Shown piece by piece: positions 1-64,000 of a stretch of DNA of 64,000 bases (positions within the stretch are counted from its first letter, which is position 1; every line of letters starts with the position of its first letter). The notes beneath the pieces are model-generated. The model was not told the origin of the DNA. It saw only the letters and a list, made by a program, of their open reading frames with translations, and did not search any database. Both the position numbers and the translations under genes were made by a program. Source of the stretch: Gilvimarinus xylanilyticus. Its GTDB lineage: Bacteria > Pseudomonadota > Gammaproteobacteria > Pseudomonadales > Cellvibrionaceae. Location of the stretch: the NCBI RefSeq assembly GCF_024195295.1, contig NZ_JAMFTH010000002.1, positions 186,001 to 250,000 of the forward strand. Direction: 5' to 3'.

Positions 1-1358
1 ACAAAGGGATGATGGTGCTCGGGCATCAGGCCCTGTCCCCAAAGTACCTGAATCCAGGACTCTTCGCCAAATAACTCGTAAGAACGTTTAAACACCTTGG
101 CCGAGCTTTTAAACAACTCGATTCGGTGACTCAAATCATCCGGCACGTCCATACCGCTGCAGTGACGCCAGAAGTCCGAATCACGACGGTTATGCACTTT
201 GTAATGCATAATTATAAAATCACGTATCGCTTCCGTGTCTTCGCGCGCCTGACGGTTAAACTCGTCCACCTCGGCCGGGTTAATTTGATCGGAGGGAAAC
301 CACTGAATCAAACGCATTAAATTGCGTTGTATTAAATGAATACTGGTGGATTCCAAAGGCTCTAAAAACCCACTGGACAAGCCCAAAGCAACACAGTTCT
401 TATGCCACTGCTTACGCCGTGCACCTGTTTTAAAACGGATTAACCGCGGCTCATTAATGGGCTTGGCATCCAGACTATCGATCATTAAATCCAGCGCCGC
501 CTGATCCGAGGTAAACGCGCTGCAAAAGACATGACCATTGCCCCGACGCGATTGCAAGGGGATACGCCACTGCCAACCGGAGTGGTTGGCTATAGAGCGC
601 GTATAGGGCGGAATTTCACCCGAGCGTTCGGTTTGCACAGCGTAGGCGCTGTCGGACGGCAACCAATGACTCCAATCCTCAAAGCCGGTATGCAGAGCGC
701 CCTCAATAAGCAATGCGCGGGCCCCGGTGCAATCGATAAAAAAATCGCCTTCAACCACCTCACCACTTTCAAGCTGCAGTGCTTCAATGTGACCACTATC
801 CGGGTTCAGTTTAACCTCACCGATGTTGCCGGCCATCCGTTTAACGCCTAAGGTTTCACTAAAAGTGCGTAAACACTGGGCGTATTTACCGGCGTCCAGG
901 TGGTACGCGTATTGAACCTGCCGATTGGCCATAATAGTGAATTTATTTTGCCGCGCCGCCGTTAATTCCAGGCAGTAGTTTTCAAAATCGGCGCTGCCTT
1001 TGTCGCGAGCGGCGGCCAGCCAATAGTTAAAAAAACGACAGTGCCAACTGTCTTTTCCGAAGTGCCCGAAGGCGTGCATATACTTGTGACCGGGCTCGCG
1101 CCAGTTTTCAAACTCAATGCCCAATTTAAAAGTGGCATCGGTGGCACGCATAAATTCACGCTCGTTAACGTCTAAAAACTCGTGAAACAGCTGTAAAGGC
1201 GGCACGGTAGCTTCGCCTACCCCCACGGTGGGAATAGCATCGGACTCCACCAGCACGATTTCTTTGGTCGCCGCAAAAGCTTTACTGAGCAAAGCGGCAG
1301 ACATCCATCCGGCGGTGCCGCCACCGGCAATCACAATTTTATTGACACCCGGCTTCAT
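1..1358 (-). CDS. Flavin-dependent tryptophan-halogenase family protein, 3' end outside window
   Basis: Open frame from the ATG at 1356-1358 (complement) to the window edge, about 452 codons, so the C-terminus is missing. The N-terminus has the FAD-binding motif [11 protein letters not shown] and then VGVGEATVP. The segment ATFKLGIEFENW carries the catalytic Lys of the PrnA/RebH family, and GWQWRIPL is the halogenase WxWxIP motif. [13 protein letters not shown], with the conserved Glu, follows. A GAGG ribosome site lies about 6 nt before the ATG. It sits 34 nt after the cupin_8 gene and downstream of the TBDR on the same strand, so it is probably the last or a late gene of that unit. Family members halogenate indole-type substrates using reduced FAD; those in TBDR loci have mostly unknown natural substrates. 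Family assignment is firm, substrate unknown. Confidence 0.92.
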   Translation of the reverse strand, partial: MKPGVNKIVIAGGGTAGWMSAALLSKAFAATKEIVLVESDAIPTVGVGEATVPPLQLFHEFLDVNEREFMRATDATFKLGIEFENWREPGHKYMHAFGHFGKDSWHCRFFNYWLAAARDKGSADFENYCLELTAARQNKFTIMANRQVQYAYHLDAGKYAQCLRTFSETLGVKRMAGNIGEVKLNPDSGHIEALQLESGEVVEGDFFIDCTGARALLIEGALHTGFEDWSHWLPSDSAYAVQTERSGEIPPYTRSIANHSGWQWRIPLQSRRGNGHVFCSAFTSDQAALDLMIDSLDAKPINEPRLIRFKTGARRKQWHKNCVALGLSSGFLEPLESTSIHLIQRNLMRLIQWFPSDQINPAEVDEFNRQAREDTEAIRDFIIMHYKVHNRRDSDFWRHCSGMDVPDDLSHRIELFKSSAKVFKRSYELFGEESWIQVLWGQGLMPEHHHPF

Positions 1359-1392
1359 ACTGGCCTCTTATCGTTATGTCTTAGGGACAAGC

Positions 1393-2160
1393 CTACCACC
1401 AAAAATTAACCAGTGTGTTGACATCATCCAAGGATTCCACGTTGTGCCACCAGTTTTTAGGAATATACAGCGCGTCTCCCGGCGTCAGGGTATAGGTAAG
1501 GGCCTGTGCCTGGGCAGTGGCGTACCGAGGGTATGTTTGTAGATCGGGCTGAGCAACATCCACCCGGCTAACAGGTCGGCCCGCCGGAGTTTGCGGCAAC
1601 TGGGCGATATACAAATTGGGCTCTTGCTCGGGCGCGAACAAGGTAAAACGGCGGCGCCCGGACACCACACAAGCGACATTATCATTTTTGTCGTTATGAG
1701 TTGGCACAACTACGCGGTTCCCCAGCCATATATTGGAAACGGCAGACTCGGGAATGCCCGATAACCGGCAATATTTTTCTAAGCCCGGAAGATAGTCAGC
1801 GATTGAGTTGGCCCCCAGATAAAAGGTCGGGCTTTTGGAATTATTCTGCTGAGATGCTAGATATTCCAGAGCGTCCGTCAAATAGCCGTTCATGCGGGTA
1901 AAGTTAAAAGCTTTAAAGTCGCGCCGGTAGAAGATACGGCCACGCTCTTCGGGCCGGGCAATCATGGCTTGGAATACAGCCCTTTGATCAAAGCCACGCA
2001 AATAGTCAAAATACTCCGGCACGCTTTGCTCGGCTTTTTGGACAATCTGCCAGTAAGAGACTAGCCGGGGCAATAGCACTGGCTGCATCGGCCTGCTGGC
2101 CAGAAACGCACTGATATCAATGCCTGACTGCCGGTTATCTACGGCCGCAGAGAAAGACAT
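1393..2160 (-). CDS. Cupin-like (JmjC-related, cupin_8) protein
   Basis: 255 aa, no signal peptide. The C-terminal half shows a JmjC/cupin_8 metal site: His155 and Asp157 in the segment PTHNDKND, and His239 in PKNWWHNVE, the usual HxD...H triad of Fe(II)/2-oxoglutarate oxygenases. GDALYIPKNWWH is the typical last strand of the family. Relatives include protein hydroxylases and demethylases. In TBDR/halogenase loci of Cellvibrionales, Alteromonadales and Caulobacterales this family recurs beside halogenases, with unknown role. The gene lies 169 nt after the TBDR stop, separated from it by a 14-bp stem hairpin, and has its own AAATATAAA element upstream (2231-2239). The ATG at 2160 is preceded by a weak AGGTG. 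Whether it hydroxylates a protein or a small molecule cannot be told. Confidence 0.85.
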   Translation of the reverse strand: MSFSAAVDNRQSGIDISAFLASRPMQPVLLPRLVSYWQIVQKAEQSVPEYFDYLRGFDQRAVFQAMIARPEERGRIFYRRDFKAFNFTRMNGYLTDALEYLASQQNNSKSPTFYLGANSIADYLPGLEKYCRLSGIPESAVSNIWLGNRVVVPTHNDKNDNVACVVSGRRRFTLFAPEQEPNLYIAQLPQTPAGRPVSRVDVAQPDLQTYPRYATAQAQALTYTLTPGDALYIPKNWWHNVESLDDVNTLVNFWW

Positions 2161-2230
2161 AAACGCACCTGTTTATGATTAGATAAAAGCGCCAGTCACA
2201 CGGCTAACGCTGCTATTATTTTTATGACGT

Positions 2231-2239
2231 TTTATATTT
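2231..2239 (-). promoter_or_regulatory. AAATATAAA promoter-like element upstream of the cupin_8 gene
   Basis: Minus-strand AAATATAAA, 71 nt upstream of the cupin_8 start. The same 9-mer occurs in longer form upstream of both TBDR genes (5574-5582, 59415-59423) and of the surface lipoprotein (61312-61320). TATAAA inside it is a plausible sigma-70 -10. It is AT-rich, so a chance match is possible. Confidence 0.35.
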
Positions 2240-2240
2240 A

Positions 2241-2280
2241 CTTACGACAATGCCCGGCGCAGGCCAGGCATTGTCGTAAG
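2241..2280 (-). terminator. 14-bp perfect stem hairpin between TBDR and cupin_8 genes
   Basis: Arms 2241-2254 (CTTACGACAATGCC) and 2267-2280 pair perfectly around a 12-nt loop. No T-run follows on the minus strand, so it may stabilise the TBDR mRNA 3' end or attenuate read-through rather than act as a full intrinsic terminator. Confidence 0.55.
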
Positions 2281-2329
2281 CAAAGCGCCCCACCGACCAC
2301 TGGGGCCGATGAGTCGCTGAGCTAATCGC

Positions 2330-5300
2330 TTAGAAAGTATAGCGCGCGCCAATATTGTAGCGTGCGTAACCTTCGTAGTAACCCACAATCTGATTAGTAC
2401 TGCGGCTATAGTTACGGCCATTTTCTTCGGTCAGATTTAAACCTTCGAAGAATACCGACAAATTATCGGTAAGATCGTAGCTGACGTTCATATCGATCTG
2501 ACTGTACTCATCTACAAACAAAGGACTATTGTACAAGCCACCTTGGCCTACCGCCGCCAGGAAGCTATCACGCCAATTGTAGGCAATACGTGCTTGCAAA
2601 CCATGCTTGTCGTAGAAAGCCACTAGATTAGCCGTATCACTTAAACCGGTAATAGGTGTCTGAGCCGCGCCTAGATCCATCAGATCATAACCGATGTTTT
2701 CATCCACCATGGTGTAGTTGGCAATAACACCAAAGCCAGTCTCACCAAAGGTGTGCTGAATATTGGCCTCAATACCATCAATAGTTACTTCACGATCTGA
2801 ATTAAAGAAGGTGTTGTAATTAACCGTTGCGTTAGGATCTTCCCCAGGAATACCGACGATAATAAGATTGTCGTTAGCATCCATATACGCGGTGTTCGGA
2901 TCAGCAAAGTTGTCATAAATATACTGGCGAATAGCGCCGGCGTCGCTGGGCGCTATACCCGAATCAATTGCCGCCTGAGCACGCAAGCCATCGGGATCTG
3001 CCGGGTTGGGGGTATTTTCCAGAGGTCCATCAACTGTGTCAGTGGTAGAACTAATAAACTTAGACACGTTTTTACGGAAATACCCGACCGATGCGTAGCT
3101 TGCATCGTCATAGTACCACTCTAGCGACAGGTCAATATTATCTGACTGATAGGGTTCCAGCGCCGGGTTACCCGCCGATGCACTCACGCCTTCAAGACCG
3201 GCCTGCTCGTTGTAGCTATCACCCACCAATTGCAGCCAATCCGGACGAGCAATGCTCTCGCTGTAAGAGGCTCGAACGGTCAGGTTTTCCAATACATCTA
3301 AACGCAAGTCCAGTGATGGCAAAATAAAGTCGTAACTGCCTTCAGCATCAACCGTGCGTGCACTGCCATCTACCGGACGCATATAGATTTCGTTATTAGA
3401 AACCCAGCGCAGCGGCTGATAATCAAACGCTGTATAGGGGGCCGCAACTTCGGTTTCTTCGTAGCGCAAGCCCGCATTGGCGTAGAAGGCCATGCTACCG
3501 ATATCGGTGGTAAAGTTGGCTTGCACAAAGGCACTGTTGGTAGTCTCGATAATCTGCTGGAAGGTGTCCGGCTCGGCCGAGCAGTACCAGGTTGAACCAT
3601 CGGGGCAGCTGGCTTTGCCGTTGCCGTCACGATAGTTTTCCGAGGCGAAATCGCGCAGTTTATAAAAGTCGGCTTCCCAGCGCTGGTTAATCACTTCGGT
3701 GTTGCTACCGCCCAAATAGCTGATTTCTTCCTGGCTGGTTTGGCCAAAGGAGCCTGAGAAATGATCCTTAATGGTCGCCGCGGTAAAGAACTCTTCGGGA
3801 ACATCACCGGGCGAGCCCAAACCTCCCCAGGTATCGCGTAGGTTATCGGAGAAGCCAGAGTTAAACTCGCCCTCGGTCCAGGCCACACCAAAGTCAACAT
3901 TCAACTGGTCGTTAAACTCCCAGTTACCGTCAAACTGAACTTGTTTAATATTGTGTTCGGAGTGGCTCTCGCGGAACCAGCTGCCCGATACCTGTAGATC
4001 TTGCAGCAGAATGTCCGAGCCACCTTGGCTGTTGGTTAAATCAAGCACCAGCCCAGGCACCTCGCCGCGGGTATTGAGCGTGGTGCGATCGCGCGAGTAA
4101 GAGGTCACCGAAATACCCGAACTGTTGCCGTAGGGACTGTCGGGGCCCAGCTTTGCTTCAGAACTGTGAGCATCTAACGACAAGGTCAGTGGCTCAATGG
4201 GGTTCCACTCAATGTTCAGACCGATCGAGTTGTTTTCGGCGCGGGTTTTCTCAACCCCCACACCCATAGTCAAGTCACCGTTTTCGCCGCGCTCGGAGTA
4301 AAGCTCGGGGGTTTGTACGCCGGGTGAAGGGTTATCAGTAAAGACGGTATCCTGACCGCCCCAACCAAACCAAGCACCCAAATCGTGATAAGTTTGCGAG
4401 AATTCATTTTCGCTGTAGGTGTAATCCACCGTGGCGGTCAAATCATCGGTGGGGGCAAACTGTAAGGTCAGCTGGCCGTTGGTGCGGGTGCGCTCAAACT
4501 CGCCAAACTGGTAACCCACCTGCTGGGGCACGCCGTATACATCGCCATCTTCGGGCTGATTGCGGTGGGTGCCACCCAAAAAGTCGATACCACCCCATAA
4601 GAAGTCGACACCTTCCTGGCCGCCCCAGTCCTGTACTACCGAGCCCGGAACGCCCGTCCAGCCGCCGCCATTGGTGGCGTTGGCGAAGCCGCCTTGACGC
4701 TCTTGGTAGCTGCCGGTTACCGCGACGCCGATTTTGCCGTCGGCGAACGAGTTGCTGTAAATACCGGAGATTTCGGGCGTTATTTCAGAATCGGGCGCCG
4801 ACTCGTCCCAAACGCCTTTCACACCGATGGATGCTTTGGAATCAATTTCCAAAGGCTTGGGGGTTACAATGTTAATGGTAGCGCCCATACCGCCCGAGGG
4901 CACATCCGAGCGGGAGGTTTTAAACACCTCTACCGCCTGCACCCCTTCCGAGGCGAGGTTGCCAAAATCAAACGAGCGCGAACCAGACGCATAAGTGGCG
5001 CCAATGGTCGCACCCGGCATTTGCCGACCATTAAGGGTGACCAAGTTAAAGTCTGGGCCGAGGCCGCGTACGGTTACCTTTGAGCCTTCACCGTTTTCAC
5101 GGCTGATGGACACACCGGTAATACGTTGCAACGATTCGGCCAGGTTGGTGTCCGGGAACTTACCGATGTCTTCGGCTGAGATGGCATCCACCACACCACT
5201 GGTGTCTCGCTTCATATCCATCGAGCGCTCGAGACTGGCGCGAATACCGGTGACAACAACTTCTTCCAGCATCCGATCTTCACCGGCCTGGGCGGGGCTA

Positions 5301-5395
5301 TTCTGCGCCAAGGCGCTCGCGCTGAACGCCGCCATTGCCGCAGAGGCAACTGCGGACGCGATAAGTTTACGTTGGAAATTCTGCTTTGCTTTCAT
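2330..5395 (-). CDS. TonB-dependent receptor, Xanthomonas/Caulobacter large subfamily
   Basis: 1021 aa outer-membrane active transporter. Residues 1-30 are a Sec signal peptide ending ASALAQ. A TonB-box-like EEVVVTG follows, then the plug domain (VDAISAEDIGKFPDTNLAESLQ, RITGVSISR, VRGLGPDFNLVTLNGR, GATINIVTPKP) and a long beta-barrel ending in the aromatic motif NIGARYTF. The plug wording is typical of the large TBDR subfamily that imports oligosaccharides or other complex organics in Caulobacter, Xanthomonas and Cellvibrionales. The ribosome site GAGGATC lies just before the ATG. It heads a minus-strand unit with cupin_8 and halogenase genes. It has a long leader with a shared promoter element (5564-5582). 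Ligand unknown; a plant or algal glycan is an inference from context. Confidence 0.95.
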   Translation of the reverse strand: MKAKQNFQRKLIASAVASAAMAAFSASALAQNSPAQAGEDRMLEEVVVTGIRASLERSMDMKRDTSGVVDAISAEDIGKFPDTNLAESLQRITGVSISRENGEGSKVTVRGLGPDFNLVTLNGRQMPGATIGATYASGSRSFDFGNLASEGVQAVEVFKTSRSDVPSGGMGATINIVTPKPLEIDSKASIGVKGVWDESAPDSEITPEISGIYSNSFADGKIGVAVTGSYQERQGGFANATNGGGWTGVPGSVVQDWGGQEGVDFLWGGIDFLGGTHRNQPEDGDVYGVPQQVGYQFGEFERTRTNGQLTLQFAPTDDLTATVDYTYSENEFSQTYHDLGAWFGWGGQDTVFTDNPSPGVQTPELYSERGENGDLTMGVGVEKTRAENNSIGLNIEWNPIEPLTLSLDAHSSEAKLGPDSPYGNSSGISVTSYSRDRTTLNTRGEVPGLVLDLTNSQGGSDILLQDLQVSGSWFRESHSEHNIKQVQFDGNWEFNDQLNVDFGVAWTEGEFNSGFSDNLRDTWGGLGSPGDVPEEFFTAATIKDHFSGSFGQTSQEEISYLGGSNTEVINQRWEADFYKLRDFASENYRDGNGKASCPDGSTWYCSAEPDTFQQIIETTNSAFVQANFTTDIGSMAFYANAGLRYEETEVAAPYTAFDYQPLRWVSNNEIYMRPVDGSARTVDAEGSYDFILPSLDLRLDVLENLTVRASYSESIARPDWLQLVGDSYNEQAGLEGVSASAGNPALEPYQSDNIDLSLEWYYDDASYASVGYFRKNVSKFISSTTDTVDGPLENTPNPADPDGLRAQAAIDSGIAPSDAGAIRQYIYDNFADPNTAYMDANDNLIIVGIPGEDPNATVNYNTFFNSDREVTIDGIEANIQHTFGETGFGVIANYTMVDENIGYDLMDLGAAQTPITGLSDTANLVAFYDKHGLQARIAYNWRDSFLAAVGQGGLYNSPLFVDEYSQIDMNVSYDLTDNLSVFFEGLNLTEENGRNYSRSTNQIVGYYEGYARYNIGARYTF

Positions 5396-5687
5396 GAGCT
5401 GATCCTCAAACCATTATTGTTATGTCGCTGTCGGCCGGGCCAGTAAAAGTGCCGGGCCGTTCGAACCGCCGACAATATCAACCTCGCGGCTCAAAACCGT
5501 CGTCCCACTTTGACGGTGAGCGATAACATGGCGAGTCTCACTTTATCCCACCCCAAGTGGGACGCTAAAACTCTTTATATTTCAAATATCTACACTTGTC
5601 ACACAATTAATTGCCAAAGCATTAAAAATCCTGCCCAAGTCCCTTTAGGCAACCCAGCTCGAGCGTTACTGACTATTTTTTGAACAC
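5396..5687 (-). promoter_or_regulatory. Long leader and promoter region of the first TBDR
   Basis: No gene seen here. On the minus strand, a promoter-like GTGACA, 17 nt, TATAAA lies at about 5575-5604, inside the 19-nt element 5564-5582 shared with the second TBDR. The inverted repeat CGTCCCACTT (5501-5510) and AAGTGGGACG (5555-5564) starts right after that element, so the predicted RNA would begin close to a long-range 10-bp stem. The predicted untranslated leader is roughly 170 nt. Confidence 0.5.
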
Positions 5688-5717
5688 AAAAAAGCCGGAG
5701 CCCGTCAGGCGCCGGCT
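5688..5717 (-). terminator. Intrinsic terminator after the GlsB-type gene
   Basis: On the minus strand AGCCGG...CCGGCT closes a stem with inner GCC/GGC pairs, followed by TTTTTT (5688-5693). It lies 37 nt past the stop of the 83-aa membrane protein. Confidence 0.8.
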
Positions 5718-5753
5718 GCGATTTTACCCGGGCGCAACACCTGCGCCCTTCGG

Positions 5754-6005
5754 CTACGCTTTTTTAATCAGCGATATTAAAAAGAGTAAAATGATGGCCC
5801 CCAGGGTTGCGGTAATAATAGACCCGATCAAGCCACCCGCGGCAATACCCAGCAAGCTAAACACAAAGCCGCCGATAAAGGCTCCTACAATCCCTACGAC
5901 GATATTGCCCAACAGCCCAAAACCACGGCCTTTCATCAACAGGCCTGCCAGCCATCCGGCCAGTGCGCCGATAAGCAGAAAAATAATAATAGCGGTAATA
6001 TCCAT
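5754..6005 (-). CDS. GlsB/YeaQ/YmgE family small membrane protein
   Basis: 83 aa, three hydrophobic segments rich in glycine: ITAIIIFLLIGALAGWLAGLL, then GLLGNIVVGIVGAFIGGFVF, then LIGSIITATLGAIILLFLISL. The GWLAG...G..GLLGNIVVGIVGA pattern is that of the 'transglycosylase-associated' or GlsB/YeaQ/YmgE family, small inner-membrane proteins tied to general stress response, with no known enzymatic activity despite the name. Length is normal for the family. It ends in a Lys-rich tail (LIKKA) and is followed by an intrinsic terminator, so it is probably monocistronic. The family call is strong; the cellular role is not established. Confidence 0.9.
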   Translation of the reverse strand: MDITAIIIFLLIGALAGWLAGLLMKGRGFGLLGNIVVGIVGAFIGGFVFSLLGIAAGGLIGSIITATLGAIILLFLISLIKKA

Positions 6006-6272
6006 ACAAATGCTCCGTTATTTGTTCTGTGGAATTTCATAGCCTAACCTAACAGCGACGACAGCCCCACGTCGGCTTTAAACAGATTTCCCATAAGCGC
6101 GGGTTTTGATATGCGTATTTATTGGCCAGTTGTTCAGGGAGTATTCAGCACTTATCGCTAGACTATCGGGTAAGGAGCAAACATCGGTAAACGATGTCCA
6201 ATGGGTTACGGAAACGCGCAGGGGCAACATAACGCCACCAAGGCCCTCGGCGCGCACAGCCCAAGGCAGAGA

Positions 6273-7484
6273 ATGACCACTATGATCCATCGACTGGCAC
6301 GCACATTATTCGCGCTCACCCTGCTGTTTGGGGTGAGCCTTAATACTTTTGCCGACGACTTCAGCGAAGAGCGTCGTCAGCAACTATTGGCGCCCGTGGC
6401 ACTTTACCCGGACACGGTGTTAACCCATGTACTGATTGCATCGACTTATCCGCTGGAAATTGTTCAGGCCCAGCGCTGGTATCAAAGTCACGACCACCTA
6501 GCCGCGGAAAAGCTGATAAACGCCGCCGATGACGAGCCCTGGGACCCCAGTGTTAAAGCACTGCTGCCTTTTCCCGACCTACTCTCACGCATGAGTGAGG
6601 ACTTACTATGGACCCAGGAGTTGGGCGAAGCATTTTTAGCCGATGAACAGGCTACCCTGGCGGCGGTGCAGCAGCTGCGCCAACAGGCCTGGGACAGTGG
6701 CACTCTGGCCGAGATGGAACACCAACAGGCCAGTGTGGAAGACCGCCAGATTATTATTCAGCCCACCCGCCGCGAAGTGGTATACGTGCCCTATTACGAC
6801 TCGCGGGTGGTCTACGGAAACTGGCGTTGGAGCAGTTATCCGCCGATTTACTGGCCCCGTCCGCCCCGTTACAGCGGTGGTTTTTACTGGGGCTTTTCCG
6901 CCCCGGTAGGGGATTGGTTTTACTTTGGCGGCTTTCACTGGAGCCAGCGCACTCTGATCATCAGCCACCAGCGGCCTTACTATCACTATCGCCACCGCCA
7001 CTACGGTTACCACAATGGTGTGCAACACTGGCGCCACGATCCGCGCCATCGGCGCAATGTAAACTACCGCCACTGGCGCTCGGGGCCTTCCAGCCGGCCG
7101 CCCTCGTACCGGCAGCGCGATCTGGGCAACAGCCATAATCGCCAGCGTCTGGAGCGCCAACTGCGCCAGCGCACCGAACAAAATCGACGGGTATATCGCG
7201 ACAGTCACCCTCGGTTAGAGCGTCGCGACCAAGGCAAGTCGGTGCGACGGGAAACCACCACCATCAAACGCAGCCCTCAGTTTCACCGCGATACCCAGCG
7301 TACCAAGCACATAGAGCGCAATACCAAACGCCTGGAACCGAGCAACCGCCTGCAAAGCCGGCCCAAGGCGCGCACCGAGACTAGCCCGCGTTACAACCGC
7401 CAGGCCAATCCCAGGCGCACCATGGAGCGCGGCGGCAACTCCCAGCGAGTACGCTCAAGCCCGCGCCTGGAGAGAATCAAGTAA
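6273..7484 (+). CDS. DUF3300 domain secreted protein
   Basis: 403 aa from the ATG at 6273, chosen because AAGG (6263-6266) sits 6 nt upstream and the protein then opens with a Sec signal peptide (MIHRLARTLFALTLLFGVSLNTFA). The DUF3300 core runs from about residue 30 to 180: LLAPVALYPDTVLTHVLIAST, EIVQAQRWYQ, DPSVKALLPFPDLLSRM, and RREVVYVPYYDSRVVYG. The C-terminal half is low-complexity, rich in Arg, His, Tyr and Asn (HWRHDPRHRRNVNYRHWR), highly basic, and may bind nucleic acid, polyphosphate or cell-wall polyanions; this last point is speculation. Its stop overlaps by 8 nt with the convergent PhoD-type gene. Function of DUF3300 is unknown. Confidence 0.85.
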   Translation: MTTMIHRLARTLFALTLLFGVSLNTFADDFSEERRQQLLAPVALYPDTVLTHVLIASTYPLEIVQAQRWYQSHDHLAAEKLINAADDEPWDPSVKALLPFPDLLSRMSEDLLWTQELGEAFLADEQATLAAVQQLRQQAWDSGTLAEMEHQQASVEDRQIIIQPTRREVVYVPYYDSRVVYGNWRWSSYPPIYWPRPPRYSGGFYWGFSAPVGDWFYFGGFHWSQRTLIISHQRPYYHYRHRHYGYHNGVQHWRHDPRHRRNVNYRHWRSGPSSRPPSYRQRDLGNSHNRQRLERQLRQRTEQNRRVYRDSHPRLERRDQGKSVRRETTTIKRSPQFHRDTQRTKHIERNTKRLEPSNRLQSRPKARTETSPRYNRQANPRRTMERGGNSQRVRSSPRLERIK

Positions 7485-9255
7485 GGGCTGTGGAGTTACT
7501 CGACAGCACTTGCATTGTCTGGGCGCGCCCGGACTGCAATTGATAGCTCGCCTCTTTAATCGACGAAACAAACTCCCACTTGGCCTCTACCCGCTCGCGG
7601 TTTATATCCAGCAGTAAAAAGCCGCGATCTCCGGCGTTTAGGTATTTAAGTCCCGCCACCATATCGACAATACCCTCCTCGGTCTGCGCATAGGCGGAGG
7701 CCGGGATGGCCAAATACTCCTCCAGCCCCGGCGAGCTAACCGACGAGGTCGCCAGCTCCACCCCCACAGGCGTGCCTTCGGCATTGGCCAACTCACTGGC
7801 CCAGGCGTTGTGGGTATCGCCCGCTAACACCACCAGACGGGCGTTGGCCTCGCGGGCGATAGCGTAAACCGCCTCGCGCGCAGCGCCGTAGCCATCCCAG
7901 GCGTCCAGGTTGTAAGGCACCGCCGGTGCCTGCAGCAGGGCCAACACCTCGGGCGTTAGACGACTTTGATTGGCCTGCAGGTAAGCCAGCTCGTCAGCGG
8001 TTAAGGTGGGGTCACCCGCCTCGGCGCGAGCAGCCAGTTGCGCCAGCACGCCCAACTCGGCGTATTCGGGTATCGCCAGCTGTTGAGTGGCGATGGCGAA
8101 GGGCAGGTACATCTGCCCCATCAGTACCTGCTGGCCCAGCAGCTGCCAAGTGGCGCTGGAGCTGACCATGGCCGAGCGCAACCAATCCAACTGTTGTGCC
8201 CCCAGCAAGCTCCGCGATGGATCGTTGATATCCCCGAAGAGCCCTTCAAAATCGAAAGCGCCTGTGCCGGCATCAAAGTAGTCGGTCATCACCAAGGGCT
8301 TGGCGCGCGCTTCGTTGCGGGTATCCAGCATCAGCAGATTAACCAAATCGCCCCACTCGAACTGGCGGTAAATACTGGAGGGCATGGCCAAATCTTCATC
8401 GCTGGCCGCATCCAGCGGACGAATGGGCAGCCACTCAAAGTAAGCGCGCATGGCGGCCAGCTTGCGCTCGTTAAAGTCGCCCTCGCCTTCGTTATGGTTT
8501 TCGGCGCCGCCAATGTAGGTGTCGTTGGCGATTTCATGGTCGTCCCACACCACCAAAAAGGGCGCGCTGGCGTGCACCGCCTGCAGGTCGGCATCGCTAC
8601 GGTACTGGGCGTAGCGGGCGCGGTAATCATCCAAAGCGAAAAGCTCGTTGGCGGGCTGCGACTCGCGGCCCATAGCGGCGGCCTGCTCTGAAGCGTAACC
8701 GCCGGGGCCATACTCGTAAATGTAATCCCCCAAATGCAACACTAAATCCAGATCGCGCTGGGCCAGCTCGCCATAGACATGGAAGTAACCGGCGGGATAG
8801 TTAGAGCAGGACACCACCGCCAGCTTTAAATGCTCGCTGGTTAAATCCGGCAGGGTGCGGGTTTTACCCACAGGAGAAACCGCTGCGGCGGTGCGGAAGC
8901 GATAATAGTAATGGGCATCTGGGTTTAAATCGCGAACGTCCACCTTGACGGTAAAGTCGCGGGCAATGTGCGCCTCACCCGAGCCCTGGGCCAGTAAAGT
9001 TGTAAAGTCGGCGCTGTCAGATACCTCCCAGCTTAAACGAACACTCTCGGCGCCGGAATCAGCGGGCGTAACGCGCGTCCACAAAATCACACTATCGGCC
9101 AGCGGGTCGCCCGAGGCGACACCATGCTCAAAGCTTCCAAAACCGAGCGAATCATCGTCATCGCTGCCACAACCGGACAGCGCCGTGGTGACATACAGCC
9201 CACCCAAACCGAACAGACCATTGCGAATAAAACCGCGCCTGGATACATCTGGCAT
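7477..9255 (-). CDS. phoD: PhoD-type alkaline phosphatase, Tat-exported, probably lipid-anchored
   Basis: 592 aa from the ATG at 9255, chosen because AGGAG lies 7 nt upstream and the protein then opens with a twin-arginine motif, SRRGFIRNG (Arg6, Arg7), followed by a lipobox LSGC (Cys29). The N-terminal fibronectin-like domain (GVASGDPLADSVILWTRVTP) precedes the PhoD metallophosphatase domain: VVSCSNYPAGYFHVYGELA, LVLHLGDYIYEYG, LVVWDDHEIANDTY, LGQQVLMGQ and VVLAGDTHNAW. PhoD enzymes hydrolyse phosphomono- and diesters outside the inner membrane using Ca/Fe. A consensus Pho box (9299-9316) precedes it, fitting phosphate-starvation control. It follows aqpZ on the same strand. Stop codon overlaps the convergent DUF3300 gene. 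Confidence 0.92.
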   Translation of the reverse strand: MPDVSRRGFIRNGLFGLGGLYVTTALSGCGSDDDDSLGFGSFEHGVASGDPLADSVILWTRVTPADSGAESVRLSWEVSDSADFTTLLAQGSGEAHIARDFTVKVDVRDLNPDAHYYYRFRTAAAVSPVGKTRTLPDLTSEHLKLAVVSCSNYPAGYFHVYGELAQRDLDLVLHLGDYIYEYGPGGYASEQAAAMGRESQPANELFALDDYRARYAQYRSDADLQAVHASAPFLVVWDDHEIANDTYIGGAENHNEGEGDFNERKLAAMRAYFEWLPIRPLDAASDEDLAMPSSIYRQFEWGDLVNLLMLDTRNEARAKPLVMTDYFDAGTGAFDFEGLFGDINDPSRSLLGAQQLDWLRSAMVSSSATWQLLGQQVLMGQMYLPFAIATQQLAIPEYAELGVLAQLAARAEAGDPTLTADELAYLQANQSRLTPEVLALLQAPAVPYNLDAWDGYGAAREAVYAIAREANARLVVLAGDTHNAWASELANAEGTPVGVELATSSVSSPGLEEYLAIPASAYAQTEEGIVDMVAGLKYLNAGDRGFLLLDINRERVEAKWEFVSSIKEASYQLQSGRAQTMQVLSSNSTALT

Positions 9256-9261
9256 CTGACT

Positions 9262-9285
9262 ACTCCTGCGAATAAAAGCAGGAGT
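9262..9285 (-). promoter_or_regulatory. Inverted repeat enclosing the ribosome site of the PhoD-type gene
   Basis: Arms ACTCCTGC (9262-9269) and GCAGGAGT (9278-9285) pair over 8 bp. On the minus strand the arm nearer the start contains the AGGAG ribosome site, so RNA that includes both arms would hide it. A transcript from the Pho-box promoter would start near 9276, inside the loop, and escape this. Confidence 0.5.
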
Positions 9286-9298
9286 ATCCGCAATGCCG

Positions 9299-9316
9299 GT
9301 GACAGGTAAATGACAG
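9299..9316 (-). promoter_or_regulatory. Pho box upstream of the PhoD-type gene
   Basis: Minus-strand CTGTCAT TTAC CTGTCAC matches the PhoB tandem 7-mer repeat with 4-nt spacer. A -10-like GATACT (9283-9288) begins 10 nt further on, the usual geometry of PhoB-activated promoters. Confidence 0.8.
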
Positions 9317-9343
9317 CCCGGCGAGCGCCGGGGGCCCAATGAG

Positions 9344-10039
9344 TTAACGGCTGGCTTCTTCTTTGCCGATAAACCGATAAACCAGAGCGCCCAGGACCCC
9401 GCCGACAATAGGCGCCACCCAAAACAACCACAGCTGCGCCACCGCCCAATCCCCCACAAATACCGCGACACCGGTACTGCGCGCGGGGTTTACCGAAGTG
9501 TTAGTCACAGGAATGCTGATCAAGTGAATCAGCGTTAAACACAAACCAATGGCAATATGCGCCAAGCCCGCCGGAGCGCGTTTGTCGGTCGCGCCCATAA
9601 TCACAACCAAAAACATCATGGTCATAACCACTTCACATACCAGCGCGGCGGTAAAACTATAACCGCCGGGGGAGTGCTCGCCATAACCATTGGAGGCGAA
9701 ACCGGCACTCACATCAAAGCCCGCCTGGCCGCTGGCGATAACGTAAAGCACCGCCCCGGCCACAATGCCGCCCAACACTTGGGCAATAATATAGGGCGCG
9801 AGCTGCGAGGCCGGAAAGCGCCCACCCGCCCAAAGGCCAAACGAGACCGCCGGATTTAAATGACAACCGGATATATGGCCAATGGCGAATGCCATCGTGA
9901 GCACCGTTAAACCAAACGCTAACGAAACCCCCAGCAAACCAATCCCCACATCGGGAAAGGCCGCCGCTAATACGGCACTGCCGCAACCACCTAACACTAA
10001 CCAAAATGTTCCCACAAATTCCGCTGCATATTGTTTCAT
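9344..10039 (-). CDS. aqpZ: Aquaporin Z water channel
   Basis: 231 aa from the ATG at 10039, the same length as E. coli AqpZ and with the family opening [15 protein letters not shown]; an ATG 3 nt earlier is equally possible, with AAGGAA upstream. Six membrane segments and two NPA half-helices ([13 protein letters not shown] and [12 protein letters not shown]). The His in [12 protein letters not shown], the Thr before the second NPA and the Arg after it form the narrow aromatic/Arg filter of water-selective channels, so this is a water channel and not a glycerol facilitator. It lies 88 nt upstream of the PhoD-type gene on the same strand, with a Pho-box promoter between them. Confidence 0.95.
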
Positions 10040-10247
10040 CATCAATTTCCTTATGTTCCCTGAAAACCGCTGGCGCGGGCCGCTAATCATTACCCCAAAC
10101 GCGGTGAAACGCCAGCTATATTATCCATAAAGGAATGCCTCAACCGCCCGAATAGAAGAATTGAGCCGGCAGCTGTAATCGGTTACACTTCGACAACCAT
10201 GACACCGATAATAAAAGGCCGGCAGCGTTCGGCGCCATGAGAGAATA

Positions 10248-11735
10248 ATGATGAGAACAAACCTAATCCGCGCAGTGGCCCTGGCATGGGCAGCCCTGGG
10301 CCTAAGTGCCTGTGGCAGCAGCGGTGGTGGCAGCGCGCCCACCACCTCGGGCAATAGCAGTCAATCCAGCACCTCCGCTATCAGTTCATCTTCCAGCGTG
10401 GCCAGCAGTGAGGGCAGCTCAAGCAGCGCGTCCTCAAACACCTCGTCCGCTGGCAGTAGCCTTACCGCGATCATCCCCAACGCCGCCAGTAACGGCACGC
10501 CCTACTGTCGCTACAGCGAGGCCGATAACGGCTGGGGCTGGGAGAACAGCCACAACTGTGTGGTATATCAATCGGCGGCCGATCCGGGCATTGGAGAATT
10601 TGACCACTGCAAAGTGGGCGCCGAGGAAATCGCTTACTGCGACAGCGGCGACAGCGATTGGCAGATAAACGGCAACCAGGTCTGCATCGCCCGGAACTTT
10701 TGCCCGGGCAACAGCGCCAAAACCCAAACCAGCCTGAGCCCTGAGTTGGTCACCCCCGAGGCCAGTGAAACGGCGCAACAGGTATTTACTTACCTGCACA
10801 GCATTTGGGGCGAAAAAATGCTGAGCGGCCAAATGGACCTGACCTGGGCAGACGACGTGGACATGCACCAGCGGGTATTGGACGATACCGGCAAATCCCC
10901 GGCGATTATGGGCTACGATTTTATGAACTACGGGGCCTACACCTATGGCTCTGGCCTGACCCAAACCGAAGAGGCGATTGAGTACTGGAACCAGGGTGGC
11001 CTGGTGACTTTTGCCTGGCACTGGCGCGACCCATCGGGTGAGACCAAAAACTTTTACGCCAGCCAAGACGATGCGAGCAAAAACGCCGCCTTTACCATTC
11101 CCGTGGCCAACGGCGAGCTGGACACCACCAGCGAAGCCTTTACCGCGCTTGAGCGAGACGTGGACCTGATCGCCGGCGAGCTGCAAAAACTGGAAAACGC
11201 CGGCGTGCCGGTGCTGTGGCGCCCGCTACACGAAGCCGCCGGTGGCTGGTTCTGGTGGGGCCGCGCACGCACCGACGGTGTCCCTGCAGGCTACGCGCAA
11301 ACTCTGCTGTGGCGCTATATGTTCCAACGTTTAACCGAGCACCACGGCCTGGATAATTTAATCTGGGTGTGGAACGGGCAAAACGCCATCTGGTATCCGG
11401 GTGACGACGTAGTGGATATTGTCAGCACCGATATCTACGACGGCGAGCGCAATTACGAATCGCAAAAAACTTTATACGAGGTCACCAAGGCCTATCCCCA
11501 CCGGGAAAAAATGGTCGCCTTAAGTGAGAACAGCAACATCCCCGACCCAGACGCCATGGCCGCTGACAATGCCTGGTGGCTCTGGTTTATGGTGTGGAAC
11601 GACGGCGCCCTGGACACCATGGACGACCACTCAAACAACTTCTGGACCGGCGAGTACTACAACACTGACGCTCATAAAAAGCATGTGTATGAGCATGAGT
11701 TAGTGATTACCCGGGATGAATTGCCGGAGTTTTGA
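10248..11735 (+). CDS. GH26 beta-mannanase lipoprotein with CBM10-type module
   Basis: 495 aa. Lipoprotein signal with lipobox LSAC (Cys22), then a poly-Ser linker (about residues 23-72) typical of Cellvibrionaceae enzymes. Residues 84-153 are Cys-rich with six Cys; GTPYCRYSEADNGWGWENSHNCV matches the CBM10 cellulose-binding fold, and a second, weaker half ends NGNQVCIARNFC. The GH26 catalytic domain covers about 165-490: acid/base Glu329 in WRPLHEAAGGWFWWG, nucleophile Glu427 in ALSENSNIPD, and VTFAWHWRDPSG lining the site. It probably cleaves beta-1,4-mannan or glucomannan at the cell surface, attached to the outer membrane. No partner hydrolase lies nearby. An ATG one codon later would serve equally. 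It converges with the PEBP gene. Confidence 0.93.
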   Translation: MMRTNLIRAVALAWAALGLSACGSSGGGSAPTTSGNSSQSSTSAISSSSSVASSEGSSSSASSNTSSAGSSLTAIIPNAASNGTPYCRYSEADNGWGWENSHNCVVYQSAADPGIGEFDHCKVGAEEIAYCDSGDSDWQINGNQVCIARNFCPGNSAKTQTSLSPELVTPEASETAQQVFTYLHSIWGEKMLSGQMDLTWADDVDMHQRVLDDTGKSPAIMGYDFMNYGAYTYGSGLTQTEEAIEYWNQGGLVTFAWHWRDPSGETKNFYASQDDASKNAAFTIPVANGELDTTSEAFTALERDVDLIAGELQKLENAGVPVLWRPLHEAAGGWFWWGRARTDGVPAGYAQTLLWRYMFQRLTEHHGLDNLIWVWNGQNAIWYPGDDVVDIVSTDIYDGERNYESQKTLYEVTKAYPHREKMVALSENSNIPDPDAMAADNAWWLWFMVWNDGALDTMDDHSNNFWTGEYYNTDAHKKHVYEHELVITRDELPEF

Positions 11736-11740
11736 TGTTC

Positions 11741-11765
11741 GCGTCAGACGTCGGACGTCTGACGC
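11741..11765. repeat. 25-nt palindromic GTCGGACGTCTGAC-type repeat, solo copy
   Basis: GCGTCAGACGTC and GACGTCTGACGC form a perfect 12-bp inverted repeat around one central base, in the short gap between the convergent mannanase and PEBP genes. Its right half is identical to the outer end of the repeat at 24671-24700. Placement suggests it can serve as a transcription stop, though no T-run follows. Confidence 0.7.
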
Positions 11766-11775
11766 TAAAAACAAC

Positions 11776-12324
11776 TTACCTTCCATACATCGCGGTAAAG
11801 CTGGCCTCGCCGATTTTATTGGCGTTAATCATAAAACCAATCAGCGCGGCGCTGGCGTTTTCGGGCACTTGCAGGGTGTCGGTGCCCAGCGCATACAGGG
11901 TAAATTCATAGCGGTGCGGCTCGTCGCCTTCGGGTGGGCAGGCGCCGCCAAAGGCTTTTACGCCGTAATCAGACGGCCCCTGTTGAGCGCTCTCGGGCAA
12001 GTTATTGCCGGACTCGGTGCCCGCGCCCGTGGGTAGCGATTGGACCTCGGCGGGGATATTAATTACCTGCCAGTGCCACCAGCCCGAGCCGGTGGGCGCG
12101 TCCGGGTCGTACACGGTTAAAGCGTAGCTTTGGGTGCCCTCGGGCGCGCCGGACCAGTTCAGTGCGGGCGAGACATTCTCGCCGCTGCAACCAAAACCGC
12201 TAAACACCTGAGCCGAGGTTAAGGTGCCACCGTCACTCACGGCGGGGCTGCTTAAAGTAAAGCTGTCGGCACTGGCATAGCAGCTGCTCGCCAGGACTAA
12301 CGCGGCAATCGATTGTTTCCACAT
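11776..12324 (-). CDS. Secreted YbhB/YbcL-type PEBP (Raf kinase inhibitor-like) protein
   Basis: 182 aa from the ATG at 12324, preceded by AAGGAGATAGTT, a strong ribosome site. The protein starts with a Sec signal peptide (MWKQSIAALVLASSCYASA). The phosphatidylethanolamine-binding fold shows as SPALNWSGAPEGTQSYALTVYDPDAP, then GWWHWQVINIPA, then GVKAFGGACPPEGDEPHRYEFTLYAL, which carries the conserved ligand-pocket Asp-Pro-Asp and Gly-x-Cys-Pro-Pro motifs of bacterial YbhB. Bacterial members have no established role; ligand-binding at an anion pocket is expected. Transcribed alone, converging on the mannanase gene. Confidence 0.9.
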   Translation of the reverse strand: MWKQSIAALVLASSCYASADSFTLSSPAVSDGGTLTSAQVFSGFGCSGENVSPALNWSGAPEGTQSYALTVYDPDAPTGSGWWHWQVINIPAEVQSLPTGAGTESGNNLPESAQQGPSDYGVKAFGGACPPEGDEPHRYEFTLYALGTDTLQVPENASAALIGFMINANKIGEASFTAMYGR

Positions 12325-12468
12325 AACTATCTCCTTGCAATAATGACGCGGGGCAAGGGGTACTTTAAAGGCTATCATCCCATTAAAGGCCCCGAACCTT
12401 GTATGATTGGGAAAACGAAAACTATACCGTTAAACACAGTTCACCCACCAGCCCCCGGAGGCTGATCA

Positions 12469-13536
12469 ATGACACTGTTAATTCTTTATATCGCTCTGGC
12501 GCTGGGCGTGTCGTTTTTGTGCTCGGTGGCCGAGGCGGTGCTGCTCAGCGTCAATTCGGCCTACTCGTCACTGCTGGAGCAAAGCGGCAAACGCTCAGGC
12601 AAGCTATTGGCCGAGCTCACCAAAGACGTCGAGCGCCCCCTGGCGGCCATTCTTACCCTCAACACCATCGCCCACACCATTGGCGCCGCCGGCGCCGGGG
12701 CACAGGCAACCATCGTATTCGGTAACGCCTACCTGGGCGTATTCTCGGCTGTACTCACGCTGCTTATTCTGGTGCTGTCCGAAATTATCCCCAAAACCCT
12801 GGGCGCCTATTACTGGCGGGGGCTCGCCCCCTTTACCGCCTATGGCCTGCACTACCTAATCAAACTGCTCTACCCGTTTATTCTAATGTCGGAGTTATTA
12901 ACCAAACTGATCACCCGAGGCGAGCGCGCCGGCACCGGACTGGACCGCCAAGAGCTGGCCATTGCCGCCGATATTAGCAGCGCCGAGGGGCACCTGGATG
13001 AAAACGAAAGCCTAGTGGTCAAAAACCTGCTGGCGCTTCGCAACACCACCATCCGCGAAGCCATGACCCCGCGCACCGTACTGTTTAGCGAAGACCAGGA
13101 GCACGGCGTAGAGGATTTTTTTGCCCGCCATAAAACCATTCCCTTCTCTCGCATTCCGGTCTACGCCGACGACCCGGACAATATTACCGGGGTGGTACTG
13201 CTCAGCGACCTGTTAATCGCCCAGGCCAAAGGCGACACCCAAATGCCATTGCAAGACTACCGCCGCGAGTTACCTGCCCTGCTGGATGCCATGCCACTTA
13301 CCCAGGCGCTGGAGGAGTTTTTACGCAAAAAGACCCATATGATTCTGGTGGTCACCGAGTTTGGCGATGTGCAGGGCATTATTACCCTGGAAGACGTGCT
13401 GGAAACCCTGCTGGGGCGGGAAATTGTGGATGAAAACGATAAGACCCGCGATATGCAGGAACTGGCTCGGCGTCACTGGCGCCGGCAGGCCAAGAAAAGC
13501 GGCGCCGATATAGAAGAAGAGCCCCCTACCGCTTAA
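12469..13536 (+). CDS. CNNM (DUF21) plus CBS-pair membrane protein
   Basis: 355 aa inner-membrane protein. The CNNM/DUF21 transmembrane domain fills residues 1-180 (LLILYIALALGVSFLCSVAEAVLLSV, then ILTLNTIAHTIGAAGAGAQ, then LTLLILVLSEIIPKTLGAYYW), including the SEIIPK motif. A CBS pair follows (IREAMTPRTVLFS to GVVLLSDLL; MILVVTEFGDVQGIITLEDVLETLLG). The C-terminal CorC/HlyC transport-associated domain is absent, so it ends shortly after the CBS pair with a charged tail. Relatives are implicated in Mg2+ or Co2+ homeostasis and resistance. GGAGG lies upstream of the ATG. Followed by a bidirectional terminator. Ion specificity cannot be read. Confidence 0.88.
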   Translation: MTLLILYIALALGVSFLCSVAEAVLLSVNSAYSSLLEQSGKRSGKLLAELTKDVERPLAAILTLNTIAHTIGAAGAGAQATIVFGNAYLGVFSAVLTLLILVLSEIIPKTLGAYYWRGLAPFTAYGLHYLIKLLYPFILMSELLTKLITRGERAGTGLDRQELAIAADISSAEGHLDENESLVVKNLLALRNTTIREAMTPRTVLFSEDQEHGVEDFFARHKTIPFSRIPVYADDPDNITGVVLLSDLLIAQAKGDTQMPLQDYRRELPALLDAMPLTQALEEFLRKKTHMILVVTEFGDVQGIITLEDVLETLLGREIVDENDKTRDMQELARRHWRRQAKKSGADIEEEPPTA

Positions 13537-13565
13537 CTCCCTATCTCTTAAAAAGTAGCAGGCAT

Positions 13566-13595
13566 AAAAAAAGCAAACCCGAAGGTTTGCTTTTT
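13566..13595. terminator. Bidirectional intrinsic terminator
   Basis: AGCAAACC, CGAA loop, GGTTTGCT with an A-run on the left and a T-run on the right. It lies between the convergent CNNM/CBS and cold-shock genes and can stop both. Confidence 0.9.
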
Positions 13596-13617
13596 AGGTC
13601 TGGCAAAATAAGGTTAC

Positions 13618-13824
13618 TTAAACAGCAACAATATTCTCAGCCTGAGGACCTTTTTGGCCTTGAGTTACGGTGAACTCAACGCGCTGGCCTTCGGCCAGAG
13701 TTTTGAAGCCAGAACCAGAAATGGCGCTGAAGTGAGCAAAAACGTCTGGACCAGACTCTTGCTCGATAAAACCAAAACCTTTTGCTTCGTTGAACCACTT
13801 AACGGTTCCTTGAACTGTAGACAT
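13618..13824 (-). CDS. CspA-family cold-shock protein
   Basis: 68 aa, a single cold-shock domain filling the protein: [17 protein letters not shown] contains RNP1 (KGFGFI) and DVFAHFSAI contains RNP2 (VFAHF). Members bind single-stranded RNA and DNA and melt RNA secondary structure. The ending [10 protein letters not shown] is typical of the family. AGGAT precedes the ATG. An untranslated stretch of more than 100 nt follows upstream, with a stem (GCCTG...CAGGC near 13860-13886) that may belong to a long csp leader. Which Csp paralogue this is, and whether it is cold-induced, cannot be told from sequence. Confidence 0.95.
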
Positions 13825-14108
13825 AACAATATCCTGTAATCAAAAAAATAAGCGCCTTGCGCCTGCTAACCATAGCAAACCAGGCAGGAGTAGCAAAAAA
13901 TCTAGACGTATCTTTAAAACTGCAGGACGAGGTGTTACAAGTACAACTTCGAAGGCGGATCTAACGAGTGGTCAATTTCTAGCTGACTGGCACTGTATAG
14001 GGAATGTTTGCCTTTGTCTATCTTTATTTTGCGTATTTTTAAACCCCGTGCCGGAGGCGCCCAAGGGCGGTTTTACCCCCGGTTTCTTTGCGCATCCGGG
14101 CTACGTCA

Positions 14109-14423
14109 TCACTCTAAATCAAGACTTCCCTCGGTGTATTGCTGGTAGCCGGTATAGGGCAGCAACAGCGTATCCACCACCGCCGAGGCAATACCATCAA
14201 CCAGGTAATAACCCGCAAACCAATTCAGGTTGGCGCCTTTCGAAGGCGCGTGCAGCGAGCAAAAATCAAACGCGACCCCGCTGTACATTCGCGGGATGGA
14301 CGAGCAATAGGTGTCTTTGCGCTCTAAGTTGGCGGCGACGCTGTAATCCGACGAGCCAACCGTAGTCACCGAGCCACAGCCCGACACGCACAGCGACAAC
14401 GCCAATAAGGCAATTTTACGCAT
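14109..14423 (-). CDS. YceK/YidQ family lipoprotein
   Basis: 104 aa. Signal peptide with lipobox VSGC (Cys16): MRKIALLALSLCVSGCGSV. The segments PRMYSGVAFDFCSL and ASAVVDTLLLPYTGYQQY match the YceK/YidQ (DUF1375) family of small lipoproteins, where the DTLLLPYT motif is conserved. The function of the family is unknown; an envelope location is expected from the lipobox. GGGAG lies 7 nt before the ATG. It lies 77 nt downstream of the larger TPR gene start on the same strand but seems an independent small gene. Confidence 0.8.
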   Translation of the reverse strand: MRKIALLALSLCVSGCGSVTTVGSSDYSVAANLERKDTYCSSIPRMYSGVAFDFCSLHAPSKGANLNWFAGYYLVDGIASAVVDTLLLPYTGYQQYTEGSLDLE

Positions 14424-14500
14424 AATAACTCCCTGTCTTTGTGTTATTCGCAGTTCGTTTCGAACTCGACAGCAACCTTAAGTTCCCGCGGCGGTGTCCG

Positions 14501-16123
14501 TTAGCCGCCTCCCGACTCTGGACGGGTCGTCAACGCCACCAAGCGCTCGATAAATTCGGCGGCCTCAGGGTCGCCCAGCTTCTCTGCCATACGCGCACTG
14601 TCCAGCGCGCGATAGTATTGTTCCAGGTGGTAGAAAGTACCGGCACGCTCGGAATAGGCCACGGCATTGTCCGGGTAGCGCGCGATAACGTCGTCCCAAA
14701 AAGCGACGATGTCATCCAACCTCGCCTGGCGAAACAATGCAAAATCCAGCCAGCGGGCGTATTCCATATTTTCGGGTTTTAACTGGGTTAAACGTCTAAA
14801 CACGGCCTCGGCGGCTTCATTTTCGCGTAAAGCCAAGTACGCCAAGCCTTGTTTGAATTGGTTTTCCACATCGTATTTGGGCACCTCTTTCTCGATCATT
14901 GCCTGCGCCAAGCCGTTATCAGCATTCTTCAGCTCGGGATGGCCGTAATTGCGAAAAAGCCGCTGGCGAAACTTCTGTATATATTCATCCGTGGGGTCCA
15001 GGGCGTAAGCGCGTTCTATATCCGCCAAGGCATCGGCGTAACGACCAAAATAATAAAGCGCCTGAGAGCGCCAATAGTACTGATCGGCATAGTCGGGCCG
15101 CAGATAAATGGCCTTGGTGAGATCATCAATCGCCAGCCGATCTTTATCAAGCCGGTAGTAGGCTCTACCCCGGTATGCATAAGCCACAGGGTTGGGGCCA
15201 GACTCCAGCGACTGATCAAACGCCTCAATAGCAGCCTGATACTCCTTATCAAGGTAAAGCAGAGCGCCTTTCTCAAAACTTTCGTAGCCTGCCAACTCTT
15301 TTAACTTGGGGTTACCCGTGTCTTGTACAGGTACCTCTGCGACAAAATCCTGAATCTCTTGCCACGAGCCTCCCCAACGCGGCGACAGCCCCAGAATATA
15401 GCCCCGTCGCACTATATAGTTTTGGGGGTACTGGTAGTTTGCTTTGACCAAAGCACTATAAGCTTTTTCCTGATCACTGCCCGACCTGCCCAGCGCAGTA
15501 ATCAGATAGTAAGCCACAATCGCCCGGTTATTGAGTGCCAGTGCCTGTTCCACATCTTCGTAAGCGTGGGCAAACTCTCGCTCCATTCCCGCAATCTGAT
15601 CGCGGCTGGTATCGCTGATAAAACGATTGCCGCGCTCGCTCCAGCCACGCGCATAGCGACACATGGCTCTGGCTATGTAGGCTTGGTAGCTCTCGGGGGA
15701 AGCGGCGACCCAGGCATTTAACGCTTGCAGCATTTCGTTGGTAGGGACTTTAAAGGCGTAATACGCCGTTCGCAGCGCAAAGTCCTGACTGTTATCTCGC
15801 TCGACAGCCTCTAGGCCCGCCTGCAACACATTGTTAAGTTGCGAGTACTCACCCGTGCGCAGTAAATGGCGCAAATACAAGGTTTCGCTATAGGCCGGGC
15901 GGCTATAGGCAATATCGTCGGGGTCTATCGCCGGGCGAGAAACAAGCGTTGGTTCGTTTGCAGACGTAGACGCGGCAGAGGGACTTGATACCGGCGCCTC
16001 AGCCTGCTGCCCCGGTGGTGGTTTATCACTGTAGTGGGTTCGACCGTTTTCATCGGTCCACTGATACAACTGCGCGGCGGCAGGCACACCTAGAAAGATT
16101 AAAAATATTAAACACAGTCGCAT
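14501..16123 (-). CDS. Secreted DUF4124 and TPR-repeat protein
   Basis: 540 aa from the ATG at 16123, which has GGAGG at 6 nt; the in-frame ATG at 16129 would leave no spacer. Sec signal peptide MRLCLIFLIFLGVPAAA, then a DUF4124 domain (QLYQWTDENGRTHYSDKPPPG), then TPR repeats over most of residues 60-530 (for example YRLDKDRLAIDDLTKAIYLRP, YFGRYADALADIERAYALDP, RARYPDNAVAYSERAGTFYH region). TPRs are protein-protein scaffolds; DUF4124 is a small periplasmic beta domain of unknown job. A periplasmic scaffold is the best description. No clear operon partner. Confidence 0.8.
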   Translation of the reverse strand: MRLCLIFLIFLGVPAAAQLYQWTDENGRTHYSDKPPPGQQAEAPVSSPSAASTSANEPTLVSRPAIDPDDIAYSRPAYSETLYLRHLLRTGEYSQLNNVLQAGLEAVERDNSQDFALRTAYYAFKVPTNEMLQALNAWVAASPESYQAYIARAMCRYARGWSERGNRFISDTSRDQIAGMEREFAHAYEDVEQALALNNRAIVAYYLITALGRSGSDQEKAYSALVKANYQYPQNYIVRRGYILGLSPRWGGSWQEIQDFVAEVPVQDTGNPKLKELAGYESFEKGALLYLDKEYQAAIEAFDQSLESGPNPVAYAYRGRAYYRLDKDRLAIDDLTKAIYLRPDYADQYYWRSQALYYFGRYADALADIERAYALDPTDEYIQKFRQRLFRNYGHPELKNADNGLAQAMIEKEVPKYDVENQFKQGLAYLALRENEAAEAVFRRLTQLKPENMEYARWLDFALFRQARLDDIVAFWDDVIARYPDNAVAYSERAGTFYHLEQYYRALDSARMAEKLGDPEAAEFIERLVALTTRPESGGG

Positions 16124-16222
16124 CACCATCCTCCATGAAACTTCGCGCTGTTCAATTAGCGTCCTGTCAGTATAAATCGATTTATATAGCCAAACCAACG
16201 GCCGTGATCGTTATCATGAACT

Positions 16223-16627
16223 TTAGGACTCAGGCAAGGCGTCAAAAGCGGGAGCCGCTGCAATATCAGCCTCCCACCGAGCGCGACTGGCGTTAAAAAT
16301 ATTCGCAGTAGGCGGGATTACCACTTCCGTATCCAGACAACCGGCAGGGACCAACACATCGCCACTATCCTCCACTCCCGGCACCGCCGAACCACAGACA
16401 TTGCAAAAGCTCTTGCGGTGCGCCGTACTCGGTAGCGTAAAACTCGTTACGGTCTCTTTACCGCTCAGCCAGGTAAGAGCTCCAGCAGGTACAAATAAAT
16501 TAGCCGCAAAAGCAGAGCCTGTCCCCTTCTGGCAATAGCGGCAGTGGCAGATATAAAAACTGTCAAAATCACCTTTGACATCAAACGTAACCGCGCCGCA
16601 TAAACAGGAGCCACTATGCACAGTCAT
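16223..16627 (-). CDS. GFA-family (CENP-V/Gfa) zinc protein
   Basis: 134 aa. Zinc-binding Cys pattern of the GFA family: Cys8 and Cys10 (GSCLCGAVTF), Cys27, Cys29 and Cys32 (ICHCRYCQKGTGSAF), and Cys75 and Cys78 (FCNVCGS). The family is named for glutathione-dependent formaldehyde-activating enzyme, but most members have no shown activity. Its ATG overlaps the TGA of the upstream 100-aa membrane protein by 4 nt (ATGA), so the two are translationally coupled. Substrate unknown. Confidence 0.88.
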   Translation of the reverse strand: MTVHSGSCLCGAVTFDVKGDFDSFYICHCRYCQKGTGSAFAANLFVPAGALTWLSGKETVTSFTLPSTAHRKSFCNVCGSAVPGVEDSGDVLVPAGCLDTEVVIPPTANIFNASRARWEADIAAAPAFDALPES

Positions 16628-16926
16628 TGATTTCGCTTCTCTTTTAACTCAGCCAAATACCGCACCGCATCCGGATCAGAATGAATCGATTTATCCAGCA
16701 ACTCACAGGCCCGCCCCGCGCCCAACTTAGACGTAAAATAAGAAATCGCCTGCAACCCCACAAACACACCGATAATAGCCAAGGAACCGGGCAAAACACC
16801 CAGAACCTCTTTACCCAGCGCGGCAAAAATAAAACAAGAACCCATAACCGCCAAAAGCGCATAACCATTGGCCCGAATTTCCCGCTTTATTTCCAAGTAA
16901 TCTTTTACATCCTTTTTGCTGAACAT
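16624..16926 (-). CDS. Small two-helix membrane protein, function unknown
   Basis: 100 aa. Charged N-terminus (MFSKKDVKDYLEIKREIRANG), two hydrophobic segments at about residues 22-38 and 43-62 (ALLAVMGSCFIFAALG, LPGSLAIIGVFVGLQAISYF), then a soluble helical tail with LDKSIHSDPDAVRYLAELKEKR. I do not recognise the family. ATGA overlap with the GFA gene implies co-translation. Base composition is already lower in G+C than upstream core genes, leading into the AT-rich patch. Confidence 0.7.
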   Translation of the reverse strand: MFSKKDVKDYLEIKREIRANGYALLAVMGSCFIFAALGKEVLGVLPGSLAIIGVFVGLQAISYFTSKLGAGRACELLDKSIHSDPDAVRYLAELKEKRNQ

Positions 16927-16969
16927 ATTATTTATTCCTTATTGAAGCTATAAAAACCATCATCGGAAT

Positions 16970-17827
16970 TCACGAATCAAGACTTGAACCCGAAACTACT
17001 CGCTCCTCCCACAGAGCGGAATGATCATAATATCTTTCTAATGCCGGCACCCAACTCGAATCTGGCCTCGGGAAAGTCGATAGAGCTTTCATCAACTCAA
17101 TTCTAAATGCCGCAAAGGAGTTCTCACTTGTATAGCACACACGAAAACTATCATCTGAATCTTCGGCGCCACTATCATCAGGCTTTGTATATACATAACC
17201 GGCGTCAGCTATATAAACACCATGCAAATGCGCCGGGCATCCCTTTTTATTGAGACTATCAGAAACTCTTTGAGAGAATAAGCCGATGTCTTTAGCAGCA
17301 GCCCCCGAAGACTCAAAGGCAAAAACATATGACCGCAAACCAAGCCAGTGCAATTTTCTTATATCTACACGAACCGGACTTTCATCCATTGGGACCCAAA
17401 ATGACCGTTCATACATTTGTCGAAGTTTAAAATTCTTATCTATACATTCTTCTATAGAGCTTCCTGAAGGCTTAGACCCTACCGAGCTACAAATCGATGC
17501 TTTAACTTCTACGTATCCGTATACCGCCTCAAGAGGAAATACATCACACGTTCCCAGCCTAATCAAAGGTCCGCTTCTTAGCGCGTCGTAAATAATTATA
17601 TCCAACTGAGAAGACAACCTGACTCCACTTTCAGTTAAATAAGCTATGAAGCCTGTTGATACCCCATACTCTCCCGGCAACAGATCCTTAAGAAGAGCAA
17701 TCACATACTGCTCTAAACTTCGACCTTTTTCAGCTGCATGGGAAATTGAGTGCCGAACCGACTTTAGCTTTGCAGCCATCAATTCTTCTTCGATCTTTGC
17801 TAGTTCTGCTAAATTCGTCGAGCTCAT
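16970..17827 (-). CDS. DUF6602-type protein, PD-(D/E)XK nuclease-like
   Basis: 285 aa, no signal peptide. The N-terminal 110 residues carry a PD-(D/E)XK-like arrangement: Glu39 in EKGRSLEQYVIALLKDLLP, Asp76 in SSQLDIIIYD, and Glu107-x-Lys109 in AVYGYVEVKASI. This pattern is typical of DUF6602, found near defence and mobile genes. The C-terminal half (FVCYTSENSFAAF region, SWVPALERYYDHS) is not recognised. The gene and its surroundings are visibly AT-rich relative to flanks, suggesting transfer. No methylase, helicase or toxin partner adjoins it, so a lone defence role or a stranded remnant are both possible. Nuclease activity is inferred only. Confidence 0.6.
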   Translation of the reverse strand: MSSTNLAELAKIEEELMAAKLKSVRHSISHAAEKGRSLEQYVIALLKDLLPGEYGVSTGFIAYLTESGVRLSSQLDIIIYDALRSGPLIRLGTCDVFPLEAVYGYVEVKASICSSVGSKPSGSSIEECIDKNFKLRQMYERSFWVPMDESPVRVDIRKLHWLGLRSYVFAFESSGAAAKDIGLFSQRVSDSLNKKGCPAHLHGVYIADAGYVYTKPDDSGAEDSDDSFRVCYTSENSFAAFRIELMKALSTFPRPDSSWVPALERYYDHSALWEERVVSGSSLDS

Positions 17828-17955
17828 TTCAACCTCATTTCAATGGGTGAATCCGCCAACTCAAAAACATTGCAGATTTAACCTCAGAATGTAAGCGACG
17901 TGAAAACTGTTGTAACGAAATAGGTCTGCTCGTCATTTTTAAAATCTACGAAAAA

Positions 17956-18333
17956 TCAAAGTGAGCCAGAACAAGAAAATTTTATAAAATTTCCTGTTTC
18001 CGAACTAGGCATTGGTCTTGACCTACCCATCGAGTCAAGCCCCCTCGAAATAGCAACGAGCTCAGTGAAAGAATCTGCATCTGGCGCAAAGACATAGTAG
18101 CTTTCCTGAGCTCCAGAGATTTTGCTTCTAACCGTAGAGGAATATTTGGCAACCCCACTACGAGTGGTAACTATTTCATCATTCATGTAGGTTTTTGCCG
18201 AAACCTTCAAATCGTCATTTTCGGTTGAGTCAAACACATAGACAGAATCCAGCCCATTTGCACTCCCTTTACACTCTAATGAAGCATAAACTGAAGCAGG
18301 AAAAAACATTATAAAAATAATTAACACTTTCAT
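17956..18333 (-). CDS. Small secreted protein, function unknown
   Basis: 125 aa. Clear signal peptide MKVLIIFIMFFPASVYA, mature region beginning SLECKGSANG, two Cys (CKGS near the start and FSCSGSL at the end) that could form a disulfide joining both ends of a small beta-rich domain. Not recognised as a known family. It lies in the AT-rich patch with the DUF6602 gene, 128 nt upstream of it on the same strand, and may have arrived with it. Confidence 0.6.
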   Translation of the reverse strand: MKVLIIFIMFFPASVYASLECKGSANGLDSVYVFDSTENDDLKVSAKTYMNDEIVTTRSGVAKYSSTVRSKISGAQESYYVFAPDADSFTELVAISRGLDSMGRSRPMPSSETGNFIKFSCSGSL

Positions 18334-18959
18334 ATTCTCATCCCATTAAAATAAGTGAGCTAAACAATCAATTAAAAAGACAAAGTAAACCTCCTATGGC
18401 AATATAATTCCGCTAGACACCAGTTTAAGAGTCGATCATAAGCAACTAACAGCAAAGGAGAAAATCGCAATTCTGACTGCTCCGTGGCTGGGAATTTACG
18501 ACTTAGTCTTATTTACGCCCCAATGTAAGGGTTTTTGCCTTGCCCGGCAAGGTTAGTGGGCCATGCGTGTTATTGGTTCGATATTATGATGCGGTGACAA
18601 GTCACGCTTTTTAGCTGGATTCCGTGTCGTGGCACGGAATGACGAGATTCAAACAAGAACACCTAACCCGCAGAATGGCACACCCGGGGCCCCTGCGAAT
18701 GAGCCGAACGAAGGTCGATTTTTGTGGGTAAGCACGCATGGATGCGTGCGCAAGTATCGCCGCGCCAGGGACGGCGCGTCGATACGGCCCTCAAAAATCG
18801 ACCGTAGTGAGGGGACCCGTTAGGGCCATTCGCCGGGGTGTCCTCTTTTGAGTACTTTTCTGGACAAGCAGAAAAGTGCTTCGCCCGCCCGGCGACTGAG
18901 GGCACATAAAAAAGGCGAGCACAAAGCTCGCCTTTTCAAACCACACAAAAAACCAAAAC
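18334..18959. repeat. Structured intergenic repeat region without a convincing gene
   Basis: No supported gene in about 620 nt. It holds a run of inverted repeats: ATTCCGTG/CACGGAAT (18619-18640); GGTCGATTTTTG/CAAAAATCGACC (18713-18724, 18792-18803) enclosing GCACGCAT/ATGCGTGC (18732-18749) and GTATCG...CGCGCC/GGCGCG...CGATAC (18754-18785); then CGCCGGG/CCCGGCG (18831-18837, 18888-18894) enclosing ACTTTTCTG/CAGAAAAGT (18854-18877). The look is of a dispersed extragenic palindromic element. Confidence 0.6.
18908..18936 (-). terminator. Intrinsic terminator after pgk
   Basis: GGCGAGC and GCTCGCC arms with a 5-nt loop, followed on the minus strand by TTTTTT. It lies 24 nt past the pgk stop and has a T-run on the plus side too. 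Confidence 0.9.
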
Positions 18960-20135
18960 TTAGTCTTTCGCGCGCTCTTGCAAAATCGCCACCGCAGGCA
19001 ACTCTTTACCTTCCACAAACTCCAGGAAAGCACCGCCACCGGTAGAGACATAACTGATTTTATCAGCCAGATTCCACTTATCGATAGCCGCCAGAGTATC
19101 GCCACCGCCGGCCACCGAAAAGGCTTCGCTGTCGGCAATGGCGCGCGAGATAGTTTCGGTGCCTTGGGCGAAAGCATTGAACTCAAACACACCACAGGGG
19201 CCGTTCCACAAAACGGTTTTGGCGTTTTTAATAATCTCGGCCACGCGCGCGGCGGTTTCCGGACCATAGTCGATGATTTCTTCATCGGCCTGAATCTCGC
19301 TGGCCGCTTTTACTTCGGTCTTGCTGTCGTGGCTCCACTCATCAAAACCATCTTTGGTGGTGCGCACGTCAGTGGCAAACACCACATCAGTTGCTTCACG
19401 CAAACGCTTGGCTTCGGGAATCAGGTCTTCCTCGTACAGCGAGTTACCCACCTCGTTACCGGCCGAGGCAACAAAGGTGTTGGAAATACCGCCGCCCACA
19501 ACCAGAGTGTCGGCAATTTTAGACAGCGCATCCAGCACGCTTAGTTTGCTGGAAACTTTAGAGCCACCCACAATCGCTACCAGTGGGCGAGCCGGGTTAT
19601 CCAGTGCTTTACCCAGGGCGTCCAGCTCGCTGGCCAGCAAGGGGCCGGCGCAGGCCACCGGGGCAAACTTCGCCACTCCGTGGGTCGAGGCCTGGGCGCG
19701 GTGCGCAGTGCCGAAGGCGTCCATGACAAACACATCGCACAGTTCGGCCATTTTTTTCGCCAGGGTTTCATCGTTGGCTTTTTCGCCTTCGTTGAAACGC
19801 ACATTTTCCAGCAGGACCACATCGGCATCGCCCATATCGAAGCCGTTTACCCAGTCTTTGATCAGCGGCACATCGCGGCCCAGCTTTTTGCCCAGCTCGG
19901 CGGCGACCGGCGCCAGCGAGGCGGACTCGTCAAAGCTGCCTTCCTCGGGGCGGCCCAGGTGAGACATCAGCATCACCTTGGCGCCAGCGTCCAGGGCTTT
20001 TTTAATGGTGGGCAGCGAGGCGTCGATGCGCACGCTGCTAGTGATTTTGCCGTCGTCCAGGGGCACGTTTAGGTCCTGACGGATCAATACGCGCTTGCCC
20101 GACAGATCTTGATCGCTCATCAGTTTTACGTTCAT
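18960..20135 (-). CDS. pgk: Phosphoglycerate kinase
   Basis: 391 aa, full length for a bacterial PGK. Glycolysis and gluconeogenesis: 1,3-bisphosphoglycerate plus ADP to 3-phosphoglycerate plus ATP, cytosolic. Signature segments are [54 protein letters not shown], and the ATP loop [23 protein letters not shown] has Cys where many relatives have Met. It follows tkt on the same strand, with a hairpin terminator in between. In many gammaproteobacteria epd/gap lies between tkt and pgk; here it is absent. Confidence 0.98.
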
Positions 20136-20202
20136 GTGTGTGGCTCCATGTGCGCTATGCGCTATCTGTATAAAACGTGATTAAAAAATAAGGCAGGAAA
20201 AC

Positions 20203-20228
20203 AAAGCGCCGCCGGACGGCGGCGCTTT
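20203..20228 (-). terminator. Hairpin terminator after tkt
   Basis: Arms AAAGCGCCGCC (20203-20213) and GGCGGCGCTTT (20218-20228) pair perfectly; the minus strand continues TTTGTTTT. It lies 14 nt past the tkt stop and may leave pgk partly independent. Confidence 0.8.
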
Positions 20229-20241
20229 GGCAGCTGGTGGT

Positions 20242-22242
20242 TTAGTCCAACAGCTCTTGGGCAGTCGCCGCAATGTTATCGGCGGTAAAGCCGAAGTAGT
20301 TCATCAGGTCGGGGCCTTTGGCCGACTCACCGAAGGTGGTCATGCCCACAACGCGACCGTCGATACCGACATACTTGTACCAGTAATCGGCGTGCGCCGC
20401 TTCTACCGCTACCCGGTTGGTTACTGACAGAGGCAGAACAGACTCTTTGTATTCGGCGTCTTGCTGGTCGAATACGCTGGTGCTGGGCATGGAAACCACA
20501 CGCACTTTTTTGCCTGCCGCGGTCAGCTTGTCCGCCGCTTCAACGGTAACCGGTACTTCAGAGCCGGTGGCAATCAGAATCACTTCTGGCTCGCCGTCGC
20601 AGTCTTTCAGTACATAACCACCTTTGGCGATGTTGGCAACCTGATCGTCAGCGCGCTCAACACTGTCGATGCCCTGACGGCTGAATACCAGCGCGGCGGG
20701 GCCGTCTTTGCGCTCGATGGCCGCTTTCCAGGCCACGGCGGTTTCGGTGTTGTCACAGGGGCGCCAGGTGTCCATGTTGGGCGTCAGGCGCAAGGTGCCC
20801 AATACCTCAATGGCCTGGTGAGTGGGGCCGTCTTCACCCTGACCAATAGAGTCGTGGGTGTAAACAAACACGTTGCGCAACTTCATCAGCGCCGACATAC
20901 GCACGGCGTTGGCGGCGTACTGTTGGAACATCAGGAAGGTGGCGCCGTAGTTAATGAAACCACCGTGGGCACTCAGACCGTTCATGATCGCGCTCATGCC
21001 GAATTCGCGCACACCATAGTAAATGTAGTTGCCTTCGGCGTTTTGTGCAGTAACCGGACGCGAGCCTTCCCACATGGTCAGGTTAGAGCCGGCCAGGTCG
21101 GCAGAACCACCCACCATTTCGGGCAGCAGCTTGTTGTAAGCGGCGATGGTTTTTTGCGAGGCTTTACGCGAGGCTTCTTTAACCGGGTTTTTGTGACACT
21201 CTTGAATAAACTCTTGTGCCTTGGCTTCAAACTCGGCGGGCAGTTCGCCCTTGATCACGCGGCGCTCGTATTCGGCGGCGTCTTCGGGGTAAGCGGCTTT
21301 GTAGGCTTCGAACTTTTCGTTCCAGCTTTTCTCGGCGGCGGCGCCGTCTTCTTTGGCATCCCAACCACTGTAAACATCGGCGGGGATTTCAAAGGGGGCA
21401 GCGTCCCACTTCAGGAACTCACGCGCCGCGGCGATTTCGTCGTCACCCAGAGGGGCACCGTGACAATCGTGTGAGCCAGACTTGTTGGGCGAGCCAAAAC
21501 CGATGGTGGTTTTACAGCAGATCAGGGTCGGCTTCTGGTCTTCGGCTTGAGCCGCTTCAATCGCGCGCTTAACCGCGTCTGGGTCGTGACCGTCGACGTT
21601 GGCAATGACATGCCAGCCGTAAGCTTCAAAACGCTTGGGGGTATCGTCGGTAAACCAGCCTTCAACGTGGCCGTCAATGGAGATGCCGTTGTCGTCCCAG
21701 AAAGCAACCAGTTTGCCCAAGCCCAAAGTGCCGGCCAGCGAGCAAGACTCGTGCGATACACCTTCCATCAGGCAGCCATCGCCCAGGAAGCAGTAGGTGT
21801 AGTGATCGACAATTTTGTGGCCGTCGCGGTTGAACTGCGCGGCCAGCATTTTCTCGCCCAGGGCCATGCCCACAGCGGTGCTGATGCCTTGGCCCAGAGG
21901 ACCGGTGGTAATTTCAACGCCCGGGGTGTAACCCAGCTCGGGGTGACCCGGAGTTTTGGAGTGCAGCTGACGGAAGTTTTTCAGCTCTTCCATGGGCAGG
22001 TCGTAGCCGGTCAGATGCAGCAGCGAGTAAATCAGCATTGAGCCGTGGCCGTTGGACAGCACAAAGCGGTCGCGGTCGGTCCACAGAGGGTTCTGCGGGT
22101 TGTGCTTTATAAAGTCGTTCCACAGGACTTCGGCGATATCGGCCATGCCCATGGGGGCACCGGGGTGGCCGCTACCGGCCTTTTGTACGGCATCCATGGA
22201 CAGTACACGGATGGCATTAGCGAGTTCTATACGAGACGGCAT
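20242..22242 (-). CDS. tkt: Transketolase
   Basis: 666 aa from the ATG at 22242. A TTG 9 nt earlier is in frame but leaves only 2 nt after the GGAG site, and the ATG product ([20 protein letters not shown]) aligns with E. coli TktA from its first residues. Thiamine-diphosphate enzyme of the pentose phosphate pathway, moving two-carbon units between sugar phosphates. Visible motifs: [35 protein letters not shown], the [12 protein letters not shown] thiamine motif, and [15 protein letters not shown]. It links to xylose use through xylulose-5-phosphate, relevant to xylA elsewhere in the window. Ends before a terminator, then pgk. Confidence 0.98.
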
Positions 22243-22436
22243 AGGGGTCAAGGCTCCTTAAATGTCGTAGCTGTAGTTGGGTTCAGGTTGACCTCTAGCG
22301 GGTCTAAAATCAGTGATTACGCAACCTTGTCTTGTGCGCGGGTACAGGGCTCCCCACCCATTACTCCGCTTTTTTAGGGGGCGCTATTGTCCCGCACATG
22401 GGGCCATCAGTAAAGGCGAATCATTTTTAACTCCCA

Positions 22437-22464
22437 ATCTATATCAAAATATTTTGATATAGAT
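22437..22464. promoter_or_regulatory. 28-bp perfect palindrome, probable SahR operator
   Basis: Core ATATCAAAATATTTTGATAT extends to 28 bp without a mismatch. It lies 25 nt before the ArsR-methyltransferase regulator gene and overlaps the -35 of its predicted promoter. SahR-type repressors of the SAM cycle bind AT-rich palindromes of this kind, so autoregulation plus control of metK, ahcY and metF is likely. Confidence 0.8.
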
Positions 22465-22482
22465 ACTAAATTCGTCTATTAT
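22454..22482 (+). promoter_or_regulatory. Sigma-70 promoter of the SAM-cycle operon
   Basis: TTGATA (22454-22459), a 17-nt spacer and TATTAT (22477-22482). The start point expected 7 nt downstream coincides with the ATG at 22489, and no ribosome site is visible, so the message may be leaderless. Confidence 0.65.
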
Positions 22483-22488
22483 GCCCCC

Positions 22489-23490
22489 ATGAATCAAGCC
22501 GCACTTACCACCCCAATTACGCCTCAGGCCGACGCCTCTGAGGCCCTGGCCGGACTGCTAAAAGCCGCCGGTGACCCTTTGCGCCTGCAGATTCTGCAGG
22601 TCTTGGCGCAGAACTCTTATGGGGTATCCGAGCTGGCGCGCATCTTTGATGTACGCCAGTCGGGCATGAGCCACCACTTAAAGCTTTTAACTGCGGCGGG
22701 GCTGACCACCACCCGGCGCGAAGGCAACTCCATTTACTACCGCCGCGCCATTGTGGTGCCCGGCCAACCCCTGGCCGAGTTGCAGCGCGCACTGTTTAGC
22801 AGTGTGGATCAAAACCACCTGAACAATGCGGTGGCCGAGCAGTGCCAAGCTATTGCCGCCGAGCGGGCTGAAGCGTCGCAGCAGTTCTTTGCCGCTAACG
22901 CCCACAAGTTTCGCGCCCAGCAAGACTTGATTGCCAGTTACCCAGTATACGGCGAACAGGTGACGCAACTATTAAGCAACACTCCGGTTAAGAACACCTA
23001 CCTGGCACTTGAGGTAGGCCCGGGCCAGGGCGAGTTTTTACCGATATTGGGCCGGCGTTTTGCCCATGTGATTGCCCTGGATAACGCCGAGCCCATGCTG
23101 GAACATTCGCGCGCCGCCGCCCAATCAGCCGGAGTGAGTAATGTCGAGTTTATTCACGGCGACACTACCGAACTGTCCGCCCATAAGGTACTGGCCGATT
23201 GCGTGGTGATGAACATGGTGCTGCACCACACGCCCTCGCCTGCGGATATCTTCAAAGATTTAAGTAACGCCCTAACCCCCGGTGGCGCCCTGGTGGTGAC
23301 CGAGCTGTGCCGCCACGAACAGGACTGGGCGCGGGAGAACTGCGGCGATTTATGGCAGGGCTTTGACCCCGCCGACCTGACCCAGTGGGCCCAGGACGCG
23401 GGCCTGGAAGACGGCCAGAGCATGTTTATCGCGCTGCGCAACGGTTTTCAGGTGCAGCTGCGACAGTTTTTTAAACCTTACCACCGATAA
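22489..23490 (+). CDS. sahR: ArsR-type regulator fused to a SAM-dependent methyltransferase domain (SahR-like)
   Basis: 333 aa. Residues 15-95 are an ArsR winged helix (LAGLLKAAGDPLRLQILQVL, SYGVSELARIFDVRQSGMSHHLKLL, AGLTTTRREGNSIYYRR). From about residue 130 a Rossmann methyltransferase domain follows: ALEVGPGQGEFLPIL is the SAM motif I, then VIALDNAEPML and DCVVMNMVLHHTPSP. In proteobacteria such proteins repress methionine/SAM-cycle genes and respond to S-adenosylhomocysteine; the methyltransferase-like domain probably senses SAM/SAH. It heads the operon with metK, ahcY and metF, preceded by a 28-bp palindrome. No ribosome site precedes the ATG, consistent with a leaderless mRNA. The Cys metal sites of ArsR sensors are not apparent. 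Confidence 0.88.
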   Translation: MNQAALTTPITPQADASEALAGLLKAAGDPLRLQILQVLAQNSYGVSELARIFDVRQSGMSHHLKLLTAAGLTTTRREGNSIYYRRAIVVPGQPLAELQRALFSSVDQNHLNNAVAEQCQAIAAERAEASQQFFAANAHKFRAQQDLIASYPVYGEQVTQLLSNTPVKNTYLALEVGPGQGEFLPILGRRFAHVIALDNAEPMLEHSRAAAQSAGVSNVEFIHGDTTELSAHKVLADCVVMNMVLHHTPSPADIFKDLSNALTPGGALVVTELCRHEQDWARENCGDLWQGFDPADLTQWAQDAGLEDGQSMFIALRNGFQVQLRQFFKPYHR

Positions 23491-23508
23491 TTTCAGGAGC
23501 CACATTTT

Positions 23509-24663
23509 ATGGCCGAATATTCTGTCTTTACCTCCGAGTCGGTCTCGGAAGGCCACCCCGACAAACTGGCCGATCAGATTTCCGACGCCGTACTGGACGC
23601 CATTCTCAAGGACGACGCCGATGCGCGGGTCGCGGTGGAAACTTTGGTGAAAACCGGCATGGCCGTGGTCGCCGGTGAAGTGCGCACCTCAACCTACGTG
23701 GATTTAGAAGACCTGATCCGCCAAGTCATTCTGGACATTGGCTACAACAGCTCAGACGTGGGCTTTGACGGTGCCTCGTGCGCGGTGCTGAACGCCATTG
23801 GCAAACAGTCGGCCGATATCGCCGTGGGCGTGGACGAAGCCGAAGCCAAAGATCAGGGCGCCGGTGACCAGGGGTTGATGTTTGGCTACGCCTCGGACGA
23901 GACCGACGTGCTGATGCCCGCACCTATTTATTTCTCGCATCGCTTAGTCGAAAAACAGGCTGAGCTGCGCAAAAACGGCAAACTCGACTGGCTGCGCCCA
24001 GACGCCAAAAGCCAGGTGACCCTGCGCTACGAAAACGGCAAGCCCGTGGCGGTAGACGCCGTAGTGCTTTCCACTCAGCACGACCCCAGCATTAAACTGG
24101 CGGATTTGCAGGAAGCGGTGCGCGAGGAAATCATTAAGCCCGTGCTGCCCGCCGAATGGCTGCACGACGATACTCTGTACCACATTAACCCCACCGGCCA
24201 GTTTATTATCGGCGGCCCCGTGGGCGACTGCGGCTTGACCGGGCGCAAGATTATCGTCGACACCTACGGCGGTATGGCCCGTCACGGCGGCGGCGCCTTC
24301 TCGGGCAAAGACCCCTCCAAGGTCGACCGCTCCGCCGCCTACGCCGGACGCTATGTGGCGAAAAACATCGTCGCCGCCGGGCTTGCCAGCCGCTGTGAAA
24401 TTCAGGTGTCCTACGCCATCGGCGTCGCCGAACCCACCTCAATTTCGGTCAACACCTTCGGCACCGGCAAACTGCCCGACGCCGAAATCGGCAAACTGGT
24501 GCGCGAACACTTCGACCTGCGCCCCAAAGGCCTGATCGCCATGCTCGACCTAAAACGCCCCATCTACCGCGCCACCGCCGCCTACGGACACTTTGGACGG
24601 GAGCTGCCGGAGTTTACCTGGGAGAAGACGGATAAGGTTGAGGCGTTGAAGAAGTATTTGTAA
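23509..24663 (+). CDS. metK: S-adenosylmethionine synthetase
   Basis: 384 aa, full length. Makes SAM from methionine and ATP in the cytosol. Motifs: [24 protein letters not shown] at the N-terminus, [12 protein letters not shown] (family signature), and [19 protein letters not shown] (second signature). AGGAGCC lies before the ATG, 18 nt after the regulator gene. Next gene is a four-helix-bundle insertion, then ahcY. Control by the SahR-type regulator is expected. Confidence 0.98.
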
Positions 24664-24670
24664 GGGTAAG

Positions 24671-24700
24671 GTCGGATGTCTGAGGTCGGACGTCTGACGC
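24671..24700. repeat. Left inverted repeat of the four-helix-bundle cassette
   Basis: Starts GTCGGATGTCTGAGG and ends GTCGGACGTCTGACGC, itself two direct GTCGGAYGTCTGA units. It matches the reverse complement of 25091-25116 at 24 of 26 positions, so the two flank the four-helix-bundle gene as terminal inverted repeats. Confidence 0.75.
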
Positions 24701-24728
24701 GGAAAGAAATTACTCACAGGGAGGTGAC

Positions 24729-25085
24729 ATGGAACGAAAGTATCAACAGCTTAAAGTTTGGCAGGAGTCTATGCTGCTGGCTGAGATGGTTTACAAAGCG
24801 CTTCTTAATTTACCAGCCTCCGAGCGCTTTGGGCTAGCCGACCAATTACGGCGAGCCAGTGTCAGCATACCATCCAACATTGCCGAAGGCGCCGGGCGAG
24901 GCAGCGATCGAGAGTTTGTTCGATTCTTACAAATCGCCAAAGGTTCGCTGCAAGAGCTGGAAACCCAGTTACTTCTTTGCGCAAGGCTAAAGCTGCTACC
25001 AAGCACGACTAGCTTACTGGATGTAACAAATCGCGTTTTTGCCCTGCTAACCGCATTTATTAACAGGCTTAAACAAAATCTTTAA
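24729..25085 (+). CDS. Four-helix-bundle protein (23S rRNA intervening-sequence protein family)
   Basis: 118 aa, all-helical. The segments YQQLKVWQESMLLAEMVYKAL, LADQLRRASVSIPSNIAEGAGR, and FVRFLQIAKGSLQELETQLLL are the signature of the IVS-encoded four-helix-bundle family (TIGR02436). A strong GGGAGGTGAC ribosome site precedes the ATG. It interrupts the metK-ahcY pair and is flanked by near-perfect 26-bp inverted repeats, which makes the block look like a small movable cassette without a transposase. Family members are often found in 23S rRNA insertions, next to restriction systems or, as Avd, in diversity-generating retroelements; no reverse transcriptase is present. Biochemical function is unknown; nucleic-acid binding is likely. 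Confidence 0.85.
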   Translation: MERKYQQLKVWQESMLLAEMVYKALLNLPASERFGLADQLRRASVSIPSNIAEGAGRGSDREFVRFLQIAKGSLQELETQLLLCARLKLLPSTTSLLDVTNRVFALLTAFINRLKQNL

Positions 25086-25090
25086 TGCTT

Positions 25091-25116
25091 CAGACGTCCG
25101 ACATCAGACATCTGAC
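25091..25116. repeat. Right inverted repeat of the four-helix-bundle cassette
   Basis: CAGACGTCCGACATCAGACATCTGAC begins 5 nt past the stop codon. Its reverse complement matches 24671-24696 with two mismatches. Confidence 0.75.
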
Positions 25117-25136
25117 ACCGTCAACCGGAGAAAGCA

Positions 25137-26537
25137 ATGAACATCGCAACTAACTTCACCGACTACAAAGTCGCCGCGAAAACCGCGGAAGAGTTCGAAC
25201 AACTGGCCCAGTGGGGTCGCCGCGAAATTGAAATCGCCGAGGGCGAGATGCCGGCGCTGATGGCGCTGCGTACCAAGTACGCGGGCGAACAGCCTTTAAA
25301 AGGCGCGAAGATCATGGGTTGTATTCACATGACCATTCAGACCGCGGTGCTGATTGAAACCCTGATCGCGCTGGGCGCCGAGGTGCGCTGGTCGTCGTGC
25401 AATATTTTCTCAACCCAGGATCACGCTGCGGCCGCGATTGCCGCCGCCGGTATTCCGGTGTTTGCCTGGAAGGGCGAAACCGAAGAAGAATTCTGGTGGT
25501 GCATTGAGCAAACCATTTTAAAGGACGGAGAAGTCTGGGATGCGAATATCATTCTGGACGATGGCGGCGATTTGACTCAGCTGGCCCACGAAAAGTATCC
25601 GCAGATTCTGGACAATATTCACGGCATCAGTGAAGAGACCACCACCGGGGTTCACCGCCTGCAGGATATGATGAAAAAAGGCACCCTGAAAGTTCCCGCG
25701 ATTAACGTGAACGACGCGGTAACCAAAAGTAAAAACGACAACAAATACGGCTGCCGTCACAGCTTGAACGATGCCATTAAGCGCGGCACCGACCACTTGC
25801 TATCGGGCAAAAAAGCACTGGTAATCGGCTATGGTGACGTAGGTAAAGGTTCGGCCCTGTCGCTGCGCCAGGAAGGCATGATCGTTAAGGTCACCGAAAT
25901 TGACCCTATCTGCGCCATGCAGGCGTGCATGGACGGCTTTGAAGTGGTTTCGCCTTACACCAACGGCGTTAACACCGGCAAAGTCGAAGACATCAATACC
26001 GCCGTGCTCGGCACCACCGACCTGCTGGTTACCACCACCGGCAACATTAATGTGTGCGATTCAGCCATGCTGCAAACTCTGAAAAACAGCGCTGTGGTGT
26101 GCAACATCGGCCACTTCGATAACGAAATCGATACCGCCTTTATGCGCGAGAACTGGGAATGGGAAGAGGTAAAACCGCAGGTACACAAGGTGTATCGCGA
26201 CCGCAAAACCAACAACCACTTGCTGCTGTTGTCCGAAGGCCGCCTGGTAAACCTGGGCAACGCCACCGGTCACCCGTCGCGCATTATGGACGGCTCTTTC
26301 GCCAACCAGGTGCTGGCGCAAATGTACTTGTACGAGCACAAGTTTGCCGACCTGCCCGCGGCTGACAAGCCAGAAAACATTTACGTAAAAGTTCTGCCCA
26401 AGCAACTGGACGAAGAAGTGGCGCGCCACATGGTCGAAGGCTTTGGCGGGGTCATTACCCAGCTGCGCAGTGAGCAGGCCGACTATATTGGTGTCGCGGT
26501 GGATGGACCGTTTAAGCCTGAGAGTTATAAGTATTAA
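25137..26537 (+). CDS. ahcY: Adenosylhomocysteinase
   Basis: 466 aa. Splits S-adenosylhomocysteine into adenosine and homocysteine with bound NAD, relieving product inhibition of methyltransferases. Motifs: [22 protein letters not shown], the substrate stretch [17 protein letters not shown], and the NAD loop [17 protein letters not shown]. The C-terminus ends FKPESYKY as in most family members. CGGAGAAAGCA precedes the ATG. It lies directly after the repeat-flanked cassette and before metF. Regulation by SahR through the operon promoter is likely, unless the repeat hairpins reduce read-through. No SAH riboswitch seen upstream. Confidence 0.98.
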
Positions 26538-26547
26538 CGATGTTTAC

Positions 26548-26577
26548 GTCGGACGTCTGACGTCGGCCGTCCGACGA
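26548..26577. repeat. Solo GTCGGACGTCTGAC-type hairpin repeat between ahcY and metF
   Basis: Arms CGTCGGACG (26548-26556) and CGTCCGACG (26569-26577) pair perfectly around 12 nt, which includes TCTGACGTCGGC. Same family as the repeats at 11741, 24671 and 25091. Confidence 0.7.
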
Positions 26578-26600
26578 TTACTGCGAAGCAGGAATATGAT

Positions 26601-27443
26601 ATGAGTGAAGATTCTTTACGCTTAAGCTTTGAGTTTTTCCCGCCCAAGACGGATGAGGGTAAGGCCAAGCTTGCGGTGGTGCGCGATAAGCTGGAAGTGT
26701 TTGCGCCGGACTTTTTTTCGGTGACTTATGGCGCCGGCGGCTCTACCCGCGACAATACCAAAAACTTGGTGACTCAGTTTAACGCCCTGGATACGCCAGT
26801 TGCGCCGCACTTGTCGTTCGGTGGCGACGATGAGGCTGCGATTAAGGCATTGATTAACGAGTACAAGGACGCCGGAGTGGAGCGCATTGTCGCGCTGCGC
26901 GGTGATATGCCCTCTGGCGTGGGCGGCTCCTATCAGCTGGTGTACGCCAACGAACTGGTGGCGTTTATTCGCGAGCACTTTGGCAACGCCTTTGAGCTGG
27001 AAGTCGCGGCCTACCCGGAAATTCATCCGCAGGCCAAAAGCTATGAGGATGACGTACGTTATTTGAAAGGTAAGTTTGACGCCGGAGCCGACAACGCCAT
27101 TACCCAGTACTTTTTTAATCCGGACGCCTACTTTTATTTTATGGACCAGTGCGCCAAAATCGGTATCGACAAGCCGATTTACCCGGGCATTATGCCGATC
27201 ATTAACTATCGCAACCTGGTTCGTTTCTCGGACAGCTGCGGCGCCGATATTCCGCGCTGGCTGCGCCGTCGCCTGGAAAGCTTTGAACACGATCCCGAGG
27301 CGCTGCGCGATTTTGGCGAAGAAGTCGTTACCGAGCTATGCGAAACCCTGCTGGAAGGCGGCGCCCCCGGATTGCATTTCTATACCATGAACCAGGCAGA
27401 ACCCGTGGCCAGCATTGTTACCAACCTCGGGTTAGAAGAATAA
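26601..27443 (+). CDS. metF: Methylenetetrahydrofolate reductase
   Basis: 280 aa, the usual bacterial length. FAD enzyme that makes 5-methyltetrahydrofolate for homocysteine remethylation, completing the SAM cycle with metK and ahcY. Motifs: SFEFFPPKTDEGKAKL with the catalytic Glu, SVTYGAGGSTRDNT, VALRGDMPSGV, AAYPEIHPQA, and PGIMPI. GCAGGAATAT upstream of the ATG is the ribosome site. A methionine synthase is not in the window. Separated from ahcY by a repeat hairpin. Confidence 0.97.
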   Translation: MSEDSLRLSFEFFPPKTDEGKAKLAVVRDKLEVFAPDFFSVTYGAGGSTRDNTKNLVTQFNALDTPVAPHLSFGGDDEAAIKALINEYKDAGVERIVALRGDMPSGVGGSYQLVYANELVAFIREHFGNAFELEVAAYPEIHPQAKSYEDDVRYLKGKFDAGADNAITQYFFNPDAYFYFMDQCAKIGIDKPIYPGIMPIINYRNLVRFSDSCGADIPRWLRRRLESFEHDPEALRDFGEEVVTELCETLLEGGAPGLHFYTMNQAEPVASIVTNLGLEE

Positions 27444-27465
27444 AATTGTGCAGAGGATAGTACCA

Positions 27466-27783
27466 ATGAAGCAATTAAGTGTGGCATTTTTAACTCTGGG
27501 CTTACTCGGCGGCTGCACCTGGGTCGACCTTGAGCCCGGCGCCCAGAGCGTCGCCGTAGCGCGAACTCAGGATGTCGCCAACTGTCAGCAGGTGGGCAAC
27601 ATTACCGCCAATGTTATGGACGGTGTGGCTTTTTTAGATCGCGATGCGGAAAAAGTGGCCGAAGAATTGAGCACCATCGCTCGCAACCGGGCGGCAGGGC
27701 TTGGGGGCGACACGGTGGTGCCCGCCTCCAGTATCAGCGATGGCAGTCAGCACTTTGGTGTGTATCAGTGTCGTAACCTCTGA
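27466..27783 (+). CDS. DUF4156 lipoprotein
   Basis: 105 aa from the ATG at 27466; a GTG 18 nt earlier is in frame but GAGG lies between them, favouring the ATG. Signal peptide with lipobox LGGC (Cys17). The mature part has NCQQVGNITANV and ARNRAAGLGGDTVVPASS, the pattern of DUF4156 envelope lipoproteins of unknown function. It lies 22 nt after metF but may read through from it only by chance, and is followed by the ppk promoter region. Confidence 0.8.
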   Translation: MKQLSVAFLTLGLLGGCTWVDLEPGAQSVAVARTQDVANCQQVGNITANVMDGVAFLDRDAEKVAEELSTIARNRAAGLGGDTVVPASSISDGSQHFGVYQCRNL

Positions 27784-27824
27784 TTGCCAGGACATCCAAC
27801 GCGGGGCGTGGCACCTACACGCAC

Positions 27825-27842
27825 CTGTAACATTTCTGTCAT
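27825..27842 (+). promoter_or_regulatory. Pho box upstream of ppk1
   Basis: CTGTAAC ATTT CTGTCAT, the 7-4-7 PhoB repeat, 55 nt before the ppk1 start. A weak -10 candidate TAGCTT begins 10 nt further on (27853-27858). Fits phosphate-starvation induction of polyphosphate genes. Confidence 0.7.
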
Positions 27843-27896
27843 ACACTCAGGTTAGCTTGCAGAGGTTTTACATTGATACAGCACAGGGGTAGTAAA

Positions 27897-29951
27897 GTGT
27901 CAGAGCAGTTTTTCAATCGCGAACTCAGCCTGCTTGAGTTCAACCGACGCGTTTTGTACCAATCTTACGACACTAACCTACCGCTGATGGAAAGGCTGCG
28001 CTTTCTGTGCATTTTTTCCACTAACCAAGATGAGTTTTTTGAGGTCCGTGTGGGCGGGCTGGTGGAAATGCTGGAAGTGGGCACCAGCACCCTGCCCCCG
28101 GACGGCTTAACCCACGCCGACAACCTGGCCGCCATCAGCCAGATATCTCATCAGCTCGCAAACGAGCAGTACGAGATTTTTAACCAAGATATTCTACCCA
28201 AGCTAAAACAGCAGGGTATTCATATTGTCAGGCGCGACGATTGGAGCGCCGACCAAATCGCCTATCTGAACGACTACTTTGAAACCGAAGTGCTGCCGCT
28301 GTTAAGCCCCATCGGCCTGGACCCAGCGCATCCGTTTCCGCGCATTATGAATAAGTCGCTCAATTTTATTGTCGCTCTGGACGGCAAAGACGCCTTTGGT
28401 CGCAGCTCAGGCCGTGCGATTGTGCAAGTGCCCCGCTCACTGCCCAATATTATTGAGTTGCCCGAATCCATATCGAGTAATGGTCGCAATTTTGTCTTTA
28501 TGTCATCCATTATTCATTATTTTATGGATGAGATTTTTGTGGGCATGAAAGTGTTGGACTGTTTCCAGTTTCGCCTGACCCGCAACTCGGATATTTTCTT
28601 AGACGAAGAAGAGACCGACGATTTGCTGCGCGCTATGCAGGGCGAGCTGATTTATCGTCAGTACGGCGACGAGGTGCGTCTGGAGCTAACCGGCACCTGC
28701 CCCAAGGATATTGAAGACTTTTTGCTGGAGCGCTGCGAAATTCAGCGCCGCGCCCTCTACAAAGTCGATGGGCCAGTAAACCTGAATCGCTTATCTGACC
28801 TATTCGATTTAATCGACGACCCGGATCTGTACTTTAAGCCCTTTGTTCAGTCGATGCCCAAGCTGCCCAAACGCGCCGACAATTATTTTGAAGCACTTAA
28901 GAAAAACGATATTTTGCTGCACCACCCTTTTGACTCTTTTCAGTCGGTGGTGGACTTTTTGCGCGAGGCCGCGCAAGACCCGGACGTACTGGCGATTAAA
29001 CAGACCCTGTACCGCACCGGCTCTAACTCGCCGGTGGTAGACGCCCTGGTGGCCGCGGCCAAAGCGGGTAAAGAGGTTACCGCCATTGTCGAGTTGCGCG
29101 CGCGCTTTGATGAAGAGCAAAACGTCGCCCTGGCGGAGCGTTTACAGCGCTACGGCATTCACGTGATTTACGGCGTAGTGGGCTATAAAACTCACGCCAA
29201 AATGCTGTTGGTGGCGCGCCGCGAAAATAAGAAACTCAGCTACTATGTGCATTTGGGTACGGGCAACTATCACCCCAAAACCACCAAGCTGTACACCGAT
29301 TATGGCCTGATGACTTCAGACCCGGCCATTTGCGCCGATGTTTACCGAATTTTTATTCAGCTTTCCAGCATGGGTAAAGCCTCTAAAATGAGCGAGCTGC
29401 TCTACGCCCCCTTTACCCTGCACAAAAGCATGCTGAAATACATTCAGCAGGAAACCGAAAACGCCCGCAAAGGCATACCCGCCCGCATTATTGCCAAAAT
29501 GAATTCGCTCTATGAAGAGCAACTAGTGCTGGCCTTGTACGAAGCCTCTAACGCCGGGGTGCAAATTGATTTAATTGTGCGCGGCGTGTGTCAGCTGCGC
29601 CCGGGCATTGCCAATCAATCGGAAAATATTCAGGTGCGCTCTATTGTCGGGCGCTTTTTGGAGCATACCCGTGTTTTCTATTTTGAAAACGACGGCAACC
29701 CACAGGTATTGTGCTCCAGTGCCGACTGGATGATTCGCAACATGTTCCACCGGGTAGAGACCTGCTTTCCGGTTAAGGCGAAAAAAATCCGCGAGCAGAT
29801 TGTTAGCGACTTAAAACTCTACTTGGCGGATAACACCCACGCCTGGATTCTACAGAGCGACGGCAGCTATGTTCACAGCCAACCAGAGGAAGGACAAAAT
29901 GCGATTGACGCCCAGGACGAGCTGTTAAAACAATGGGCCGCGCGGGTTTAA
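27897..29951 (+). CDS. ppk1: Polyphosphate kinase 1
   Basis: 684 aa from the GTG at 27897, chosen because AGGGG precedes it and the product opens SEQFFNRELSLLEFNRRVLYQ like other PPK1 proteins; an upstream TTG is in frame. PPK1 makes polyphosphate from ATP at the membrane side of the cytosol. Visible are the N-terminal helical domain (FFEVRVGGL), the phosphohistidine segment GYKTHAKMLLVAR, HLGTGNYHPKTTKLYTDYGL and EHTRVFYF. A Pho box lies upstream. The gene converges with ppx, a functional pair for polyphosphate synthesis and breakdown. Confidence 0.97.
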   Translation: MSEQFFNRELSLLEFNRRVLYQSYDTNLPLMERLRFLCIFSTNQDEFFEVRVGGLVEMLEVGTSTLPPDGLTHADNLAAISQISHQLANEQYEIFNQDILPKLKQQGIHIVRRDDWSADQIAYLNDYFETEVLPLLSPIGLDPAHPFPRIMNKSLNFIVALDGKDAFGRSSGRAIVQVPRSLPNIIELPESISSNGRNFVFMSSIIHYFMDEIFVGMKVLDCFQFRLTRNSDIFLDEEETDDLLRAMQGELIYRQYGDEVRLELTGTCPKDIEDFLLERCEIQRRALYKVDGPVNLNRLSDLFDLIDDPDLYFKPFVQSMPKLPKRADNYFEALKKNDILLHHPFDSFQSVVDFLREAAQDPDVLAIKQTLYRTGSNSPVVDALVAAAKAGKEVTAIVELRARFDEEQNVALAERLQRYGIHVIYGVVGYKTHAKMLLVARRENKKLSYYVHLGTGNYHPKTTKLYTDYGLMTSDPAICADVYRIFIQLSSMGKASKMSELLYAPFTLHKSMLKYIQQETENARKGIPARIIAKMNSLYEEQLVLALYEASNAGVQIDLIVRGVCQLRPGIANQSENIQVRSIVGRFLEHTRVFYFENDGNPQVLCSSADWMIRNMFHRVETCFPVKAKKIREQIVSDLKLYLADNTHAWILQSDGSYVHSQPEEGQNAIDAQDELLKQWAARV

Positions 29952-29970
29952 CACCGCGCCTACTGCAGCG

Positions 29971-31479
29971 CTAATCGACCGGCACCACCTGCAATTCAAA
30001 CCCCGCGTTACTGTGGTAGCGCGCCTCGGACTCCAGGTCAGCGTAGGTAAGCGGGTTGGCCTCTAGCCAGACGCGCGGAATACGCAACATAATCTTTTTC
30101 TTTTTCGCACTCAGCGCCAGGCCTTCAGGCATAGAATGACGCCGGGTGCGATGAAAGATATGCGCCAGCCGCAAAATGATCGCCAGCGGCATCAAGTCGG
30201 TACCAGCCTCGGCAAAGTGTTTAGGACGTAGGCTTTTGCGATGACAGCGCACCAGCGCGGCCAACTGAGTTTGCTCGGCGCGTGAGCAACCGGCAATATC
30301 CACATTCTGCACAATGTAAGCGCTGTGCTTATGATAATCGCTGTGGGAAATATCCAGACCCACGGGATACAAAAACGCCCCCCAGCGCAGCAATTGCGCC
30401 GAGTCGTGCAAATCCAGCGACCAGCTTTCGGCCACCTGCTGCAAGAGCGCTTGTGAGGTTGCCGCTACCCGCTCGGCCTTGGCGATATTGACGTGGAAGC
30501 GTTCGGCCAGGGCGCGCACACTGGACTCGCGAATATCATGGTCTTCCAGGCGGCCTTTTAAATCAAACAATAGGCCTTCGCGCAGAGCCCACTCTGCCGC
30601 CACCATGGACTCTATATTAAGGTTTTCAAACAGCGCCGCCAGCACGATAGCGCCGCCTAAAAACACTGGCTGCCGATCTTCCGACACACCGTCCAAGGTT
30701 AAATCGGTGGCGCCGTGTTTGGCGTAGAGGGCGATGATTTTCTCCAGCGACTTGAGAGTGATTTCTCCACTGCTCCACCCCGCCTGCTGACAGACTCCCG
30801 CCACCGCTTTAATGGTACCCGAGGCGCCTATGGCTTCATCCCAGGTGTGTTCACTGTATTCGTCCGCCACCGGGGCAATTTCTTGCCCGGCCGCGATGCG
30901 GGCTTTTTTGATGGCTTTATCGGTCACTTTACCGTCGGCAAAAAAACGTTTGGTCATGGCCACGCAGCCCATGCTCAAGCTCTCTTTCACCTTGGGGGCC
31001 ATGCCCTCGCCCAGAATCACCTCGGTACTGCCGCCGCCGATATCGGCCACCAGGCGCGAGCGGTTATCCGGCGCGATGCAGTGAGCCACCCCCAAATAAA
31101 TTAGGCGCGCCTCTTCCTCGCCCGAGATGATTTCCACCGGGTGGCCCAGCTTGGCTTTGGCCTCGCGCAAAAAATCGCGCGAGTCTTTAATTGAGCGCAG
31201 GGTTTTGGTGCCCACCGCCCGTACACTGCCCGAGGGAAAATCCCGTAGTCTCTCGCCAAAACGCTCCAGACATGCCAGTGCTCGCTCGCGCACCTCGGGG
31301 GTTAAGCTGCCGTCGGCCTCTAGTCCCCAGCCCATTCTCACAGGCTCGCGCAGCTTATCCAAAAGGGTGAGCTGCTGGTTTTCCCAGCGCGCGATGATCA
31401 TATGAAAACTGTTGGAACCCAGGTCAATAGCGGCAATATGACCGCTGTCGCCCGGAAGCACTCGCGAGAGGTTAAACAT
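29971..31479 (-). CDS. ppx: Exopolyphosphatase / Ppx-GppA phosphatase
   Basis: 502 aa from the ATG at 31479 (AGGA 9 nt upstream); the longer frame adds 15 residues without a ribosome site. N-terminal ASKHA phosphatase domain: HIAAIDLGSNSFHMIIARW, SGEEEARLIYLGVAH, and LVADIGGGSTEVILG, with a C-terminal HD-like helical region (LLRWGAFLYPVGLDISHSDYHKHSAYIV). Removes terminal phosphate from polyphosphate, or pppGpp in the GppA branch; the length and the ppk1 neighbour favour Ppx. Convergent with ppk1, 19 nt apart. Confidence 0.95.
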   Translation of the reverse strand: MFNLSRVLPGDSGHIAAIDLGSNSFHMIIARWENQQLTLLDKLREPVRMGWGLEADGSLTPEVRERALACLERFGERLRDFPSGSVRAVGTKTLRSIKDSRDFLREAKAKLGHPVEIISGEEEARLIYLGVAHCIAPDNRSRLVADIGGGSTEVILGEGMAPKVKESLSMGCVAMTKRFFADGKVTDKAIKKARIAAGQEIAPVADEYSEHTWDEAIGASGTIKAVAGVCQQAGWSSGEITLKSLEKIIALYAKHGATDLTLDGVSEDRQPVFLGGAIVLAALFENLNIESMVAAEWALREGLLFDLKGRLEDHDIRESSVRALAERFHVNIAKAERVAATSQALLQQVAESWSLDLHDSAQLLRWGAFLYPVGLDISHSDYHKHSAYIVQNVDIAGCSRAEQTQLAALVRCHRKSLRPKHFAEAGTDLMPLAIILRLAHIFHRTRRHSMPEGLALSAKKKKIMLRIPRVWLEANPLTYADLESEARYHSNAGFELQVVPVD

Positions 31480-31544
31480 GCACGGTTTCCTAACTGCTTG
31501 TTGTTTCTGTTTAACTATACACACAAGCCATTACAGCACCAATA

Positions 31545-31575
31545 AAAAAGGCCCGCCAGCTGGCGAGCCCTTTTA
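31545..31575 (-). terminator. Intrinsic terminator after secB
   Basis: GCCAGCTGGC core extended to a long stem with one G-T wobble, followed on the minus strand by TTTTTT. It lies 22 nt past the secB stop. Confidence 0.85.
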
Positions 31576-31597
31576 CACTCATACGACTGAGTTTGGC

Positions 31598-32116
31598 TTA
31601 GGCGTCGGTTTCCGCCTGCGCTTGGTCAGCGGCTTTTTGCTGCGCTGAATTAACGGCCTGGGCAAAAACCGCATCGAAGTTAATCGGTGGCAGCATCAAG
31701 GGGGCAAATGAACCGCGTGTCAGCACACTATCGATGGTTTCGCGCGCATAGGGGAACAGAATGTTAGGGCAGTTGGCGTTAATAATTTGCGCCATAGTGG
31801 CTTTATCCATTCCGCTGATGGAAAAAATACCGGCCTGCTTCACTTCGATCAAAAAGGCGACTTTCTCTTCCATTTTGGCGGTGATGGTCAGCAGCAGAAC
31901 CACTTCGTGGTGATTTTCATCCACGCGGTTAACCTGCACATTCAATTCCTGTTCGATTTTGGGCGGTTGTTTTTGATTAAACGCCTCTAGGCCCATGGGC
32001 GTTTCAAACGACAGGTCTTTCAGGTAAATACGGCGCACGGCAAATGAAGGCGCGGCTTTGTCTTGGTCCTGACCATTGGCTTGAGCTTGCGGCTCTTGAG
32101 TGTTTTCTTCTGACAT
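31598..32116 (-). CDS. secB: Protein-export chaperone SecB
   Basis: 172 aa. The SecB fold covers residues 20-155: FAVRRIYLKDLSFETPMGLEAF, VNRVDENHHEVVLLLTITAKME, VKQAGIFSISGM and LFPYARETIDSVLTRGSFAPLMLPPINFDAVFA. N- and C-terminal tails are low-complexity (Gln/Ala rich), longer than in E. coli. Tetrameric chaperone that holds outer-membrane and periplasmic preproteins unfolded for SecA, useful to a cell that exports very large TBDRs. Part of yibN-grxC-secB as in E. coli, divergent from gpmI. gpsA is not adjacent here. Confidence 0.97.
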   Translation of the reverse strand: MSEENTQEPQAQANGQDQDKAAPSFAVRRIYLKDLSFETPMGLEAFNQKQPPKIEQELNVQVNRVDENHHEVVLLLTITAKMEEKVAFLIEVKQAGIFSISGMDKATMAQIINANCPNILFPYARETIDSVLTRGSFAPLMLPPINFDAVFAQAVNSAQQKAADQAQAETDA

Positions 32117-32146
32117 AGCAGTGTCTCTTGGTTCTGTTTGATTAAT

Positions 32147-32404
32147 TTATTGGTTCAGCAAGCTATCCAGCTCACCGCGTTTGTCCAGCGCCCAGAGATC
32201 GGTAAAGCCGCCCACATGGCGCTCCCCAATCCAGATTTGCGGTACCGTCTGCTGCCCGCTTTCGGCCATCATTTTTTGCCGCAACCCAGGCTCGCGGTCG
32301 ACGCGAATTTCTTCGGCCTCGACACCCTTTGACGCCAACAAGCGCTTTGCGTTGACGCAAAAAGGGCAAATAGCTGTGGTGTACATACGAACTTTCGCCA
32401 CCAT
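32147..32404 (-). CDS. grxC: Glutaredoxin 3
   Basis: 85 aa. Thioredoxin-fold dithiol glutaredoxin with the active-site ICPFC near residue 13-17 (YTTAICPFCVNAKRLL), the cis-Pro segment QQTVPQIWIGERHVGGFTDLWAL, typical of GrxC. Reduces disulfides and glutathione mixed disulfides in the cytosol. Starts 6 nt after the yibN stop and lies 30 nt before secB, the conserved yibN-grxC-secB order. Confidence 0.96.
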   Translation of the reverse strand: MVAKVRMYTTAICPFCVNAKRLLASKGVEAEEIRVDREPGLRQKMMAESGQQTVPQIWIGERHVGGFTDLWALDKRGELDSLLNQ

Positions 32405-32410
32405 AGTCGC

Positions 32411-32824
32411 CTACTTTTTAACCAGGGGTAAATTCTGATTTTGCCACTCACTGATACCGCCGGAGAGGCGCCGCACGGTAAAACCTTTAGCGCCTAACTG
32501 GCGTCCGGCACTGCCCGCGTGTTGACCCATTTTATCCACCACAATCAGCGTTTTATCGCGATATTTCTCCAGGCTGTCCAGCTGCTCGGCCAGTTTCCCG
32601 TGGGGCACATTGATCGCGTCAACGATATGCCCGTTTTTGAATTCGCCATTCTCACGCACATCCAGCCAGATACCGGCATCGGTGTTGATGAGTACAGTAG
32701 CCTCAGATGTGGAGATGGGCTGGCCATTTTTCAAGCGCTCGCGCCAGGCATAAACGTAAATAAGCACCACCAGAATGCCCACCAACATCCATTCCTGACT
32801 TAAAAATACTAGTAAATCGTCCAC
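32411..32824 (-). CDS. yibN: YibN-type membrane-anchored rhodanese-like protein, no catalytic Cys
   Basis: 137 aa from the GTG at 32824, chosen because AAGGG precedes it and a hydrophobic N-terminal anchor follows at once (DLLVFLSQEWMLVGILVVLIYVYAW). A rhodanese fold occupies the rest: GIWLDVRENGEFKNGHIVDAINVPHG and LGAKGFTVRRLSGGISEWQ. At the active loop the sequence is IVVDKMGQHAGSA: Asp replaces the sulfur-carrying Cys, so sulfurtransferase activity is not expected. YibN of E. coli lies in the same place and is an inner-membrane protein linked to the Sec/YidC area. First gene of the secB unit. Confidence 0.88.
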   Translation of the reverse strand: MDDLLVFLSQEWMLVGILVVLIYVYAWRERLKNGQPISTSEATVLINTDAGIWLDVRENGEFKNGHIVDAINVPHGKLAEQLDSLEKYRDKTLIVVDKMGQHAGSAGRQLGAKGFTVRRLSGGISEWQNQNLPLVKK

Positions 32825-33049
32825 CCGACTGCCCTTAATATCGATATTGCAATGGCGCCCAGAGACCTCCGGGCCACAGAGGGCGGGAGTATACACCACA
32901 GGCGCCCTTCCCGACAGACACCCGAATTTATCGCCCGAATTGATAAAAACTGGGCCCCACGCCCCGCCTGAGCGTAGAGTTGCCCCGCGTAAACCGGTAG
33001 AATAAATGGCCTATCTGTTCACTTTTCCAGACAAACAAGCGATTTATCT

Positions 33050-34600
33050 ATGACAGCCAAGAAAAAACCCATGGTTTTGCTGGTGCTCGATGGCTTCGGC
33101 TATTCAGAGCAAACCGAACACAACGCAATTTACAGCGCCAACACTCCGGTGTGGGATGAGCTGTGGAACAATCGCCCCAAGAACTTAATCGGCACCTCTG
33201 GTATGGCCGTGGGCCTGCCCGAGGGGCAAATGGGCAACAGTGAAGTGGGTCACATGACCCTGGGCGCGGGCCGGGTGGTTTACCAGAGCTTCACCCGTAT
33301 TAATAAAGCCATTGAAGACGGCGAATTCGCCAGCAATCCCGCCTACGCGTCGGCCATCGATAAAGCCATTGAAAACGGCAAGGCAGTACACGTTTTGGGG
33401 CTGCTGTCCCCCGGCGGTGTTCACGCCCACGAAGATCACATCTTCGCAATTATTAAAGCGGCGGCCGAGCGCGGCGCTAAAGAGATTTACCTGCACGCGT
33501 TCCTCGACGGCCGCGACACCGCACCGCGCAGCGCCGAGGCCTCGCTGCAAAAAGCCCAGGACCTGTTTGCTGAGCTGGGAGTGGGCCGCGTCGCCAGTCT
33601 GTGCGGACGCTACTTCGCCATGGATCGCGACAACCGCTGGGATCGGGTAGAGCAGTGCTACAACGTGATGGTCACCGGCGACTGCGAATACGACGCCGAA
33701 ACCGCTGTTGAAGGCCTGAAAGCCGCCTACGAGCGCGATGAAAACGACGAGTTTATCAAAGCCACGGTGATTGCCGCCGAAGGCGAAGAAGTCGCCACCA
33801 TTAACGACGGCGACTCGGTTCTGTTTATGAACTTCCGTCCCGATCGCGCCCGGGAAATTACCCGCGCGTTGATCGAGCCCGACTTTGACGGCTTTGCGCG
33901 CAAATTGGTGCCCCAGCTGGGCGAATTTGTGATGACCACCGAATACGCCGCCGACATCAAGGCCAGCTGCGCCTTCCCGCCCCAGGCGTTGACCAACTCG
34001 TTTGGCGAGTATTTGCAAAACCAGGGCAAAACCCAGCTGCGCATCGCCGAGACGGAAAAGTACGCCCACGTCACCTTCTTCTTTAACGGTGGCCAAGAGG
34101 CCGTATTTGAAGGCGAAGACCGTATTTTGGTGCCCTCACCCGATGTCGCCACCTACGACTTAAAACCCGAAATGAGCGCCCCGGAAGTGACCGATAAACT
34201 GGTGGAAGCCATCGAGTCGGGTAAATACGACGCGGTGATCTGCAACTACGCCAACGGCGATATGGTGGGTCACTCGGGCGTGTTTGAGGCGGCAGTCGCG
34301 GCTGTAGAAGCGGTCGATGCCTGTGTAGGCCGCGTGGTTGAAGCCACCCAGAAAGCGGGCGGCGAAGTGCTTATTACCGCCGACCACGGCAACTGCGAAG
34401 AGATGTTCGACCCAGAGTCGGGCCAGGTGTCTACCCAGCACTCCACCCTGCCAGTACCACTGGTTTACGTGAGTGACCGCAAAGGCACCATTGCCGACGG
34501 CGGTTCGCTGGCTGACGTAGCACCGACCATGCTGCACCTGATGGGAATGCCCCAGCCCGAAGAAATGGGCGGGCGCAACCTGATTACTCTGGACAGCTAA
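33050..34600 (+). CDS. gpmI: 2,3-bisphosphoglycerate-independent phosphoglycerate mutase
   Basis: 516 aa. Interconverts 3- and 2-phosphoglycerate with two Mn ions. The alkaline-phosphatase-type core shows [12 protein letters not shown], the phosphoserine Ser64 in [55 protein letters not shown] and [11 protein letters not shown]. First gene of gpmI-envC-ctpA-yibQ, divergent from yibN as in E. coli. Its TAA overlaps the envC ATG by one base. Confidence 0.98.
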
Positions 34601-35787
34601 TGCCGGTTCGCAGACCTTCTGCGCCAGCCACTCACACCCCCCAGCGCCGCCGGCGTTGGGGGGTGTTTGCGTTGCTAATGTTCAGTCTTTGCGGCGCCGG
34701 CACCTGGGCCGCGGACGATGCCGCCGAATACCAGAAAAAGCTGGAGCAACTCAAAGAAAACATTGAAGCGCTCAAAAGCGAGCTGAACGACGTTAAAAGC
34801 AAAAAAGGCGAACTGGAACAAGAGCTGGAAGAATCGGAAAGCGAAATCGGCGAGCTGGAAACCAAGGTCGATGAGCTGAACCAGGATATCAAACAGCAAG
34901 ACAGCGAGCTGCAAAGCCTGCGCGGCGAACAGCGCGAGCTGCAGCAACAGCGCCAGCAGCAGCAATCACAAATTGCCGCCCAGCTGCAAAGCGCCTATAA
35001 GGCCGGGCCGCAAAGTCCCCTTAAAATGCTGTTAAACCAGCAATCCCCCGAGCGCATTACCCGGCTCAAGCAATACCACGATTACTTTCTGCGCGCGCGC
35101 CAGCAAAAGCTGACCCGCTATCGCAATACTTTAAAACAACTAGACGCCCTGGAGCCGCAAATTATCGCCGCCCGGGATTCGCTCAGCCAGCAAAAACAAA
35201 GCTTGCGCGAGCGCCAGAGCCGCCTTGAAGCCGAGCAGCAAGATCGTTCTGAAACCCTGCAAAAGCTCGCCCAGGTAATTGCCAGTAAAGACGCCGAACT
35301 GGCCGCCGAACGACAAAACACCCGGCGCCTGAACGCCCTGTTAGAAGAGATGACCACTACCCTGGGCAGCGCGAATCCCTCTAACGCCCGCTTTAGCCGC
35401 CTGCAGGGCAAGCTGCCCTGGCCCACTAAAGGCAAGCTGCGCCACCATTATGGCAGCGACCGGGTGGGCAAGCAGCTGAACTGGGAAGGCATGATGATCG
35501 AGGCCCAAAGCGGTACCCCCGTGGTGGCAGTACACAGCGGTCATGTGGTGTTTGCCGACTATTTACGCGGCCACGGGCTGCTTATTATTGTGGACCATGG
35601 CGAGGGCTTTATGAGCCTGTACGCCCACAACCAAAACCTGCTCAAAAACCTCGGTGACCGGGTCGATGCCGGAGAAACCATCGCCCGGGTAGGCAGCAGT
35701 GGGGGCCAGAGTTACTCGGGCCTATACTTTGAAATCCGCCATCGCGGCCAGCCCACTAACCCGGGTAAATGGTTGACGCGGGCCTAG
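34600..35787 (+). CDS. envC: EnvC-type murein hydrolase activator
   Basis: 395 aa. Signal-peptide-like region after a basic N-terminus (WGVFALLMFSLCGAGTWAADD), a long coiled coil from about residue 40 to 270, then a LytM/M23 domain (TPVVAVHSGHVVFADYLRGHG, LLIIVDHGEGFMSLYAHNQ, GLYFEIRHRGQPTNPGKWL). The first zinc motif of active M23 peptidases (HxxxD) is replaced in NWEGMMIEA, so it is degenerate as in E. coli EnvC, which activates amidases AmiA/AmiB at the division septum through FtsEX. Overlaps gpmI by one base (TAATG), implying coupling. Confidence 0.93.
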   Translation: MPVRRPSAPATHTPQRRRRWGVFALLMFSLCGAGTWAADDAAEYQKKLEQLKENIEALKSELNDVKSKKGELEQELEESESEIGELETKVDELNQDIKQQDSELQSLRGEQRELQQQRQQQQSQIAAQLQSAYKAGPQSPLKMLLNQQSPERITRLKQYHDYFLRARQQKLTRYRNTLKQLDALEPQIIAARDSLSQQKQSLRERQSRLEAEQQDRSETLQKLAQVIASKDAELAAERQNTRRLNALLEEMTTTLGSANPSNARFSRLQGKLPWPTKGKLRHHYGSDRVGKQLNWEGMMIEAQSGTPVVAVHSGHVVFADYLRGHGLLIIVDHGEGFMSLYAHNQNLLKNLGDRVDAGETIARVGSSGGQSYSGLYFEIRHRGQPTNPGKWLTRA

Positions 35788-35838
35788 AGCCTGTTAACAC
35801 TGTGCGCCCACTCAGAGCGCGCTTTTTAGGAGACATGA

Positions 35839-37197
35839 ATGCGTTTTGCCGGAATTTTGCTCACCCTAGCGGCGCTATTGGGCGCCCCCTGGTCACTGGC
35901 ACAGCCAGCGGCCAGCGATTCGGCCGATGTAGAAGCCAGCGGCCAGCAAGCGCTCTTGCCATTAGAAGATTTGCGCACCTTTACCCGCGTCTACGACCAT
36001 ATTCGCTCCAGCTATGTGGAAGAGCTGAGCGACTCCGAGTTACTGGAATACGCCATCAAGGGCATGATGGCCGAGCTGGACCCGCATTCAGCCTACCTGG
36101 ATGCCGACTCGTTTGAAGACCTTCAAGTCAACACCTCGGGCGAATTTGGCGGCCTGGGGATCGAAGTAGGCATGGAGAATGGCTTTGTTAAAGTTATCTC
36201 ACCGATTGATGACACCCCCGCCCAGCAGGCCGGGGTAGAGGCGGGCGATTTGATTATCCGCCTGGGCGATCAGCCGGTAAAAGGCATGTCGCTGAACGAG
36301 GCGGTGGCAATTATGCGCGGTCCCAAAGGCAGCGACCTAACGGTCACCATCGTCCGCGATGGTATCGACCAACCCTTTGACATCACCATTACCCGCGACA
36401 TTATTAAAGTGCGCAGCGTGCGCACTAAAATGCTGGATGACAACTATCTGTATCTGCGCATCGCCACCTTCCAGGTTAGTACCGGCAAAGATGTACAGGA
36501 AAAGCTTGCCAAAACCCTCGCCGACTACCCCGGCATTGAGGGGGTTATTTTGGACTTGCGCAACAACCCGGGCGGCGTTTTGCAGGCCTCGGTGGATGTG
36601 GCCGATGCCTTTTTGGACGGCGGCTTAGTGGTGTATACCGAGGGCCGCCTGGAAAGCAGCTACAGCCGCTACAACGCCAACCCGGGCGATACCCTTGACG
36701 GCTTACCCGTCGTGGTGTTGATTAATGACGGCTCGGCCTCGGCCTCGGAGATTGTCGCCGGCGCTTTGCAAGATCATCACCGCGCGGTCATTTTGGGCAC
36801 CCGCAGCTTTGGTAAAGGCTCGGTACAAACCGTGGTGCCCATTACCGAAAGCCGCGCTATCAAACTGACCACAGCGCGCTATTACACCCCCGGCGGCCGC
36901 TCGATACAGGCCCAGGGGATTGAGCCAGACGTTATCGTTGAGCGCGCCAAGGTCACCGCGGTTAAACCGCGTTTGCGTACCACCGAAGCCGATTTAGCGG
37001 GCCACTTAAACAACGGCAACGGCGAAGACGAGGTGGGCAGCAAAGCGCGCGAGCGAGAAACCAGCAGCAGCTCGTCGCTACTGAGCAATGACAACCAACT
37101 GCATGAAGCGCTCAACCTTTTGAAAGGCTTGAATATTTTCCGCCAGCAACCCACGGCAACGGACGGCAATGATACGGCTCGCGTCGGCGCCCCTTAA
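35839..37197 (+). CDS. ctpA: S41 family carboxyl-terminal processing protease
   Basis: 452 aa. Signal peptide (MRFAGILLTLAALLGAPWSLAQP), then DLRTFTRVYDHIRSSYVEE, PDZ domain at about 95-175 (GGLGIEVGMENGFVKVISP, GVEAGDLIIRLGDQPVKGMSL), and the S41 protease core with the Ser301-Lys326-Gln330 site in NDGSASASEIVAGAL and GTRSFGKGSVQ. Periplasmic endopeptidase regulator class, trims peptidoglycan hydrolases or membrane proteins. A Ser-rich C-terminal extension is unlike E. coli Prc. Inserted between envC and yibQ, as in pseudomonads. GGAGACATGA supplies the ribosome site. Overlaps yibQ by 29 nt. Confidence 0.94.
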   Translation: MRFAGILLTLAALLGAPWSLAQPAASDSADVEASGQQALLPLEDLRTFTRVYDHIRSSYVEELSDSELLEYAIKGMMAELDPHSAYLDADSFEDLQVNTSGEFGGLGIEVGMENGFVKVISPIDDTPAQQAGVEAGDLIIRLGDQPVKGMSLNEAVAIMRGPKGSDLTVTIVRDGIDQPFDITITRDIIKVRSVRTKMLDDNYLYLRIATFQVSTGKDVQEKLAKTLADYPGIEGVILDLRNNPGGVLQASVDVADAFLDGGLVVYTEGRLESSYSRYNANPGDTLDGLPVVVLINDGSASASEIVAGALQDHHRAVILGTRSFGKGSVQTVVPITESRAIKLTTARYYTPGGRSIQAQGIEPDVIVERAKVTAVKPRLRTTEADLAGHLNNGNGEDEVGSKARERETSSSSSLLSNDNQLHEALNLLKGLNIFRQQPTATDGNDTARVGAP

Positions 37198-38071
37198 GGC
37201 ACTGTATATCGCGCTGGCGCTGCTACTGTTAAGCCCGCTGAGCGCGTGGGCCGGGCAGCTGGCCATTATCATTGATGATATCGGCTACAACCTAAAAGCC
37301 GGGCAGCGCACTATTGCCCTGCCCGGCGCCTATACCTTGGCCCTGCTACCGGCCACCCCTCACAGCCGGACGCTCGCCGAACTGGCCCACCAAAACGGTA
37401 AAGAACTGATGCTCCACGCCCCCATGGCCAATATGGGCGGCCTGGCATTGGGGCCCGGCGGCTTAACCCGCGAACAGACGCGCGCCGAGTTTACAGCGCG
37501 CCTGCGACACAGCTTGGACAGCCTGCCCCATATTCAGGGAGTGAATAACCACATGGGCAGCGCCCTTACGCCCCTGGCCACCCCCATGGGCTGGGTGATG
37601 GATGAAATTGGCAAGCGCGCGCTCTACTTTGTCGACAGCCGCACCACCGCCGCCAGCCGGGGGTATGAAGTGGCCCGGGCCTATGGCCTCAAAGCGGCGG
37701 AACGGGACGTATTTTTGGACCACAGCCGCGAGAGCGACGACATCACCGCGCAGTTAAAACACGCTATCGACATCGCGCAAAAACGGGGCCAGGCTATTGC
37801 CATCGGCCACCCCTACCCGGAAACCTTAGCGGCACTGGAGGCGGCCCAACCGTTACTTAAGGCCAGCGGAGTAAGGTTAGTGCCCGCCTCTGCACTGGCA
37901 CAAAAACCCGCCCCCGGTAACGGCCACTGCCCGATTCCACCGCCATTGCTGCGCCCCGTAATACTCGCCCACAGCCCCGTGCCCCCAAAAGCTGTCTGGT
38001 GGCAAGATATCAACACAGGTTATGAACAACGCGAACCCCTAGAGAAACATAATATAAACAAACGCGGTTGA
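37169..38071 (+). CDS. yibQ: YibQ-type divergent polysaccharide deacetylase
   Basis: 300 aa. Signal peptide (LKALYIALALLLLSPLSAWA), then the divergent deacetylase fold: LAIIIDDIGYNLKAGQRTIALPG, YTLALLPATPHS, ELMLHAPMANMGG, GVNNHMGSALT, YFVDSRTTAASRGYEVAR and AIAIGHPYPETLAAL. Asp and His metal ligands (IDDIGYN, NNHMGS) are kept. The substrate is unknown; a role in cell-envelope glycans is assumed because of the envC/ctpA neighbours. Starts inside the ctpA end (29-nt overlap). Fourth gene of the gpmI unit. Confidence 0.9.
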   Translation: MIRLASAPLKALYIALALLLLSPLSAWAGQLAIIIDDIGYNLKAGQRTIALPGAYTLALLPATPHSRTLAELAHQNGKELMLHAPMANMGGLALGPGGLTREQTRAEFTARLRHSLDSLPHIQGVNNHMGSALTPLATPMGWVMDEIGKRALYFVDSRTTAASRGYEVARAYGLKAAERDVFLDHSRESDDITAQLKHAIDIAQKRGQAIAIGHPYPETLAALEAAQPLLKASGVRLVPASALAQKPAPGNGHCPIPPPLLRPVILAHSPVPPKAVWWQDINTGYEQREPLEKHNINKRG

Positions 38072-38146
38072 TGCGCGTATACTCGTAAGAGAGTAAGCAT
38101 TGCGCGCAACGGCGCTGACCGACGCAACGACAGTAAAGGTGAAACT

Positions 38147-38368
38147 ATGGCTGATCACAGAGAGGGTGAACAGGGCTCCATTCCCGAGCGCAGCGGACGC
38201 TTTTTGGAAAAATCCGGCTACTGGTACTATCAAACCCGCGAGGGTGTCGACATAGGCCCCTTCGATACCCGTCACGATGCGGAAATCGGCGTGGGCGAAT
38301 TTATCGACTTTATCTGCGCCTCGGCCCCCGAAGCGGCCAAAATTATCGAGCGCTACCGCGCCGCGTAA
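38147..38368 (+). CDS. Small DUF6316-like protein
   Basis: 73 aa, soluble. Segments ERSGRFLEKSGYWYYQTREGVDIGPFDTRHDAEIGVGEFIDFI resemble the DUF6316 family: a short beta-hairpin with the REGxxIGPF motif followed by a helix. Function unknown. Weak ribosome site (GTGAAACT). The gene stands alone, followed by a 16-bp hairpin. The assignment rests on memory of the motif only. Confidence 0.6.
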   Translation: MADHREGEQGSIPERSGRFLEKSGYWYYQTREGVDIGPFDTRHDAEIGVGEFIDFICASAPEAAKIIERYRAA

Positions 38369-38381
38369 AACCTATTAACTT

Positions 38382-38418
38382 GACAATTAAGATGCTCGTC
38401 CTGAGCATCTTAATTGTC
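38382..38418. terminator. 16-bp perfect stem hairpin
   Basis: Arms GACAATTAAGATGCTC (38382-38397) and its exact complement (38403-38418) around a 5-nt loop. It follows the 73-aa gene; no T-run follows, so termination strength is uncertain. The next 150 nt to the esterase stop hold GC-rich repeats (CGGCGACGTCGGCGCATCC at 38485 area) but no gene. Confidence 0.6.
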
Positions 38419-38576
38419 GCCCTGTAAAATCTGCGGAATTTGCGAAATCCCTTAATTTTTCAGGGCTCGCGCTCGCCTTCGGCGACGTCGGCGCATCCTG
38501 CGCCGCCCCCGCTGCTTTGCGACTTATCCTGTACGCACTTTACCCTGCGTAACAGCAAAGCCAGATCAGACTTCTC

Positions 38577-39515
38577 TTAATATAGGTCTTCGGACTTCAT
38601 CCATTGCAGCATGGTGGCAAACCAATCCACTGGGTTGCGCATGCCAAACCCGTGTCCACCCTGGGGCAATATCAGCATACCGGCGGGCACATCCTGCGCG
38701 TGCAAGGCTTGGTAGTAGCGCAGCGAGTTTTCCACCCGCACCGCGCCGTCATCACCCGCGTGCACTAAAAAGGCCGGCGGGGTTTGCGTGGTTACTTGCT
38801 GTTCGTTGGAAAAGTACTGCCACCATTCTGACGGCTCCCCCACCCCCAACAAGTTGGTACGCGAGCCCTGGTGGGCAATATCTGAATCGACATTAATCAC
38901 CGGGTAAATCAACACCTGAAAATCCGGGCGCACCTGTTCGGGGCTCAAGCGCTCAAGTACCGGATCGGCAAAGTGCACCGCCGCAGACGAGGCCAGATGC
39001 CCACCTGCGGAAAATCCCATAATCCCTATTCGATCAGACTTAAGGCGCCACTGATCAGCCTTGGCCCGGACCATCGCAATTGCCTGCTGCACATCCTGCA
39101 GAGGGCCAAACTTTTTATCTGCCATGGTTTTATCCAAAGGATCGCGGTACTTGAGTACAAACGCGGCCACACCCTCTGACTGCAAGCGCTCGGCAACCTG
39201 GTAGCCCTCTTTTACGATGGACACGCCCTGGTAACCGCCGCCGGGGCAAATAATTACCGCGCTGCCAGTGGCGATATCCGGCTCGGGCAAGTAGGCGGTT
39301 AAAGTCGGGTAGGTAACCTTCTGCAAAAACGTATCGGGATGATCCGGGTCACGGGCATGCTCTAAATCATCGCTCTTGAGTGCGCCGGGTATGGCGCCGG
39401 CGTAAATATCCATGGTCAGCGGCTCTTGAGATAGCGTCAGAGGCGAGAATGATAGCAGCGTTAAAAGCGCCGCCCATACAACACTCAGCCGCGAAGGTTT
39501 TATTGTTGGGTACAT
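38577..39515 (-). CDS. Secreted alpha/beta hydrolase, BD-FAE/acetylxylan-esterase-like
   Basis: 312 aa from the ATG at 39515 (AGGA 9 nt upstream). Sec signal peptide (SVVWAALLTLLSFSPLTLSQ). Oxyanion motif CPGGGYQGVS, nucleophile elbow GFSAGGHLASS, Asp in VHAGDDGAVRVEN, His in QGGHGFGMRN. Such esterases in polysaccharide degraders remove acetyl or feruloyl groups from xylan or mannan. Substrate not determinable; an acetyl-mannan or acetylxylan role fits the GH26 and xylA genes but is inference. Divergent from the CPBP protease. Confidence 0.8.
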   Translation of the reverse strand: MYPTIKPSRLSVVWAALLTLLSFSPLTLSQEPLTMDIYAGAIPGALKSDDLEHARDPDHPDTFLQKVTYPTLTAYLPEPDIATGSAVIICPGGGYQGVSIVKEGYQVAERLQSEGVAAFVLKYRDPLDKTMADKKFGPLQDVQQAIAMVRAKADQWRLKSDRIGIMGFSAGGHLASSAAVHFADPVLERLSPEQVRPDFQVLIYPVINVDSDIAHQGSRTNLLGVGEPSEWWQYFSNEQQVTTQTPPAFLVHAGDDGAVRVENSLRYYQALHAQDVPAGMLILPQGGHGFGMRNPVDWFATMLQWMKSEDLY

Positions 39516-39588
39516 AGTCCATTTCCTATACATGAGTTCGCACAATACCTATAGTAACCAGCTAATTATCATCAGCCTACTACCTATC

Positions 39589-40233
39589 ATGCGTTGTAAA
39601 AAATTCTTTCTGTTTATGAGCTTCGAGCTCGGCCTGGGCTTGCTGGGACTGGCGGGCCTGATGTGGGCTGGCATCCAAATTTTGCCTCTGTCGCCCGACT
39701 GGGTGAACAGTGCCCTTGGGGGAACCAGCGCCGCGGCTGCCACTTACCTGACTTGGCTGGTGGTAATGCGCATCTTTCCCACACTGCAGCGCGAACTTTT
39801 ACCCAGTTTAGAGCAGTTTCGCGCGCTCTTTGCCCGCAGCAAGCTGTGGCAGATCAGCTTGATAAGCGCCGCAGCGGGCGTGGGAGAAGAGCTGCTGTTT
39901 CGGGGTTTTATACAAAGTTTTGCCAGCCAGCATTGGGGCACGGGCTACGCGATCGCAATTGCCTCGCTCATTTTCGCCGCCGGTCACGCCCTCTCGCTCA
40001 CCTATTTTATGATCACGCTGGTGATGGGGCTGGCATTCGGCTGGGTCTATGCGCAAAACGGTGATCTATTGCTGCTAATGGTTTGGCACGGCGTTTATGA
40101 CTTTATTGCCATTACCGTTATTTTGCACCGCCCCCGGTGGTTATTGGCGGGCTACCTTTGGCAGGGGCCATCGGAACCTGCTATAAAAACTGATACTGAC
40201 CCGCGAGGTACGAATGAAAAAACTCGACAATGA
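39589..40233 (+). CDS. CPBP family intramembrane glutamic protease
   Basis: 214 aa from the ATG at 39589. Several transmembrane helices and the CAAX-protease-related motifs: GVGEELLFRGFIQ (EExxxR), FAAGHALS, and VWHGVYDFIAI (HxxxD). No good ribosome site is seen at this ATG nor at an in-frame ATG at 39532, which would leave only 16 nt to the divergent esterase start; the later start is preferred. The family includes immunity proteins for bacteriocins and uncharacterised housekeepers. Stop overlaps the next gene by 20 nt. Confidence 0.75.
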   Translation: MRCKKFFLFMSFELGLGLLGLAGLMWAGIQILPLSPDWVNSALGGTSAAAATYLTWLVVMRIFPTLQRELLPSLEQFRALFARSKLWQISLISAAAGVGEELLFRGFIQSFASQHWGTGYAIAIASLIFAAGHALSLTYFMITLVMGLAFGWVYAQNGDLLLLMVWHGVYDFIAITVILHRPRWLLAGYLWQGPSEPAIKTDTDPRGTNEKTRQ

Positions 40234-40456
40234 AAAAGAGTTATTTAAAAAGGCTTTAACCGTAGGCGGTCACTACGCTGAAAAGCGCGGTGCCGCACAA
40301 TTTGAAGCCAGTGATTCGGCCGCAGAGCGCGCGCTTTACATTTACCGCTTGCTCGCCCATGACAAATTGATTCAACCCTTGCCCGAAGATCAAGTGTCGC
40401 AAAAAGCTATTCAACACAAGTTGGCGCTGTGGGCCTCACGCCTGCCGCAGGACTAA
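40214..40456 (+). CDS. DUF5062 family protein
   Basis: 80 aa, acidic/basic mixed, helical, no signal. KALTVGGHYAEKRGAAQFEASDSAAERALYIYRLL and IQHKLALWASRLP match the DUF5062 family of gammaproteobacteria; function unknown. Overlaps the CPBP gene end by 20 nt, so probably coupled. Confidence 0.75.
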   Translation: MKKLDNEKELFKKALTVGGHYAEKRGAAQFEASDSAAERALYIYRLLAHDKLIQPLPEDQVSQKAIQHKLALWASRLPQD

Positions 40457-40475
40457 AAGGCTGCGTCAATAGCCG

Positions 40476-40820
40476 TTAAGCGTCCGCTCGAGGCGGGAAA
40501 AATACCGCCAGCCAGACGCTGTGTTCATCGGGTAAGGTGCCCTCGACCCGGTGGCGGGTAGCCGCCGGAATAAACACATAGTCGCCGGGCGCCAAGGCCT
40601 GCTCGGCGCCCGAGTCCCAGCGCAGTACCGCGCCGCCACTGAGCAAAATCACCCACTCGTGCTCGTCTTGCTCATACCAAAAATCCGGCTCGCTGGCGTG
40701 GCCGTGAGAAACAATACGCTCAATCCTGACCCCGTCGCCCTCTAGTAGCGGCTGAATGAGTTCACGGGACAACTCATCGGGAATATCCGCCAGCAAATTG
40801 CCTACCGTCAGCTCACTCAC
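40476..40820 (-). CDS. Cupin-domain protein
   Basis: 114 aa, single cupin fold: HGHASEPDFWYEQDEHEWVILLSGGAVLRW and LAPGDYVFIPAATRHRVE, with the His and Glu ligands of motif 1 and motif 2 partly visible. The start is a GTG at 40820, placed just downstream of a tandem repeat that includes the hemY stop; no other in-frame start is clean. The family is widespread and of unknown role. Downstream of hemY on the same strand. Confidence 0.75.
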   Translation of the reverse strand: MSELTVGNLLADIPDELSRELIQPLLEGDGVRIERIVSHGHASEPDFWYEQDEHEWVILLSGGAVLRWDSGAEQALAPGDYVFIPAATRHRVEGTLPDEHSVWLAVFFPPRADA

Positions 40821-40863
40821 TTCGACACCTGACTCATTTCGACACCTGACTCACTTCGACACC
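40819..40863. repeat. Tandem 17-bp direct repeat between hemY and the cupin gene
   Basis: ACTTCGACACCTGACTC recurs 2.6 times (with A/C-T variants) across the hemY stop codon. On the minus strand each unit carries a GTGTCGAAGTGA-like piece, including the hemY end and the cupin start region. Confidence 0.7.
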
Positions 40864-42080
40864 ATGGGAACAGGCTTGTGCGCCAAGCTCATCAGCGCTT
40901 CGCGGTACAGTGTTGCGCTCTGATCAGCCTCGCCCAGGTGCTCCAGCAGCAGGCCCAACTCTAGATACACTTCGGCGTTCGGTTGCATATCCAGAGACTG
41001 ACGAAAATAATCTCGCGCCTTACCCCAGAGCTCGTTGCGCGTGCAAATGCGGCCCAGGGCCGCCATTAACACCGCATCGGCATCGTGCTGTTTAAGCCAG
41101 CTGTTGGCCACTTTTAGCTGGGCTTTGCTATCGTCGGCGTTCGTGCGTCCGTATAACTCGACCCACTCGCTGCGCCAGTCTTTTTGCAACGCTTTGGCCA
41201 GCAAAGGCTCGGCCTGCGCGTCAAAACCCAGGCGAATATTAGCCGCCGCAAACCCCGCCATAAAGCTGGGCTCTTTTTGCAGCCCGCTGGGTATCCGGGC
41301 CCAGATTTCATCCAACCCCTGTTTGCACAGCACCTTGTCGCCGTCTTTCTTGTAACGCTTTTCCAATAGCTGGATCTGTCTCAAATAGACCTCGGCCTCC
41401 AGCCGGTTAAGGGCATCGCGACTGCGCACCTTGCCCTGGCGCAGGCTCGGCAAGAGAGCCTCCAGCGCCTCCATGTCGTCCAGCTCCCAATAGACGTGGG
41501 CCAACAAATCAAGCACCACCGGATGCTCAGGCGCGAGGCGCTTTATACGCTTGAGCGTCGCCAGACACTGCTCGTAACGCTGACTACCCAACTGCATACG
41601 GGCCTGGGTCAGGGCCACCGCCAGTTCGCTGCTGTCGCGGCATTTTTCCGCTTTGTGCAGCATATCCAAGGCGCCAGAGAAATCTTTTAGCTCGTAGGAG
41701 CAACGTGCGGCGGCAAGATAATTCACCAGCGGATTCGCCGATTTATCGGCACTTTTTACCAGCTGCTTGCGCGCCACCAGCCAGTTGCCCTCGATAAAGC
41801 TGACCAGCGCTGCCATGGTGCGATTTTGCGCCCGGACAGAGTATCGCTGACGGCCACGACTGAGAAACGCCGACACCTTGCGACTGGTGTGAGCCAGCCG
41901 CCAGAGCAGGTAAAACACGCCCAGCACCACCAGAGCCAGGGCCAGAGCGGTCCACAAACTCATCTCCACCGTGGTCGCGCCATAGGCCAGCAGTACATAG
42001 CCGCTGTCGTGACGCATCAGCTGGAACAGCAGCGCCCCCAGCAGCATAAAAACGATCAGCAAAATCAGGCGTTTTTTCAT
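40851..42080 (-). CDS. hemY: HemY-type TPR inner-membrane protein
   Basis: 409 aa. HemY N-terminal domain with two membrane helices (LILLIVFMLLGALLFQLM, LWTALALALVVLGVFYLLWRLA), then TPR repeats (KCRDSSELAVALTQARMQLG, LAPEHPVVLDLLAHVYWELDDMEALE). Despite the name it is not an enzyme; it belongs to the hemCDXY cluster, with a still unclear role in heme-intermediate handling. Starts at an ATG overlapping the hemX stop by 4 nt. Upstream GGAGAG ribosome site. Confidence 0.92.
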   Translation of the reverse strand: MKKRLILLIVFMLLGALLFQLMRHDSGYVLLAYGATTVEMSLWTALALALVVLGVFYLLWRLAHTSRKVSAFLSRGRQRYSVRAQNRTMAALVSFIEGNWLVARKQLVKSADKSANPLVNYLAAARCSYELKDFSGALDMLHKAEKCRDSSELAVALTQARMQLGSQRYEQCLATLKRIKRLAPEHPVVLDLLAHVYWELDDMEALEALLPSLRQGKVRSRDALNRLEAEVYLRQIQLLEKRYKKDGDKVLCKQGLDEIWARIPSGLQKEPSFMAGFAAANIRLGFDAQAEPLLAKALQKDWRSEWVELYGRTNADDSKAQLKVANSWLKQHDADAVLMAALGRICTRNELWGKARDYFRQSLDMQPNAEVYLELGLLLEHLGEADQSATLYREALMSLAHKPVPMVSK

Positions 42081-43267
42081 CGCGTCTCTCCCGCTGACAC
42101 CTTATGCAGCCTCTCGATATAAGTCTCAAGCTGTTGCTGCGCCTCACTGATATCGGGCAAATCCACGCTGACCGGCTCCTGGCGAAGGCGCTCCAGCTCC
42201 TGCAGCAACACCTGAGTTTGGCCGTTGTGAGTAAAGTAGCTGGCCAACCAGGCATGGGCCTGATTGAGCGACTGAATATAAATTTCCCCCTCTTCACGCA
42301 TGAGGGCGACCTGCGCCTGTTCGAGCATCAGCTGTAGATTCTGACGTAAAAACCAGGTTTGCTCGGGGGTCAGCAAAGGCTGCACTTGCTCGCCGTGGCG
42401 GTTTACCCGCACCAGCGAGCCCAGTGTATGCAGGGCGCGTGTAACGCTCTGCTGGAGGCGCTGCCAGACACTGCCTTCAACAGCGACATCGGCCACTTGC
42501 AACTCGGGCGCCTTCTCGCGCTGGTAGGACTCCAGCACCGCCAACTCCGAGACCTGATCAATCAGCGCTTGAATTTGCAGGTATAAGCCTTCGCGATCCA
42601 CTGGCTCGACCGTTTTTAACGCCATGATTTCGCCACTTAAGCTTTCGCGCACAGCAAACAGCTTGGGGTCACTCTGGTTTTTTAAAATAGCATCCGCCGC
42701 CTGGGCGAGCGCCAAGGCTTCGGAACTGTTGTGCTCTACCAATAAGCGCTGATTGGCCAACCGCAATAAAAAAGCCGCCTCGGCCAGCTTCCAGTCGTCC
42801 CGCGAGGTATCGGTGAGGGCGTCCAGACGCGCTTCGGCCGAGCTGACATCCTGTGCCAGGGCGCGAATTTGCCGGGTCAGCTGATCGTCATTATCCAGAC
42901 TTTGCAGCGCGTCATCGAGACGGGCATTTTCGGCCTTTAATTGCGCGATTTGCCGCTCCAAAGGCCCGGCGTCAAACTCGGGGGCTGCGGCAACTTGGGA
43001 CGTGGGTTCGCGCTGCTCCATCCCCTGAAGCTGCTGCCAAACTTGCCAGCCACCCCAGCCACCGGCACCCGCCAGAAGCAAAATAAGCAACAGGCAAAAC
43101 ATCGCGAGGCCCCGGCCGCCCGAGGCTTTGCTGGGCTTGGACCTGACTGCGGTTGCGGCATCCGACTCTTTCGCGCTGCCATTGTCCGGAGACTCACTGG
43201 GCGCACTTAAGGCCTGTTGTTTATCCGATTCGGGCTGCGAGGTCGCATCCTTAGGGGTATCTGACAT
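42077..43267 (-). CDS. hemX: HemX-type protein
   Basis: 396 aa from the ATG at 43267, preceded by AGGAGAGTAAAACT. N-terminus is acidic and low-complexity, one membrane anchor follows (GLAMFCLLLILLLAGAGGWGGWQVW), then long helical coiled segments (PLERQIAQLKAENARLDDALQSL). Annotated in many genomes as uroporphyrinogen-III C-methyltransferase, but no methyltransferase motif is present, so it should not be counted as one. Lies between hemD and hemY. Confidence 0.9.
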   Translation of the reverse strand: MSDTPKDATSQPESDKQQALSAPSESPDNGSAKESDAATAVRSKPSKASGGRGLAMFCLLLILLLAGAGGWGGWQVWQQLQGMEQREPTSQVAAAPEFDAGPLERQIAQLKAENARLDDALQSLDNDDQLTRQIRALAQDVSSAEARLDALTDTSRDDWKLAEAAFLLRLANQRLLVEHNSSEALALAQAADAILKNQSDPKLFAVRESLSGEIMALKTVEPVDREGLYLQIQALIDQVSELAVLESYQREKAPELQVADVAVEGSVWQRLQQSVTRALHTLGSLVRVNRHGEQVQPLLTPEQTWFLRQNLQLMLEQAQVALMREEGEIYIQSLNQAHAWLASYFTHNGQTQVLLQELERLRQEPVSVDLPDISEAQQQLETYIERLHKVSAGETR

Positions 43268-43380
43268 AGTTTTACTCTCCTGAAAAAGATGCCTGGCACG
43301 ACACCTCAAACATCGTGACTTACCGTTCGCGGGTGTAAGCCATCGCCTTTGTTTATCGTCAACAGCGACGCAAATCGCGT

Positions 43381-44169
43381 TTAATCCAGAGTCCCGGCAT
43401 AGGCTTGTATTTGCTCCAGCATGGCGTCACTTCCGGCGTTGCGCGCCACCCACAGACGTGCCAGTCCGGCCTCGCGGGCCAGCTGGGCCACTCTGTCACC
43501 TGGCACTAAAAACGTCCGCTCGCGCAACAGCGACTGGGTTTCAGTGCGGCGCGCCAAGTCCAACAGGTTCGTCAGGCTTTCGCCGCTGTGCACGGTAATT
43601 AAATCGGTGCTCTGACCGGCCTCAAGCCACTGTTTTACACGGGGCGCGCTTTGTGCGGGTAGAACCCTGCGGTAGAGCTCGCAGTGCTCGACCCGGGCGC
43701 CGCGCTCGGTTAGGGTCCGGGTCATCAACTCGCGGCCACCCTGACCGCGAAATATCACAATTTTTTCGCCACTGACATTGCCCAGGGCACGACTGGCCAG
43801 CAAGTGCTCACTGTTCATGGCGCTGCGCTCGTCGCCCAGTGCCGCAACCGGCAAATCTAGCGGATCCAGCGCATCGGCGGTTGCCCGCCCCACCGCCAGG
43901 CATTGGAGGCCGATAGGCCACTGGGGCCAATAGTCTTCCAGCCATTGTGCGGCATAGTGTACGGCATTGCGACTGACGAAAATCGCCTTTTGGTACTCAT
44001 CAAGGTTCATCACCACCGACTTAATACGCTGCTCACTGTCAAAGTCGTCCAGTGCCTCCAAGGCCATAACGGGTATGGCCTGGGCATCATAGCCCTGACG
44101 TTGCAACCAGCTTTGCCACTCATCCGCCAACGGCTGAGGACGGGTCACCAGTATTCGCGCAGCGGTCAT
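43381..44169 (-). CDS. hemD: Uroporphyrinogen-III synthase
   Basis: 262 aa. Cyclises hydroxymethylbilane to uroporphyrinogen [21 protein letters not shown] at the N-terminus, [26 protein letters not shown] and [32 protein letters not shown] at the C-terminus give the HEM4 fold. Starts on ATGA shared with the hemC stop, so translation is coupled. Part of hemC-hemD-hemX-hemY. Confidence 0.94.
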
Positions 44170-45113
44170 TGCAGCTCGCGCCCGTAAACCTCGGCGAGAA
44201 TTTTATCGGCACCGGCGGCGAGCAGGCGCTCTGCCATTGCCACCCCCATGGCTTCGGCACTCTCTAACGGACCGCGATCTTCTTCGCTGAGCATGGTTTT
44301 ACCATCGACCGAGCCCACCAGACCGCGCAGCCACAGCCCGCCAGCCTGTTCGATGGCGTAGCAGGCGATGGGCACCTGACAGCCGCCTTCCAGGCGCCGG
44401 TTCATGGCGCGCTCGGCTTCGACGCACACGGCGGTAGGGGCGTGGTGCAAAGGCGCTAACAGCTCGCGCAGCTGGGTATCATCGGTGCGGCATTCAATAC
44501 CCACGGCACCCTGACCGCCCGCCGGCAGACTGACCTCGGGGGCCATGTAATCGGCGATGCGCGCTTGCAGTTCCAGCCGGATCAGCCCCGCACTGGCGAG
44601 AATAATGGCATCGAACTCACCGTCGTCCAGTTTGCGCAGGCGGGTCTGGACATTGCCGCGCAAGAACTTGACCTCTAGGTCGGGGCGGGCCGACAACACC
44701 TGGCACTGACGACGCAAGCTTGAGGTGCCTACCACACTGCCGGCGGGCAACTCGTCCAGATTGTGAAAGCGGTTGCTGACAAAGGCGTCGCGAGGATCTT
44801 CGCGCTCGCAGATAACCGCCAGCCCCAAGCCTTCGGGAAACTCCATGGGCACATCTTTCATTGAGTGCACGGCGATGTCCGCCTCATCCGCCAGCATGGC
44901 CTGCTCCAACTCTTTGACGAACAGGCCCTTACCGCCCACCTTTGCCAGGGGTACATCCAGAATTTTATCGCCGCGACTGGTCAACGGTACCAGCTCGACC
45001 GCCAGGCCCGGGTGATGCTTTTCCAACTCACTTTTAACGTATTCGGCCTGCCACAGGGCCAGCAAGCTTTTGCGGGTGGCGATGCGGATGGTGCGCGAGG
45101 GAATTGAGTTCAT
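44166..45113 (-). CDS. hemC: Porphobilinogen deaminase (hydroxymethylbilane synthase)
   Basis: 315 aa from the ATG at 45113, with AGGAG upstream; a longer frame to 45263 lacks family residues. Polymerises four porphobilinogens. Motifs: [18 protein letters not shown], the signature [15 protein letters not shown], and the dipyrromethane-cofactor Cys in [12 protein letters not shown]. Heads hemCDXY, 52 nt after algR on the same strand, the pseudomonad arrangement. Confidence 0.98.
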
Positions 45114-45165
45114 GGTACTCCTGTCGAGGCTATAAATAGGCCATGATAGCAAAGCTTGGGGGTGA

Positions 45166-45888
45166 CTACAGACTTTGCAGCAGCGCTTTAACCGCACTGG
45201 CATGACGGCGGCTGACCGCGGGCTTGTGCTCGCTGTCGCGCAGGCAAATACAGTAGCCACCATCGGCGCAGCGCTCGAGCGCCTGAATATGCTCGACCAT
45301 CACCAAAGCGTTGCGGTGCACCCGCACCACGGCACTACCCAACGTTTGCTCCAGCTCCTTGAGCGTGTTATCCAGCAGATGCTGCCCACCGGTGTGGTAG
45401 ACGGTCACATATTTTTGGTCAGCGTGAAAATAGCGCACATTGCGAAGAGGAATGCGCTCTAAACCCTTATGGGTTTTGGCGGTAATACTGCCGGGCAAGC
45501 CGCCCGCAGGCGCCGAACGCTGAACTTTATTGGGCTTACCGGCTTTATCCAGGGCCTTTTGCAAGTCGTCACGACGCACCGGCTTTAGCAAATAGCCCAC
45601 GGCCGTAGTGGAAAAGGCCTCTAACGCATGTTGATCATAGGCGGTACAAAAGATGACGGCCGGGGGATCATCCAGCTCGCCAATTTGTTGCGCCGCCTCC
45701 AGGCCATTGCCACCGGGCATTTGAATATCCAAAAGGACAATGTCCGGATCATCCCGCTCGATAGCCTCCAACGCCTTGGCGGCCGTGCCCGCCTGAGAGC
45801 TCACTTGATAGCCCTCCAGATCCTGAATCATTCGCTCCAATCTGGCGCGCGCCAGAGGCTCATCGTCGACCAGCAAAACATTCAGCAT
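45166..45888 (-). CDS. algR: AlgR-type LytTR response regulator
   Basis: 240 aa. Receiver domain with phospho-acceptor Asp54 in [17 protein letters not shown], acidic pocket VDDE at the N-terminus, Thr in FCTAYD and Lys in LLKPV. The C-terminal LytTR DNA-binding domain is [17 protein letters not shown]...[18 protein letters not shown]. In Pseudomonas AlgR controls alginate, pili and virulence; here it is paired with the kinase AlgZ gene upstream. Followed by hemC. Target genes not deducible. Confidence 0.92.
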
Positions 45889-45909
45889 TTTATTATCACC
45901 TTGCTCTGG

Positions 45910-46977
45910 TTATGGGGTCCGTTGGCGACAGGCTTTTAGTGATACCTTCAGAGTCACAGTGTAGCGCGTGTCACCGGGCTCTACCGCAAGCTCCGCCGCC
46001 TCGCCAAAATGCGCAGCCAAACGATGGCGAATATTATCCAGCGCCATACGATTACCCGCCTCGCGCGCAGCGGTTTGCGCATCGGGCAGACTATTGCTAA
46101 TGCGGATAACGAGCTGATCGCCCTCCTGGCGCGCCTGGATGCTTACCTCACCGCCTTCAGGTGCCGGGTCCACTCCGTAGCGGATGGCGTTTTCCACTAG
46201 AGGCTGCAGCGCCAGATTGGGCAGTGACGCCTCGCCAGGCAAGGGCCCAACGGACCAGTTTAGGCGCAAGCGCTCGCCCAAGCGCGCCTGTTCGATATGC
46301 ACGTAGCACAGGCACAGAGCCAACTCTCGCTCGGCACTTATCAACGCGGGCTCAGCCAGGCTGGCCCGCAGCAAATCGCTTAGATCCTCTACCTGGCGCT
46401 CGGCTAAGGGGGCATCCACCGCAATCAAACTGGCAATACTGTTCAAACTGTTAAACAAAAAGTGAGGCTCGATGCGCGCCTGCAACGCCTGAATGCGCGA
46501 GCGCAATTCCGCTTGCTTTTGTAAATACAACTGCTGTTGCAAATAGAGGTAGCGCAGCACCACCGCTCCCAGCACCGCGGCAATCAAAACGTGGGTAAAC
46601 ACTTCCTCCCAATCGATAAAGCCGCGCCCTAACCCTTTGAGCAACCACTGCCCCAAAGCGGTAAATACAAAGGTGCACAGCAATATCAGCAAATACCCGC
46701 AAAGCCCGGCCCACAGCGGGCTCAGCCGCCGCAGCAAAGGTTGCAAGCGGCATAAAATAACGGCACTGGTCAGTACTATCCACTGCAGCAGAAATGACAC
46801 CAGGCCCAAATGAGCCCAGCTCAAATCCCCTACCCCGCGCTCGGCCAGAGCCAATAGCAGGGCCAGCAATTCGCCTACAATCACCAGCAGCAAGAGCGCA
46901 CTGGCGCTGCATAAATGCGGCAGCGCACCCGGTGATTGATCCTCTGTGTTGAGTTTACGCGTTTGCAATTGGCTCAT
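45910..46977 (-). CDS. algZ: AlgZ/LytS-type sensor histidine kinase
   Basis: 355 aa. Several N-terminal membrane helices (LLLVIVGELLALLLALAE, LLQWIVLTSAVILCR, LWAGLCGYLLILLCTFVFTALG), then the His_kinase domain with phospho-acceptor His in IEPHFLFNSLNSIASLI and ATPase N-box LQPLVENAIRYG. The G-box GNRMALDNIRHRL is also present. Pairs with AlgR, 21 nt apart. Divergent from argH. Confidence 0.92.
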   Translation of the reverse strand: MSQLQTRKLNTEDQSPGALPHLCSASALLLLVIVGELLALLLALAERGVGDLSWAHLGLVSFLLQWIVLTSAVILCRLQPLLRRLSPLWAGLCGYLLILLCTFVFTALGQWLLKGLGRGFIDWEEVFTHVLIAAVLGAVVLRYLYLQQQLYLQKQAELRSRIQALQARIEPHFLFNSLNSIASLIAVDAPLAERQVEDLSDLLRASLAEPALISAERELALCLCYVHIEQARLGERLRLNWSVGPLPGEASLPNLALQPLVENAIRYGVDPAPEGGEVSIQARQEGDQLVIRISNSLPDAQTAAREAGNRMALDNIRHRLAAHFGEAAELAVEPGDTRYTVTLKVSLKACRQRTP

Positions 46978-47005
46978 CGTGGCCCCTTTAGCGCCTTTAA
47001 TTGGC

Positions 47006-47011
47006 TATAAT
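47006..47011 (+). promoter_or_regulatory. Possible -10 of the argH promoter
   Basis: A perfect TATAAT lies 78 nt before the argH ATG in the algZ/argH divergent region. Its -35 is poor, and a TTGACA at 47041 has a wrong spacer, so this is only a candidate. Confidence 0.3.
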
Positions 47012-47089
47012 GCCGCCGTTTAATTGTATCGGCCCGCGCGTTGACAGCAAGCGACGCCTGCGCCATTCACTATAGCCGCGAGAGATACT

Positions 47090-48481
47090 ATGAGCGAACA
47101 AGATCAGACCGCCAAACCCTGGGGAGGCCGTTTCTCCGAAGCGACCGACGCTTTTGTGGAACGCTTCACCGCCTCGATTGGATTCGACTGGCGACTGTAT
47201 CATCACGATATCAACGGTTCTATCGCCCACGCCACAATGCTGGAATCGGTGGGCGTGTTAAGCGCCGAGGAAAAAGCGCAGATCATTACCGGCTTAGAAG
47301 AGATTCGCGCCGATATTGAAGCGGGCAATTTCCAGTGGTCGGTAAGCTTAGAAGATGTACACATGAACATCGAAGCGGCGCTAACCGAAAAAATCGGTAT
47401 TACCGGCAAAAAACTGCACACCGGCCGCTCGCGTAACGATCAGGTGGCCACCGACATTCGCCTGTACCTGCGCGACGAAATCGACACCATTGCCAGCGAA
47501 CTGAAACGCTTGCAAAGTGGCATTTTGGATATCGCCGAGCGCGAAGCCGACACTATTATGCCCGGCTTCACCCACCTGCAAACCGCGCAGCCGGTTACGT
47601 TTGGTCACCACTTGCTAGCCTGGTTCGAGATGTTGACCCGCGATGCCGGGCGCCTGGCCGACTGCCGCGCGCGCCTCAACCAATCGCCCCTGGGCGCGGC
47701 CGCTCTGGCGGGCACCACCTACCCGATAAACCGCGCCTTGAGTGCCGAGCTGCTGGGTTTCGACAAACCCACCAACAACAGCCTGGATTCGGTATCGGAC
47801 CGCGACTTTGCCATCGAATTCTGCGCATTTGCCAGCATTTTGCTCACGCACCTTTCCCGCGCCAGCGAAGAGTTGGTGCTGTGGACCAGCGCCCAGTTCG
47901 ACTTTATCGACCTGCCCGACCGTTTCTGTACCGGCTCGTCAATTATGCCGCAAAAGAAAAACCCCGATGTGCCCGAACTGGTGCGCGGTAAAACGGGTCG
48001 GGTAAACGGCCACCTGATCAGCCTGCTGACGCTGATGAAATCCCAGCCGCTGGCCTACAACAAGGACAACCAGGAAGACAAAGAGCCGCTGTTCGACGCC
48101 GTGGATACCGTAAAAGACTGTTTGCGCGCGTTTGCCGATATGATCCCGGCGCTTACCGCCCGCAAAGACAACATGTACGAGGCGGCGCGGCGCGGCTTCT
48201 CGACCGCCACGGATCTGGCCGACTACTTGGTGCGCAAGGGGATGCCCTTCCGCGACGCCCACGAAGTAGTGGGTAAATCGGTCGCCTATGGTATTGAAAC
48301 AGGCAAGGATCTGTCGGAAATGAGCCTGGAAGAGCTGCAGCAATTCTCCGACACCATCGCCGCCGATGTATTTGAGGTACTGACCCTGGAGGGCTCAGTC
48401 GCCGCGCGCAACCACACCGGCGGCACAGCCCCCAAGCAGGTTAAGGCGGCGGTGAGTGCAGCGAGAAAGCAACTGAACTGA
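47090..48481 (+). CDS. argH: Argininosuccinate lyase
   Basis: 463 aa. Last step of arginine synthesis, argininosuccinate to arginine and fumarate, homotetramer. Motifs: [50 protein letters not shown], the fumarase signature [19 protein letters not shown]. Divergent from algZ. Followed by a strong hairpin terminator. Confidence 0.98.
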
Positions 48482-48497
48482 CACTCGCCACCTGTCC

Positions 48498-48533
48498 GGT
48501 GCCACCCAACTGGGGTGGCACCCAAATTTTCTT
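48498..48533 (+). terminator. Intrinsic terminator after argH
   Basis: GGTGCCACCC and GGGTGGCACC pair perfectly around 5 nt, followed by AAATTTTCTTTT. Confidence 0.88.
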
Positions 48534-48629
48534 TTATTTACCCGTTTTGCGCCCTCTTTTCACTGCATTCCCCCGCAAAGTCGACTATGATCAAATATTA
48601 ATCCGCGTCGCAATTGGCAAGGGGCAAGC

Positions 48630-51131
48630 ATGGCCAAGGATCCTAATAATAAGGATTTAAACACACTCGAAGCACGCAATGCCGATCTTGAGCAGGCACT
48701 GGCTGAAAGATCCGATGAGCCAGCCTATGGTGAGCTCCAGCCCCACCTGGAGTTACTCCAGGGCGATCTTAAACCCGCAAACCTGACTCTCAGCCTGGAG
48801 CTTTTAAGCGCTCAGCTGCAGCTATCCGGCTTAACGCTGTGGCGGCTTAGCTCGCGCGACCAATGGCACGTGTTAGCCAGCCAGTCGGAACACCTGCAGC
48901 CCCCCGCTAAAAACCAATTACTGCCGCCGGCGGGAGAAACCCTCGATGCATCCTCAGGCTCAGGCCAATTGCTTGCTCTTTACCAAGATCAACGCCCGAT
49001 TGCCGTCTGGCAACTACCCGAGACGCCGCTTTTACCGCGTGCCCGCAAATTACTGGAAGCTGTGGGGCGAACCATGCACGATGCAGCGGCAAGAATGCTC
49101 GCAAACCAAAGGCTGGCGGAAAACGAGGAGCGCTACCAACATATAATCGCCGCAGCACAGCCCAACCTGTGGGAATGGAACACGCAAACCGACCAGGTGC
49201 ATTTTAACCAACACTATCTCGCGCTCCTCGGTTACGAAAGCCGCGAGCGCGCGGGCAACTTACAAACCCTGGCCCAGTATTTTCTACACCCGGAAGATGC
49301 GCGCAATGTTCTCGATCAGCTGCGCCAGGGTCTCCGTCAGCAATGCCGGGAATTAAACCTTGAGCATCGATTGCAGCATCGCGACGGCCGTGTCCTCTGG
49401 GCCCGCTGTCACTGCCTTTTTACAGGTTTCGACGAGTCGGGTAGGGCGACCCACTGCTACGCGTACAGCACCGATATAACCGAACACATCGAAGACAAGC
49501 ACCAAGTGCTGGAAACTCACGCCCGGGCCGAAGCAGCCAGCAATGCCAAAGCCAAGTTTATGGCCAGTATGAGTCACGAAATACGCACCCCCATGAACGC
49601 CATTATTGGGCTCAGCCACTTGCTGCAGGATACCCAATTATCCACCCTGCAAGAGAGCTACCTCAACAGTATTCACAGCGCCGCCGACTCACTGCTGCAA
49701 ACCGTCAACCAAGTGTTTGACTACGCCAAACTAGAAAGCCACAAAGTGTTGCTGGAACACAGTCATTTCGATTTAGAGCAAGTGTTAGAACGTGTGGCGC
49801 GTTTGTTTGAGGACAGCTCGCTTCACAATCACGCCCGCATCACCTTTGACATTGCCGATGATGTGCCCCGGTTTATGCGCGGCGACGCCACGCGCTTAAG
49901 CCATATTATTAGTCAGCTGATGAGGCTCGCGCTGCAACACCCGGACAGCGACCGGCTGACGTTTCTGGCACATTTAGTGGACGCTCAAAATGATAGTCTG
50001 TGTCTGCGTTTTAGTGTCATCGATTACACCACAGGACTCAGCAAGAGTGACTTAACAGCGTTAAAAGCCGAACTTAAACAGCCCCAACTAATCGATCCCC
50101 ACAATGATATCGCCTTTGGCTTGCATATCTGCAACCGTCTGGTTCAGCTGATGCACGGCGAACTAAACGTAGCAAGCTCGGTTGACGAAGGAACCATTTT
50201 CTCTTTCACCGCCAACCTGGAAAAAAGTCATATTGGCGCGCAACGGATTCAGCAAAACGCCGATGCCTGCAAAGCGTTAAAGCTGCTGGTGGTAGACGAC
50301 AACCAATTGGCCCTGGATATTCTGACCAAATCAGCCAACAAACTGATCGACCACGTGGATGCCGCCCTGGATGCACACTCGGCGCTGGGTAAGATTGAGC
50401 GCGCCGAGAAAGATAAAAAACCCTATGATTTGGTTCTTATCGATTACAAAATGCCCCTAAAAAATGGCCTGGAAACCGCCCGCGAGATTAAATGCTCGAC
50501 CCAGCTTCACCAAAAGCCCAAAATATTTTTAGTATCGTCTTTTCAACGCGACGAAATTTTCACCCAATACAGTGATACCGAGTATGTGGATGATTTTCTC
50601 AACAAGCCCGTCAGCGACTCGCGTCTGCTGGACGCCATTTTCCGCGCCCTGCCCCAACACGCACAAAGCTCGGACAATGCCAATAGGCTAAACGAGTTTC
50701 CCGCTTTAAACGGCCGTCAGATGCTCTTGGTTGAAGATAATATGGTTAATCAACAGGTCGCGCGCGGACTCTTGCGCAAGGCGGGCATAGTGGTGACCAG
50801 CGCGGACAACGGCCAACAGGCACTGGATATTCTCGCCGAGCGCGAACAACCCTTTGACGCCATCTTAATGGATATTGAGATGCCGGTATTGGACGGCATT
50901 AGCGCCACCCAAAAAATTCGCCGCATGCCCACCTTTGCCGCGACCCCAATTATCGCGGTCACAGCCCAGGCGATGAGCGGCGACCGGCAAAGCTGTCTGA
51001 ACGCGGGCATGAACGAATACTTGAGCAAGCCCCTTAAACCCCAGGAGCTTTACCAAACCCTCAACGATCTGCTCTCATCAACTCAAGCCCCTGCAACAGC
51101 ACTTAGCCTTCCGCCCCAATCGCGCGATTAA
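48630..51131 (+). CDS. Hybrid sensor histidine kinase with two receiver domains
   Basis: 833 aa, no membrane segment. Order: N-terminal GAF-like region, PAS domain with PAC motif (about 170-290, YQHIIAAAQPNLWEWNTQ...HYLALLGYES), dimerisation/phospho-acceptor domain (MASMSHEIRTPMNAIIGLSHLLQ, His near residue 315), ATPase domain, receiver 1 (LVVDDNQLALDIL, acceptor LIDYKMP), receiver 2 (LLVEDNMVNQQVAR, acceptor LMDIEMP, EYLSKPLKP). The N-box that should contain the Mg-binding Asn reads SQLMRLALQHP and the G1 box DYTTGLS, so the kinase core looks altered. Unlinked to a dedicated regulator gene; signal unknown. Confidence 0.9.
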   Translation: MAKDPNNKDLNTLEARNADLEQALAERSDEPAYGELQPHLELLQGDLKPANLTLSLELLSAQLQLSGLTLWRLSSRDQWHVLASQSEHLQPPAKNQLLPPAGETLDASSGSGQLLALYQDQRPIAVWQLPETPLLPRARKLLEAVGRTMHDAAARMLANQRLAENEERYQHIIAAAQPNLWEWNTQTDQVHFNQHYLALLGYESRERAGNLQTLAQYFLHPEDARNVLDQLRQGLRQQCRELNLEHRLQHRDGRVLWARCHCLFTGFDESGRATHCYAYSTDITEHIEDKHQVLETHARAEAASNAKAKFMASMSHEIRTPMNAIIGLSHLLQDTQLSTLQESYLNSIHSAADSLLQTVNQVFDYAKLESHKVLLEHSHFDLEQVLERVARLFEDSSLHNHARITFDIADDVPRFMRGDATRLSHIISQLMRLALQHPDSDRLTFLAHLVDAQNDSLCLRFSVIDYTTGLSKSDLTALKAELKQPQLIDPHNDIAFGLHICNRLVQLMHGELNVASSVDEGTIFSFTANLEKSHIGAQRIQQNADACKALKLLVVDDNQLALDILTKSANKLIDHVDAALDAHSALGKIERAEKDKKPYDLVLIDYKMPLKNGLETAREIKCSTQLHQKPKIFLVSSFQRDEIFTQYSDTEYVDDFLNKPVSDSRLLDAIFRALPQHAQSSDNANRLNEFPALNGRQMLLVEDNMVNQQVARGLLRKAGIVVTSADNGQQALDILAEREQPFDAILMDIEMPVLDGISATQKIRRMPTFAATPIIAVTAQAMSGDRQSCLNAGMNEYLSKPLKPQELYQTLNDLLSSTQAPATALSLPPQSRD

Positions 51132-51158
51132 CCTGGCAATCATAATTGCCAGGTTTAT
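51130..51158. terminator. Bidirectional terminator between sensor kinase and halogenase genes
   Basis: AACCTGGCAAT and ATTGCCAGGTT arms, 4-nt loop, beginning inside the kinase stop codon and ending 11 nt before the halogenase stop. Confidence 0.8.
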
Positions 51159-51168
51159 AGTTCGTACC

Positions 51169-52686
51169 CTAAGTTCCCGATGATTGGGCAGCACACTGTT
51201 GGGCGATAAAATCGCGATGCAAAGGCATATACTCGACCGAGCGATGAATCACCTCGCGAATACTCGCTAGCCGCTTCTCGATTTCCTGGGCCGATAAAGT
51301 ATCCACAATCGGATGATAGGCTCGCGGCCGCAACCCCTGACCGTGCATTACCTCAAGCCAGCTCAAATCGTTAAACAACTCTTCATTGGTGCGAAAAATT
51401 CGGCCGTTTTTCTGATACTGATCGATCTTTTGTTGCAGAGTGTCGGGGATGGACATAGTGCGGCAATAATTCCAGAATTCGGAATCATCCCGGCGGGTAA
51501 TACAATAATGGGCAATCAAGAAGTCGCGAATTCGCTCGTACTCAAAATCCACTTGGCGGTTGTACTCGTCGATGTCTTCTTGATCGAAGTAGCGATTGGG
51601 GAACAGGCTCATCAATTTGGCAATGCCCGACTGTACCAAGTGAATACTGGTGGATTCCAAAGGCTCCATAAAGCCACTGGCCAACCCCAGAGCGACACAG
51701 TTCTTATTCCAAAAGCGTTTGCGCTTACCCGTGGTAAAACGCAATAACTTGGGATCTGCCAACGGCTCACCGTCAAGGCTATCTAGCAGTATTTGCGTCG
51801 CTTCGTCATCGCTCATAAATTGACTGCAATACACATGGCCGTTACCGGTGCGGTGTTGCAGCGGAATACGCCATTGCCAGCCGGCGCTCTGCGCAGTTGA
51901 GCGAGTGTAAGGAATGGGATCAGCCACCTTAGCGCAGGGCACGGCCACGGCGCGGTCGCAGGGCAGCCACTGACTCCAGTCCTCGTAGCCGGTATGCAAG
52001 GCCTGTTCAATCAGCAATCCCTTAAAGCCGGAGCAATCAATAAAGAAATCGGCCTCTAGCGTATCCCCATCATCCAGAGTGACCGACTGAATAAAACCGT
52101 CATCGGGGCGCAGGGTGACATCGGTAATTTTCCCTTCGCGCCGAGTTACGCCTCTGTCCATGGCAAAATCGCGCAAGTACATGGCGTAGAGGGCGGCATC
52201 AAAATGGAAGGCGTAGGCAATATCCGACAAAGGTGAATTGCCCGCGTCTACCGGACGCATAAAACGCCCCTGCTTGGCGGCAAGGCAGTTAAGGGTATAC
52301 TGATCAATATCGGGCGCTTTGCCTGCCTGAAACATTTTTAGCCAGTAGTGATAAAACTGCACGCCCTCCATATCTTTACCCACGCCACCAAACGCGTGTA
52401 GATATTTCTCGCCAATATGGCCCCAGTTAACAAACTGAATACCCAATTTAAAAGTGCCCTGGGTTTTGCGCACGAATTCATTTTCATCCAATCCCAGCAT
52501 TTGGTTAAACAGCTGGATCTGCGGAATCGTCGCCTCACCCACGCCTACGGTGCCAATGGCATCGGATTCAATCAGCTGAATGTCGCAATACTGATTTTTT
52601 AGCACTTTTGCCAGCGCCGCAGCCGCCATCCAGCCGGCCGTGCCGCCACCGACAATCAATACTTTTCGAATACGGTTATCCGTCAT
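51169..52686 (-). CDS. Flavin-dependent tryptophan-halogenase family protein, third gene of the operon
   Basis: 505 aa. FAD motif [31 protein letters not shown], catalytic Lys80 in [12 protein letters not shown], WxWxIP at residues 270-275 ([18 protein letters not shown]), and [15 protein letters not shown]. It therefore keeps all catalytic elements of the halogenase family. The ATG overlaps the end of the upstream paralogue by 11 nt. This gene is closest in sequence to the first-locus halogenase ([17 protein letters not shown]). Substrate unknown; family members in TBDR loci have been found to halogenate free indole, but the natural target is not known. Confidence 0.95.
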
Positions 52687-54157
52687 TATTTTGCTTAAAC
52701 CTCGTTGTGGTGGGGTCTTTAAGTACAGCCTCTAAAAAGGGCATAGTATCGGCTTCGCGCTCCAGAGTCTGGTAGATAGCTCGATGCTTTTGCGCCAATT
52801 GTTTAGGATCGATGTTGGCTAAAGTCAGATCGTAAGCTCCCGCATGCCAACCCAGCCCCAGCGCCAGTGAGAGCCAAGCCTCGTCAGCCAGCACCTCCTC
52901 ATCCCGGCGCCAAAGGCGGCCCAGGCGAGTAAAAACATCCAAGCGCCACTTTAAATCCGCAGGAAGATCGGCATGAGCACATTCGACTCCCGCGGCGTGC
53001 ATCCAGTGTACTTCGTTAAGTCTTTGATACAACAAACTGCGGCGGCGGTTATATTCTGCTCGCAGGTGCGTCTGATCACCCCCACTGGGCAATAACTCAA
53101 GCCACAGCAAAAGACAGCGACAAGCCCAATACCACTGCGATAACACCAGCTCGCCCGGTTGAGCATCGGCGCCCCCCAAAGCCAAGCAGTTGTAAACCCA
53201 GCCTTGTGCGCGTGCGCCCTCGGTTTGCTGCCAGCTAGCGAACTCGCAACCTTGTTCGCGCAGTGAGGCTTCAAGGCGATCCAGCGCCGCCTGATCACAG
53301 AGCCAGGCATCCACTATGGTTTTATCCCGCAACCCCGCCCGTCGTCGCCAGCCGCCCGCTATTCTCGCAAACTCAGAGCGTGGCTTGAGTGGAGATTCTG
53401 CCGGCTCGGAAAAGGTAATCCGGTAGGGCCACAATGATCGACTCTGCGCTTGGAATTCAACGCCCAAAGCTTGCCCTAGAAGGCGCGAGGACTCGCCAGT
53501 GGCGTCAATAAAAAAGTCGGCCTCCAGTCGTATACCGCCATCCAATGACAACGCCTGGATACCGCGCTGAGGATCACCGTGCACTTGCAGCGAATCAGTG
53601 CTCTGGCATACCACTCCCAGATTTTGCGCATGAGCCGTAATAGCCTCAACGAGCGCAGCGCGCTCTAAATGCAAACCGTATTTAAGTGTGGAGCGAGCCG
53701 ACCGCGGGTCCTTTGCGGGAAAGGCAAAGCGTGCCTTAGCCGCCGCACGAGTCGCCAAAAAGTGTTCGCTAAAGGCGAGCTGCTCCGGCCCCGAAAAGCG
53801 TTTAAAGAACTCCTGTTCGAAAGGCGCCGGAGAGGGCTGAATACCGTGACTTGCGTGAGGTACAAAAAATTGCTTTGACTCTAACCGATATTCGGCACCT
53901 AAGCTATAAAGGCCCTGACACTGATGCAGCAGCTTGGCTTCCGGCAATCCGATCATTTCGAGCCAGCGACCCAATGCGGGATCGGCCACTTCCGCCCCAG
54001 CGATACCAGCTTTATTCGTCTCAGTACTCACCTGAACCCAGCTAATACGAGTCGCAAAAGGCCGCAACATTTTCGCTAAGGTTACCGCCGCACCCGCGGC
54101 TACCAATCCCTGCCCCACGACAACAATATGCTGTAAGGGCTCAGGTTTATGATTCAC
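52676..54157 (-). CDS. Degenerate halogenase-family flavoprotein (middle gene)
   Basis: 493 aa from a GTG with GGAGG upstream. It is clearly a halogenase-family relative (FAD motif [45 protein letters not shown]), yet key elements are gone: Ser85 stands where the catalytic Lys would be (GLYSLGAEY), VGVGEATIP is replaced by GIAGAEVAD, and the WxWxIP motif is replaced by GGWRRRAGL. It probably cannot halogenate. It overlaps both neighbours by 11 nt, which suggests strict co-translation. It may be a partner subunit, a flavin supplier or a repurposed oxidoreductase; no evidence decides. Confidence 0.88.
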
Positions 54158-55682
54158 GGCCGCCTCCGTAAAGATTCATGGCGGCAGGCGGCTCGCGCTT
54201 AAGACCGCCGCGCGCGAGTACTTCGGCATGCGCGGGCGCCCGCTCAGCCATTGTTTGCAGCTGAGAGGCTAAACCGTGCAAGGTGCGCGCGACTTTGTCG
54301 GCGGACACGGACGCCGCACGGGAATCCCAACCTAAGGGCACCAAGCCCTGACCGAAATACACAGCGAGCCAACTGGGCTGGGCAAATAAACCCTGATCAT
54401 AGTGCTGAACCACAGCTGATTCACGAAACAATTCAATTTTTTCCTGCAAACTTGCGGGTATATTCATATCGGCACAGTAGCGCCAGAAGTCCGAATCTTG
54501 CCGACGGTTAAGATGATAGTGCAAAACTAAAAAATCCCGCACCCGGCGATATTCCATGCCCATCCAGCGGTTAAACGCCTCGCGACTTATGTGCTCGTCG
54601 GCGTCGGGAAAGAATTCTACCAACTTAACAATTGCCATTTGAATGAGATAAATACTGGTCGATTCCAAGGGCTCCAGGAAACCACTTGACAAGCCAATCG
54701 CGACGCAGTTTTTCTCCCAGCTGTGAGTACGATACCCGGCCTCAAACTGAATGAAATTGGGGTCGGACAAAGGCGCACTGTTAAGCGCTCTTTGCAGCTG
54801 GGCGCAAGCTTCATCGTCGCTAATACACTCGCTGGAATAAACCTGGCCGTTACCCGTGCGATGCTGCAAAGGTATACGCCACTGCCAACCACTGGCAGTG
54901 GCGCGAGAGCGGGTATAAGACGGCAGCGGCGTTAAAGGCTCGGACGCCTGAGCGACCGCACGGTCGCATGGCAGCCATTGGCGCCAGCTTTCAAAGGAAA
55001 CACCCAAAGTTTTACCCAATAACAGTGAGCGAAAGCCCGAGCAATCGATAAATAAATCGCCCTCAATCACCTCTCCCGATTCCAACACTAACGCCGCTAT
55101 GCGTCCATCATTCGGAGCGGTTGTAACCCGTTCTACTTTTCCTTCGCGTCGCACTACCCGACGCGCCTCGGCATAGCGGCGCAGAAAAGACGCATAGGCG
55201 GTTGCATCCAGATGGTAGGCGTAGCCATAGCCCAAACCCGGTTCATCGGGTGGCGGAGCGAAGCGATTGCCACGGGCTAACTGCGCGGCTAAAGAAAAAT
55301 CATCCAGCGCAGCGTTCGAACCGATTGCGCGAGCCGTTAGAAAATGGTGATGAAAATCCACGCCGCCTAAGTCCGCACCAAAGGCGCTAAAAGGATGCAT
55401 ATAACGGCTGCTAGCGTTACCCCAACCTGTAAACTCGATGGCCAGTTTATAGGTCGCCTGAGTCTCGCGCATAAAGTCACGCTCGGGAATTCCCAACAGC
55501 TGATTGAAGTAGCGTATGTGGGGAATGGTCGCCTCCCCAACGCCGACCGTGCCAATTTGCTGCGACTCTACTAAAGTCACCTTGCATTCGCTGGGCAGCA
55601 AGCGTGCGAAAGCCGCAGCGCTCATCCAACCTGCCGTACCTCCACCGACAATGACTATCTTTTTAGCGAGCGGGCTCGCCAT
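54147..55682 (-). CDS. Flavin-dependent tryptophan-halogenase family protein, first gene of the operon
   Basis: 511 aa. FAD motif [35 protein letters not shown], catalytic Lys79 in ATYKLAIEF (the same residue number as in PrnA/RebH), WxWxIP at 266-271 ([12 protein letters not shown]), Glu340 in [14 protein letters not shown]. All elements of an active halogenase are kept. GGAGACACTCT ribosome site. It starts 138 nt after the TBDR stop, beyond a terminator hairpin, with a 10-bp palindrome ACACCGGTGT (55730-55739) between, so it may have its own promoter. Translationally linked to the degenerate paralogue. Confidence 0.95.
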   Translation of the reverse strand: MASPLAKKIVIVGGGTAGWMSAAAFARLLPSECKVTLVESQQIGTVGVGEATIPHIRYFNQLLGIPERDFMRETQATYKLAIEFTGWGNASSRYMHPFSAFGADLGGVDFHHHFLTARAIGSNAALDDFSLAAQLARGNRFAPPPDEPGLGYGYAYHLDATAYASFLRRYAEARRVVRREGKVERVTTAPNDGRIAALVLESGEVIEGDLFIDCSGFRSLLLGKTLGVSFESWRQWLPCDRAVAQASEPLTPLPSYTRSRATASGWQWRIPLQHRTGNGQVYSSECISDDEACAQLQRALNSAPLSDPNFIQFEAGYRTHSWEKNCVAIGLSSGFLEPLESTSIYLIQMAIVKLVEFFPDADEHISREAFNRWMGMEYRRVRDFLVLHYHLNRRQDSDFWRYCADMNIPASLQEKIELFRESAVVQHYDQGLFAQPSWLAVYFGQGLVPLGWDSRAASVSADKVARTLHGLASQLQTMAERAPAHAEVLARGGLKREPPAAMNLYGGGRES

Positions 55683-55767
55683 AGAGTGTCTCCGATTTTT
55701 TACTCAGTTTAGGGCACCTTTATCCTATCACACCGGTGTTTCGGCTAACGCCTCAATTATTAGGCAC

Positions 55768-55801
55768 AAAAAAAGGCGCAACCCGAAAGTTGCGCCTTTT
55801 T
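55768..55801. terminator. Bidirectional intrinsic terminator after the second TBDR
   Basis: AAAAGGCGCAAC and GTTGCGCCTTTT arms around CCGAAA, with A-run and T-run, between the TBDR stop and the halogenase operon start. Both sides can terminate. Confidence 0.9.
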
Positions 55802-55819
55802 ACTTTCACTCAATCAGGC

Positions 55820-58800
55820 TTAGTAAACAACCTTCAAGGTCAAAGCCAGACGGCGATCGTTGATAAACCATGAACGACCGGTCTCGCGACCATTTTCATC
55901 CAGAGTCATCAGCGTCTTGGTCTGAGTGTCGAGCAGGTTCGTGGCCTGCAGCCCCAAGGTGACATAGTCATTCACCGTATACTGAACCGAGCCATCCAAG
56001 AAGCCTGCGTCGTCATTCCAGATCGGCTGACCACTGATCACATCACGCGTGGTAACCAAGTACTTAGAACGCCAGTTATAAGCCAAACGCGCTGACCAAT
56101 CGAACTTCTCGTACATTAACACCAAGTTGGCCGTGTGCTCTGACTGACCGCGCAGTGGCAAGCCTTCCAGCAAGCTTAAGTCAACGGTTTCCAAGCCCGG
56201 TTGTGGCGTATCTGGACCGCTATCATCCAGGTCGTCCTCGGTGGTGGCATCGGCGCTACTGGTAAAGTTAGGCACACCTTCTGAATCGATAAAGGTGTAG
56301 TTTGCCTGAATACCAAAGCCATCGAATGGCTCGGGCAGCATATCGTAAAACTGCTGATAGGCAATCTCGATACCCTGCATCTTACCTTCTTCACCGTTGC
56401 GGGTGGTGGTGAAGTCAACGGTTTGACTAACACCCGTGGTGGGGTTGGTAAAGGTTCTAGGCAACGCACCCTCAATAAAGAAGTTGCTCAAGTCTTTATA
56501 GAAGATACTGGTGGTCAGCGAGCCAACCGGCGCAAAGTACCATTCCAAAGAGGCATCGTACTGAATCGACTCCATGGGTTGCAGCGCGGGGTTACCACCA
56601 CTACCAGTCCAAACTACGTCGTCTACCGACAGAATGTTTACGCCACCATCAACCGGACCCGGCTCGACAATCTCGCTGGTATCGGTTTCGCGATTTACCA
56701 CGAGCTGACGCGCACCCAGTACCGCCTGATTACGAACTTCAGACATGTCGGGCATGGCGATAGCTTTAGCCACCGCAAAGCGACCAATCAAGTCGTCGGT
56801 AAGCTCCACTTTTAAGTTCAAGCTGGGCAACACTCCGTCCCAAGAGGTACTGCTTTCTTGGGTTTGATCCGCATCGTTACCAAAACCCTGCTCGGTTTCC
56901 GACAGCCAGTTGTTGGCATCGCGAGAGTATGCCATTAACTGGTTAACCTGGTCCAACCACTCTTGCTCGCTGGGGAACAGACCGGGATCAAACGGACCCA
57001 CTTCCTCTTCGGCCCACTTGCGGATAGCACCGCTATCGGATAAATCGGTAGGTGCGCCTTCTGGGTAATCCTGGCCGATCATGTCTGGGTACTGAATAGA
57101 GCCCAGAGCGTCGCGTTCCAGTTCTACATAGCGCAGACCAATATTACCCGAGAAACGCAGAGCAAAATCGTCCGAGCCAAAGTCCAAGCGCACATAGGCG
57201 GCCTTGTTAGTTTCGGTGGTATCGTAAATTTCCGCATCGGAGAAGTAAGAGCCGTTTTGCGCCTCGGGGCGCAAGTTTGCGGGCTCCCAAATACCCTCGG
57301 CCCCTGGGTTAGCCTGAGGTACCGTGCGACCGTCAATGACTTCTTTCAGGAATTCTTCCTTGGGAAACAAGAAGCCATCACCCGGAATATTGGCAACACC
57401 ACCGCGGTGGAAATCGGACCAGTCGATATACTCGTAAGCATCGCTCAACTCTTCGGTTTCGGACAACCAGAGAGCACCGTCACCCGCGTTGGGCGCCCAT
57501 TCAGCACCGATACTACCCCAGTTGTAAGGCGTGGTACGCACAACCTGATTGCGGTCAGCAAAACGAACCCCCGCTTTTACAGAGCGCAGCAAGTGGGTGT
57601 CATCGAAGTAATGTGTCGCATCAAAGCGAACCGCTTTTGACTCACCTTCGGAACGCTCGTAGTGGTCCATCGCCGAACGCCACCAGTAACTGTCGGGGTC
57701 CTGGAAGTAGTTGGCATCGCCCTGCGGGTCATTGGAAAAACCTGGGAAAAGAGGCTGATCTTCTTCGCCCAGCTCAGGGTAATAATCAGCGTTAACCCGG
57801 TAATAATCAGGATTCGCGTCACGGCGACCATCCCATGGCTCGATTACATTTAGCCAAGGTTTGTCCCCATCGCCTTGTATGGCGAACTGCTGCAAGGCAT
57901 AAAAACCATTAGCAATCTGCAAATCATCATCTTCAGTGGTGGCTTCCACTAACTGGAAATCACCCTCGAACTCCCACGAGTCGCTGGGCATCCACTTAAT
58001 ATTAAAGCTCAAATCATCAACAATGGTGTGAGTATCTTTAAAGCGTGTGTCTGCTTGATACTTTTGCCCGAAGTAGTCGTTTGAGGTGACGTAATCGTCT
58101 GGAACATCACCTTCGCCACTCCAGCCGCTAGGTACACGACCTTCACCACCGCGCCAGCCGCCGCCGTCGACAATATAACCCTCTTGGAAGATACCCATAT
58201 CATCCCAGCCAAACTCGGTACCCGGGTATGGGCGAGCGCGGCGGGTTTCACTGACCGAACCATCGTCATTTTCGTCGCCGTAACCACCCTGGTACTTAAT
58301 GGCATTTTCTTTCCAGCTCAAACGCGCATCGGAGCGAATAAATTCTGCGGTTGCTTCCCACTCATCATTAGGGCTGGCCCACTGAAAGGATGTGGCCAAA
58401 CCTTTACGCACACGATCGTCTTCTTTGGTGAAGAAGTTGGAACCATTGGTCATCCATACCTGGTTATCTTCATCGGCAACGCTAGAAGGTGCGCCCAGAG
58501 TATCGGCATTGTATTTAACGAAAGCGTCACTCTGAATACCGTTAGATTCACCCAGAAGCTCAGAGTAAGAGGCGTTAATCAAAAAGCCAAACTCACCCAA
58601 ATCCTCGGTGTCCCAGCGGTTGCTGTACAGACCCGAGAAGGTGGGCGAAGCCTCTTCGGCCATGTCGCCGTAGGAAACATCACCGGTAAAGGCGATCATT
58701 TGCCCATCTTGGTCAAATGGCTTACGAGTCTTAAGGCTGACCGTACCGCCAATACCACCTTCGATCATGTCAGCGGTCTGGTTTTTGTACAGATCCACAC

Positions 58801-59254
58801 CCGACATTAGCTCGGGCGGAACATCCTGGAAATTAAGACCGCGACCGGAGTTCGCGGTGAAGGAGTCACGACCGTTAAACTCGCTTCGCGTGGCACTCAT
58901 ACCACGGATAACGGCGCCACTACCCTCAACCCCGAAGTGATCCGGGTCTTCCGGTGCCGCAAAGCGTTCAATCGAAACGCCTGGCATACGTTGCATTGCT
59001 TCCAGAACACTGCGATCCGGCAGCGAACCAATATCTTCTGCCGAAATAGCATCGACAAAAGTATCTGCATCCCGCTTAATGTCCTGGGCATTTTGCAAGT
59101 TCTGGCGAGTGCCACTAACGACAATCTCTTCCAGAAGCTCATCTTGTGCTGGCGCCTCTTGCGCCAGAGTGGGTGTTCCCATTGCCATGACACACATGGC
59201 AAGCATGGACTTTTTGAATGGGACAACTTTCTTGTTGTTGTCGCGATAAACCAT
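55820..59254 (-). CDS. TonB-dependent receptor, Xanthomonas/Caulobacter large subfamily, second locus
   Basis: 1144 aa, larger than the first. Basic N-terminus then a Sec signal (SMLAMCVMAMGTPTLA), TonB box area EEIVVSGTRQNLQNAQ, plug motifs VDAISAEDIGSLPDRSVLEAMQRMPGVSIERF and GIGGTVSLKTRKPFD, and a very long barrel with many Asp/Trp/Gly loops, ending RRLALTLKVVY. The plug is clearly related to the 1021-aa receptor. Heads the halogenase operon locus. Shares the AAATATAAAGANTTTTAGC element in its leader (59405-59423). Substrate unknown; xylan- or glycan-derived ligands are a guess from the neighbouring xylA. Confidence 0.95.
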   Translation of the reverse strand: MVYRDNNKKVVPFKKSMLAMCVMAMGTPTLAQEAPAQDELLEEIVVSGTRQNLQNAQDIKRDADTFVDAISAEDIGSLPDRSVLEAMQRMPGVSIERFAAPEDPDHFGVEGSGAVIRGMSATRSEFNGRDSFTANSGRGLNFQDVPPELMSGVDLYKNQTADMIEGGIGGTVSLKTRKPFDQDGQMIAFTGDVSYGDMAEEASPTFSGLYSNRWDTEDLGEFGFLINASYSELLGESNGIQSDAFVKYNADTLGAPSSVADEDNQVWMTNGSNFFTKEDDRVRKGLATSFQWASPNDEWEATAEFIRSDARLSWKENAIKYQGGYGDENDDGSVSETRRARPYPGTEFGWDDMGIFQEGYIVDGGGWRGGEGRVPSGWSGEGDVPDDYVTSNDYFGQKYQADTRFKDTHTIVDDLSFNIKWMPSDSWEFEGDFQLVEATTEDDDLQIANGFYALQQFAIQGDGDKPWLNVIEPWDGRRDANPDYYRVNADYYPELGEEDQPLFPGFSNDPQGDANYFQDPDSYWWRSAMDHYERSEGESKAVRFDATHYFDDTHLLRSVKAGVRFADRNQVVRTTPYNWGSIGAEWAPNAGDGALWLSETEELSDAYEYIDWSDFHRGGVANIPGDGFLFPKEEFLKEVIDGRTVPQANPGAEGIWEPANLRPEAQNGSYFSDAEIYDTTETNKAAYVRLDFGSDDFALRFSGNIGLRYVELERDALGSIQYPDMIGQDYPEGAPTDLSDSGAIRKWAEEEVGPFDPGLFPSEQEWLDQVNQLMAYSRDANNWLSETEQGFGNDADQTQESSTSWDGVLPSLNLKVELTDDLIGRFAVAKAIAMPDMSEVRNQAVLGARQLVVNRETDTSEIVEPGPVDGGVNILSVDDVVWTGSGGNPALQPMESIQYDASLEWYFAPVGSLTTSIFYKDLSNFFIEGALPRTFTNPTTGVSQTVDFTTTRNGEEGKMQGIEIAYQQFYDMLPEPFDGFGIQANYTFIDSEGVPNFTSSADATTEDDLDDSGPDTPQPGLETVDLSLLEGLPLRGQSEHTANLVLMYEKFDWSARLAYNWRSKYLVTTRDVISGQPIWNDDAGFLDGSVQYTVNDYVTLGLQATNLLDTQTKTLMTLDENGRETGRSWFINDRRLALTLKVVY

Positions 59255-59290
59255 AGCGCTTTACCCCGTTGTTATTATCTAACTTGTTGT

Positions 59291-59333
59291 TATGAAACCC
59301 TGGCACCAATATTTTGATCAGCAGTGTTTCATA
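59291..59333. promoter_or_regulatory. Inverted repeat in the second TBDR leader
   Basis: TATGAAACCCTG (59291-59302) and CAGTGTTTCATA (59322-59333) pair at 11 of 12 positions with 19 nt between. It lies about 40-80 nt before the start codon and inside the predicted leader. An operator or an RNA stem are both possible. Confidence 0.5.
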
Positions 59334-59404
59334 CGTGTATTTGTAAAATATGCCGGCCCGATTTGTTTAACTGACTGGCATCGACTCTCTTTTTATGCCG
59401 TAGT

Positions 59405-59423
59405 GCTAAAAGTCTTTATATTT
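59405..59423 (-). promoter_or_regulatory. Promoter-like element shared by the two TBDR genes
   Basis: Reads GCTAAAAGTCTTTATATTT on plus, matching 5564-5582 (GCTAAAACTCTTTATATTT) at 18 of 19 positions. On the minus strand TATAAA fits a -10. It lies about 150 nt before the start codon, versus about 170 in the first locus. Confidence 0.6.
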
Positions 59424-59532
59424 GCATGACGCTCGGCACCACTGTTTAAACTTACTCTAAATGGCAGAGACTTTACTTTTTATGACCCGCCCCATAGGAA
59501 CGGGTCACCATAAATGTCCCTTTGCCACTTAT

Positions 59533-61227
59533 TTACTCGATAGTAATCTGGCGCAACAAAATAGGCTCGCCTTCTTCGCGAGTCGTCAAGCCAGCACCTT
59601 GCAGCTTAATACCCACACGATGAGCGGTTGGCTCGGTAGGTACACCTTCAAACGCTTGCTCGAAACGGTACCAGCCGTCACCCAAGTCTTCACCCGCACT
59701 CAGAGCAAGGAAGTCACCGTAGATACCCTCGTAACCGCCCTCATTTTGCTGAATATAAGGCTGAATTTGCATGCCAGGATTTTCAGTCAGATAGTAGTCG
59801 CTTATGTACAACTCAAACCCAACAGTGGCGCCTTCCAAATCTGGCAACTCATCAGCGGCTGCCACATACATAACAGTACGCTCGTCGCTGTCTGTTGCCT
59901 GCCAATTGGGATCGATCTGCAAAGCGCCGGTGTCGCTATCAATCGATAAATCAGGCGCACCCTCTAAGCCCTGCCAGTTGTCGTTATCCCAAGTGCCAGC
60001 ATCAAGATCTTCTTGCGTAGGCACCAAAGTAAACGGACCACTATCGCCACTTGAGGTGGTGATATTGATCTGCATGCTGTTGATGGTGACACGGCCAGCC
60101 ACTTCGTTTTTAACCTGTAGACCGACGCGAATATTCTGTCCTTCTTCGGCGATAAACGCTTCGTTTTCAGTGGCGCAGTTAATTTCGTAGGGCTCACCTG
60201 CAGTCAGTGATCCGTTACCCACATAACAACCGAACTCACCGGTATAACTACCGAAGTTTTGTTGAATAATTGGCTGAACATCAGCGCCTGAATCTTTAAA
60301 CGCCTGATCCACAGTAATAGTCATATCAAAGCTGCGGCCCACTAGATCGGCTGGACCTTCCAGCAGATAAACCAGCTTCTGATCGGCTGCGGTAGGCTCG
60401 TAGTAGACGCCAGTGTCATCGGTCTGCACGGTAACGCCATCGGTGGCATCCATTACCGTCCAAGCCGGATCATCGGCTTCAACGACCAAAGGACCACCCG
60501 CGCCAGAGGATGGAGTCAGCGTGACGTTATCGAACCAAAGGGGACCTGCGACCTCAGGTGCTTTACCGTTAGCCACCAAGCGAACACCCACCTCGTTGAT
60601 ATCACGCAGCGAGAAGCCTTCGTCGTGCCAGGCAAAGGTGCCATAGTCAACCACAGGCTCGCCTTCAACGACTTCGGATTCGCCGGTACCGGCAGCCAGC
60701 TCCCACATTTCGATGCGGTTCCAACCCGCCTCTGCGGGGTAAGGGCGACTTACACCTTTAAGGCCCGAGGCGTTGCTCAGCAACAGGTGCATGGTCATAT
60801 TGCCATCGCTCGCATAAGCATCGGTGACATACACCCAGATGCTGGCAGCCGAACCGGCCATATCGTCGACTTCGTCAACCGCACCGTAAATGTCCAGTTG
60901 GTCGGCGTCGCTCGCCCAGGTGGGCTCTGCCACCAGAACTTCCTCTGTGCCGTTCCAGCTCATACTCGCGGTCGCGTTACAGCCGTTCGCACAGGCGCTC
61001 ATCCAAGCGTCAATGTCGGCTTCTTCATCAAAGGGGATATAGGTATAGATTTTTGGCTCACCCGGCTCAAAATCACCGTCGCCACCATCGCCGTCGCCGC
61101 CATCACCGTCACCATCTCCACCGCCGTTATCGGGTGGCGGCGCTGTGCTTGGCCCCAAGTCTACATCTCCGCCACAGGCAGAGAGCACAAATACTGTGCA
61201 TAGCGCGATAAGCAGTTTTTGTAACAT
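59533..61227 (-). CDS. Modular surface lipoprotein with repeated beta-sandwich domains
   Basis: 564 aa. Lipobox LSAC (Cys18), then a Pro/Gly/Asp linker (residues about 27-53). Three beta-rich blocks follow: about 58-245 (IPFDEEADIDAWMSACANGC...AGPLWFDNVTLTP), about 250-400 and about 405-564. Blocks two and three share the segment QPIIQQNFGSYTGEFG / QPYIQQNEGGYEGIYG, pointing to a duplication. Layout resembles carbohydrate-binding jelly rolls and no catalytic motif is seen. Between a large TBDR and xylA, it probably sits on the cell surface and captures oligosaccharide for import. GAGGG ribosome site. Ligand unknown. Confidence 0.75.
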   Translation of the reverse strand: MLQKLLIALCTVFVLSACGGDVDLGPSTAPPPDNGGGDGDGDGGDGDGGDGDFEPGEPKIYTYIPFDEEADIDAWMSACANGCNATASMSWNGTEEVLVAEPTWASDADQLDIYGAVDEVDDMAGSAASIWVYVTDAYASDGNMTMHLLLSNASGLKGVSRPYPAEAGWNRIEMWELAAGTGESEVVEGEPVVDYGTFAWHDEGFSLRDINEVGVRLVANGKAPEVAGPLWFDNVTLTPSSGAGGPLVVEADDPAWTVMDATDGVTVQTDDTGVYYEPTAADQKLVYLLEGPADLVGRSFDMTITVDQAFKDSGADVQPIIQQNFGSYTGEFGCYVGNGSLTAGEPYEINCATENEAFIAEEGQNIRVGLQVKNEVAGRVTINSMQINITTSSGDSGPFTLVPTQEDLDAGTWDNDNWQGLEGAPDLSIDSDTGALQIDPNWQATDSDERTVMYVAAADELPDLEGATVGFELYISDYYLTENPGMQIQPYIQQNEGGYEGIYGDFLALSAGEDLGDGWYRFEQAFEGVPTEPTAHRVGIKLQGAGLTTREEGEPILLRQITIE

Positions 61228-61763
61228 ATCAAAACCCTCTATTATTCTAGTCTCAAGCTTAATTATTCTGTCAGGAGCGTAAGTTGACCGAACTCGGTTG
61301 GCTTTCCGCCTTTTATATTTTGCTGGCCACTTTTCAATTCCACCGAAACCGAACTCCTGGGCCGGAGTTCAAAGTGAGACTTATGAAACAGTCAAAGTGA
61401 CGCGCATTACACATAACATAGCACACAAATGTTCGATATGACTATAAGGCGCTAGTATTTTATTTAAAAATAATCTTGTTACTTGGGCATCAAAATGTAT
61501 GACAAATGTTCGACTCCTCCATGGTAAATTTTTTGTTATTTGTTTTACGCCACAGAAATCGTTTAGATCAAAAACCATGTAAGGCTGCAGCGTGGGATTT
61601 AAGTATAGAAACAAATCCACACAATGCGATTAACTTTACCCTTTAAAACACCCCCGCCTCGCAATAAAAACCAATCAAACTTTATAGAGCCAAAAACAAA
61701 AAACGGTGCACCGATTACTCGGGGCACCGTTCTTTTGAAGAACTGCTAATTATCAGCGCAATA
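61228..61763 (-). promoter_or_regulatory. Intergenic region before the lipoprotein; no gene
   Basis: About 540 nt. Nearest the lipoprotein lies a TTTATATTT (61312-61320), the minus-strand AAATATAAA shared with the TBDR promoters. A small frame at 61381-61620 has no ribosome site or recognisable protein features and is not called. The far end holds the xylA terminator (61696-61731). The AT-rich middle shows nothing else I can name. Confidence 0.4.
61696..61731 (-). terminator. Intrinsic terminator after xylA
   Basis: AACGGTGC and GCACCGTT arms with an inner CCG/CGG pair, followed on the minus strand by TTTTTTG and TTTTTGG. It lies 33 nt past the xylA stop. Confidence 0.85.
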
Positions 61764-63098
61764 TTAACGAATATAACGATTGATAATATTTTCGTACAAT
61801 TCCTGCTGACCACTCACTTGAGCGGGTTCACCAGCGGCATTACCGATAGCCGCCAAAGCTTCTAGACTGAGGTCACCCGCCTCAAACTTAGCGCCGTCAC
61901 CTGAATCAAAGGTCGCGTAACGCTCTTTACGCATTTGCTCTAGGGGTGACTTCTGCAGAATATCGTCGGCAATAATCAAGGCGCGGGCAAACACATCCAT
62001 ACCACCAATGTGGCCGTGGAAGGTATCAACCAAATCGGTAGAGTTGCGACGGCGCTTGGCATCGAAGTTAACACCGCCACCGGCCCAGCCACCGGCACGC
62101 AGTACAACCAACATCATTTCCACGGTCTCGTTAATGTTGTAAGGGAACTGGTCGGTATCCCACTGGTTCTGATAGTCGCCGCGGTTGGCATCAATAGAAC
62201 CCAACATGCCGGCGTTGGCGGCCACTTGCATTTCGTGGTCCATGGTGTGGCTAGCCAAGGTGGCGTGGTTGGTTTCAATGTTCAGTTTAAAGTCCTTGTC
62301 CAAACCGTGATGACGCAAAAAGCCAATAACGGTTTCACTGTCAAAGTCATACTGGTGCTTGGACGGCTCCATGGGCTTGGGCTCAATCAGGAAGTTACCT
62401 TTAAAGCCATTGGCGCGGCCGTAGTCGCGGGCCATGGTTAAGAAGCGCGCCATGTGCTCTTGCTCGCGACCAATGTCGGAGTTAAGCAGACTCATGTAGC
62501 CTTCACGACCACCCCAGAATACGTAGTTCTCACCACCCAGAGCGATAGTCGCGTCGATGGCGTCTTTTAATTGCGCACCGGCGTAGGCCACTACGTTAAA
62601 GTCGGGGTTGGTTGAAGCGCCGTTCATAAAACGCGGATTGGTGAACAGGTTAGAAGTGCCCCACAAAAGCTTCATACCCGAAGCGTCTTGCTTTTCTTTG
62701 GCCCACTCTACCCACTGCGCCAGGCGCTTGCTGAAAGCGGCGCGACCGTCATCACCCTCTTCAACCACATCCACATCATGGAAGCAGTAATAAGGAGTAC
62801 CCACTTTGGTAAAGAACTCAAACGCAGCATCAAGCTTCATGCGCGCGCGAGTCTCGGCATCTTTCCCTTCGTTCCATGGGAAGATAAAAGGTCCTGGACC
62901 GAAAGGATCGTGACCGGCGCCGCAGAAGGTGTGCCAGTAACAAGTGGCAAAGCGCAAATGGTCTTTCATGGTTTTACCGGCGACTACACGGTTCTCGTCA
63001 TACCACTTAAACGCCAGAGGATTGTCGGACTCTGGGCCTTCGTAGGCGATCTTGCCGACACCTTTAAAATATTCTTTATCTCCGATGAGTACACTCAT
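61764..63098 (-). CDS. xylA: Xylose isomerase
   Basis: 444 aa, the longer group II size. Turns xylose into xylulose with two Mg/Mn ions. Motifs: [40 protein letters not shown] with the catalytic His, [37 protein letters not shown] and [23 protein letters not shown] precedes the ATG. Xylulose then enters via a kinase (not in window) and tkt. It follows the epimerase gene on the same strand, spaced 65 nt, and precedes the lipoprotein and TBDR, a probable xylose/xylan-use locus. Confidence 0.97.
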
Positions 63099-63163
63099 AA
63101 CTAATACCTTTTAATGTTGCCGCGAAGGCGGTACACCCCCGCAAATGTAATAAACGTTCTGGC

Positions 63164-64000
63164 CTATAAGCCGTAGGCGCGTACACCAAAAACGCCGCTA
63201 AAAGTCTGGCCGGGCTCTAGATTTACCAAGCCCTCACCAGTATTAAATGCATCGATACCGCAGCTCATTGGCTCGACCGCTAGCGACTTGCGATCGGGCG
63301 ACGTGTACACCTGCATAAAATTCATTCCCCGGTTGCCAGCCCGCTGCCACAACTCCAGACCAAAACCGGCCCGCTCGCTGTCAAAGCGCGCTGATACTCG
63401 ACCACTTTGGCCATCCAGTACAAAACAGTTGTCCAGCTCAACATCGGCGAGGCTCGCGCCCTCGACAAACCGAGTATCCGGTTCGCTTTGCCCTGTGGGC
63501 AGCATGCGCTCATCCACCAAAGTGCGCCGCGCCGGCGGCAATGCCAACCGACAATCATCCAGTGCAACCCCCAGCGAGAAATACGGATGCCACCCCATAC
63601 CCACTGGAATTGTATGCGTGCCTTGGTTTACCACACTCATACAAACTTCCAGCTCGCCTTCGGGGTAGAGCACATAGTCCAGCTGCACTCGCGCCCTAAA
63701 AGGGTAGCCGGGCTCCGAGCCATCGAAAGCGTAGACCAAACTAACCGAACTCGCCCCCTCTACTAAAGGCCCTTCTGTCACTTGCGCCTCGGCGCGATAC
63801 AAAAAACCATGCAGAGCGTTACGCAAAGCCGGCTCATTGAGGTCAAACTGATAGTCGCGCCCTTCGCACCGGTAGCGACCATCGCGCAAACGATTGGGGA
63901 AGGGGAACAACACCGCACCGCGAAAACCCGGATTGGCCGCACATTCGTCACGACCAATTCCCGCGATCACATCGCGCGCGCCCGCCCGCGTGGGCAGAAC
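63164..64000 (-). CDS. Aldose 1-epimerase family protein, 5' end outside window
   Basis: At least 278 residues, open to the window edge; an in-frame GTG at 63970 exists, but frame continues upstream (VLPTRAGARDVIAGIGR) as in relatives, so the gene starts beyond. Interconverts alpha and beta anomers of aldoses, feeding xylA. LFPFPNRLRDGRYRCEGRDYQF, LHGFLYR with a catalytic His, GMGWHPYFSL with the second His, and VEPMSCGIDAFNTGEG with the Glu give the galactose-mutarotase fold. Directly upstream of xylA, so co-transcription is likely. Confidence 0.92.
   Translation of the reverse strand, partial: VLPTRAGARDVIAGIGRDECAANPGFRGAVLFPFPNRLRDGRYRCEGRDYQFDLNEPALRNALHGFLYRAEAQVTEGPLVEGASSVSLVYAFDGSEPGYPFRARVQLDYVLYPEGELEVCMSVVNQGTHTIPVGMGWHPYFSLGVALDDCRLALPPARRTLVDERMLPTGQSEPDTRFVEGASLADVELDNCFVLDGQSGRVSARFDSERAGFGLELWQRAGNRGMNFMQVYTSPDRKSLAVEPMSCGIDAFNTGEGLVNLEPGQTFSGVFGVRAYGL

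Follow-up and report, generated by a model that had tools for sequence, protein, structure and literature searches.

Why should a halogenase-family protein that lacks the catalytic segments of the family be encoded between two intact halogenases? The question was raised by three genes in the window, that is, the whole stretch of 64,000 nucleotides of Gilvimarinus xylanilyticus DNA that was analysed. The open reading frames of the window place a TonB-dependent receptor (TBDR) of 1144 aa (TIGR01782, TonB-Xanth-Caul; 55820..59254) directly upstream of gene A (54147..55682, 511 aa), followed by gene D (52676..54157, 493 aa, GTG start) and gene B (51169..52686, 505 aa), all on the minus strand. A, a member of what we call the A clade, and B are intact halogenases with 587 and 687 bits respectively against Pfam Trp_halogenase (PF04820), and the degenerate halogenase-fold protein D still scored 153 bits against a cut-off of 21 bits, over positions 2-454 of 458. 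A preliminary description of this DNA had reported three halogenase-family genes sharing 11 nt at each junction, the middle one full length. The coordinates agree with this: A and D overlap at 54147..54157 (GTGAATCATAA), D and B at 52676..52686 (ATGACGGATAA), both on the minus strand, and D is a single uninterrupted frame. The equality of the two overlaps, real in the window, is partly coincidence; the 11-nt A/D overlap was also present in two relatives (L030 and L033), whereas at the D/B junction the five relatives of the window's D with a B gene had spacings of 0 to +53 nt. The A/D overlap likely serves translational coupling, and a probable ribosome-binding site of D, GGAGG, was seen by eye 5 nt ahead of its GTG (54163..54167, minus strand). 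A probable lipoprotein with a CBM15-like domain (59533..61227; CBM_15, 60 bits; lipoprotein judged by eye from the N-terminus) and a xylose isomerase (61764..63098; TIGR02630, 634 bits), also on the minus strand, are context rather than core of the locus. We think it probable, though far from assured, that D is a non-catalytic obligate partner of the intact halogenase A, a pseudo-halogenase.

By alignment, both flanking proteins keep the catalytic lysine (Lys79 in A, Lys80 in B) and GWQWRIP, and D has Ser85 at the lysine position, no VGVGEATIP, and GGWRRRAG replacing GWQWRIP, just as first described; the realignment that had been set beforehand as a test brought back none of these motifs. Across 43 D proteins, the lysine was present in 8, the second Trp of WxWxIP in 2 (WRRRAG in the window's D), the third and last Gly of the GxGxxG FAD motif in 12 (GQGLVA in the window's D, with Ala as the last residue), the VGVGE glycine (position 47 in A) in 4, and the Ser of LES in the EPLESTS segment, which we take to be the FAD/halide region, in 1. 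Structural residues were mostly retained in the same proteins (first Rossmann Gly in 42, Asp213 in 39, Gly330 in 42). The loss is selective: catalytic segments are gone and structural residues stay. D was initially defined by failure of a motif test (Lys, WxWx[IV], GE), and motif loss is therefore partly a matter of definition; its single clade and its gene position, unlike motif loss, are not. The missing motifs suggest that D is catalytically inactive, and some D may have residual chemistry, since the lysine persists in the minority counted above and one D (L121) also retains WIWRFP. An AF2 single-chain model of the window's D, whose input alignment included intact halogenases, had a pLDDT of 89.4, and the model of a second D 89.8. 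The best Foldseek match of the former, and thus the nearest solved fold, was BrvH (PDB 6frl), a Brevundimonas flavin-dependent halogenase (E 4e-35, TM 0.86). D is predicted to retain the whole flavin-dependent halogenase fold.

Known halogenases were compared with this protein. The tryptophan halogenases PrnA, RebH, PyrH and Thal share their fold and Pfam family with D; their catalytic Lys, WxWxIP and halide/FAD segments are intact, and these are the motifs lost in D. We know of no paired degenerate gene for any of the four. BrvH scored 470 bits to A, yet fell outside the A clade, as did Xcc4156 (PDB 6y1w) and the Pseudoalteromonas halogenase 9luq, which belong to the same broad family (475 and 471 bits to A). 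Xcc4156 and 9luq differ from D in that their motifs are intact by alignment. BrvH differs in the same way: its report describes intact catalytic motifs and activity measured on indole (PMC5945002), whereas D lacks those motifs. The same paper mentions another halogenase gene upstream and gives the natural substrate as unknown (PMC5945002), and the native substrate of Xcc4156 is likewise given as unknown (PMC7336383). These two solved relatives of receptor-linked halogenases are both without a known native substrate.

The main rival reading is that D is an enzyme with altered chemistry, a flavin-dependent monooxygenase or oxidase whose step comes in series with that of A, on the model of QhpG, LodB and GoxB; we regard it as unlikely, though it deserves serious weight. 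QhpG, LodB and GoxB are halogenase-like flavoenzymes that modify proteins, and the maturation flavoenzymes QhpG and GoxB, whose sequence similarity to D is weak, are not known to halogenate and have a partner protein as the target of modification. Most of the 43 D still have the first glycine of the Rossmann motif and the FIDCSG Asp, and many residues are invariant inside the subfamily of the window's D; conserved stretches such as DPRSxxSTLxYGLHL may contribute to a novel active site. QhpG and GoxB are also the sole NCBIfam matches of the window's D, but these matches fall far under the cut-offs, at about a tenth or less (NF049967, 23.9 against 240 bits; NF038174, 20.9 against 400 bits), and both intact flanks also match QhpG. 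The assignments of D as a QhpG monooxygenase or a GoxB maturase were rejected on these scores. The depletion of the GxGxxG and VGVGE glycines further argues against altered chemistry, as does the finding that no new residue was fixed throughout the 43 D at the tabulated former catalytic positions.

Homologous loci showed strong co-occurrence of A and D, in keeping with the earlier suggestion that the middle gene is conserved. A D-like sequence lay directly downstream of 47/47 A-clade genes (full length in 45, short in one and split in another), and an A-clade gene lay directly upstream of 45/45 full-length D, which came from 22 genera and one MAG. A gene that strictly accompanies a single intact clade shows the pattern of a pseudoenzyme partner, the activity of A being predicted. 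The pairing was found in many proteobacteria, in gammaproteobacteria and in another class of the phylum, and its recurrence over many genomes ruled out the middle gene as a local oddity. Because most of another 20 regions had been picked for a degenerate neighbour or a halogenase cluster already noticed, the less biased counts are those from 40 regions retrieved by match to A (all but the last dozen or so of the matches listed) and from family scans in three genera, in which neither genomes nor genes were selected by D. The 40 regions held 17 A-clade genes, 17/17 followed by a D-like sequence, one of just 368 aa. In the scans (19 genomes), 17/17 low-scoring full-length members among the matches listed were directly downstream of an intact halogenase: in the window's genus (8 genomes), 10/10, among the matches listed of 164, were the central gene of a same-strand triplet, and 2/2 and 5/5, again among the matches listed, were found in two further genera. 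B was directly downstream of D in 33/45; the tight pair is A-D rather than D-B. With starts set at the first possible codon, junctions were 0 or negative in 41/45 A-D pairs versus 14/33 D-B pairs, which fits the co-translation proposed in the preliminary description, and such starts lengthen overlaps, the largest (-265 and -232) being surely artefacts. In 30/45 D loci, the gene directly preceding A on its strand encoded a TBDR of at least 800 aa. The trees and pair counts were restricted to halogenase-family ORFs of 420 aa or longer, and shorter D pieces were left out: three at locus ends (L072, L075, L172), one of 368 aa (L130) and one in pieces (L167).

The position of D directly behind one intact halogenase type in many proteobacteria suggests a two-protein halogenase, new to our knowledge. 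Flavin-dependent halogenases use FADH2, O2 and halide to form hypohalous acid, which they transfer to the lysine. We propose that A would do so and pass the acid to its own lysine, within a hetero-oligomer with D. D, complete in its predicted fold and devoid of the catalytic lysine, the VGVGEATIP loop, PLESTS and the second WxWxIP tryptophan, would shape or supply the binding site for a substrate or partner and so may confer specificity; we propose that it diverges quickly because that substrate or partner differs between loci. B would add another intact halogenase to this pathway, and the TBDR presumably imports, or helps handle, the compound acted on. More tentatively, and with somewhat less than even confidence, two-component halogenases may be widespread in proteobacterial receptor loci, the hypervariable D subunit setting the specificity of A, so that such halogenases assayed alone look weak or substrate-less. 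If the A clade always has a dead partner, single-protein assays may miss A-clade activity, and D would be a pseudoenzyme that gammaproteobacteria have in common with a further class of their phylum; as a pair, A and D are open to direct testing. A title and abstract search, with result lists viewed in part and mostly without subscription papers, found no description of D or of the A-D-B operon, and no described pseudoenzyme in the halogenase family.

That D is instead a stand-alone binding or regulatory protein (e.g. a substrate sensor or carrier), made with A and unbound to it, seems improbable to us, as the constant adjacency to A and the overlapping frames suggest a fixed stoichiometry. Ligand binding by a non-catalytic halogenase fold is conceivable, but neither the window's D nor any of ten divergent D gave a Pfam match above the cut-off outside Trp_halogenase, and an AraC regulator of one kind was near 9/40 D loci versus 1/20 controls, a difference that was not significant (p 0.14). 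Neighbourhoods were compared between 40 of 43 D regions and 20 of 23 control regions, several of them same-genus. Xylan/glycan genes, scored from identified proteins as any of GH3/10/67/115/9, xylose isomerase or an MR_MLE enzyme, were present in 18/40 D loci versus 5/20 controls (GH3, 9/40 versus 3/20; GH9, 3/40 versus 2/20; GH10, 4/40 versus 0/20; xylose isomerase, 3/40 versus 0/20); since this was not significant (Fisher p 0.17), no D-specific link is claimed.

Descent and selection also bear on the reading of D as a partner of A. The 45 full-length D formed one clade (support 96 and 100), and the upstream gene always came from one intact clade, A (support 99, 92 and 88); the branches of the D clade are long, and long-branch attraction is possible behind it. 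The dN/dS values against G003 were 0.095 for A, 0.163 for D and 0.043 for B; no other pair had an unsaturated dS for D, and D is under purifying selection in this one species pair. The higher value in D than in A and B is also compatible with relaxed constraint. A decaying duplicate without function would explain the fast divergence, the lost motifs and the one D (L167) broken across two frames, in a region where B is split as well, but it is very hard to reconcile with one old clade over classes, a mostly full length, a confident predicted fold, retained structural residues and a dN/dS of 0.16 in the one usable pair; a pseudogene was ruled out by dN/dS, old clade and length. Median identity over 33 triplets was 21% for D versus 51-52% for A and B. 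The partial Mantel correlation of A with D given B was 0.19 (42/2000 permutations as high), and that of B with D given A was 0.35 (5/2000); the distances correlate weakly, and A does not stand out. Mirror-tree distances, weak and with D saturated, were dropped as proof of A-D binding. Eight groupings of 16 D recur among the 16 A, for example one that joins a D from a second operon of G003 to that of an Oceanospirillales MAG; since several of these are also seen in B, and among A the deeper splits of D lack resolution, they show common descent of the operon rather than binding of A to D.

The preliminary description had reported three successive halogenase-family genes with a degenerate middle member, and the ORF coordinates agreed with it. 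All three genes are on the minus strand: the intact upstream halogenase (A, 54147-55682, 511 aa), the degenerate middle gene (D, 52676-54157, 493 aa), with a GTG start preceded by GGAGG at 5 nt, and the intact downstream halogenase (B, 51169-52686, 505 aa), with successive overlaps of 11 nt each. Alignment likewise bore out the motif differences: A and B possessed the complete halogenase motif set, and in D the Lys position is occupied by Ser85, WRRRAG replaces WQWRIP, and VGVGEATIP is missing. In a profile search of the middle protein, Trp_halogenase was the sole Pfam match, at 153 bits versus 587 bits for A and 687 bits for B. The window's genome had 18 Trp_halogenase matches; among proteins of at least 490 aa, all others than D scored at least 376 bits.

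The gene neighbourhood of D was surveyed using Pfam-model scans, and the pairing with an intact halogenase was general in the window's genus and two other genera. When the Trp_halogenase model was run against 8 genomes of the window's genus, many members scored at least 353 bits, and ten full-length proteins among the matches listed scored 57-257 bits. All ten listed low scorers were the middle gene of a same-strand triplet, with one or two per genome in 8 of 8 genomes. Two sets of matches were left out of this count: those of 42-56 bits, which came from 416-448 aa proteins, covered mainly profile positions 152-387, and resemble a different type of flavoprotein, and two shorter ones from open frames 79 and 365 aa long. 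In the 2 genomes of a second gammaproteobacterial genus, the scan gave two low scorers; each immediately followed a high-scoring member, and one belonged to a triplet. In a genus outside Gammaproteobacteria (9 genomes), five genomes had five low scorers, every one with a high-scoring member immediately upstream and 4 forming part of triplets, and the scan detected no D in the remaining 4 genomes. The score gap of D was not absolute, since two D of the latter genus reached 330 and 370 bits.

The 45 full-length D in the fetched regions were spread over 44 loci and 43 genomes or records, covering 22 coded genera and one metagenome-assembled genome record (MAG). An intact halogenase was directly upstream of D in 45/45 and directly downstream in 33/45, and a same-strand TonB-dependent receptor (TBDR) was directly upstream of A at 30/45. 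The upstream genes of all D fell into one clade of 47 A (support 99). The two other members of this clade also preceded D-like sequence, of 368 aa in one and split over frames in the other, where B was split too. Similarity to A was the sole criterion for fetching 40 of the regions; these contained 17 A-clade genes, each with D-like sequence behind it, full length in 16 cases. Junctions overlapped or abutted in 41 of 45 A-D pairs versus 14 of 33 D-B pairs. Since the pairing and junction counts favoured A-D, we regard A-D as the core unit and B as frequent company. Genome G003 carried two complete TBDR-A-D-B operons in tandem (L029, 695-17541), with D from different D subclades.

The window's D was aligned with five close relatives (42-73% identical), which came from G003, Gilvimarinus algae, G. 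agarilyticus, Marinimicrobium agarilyticum, and M. alkaliphilum. The gene order was A-D-B in 5 of these six loci, including the window, and A-D in M. alkaliphilum; a further relative (563 bits, genome G091) was also in an A-D-B locus, L074. Residues invariant in all six aligned D included FFxPxxxHGI and DPRSxxSTLxYGLHL, of which A and B had only single residues in common with D. AF2 predicted a confident complete fold for the window's D (pLDDT 89.4), its best PDB match being the halogenase BrvH (TM 0.86), and gave a pLDDT of 89.8 for a distantly related D of an Oceanospirillales MAG.

D was monophyletic in both trees (support 96 and 100), the long D branches urging caution. In a 16-operon tree, eight D groupings reappeared among the A genes, including that of the second G003 operon with the Oceanospirillales MAG, and deeper D splits were unresolved in A. 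Several D groupings were also present among B, and therefore the operon was largely inherited as a unit. Partial Mantel values were weak (0.19 for A-D controlling for B, 0.35 for B-D controlling for A), so that the distances failed to single out A. Across 33 triplets, D had a median pairwise identity of 21%, compared with 51% for A and 52% for B. After rows were thinned at 60% identity to 29 A, 41 D, and 14 B, the conservation drop was greatest at catalytic sites: A scored 0.78 and D 0.15 over residues 41-60, and 0.74 and 0.19, respectively, over residues 261-280. Despite the drop, G13, N325, G330, and N371 were among the near-fixed single columns. The Lys was kept in 8 of 43 D, the second Trp in 2, and the PLES Ser in 1.

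The preliminary description had suggested a partner role for D, and D most likely fits the profile of a non-catalytic partner with a role in specificity. We propose an A-D hetero-oligomer because D combines a conserved fold lacking catalytic residues, a fixed order with one intact clade, and fast divergence. The chemistry would be performed by A, and D would set what is bound. The main rival is that D is a flavoenzyme with changed chemistry; however, the nearest named models of this kind scored far below the cut-off. Among the weakest points of the hetero-oligomer proposal is that relaxed constraint alone can speed the divergence of D. Between the window and G003, D had a dN/dS of 0.163 (Nei-Gojobori, dS near 1), higher than that of A (0.095) or B (0.043), indicating that D was constrained, less than A and B; the D value rests on one pair, dS being saturated in the other nine.

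BrvH, Xcc4156 (PDB 6y1w), and 9luq, the three best PDB matches to A, were placed outside the A clade by the tree, and thus none represents it. The respective papers state the native substrates of BrvH (PMC5945002) and Xcc4156 (PMC7336383) as unknown. The BrvH paper (PMC5945002) also describes a further halogenase gene, located upstream of brvH, and does not mention TonB in its main text. The words "TonB" and "operon" are absent from the main text of an mSystems survey of flavin-dependent halogenases, as is "halogenase" from the available main text of two TBDR papers. Full-text searches of an open literature library listed no paper describing D in its title or abstract, and papers elsewhere could exist.

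The window's operon is preceded on its own strand by profile matches to a TBDR (TIGR01782) upstream of A, a CBM15-like protein, and a xylose isomerase (61764-63098), beyond which an ORF at 63164-63970 appeared aldose epimerase-like by eye. The CBM15 and xylose isomerase suggest a resemblance to a xylan locus. Proteins identified near D loci included GH3, GH10, GH67, GH115, GH9, xylose isomerase, an MR_MLE enzyme, and AraC regulators; the glycan-gene excess was not significant (18/40 D loci versus 5/20 halogenase loci without D, p 0.17). Xylose isomerase was also near the A-D-B operons of L227, L232, and L182 (2510-3844; genome G158), the D of L182 being no close relative of the window's D.

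Other halogenase loci were also observed. A second operon occupies the window's left edge (1-5395), with a TBDR (2330-5395), a Cupin_8 protein (1393-2160), and an intact halogenase (1-1358) cut by the edge, with no D in view. The A-D operons of L134, L136, and L137 face a Cupin_8 gene together with a pair of intact halogenases beside a TBDR. Another divergent class (L034, 4568-6100; L030, 17288-18844; L158, 1840-3453) has FKQGx for FKLGI and W(T/L)WDIG for WQWRIP; its genes adjoin an ordinary intact halogenase in L034 and L030, and the L158 one is near a Cupin_8 gene. Elsewhere in the window, the ORF at 44166-45263, which we take to be of the porphobilinogen deaminase type, begins inside a neighbouring gene named from sequence as response-regulator-like (45166-45888), and a start further inside the ORF is more likely.
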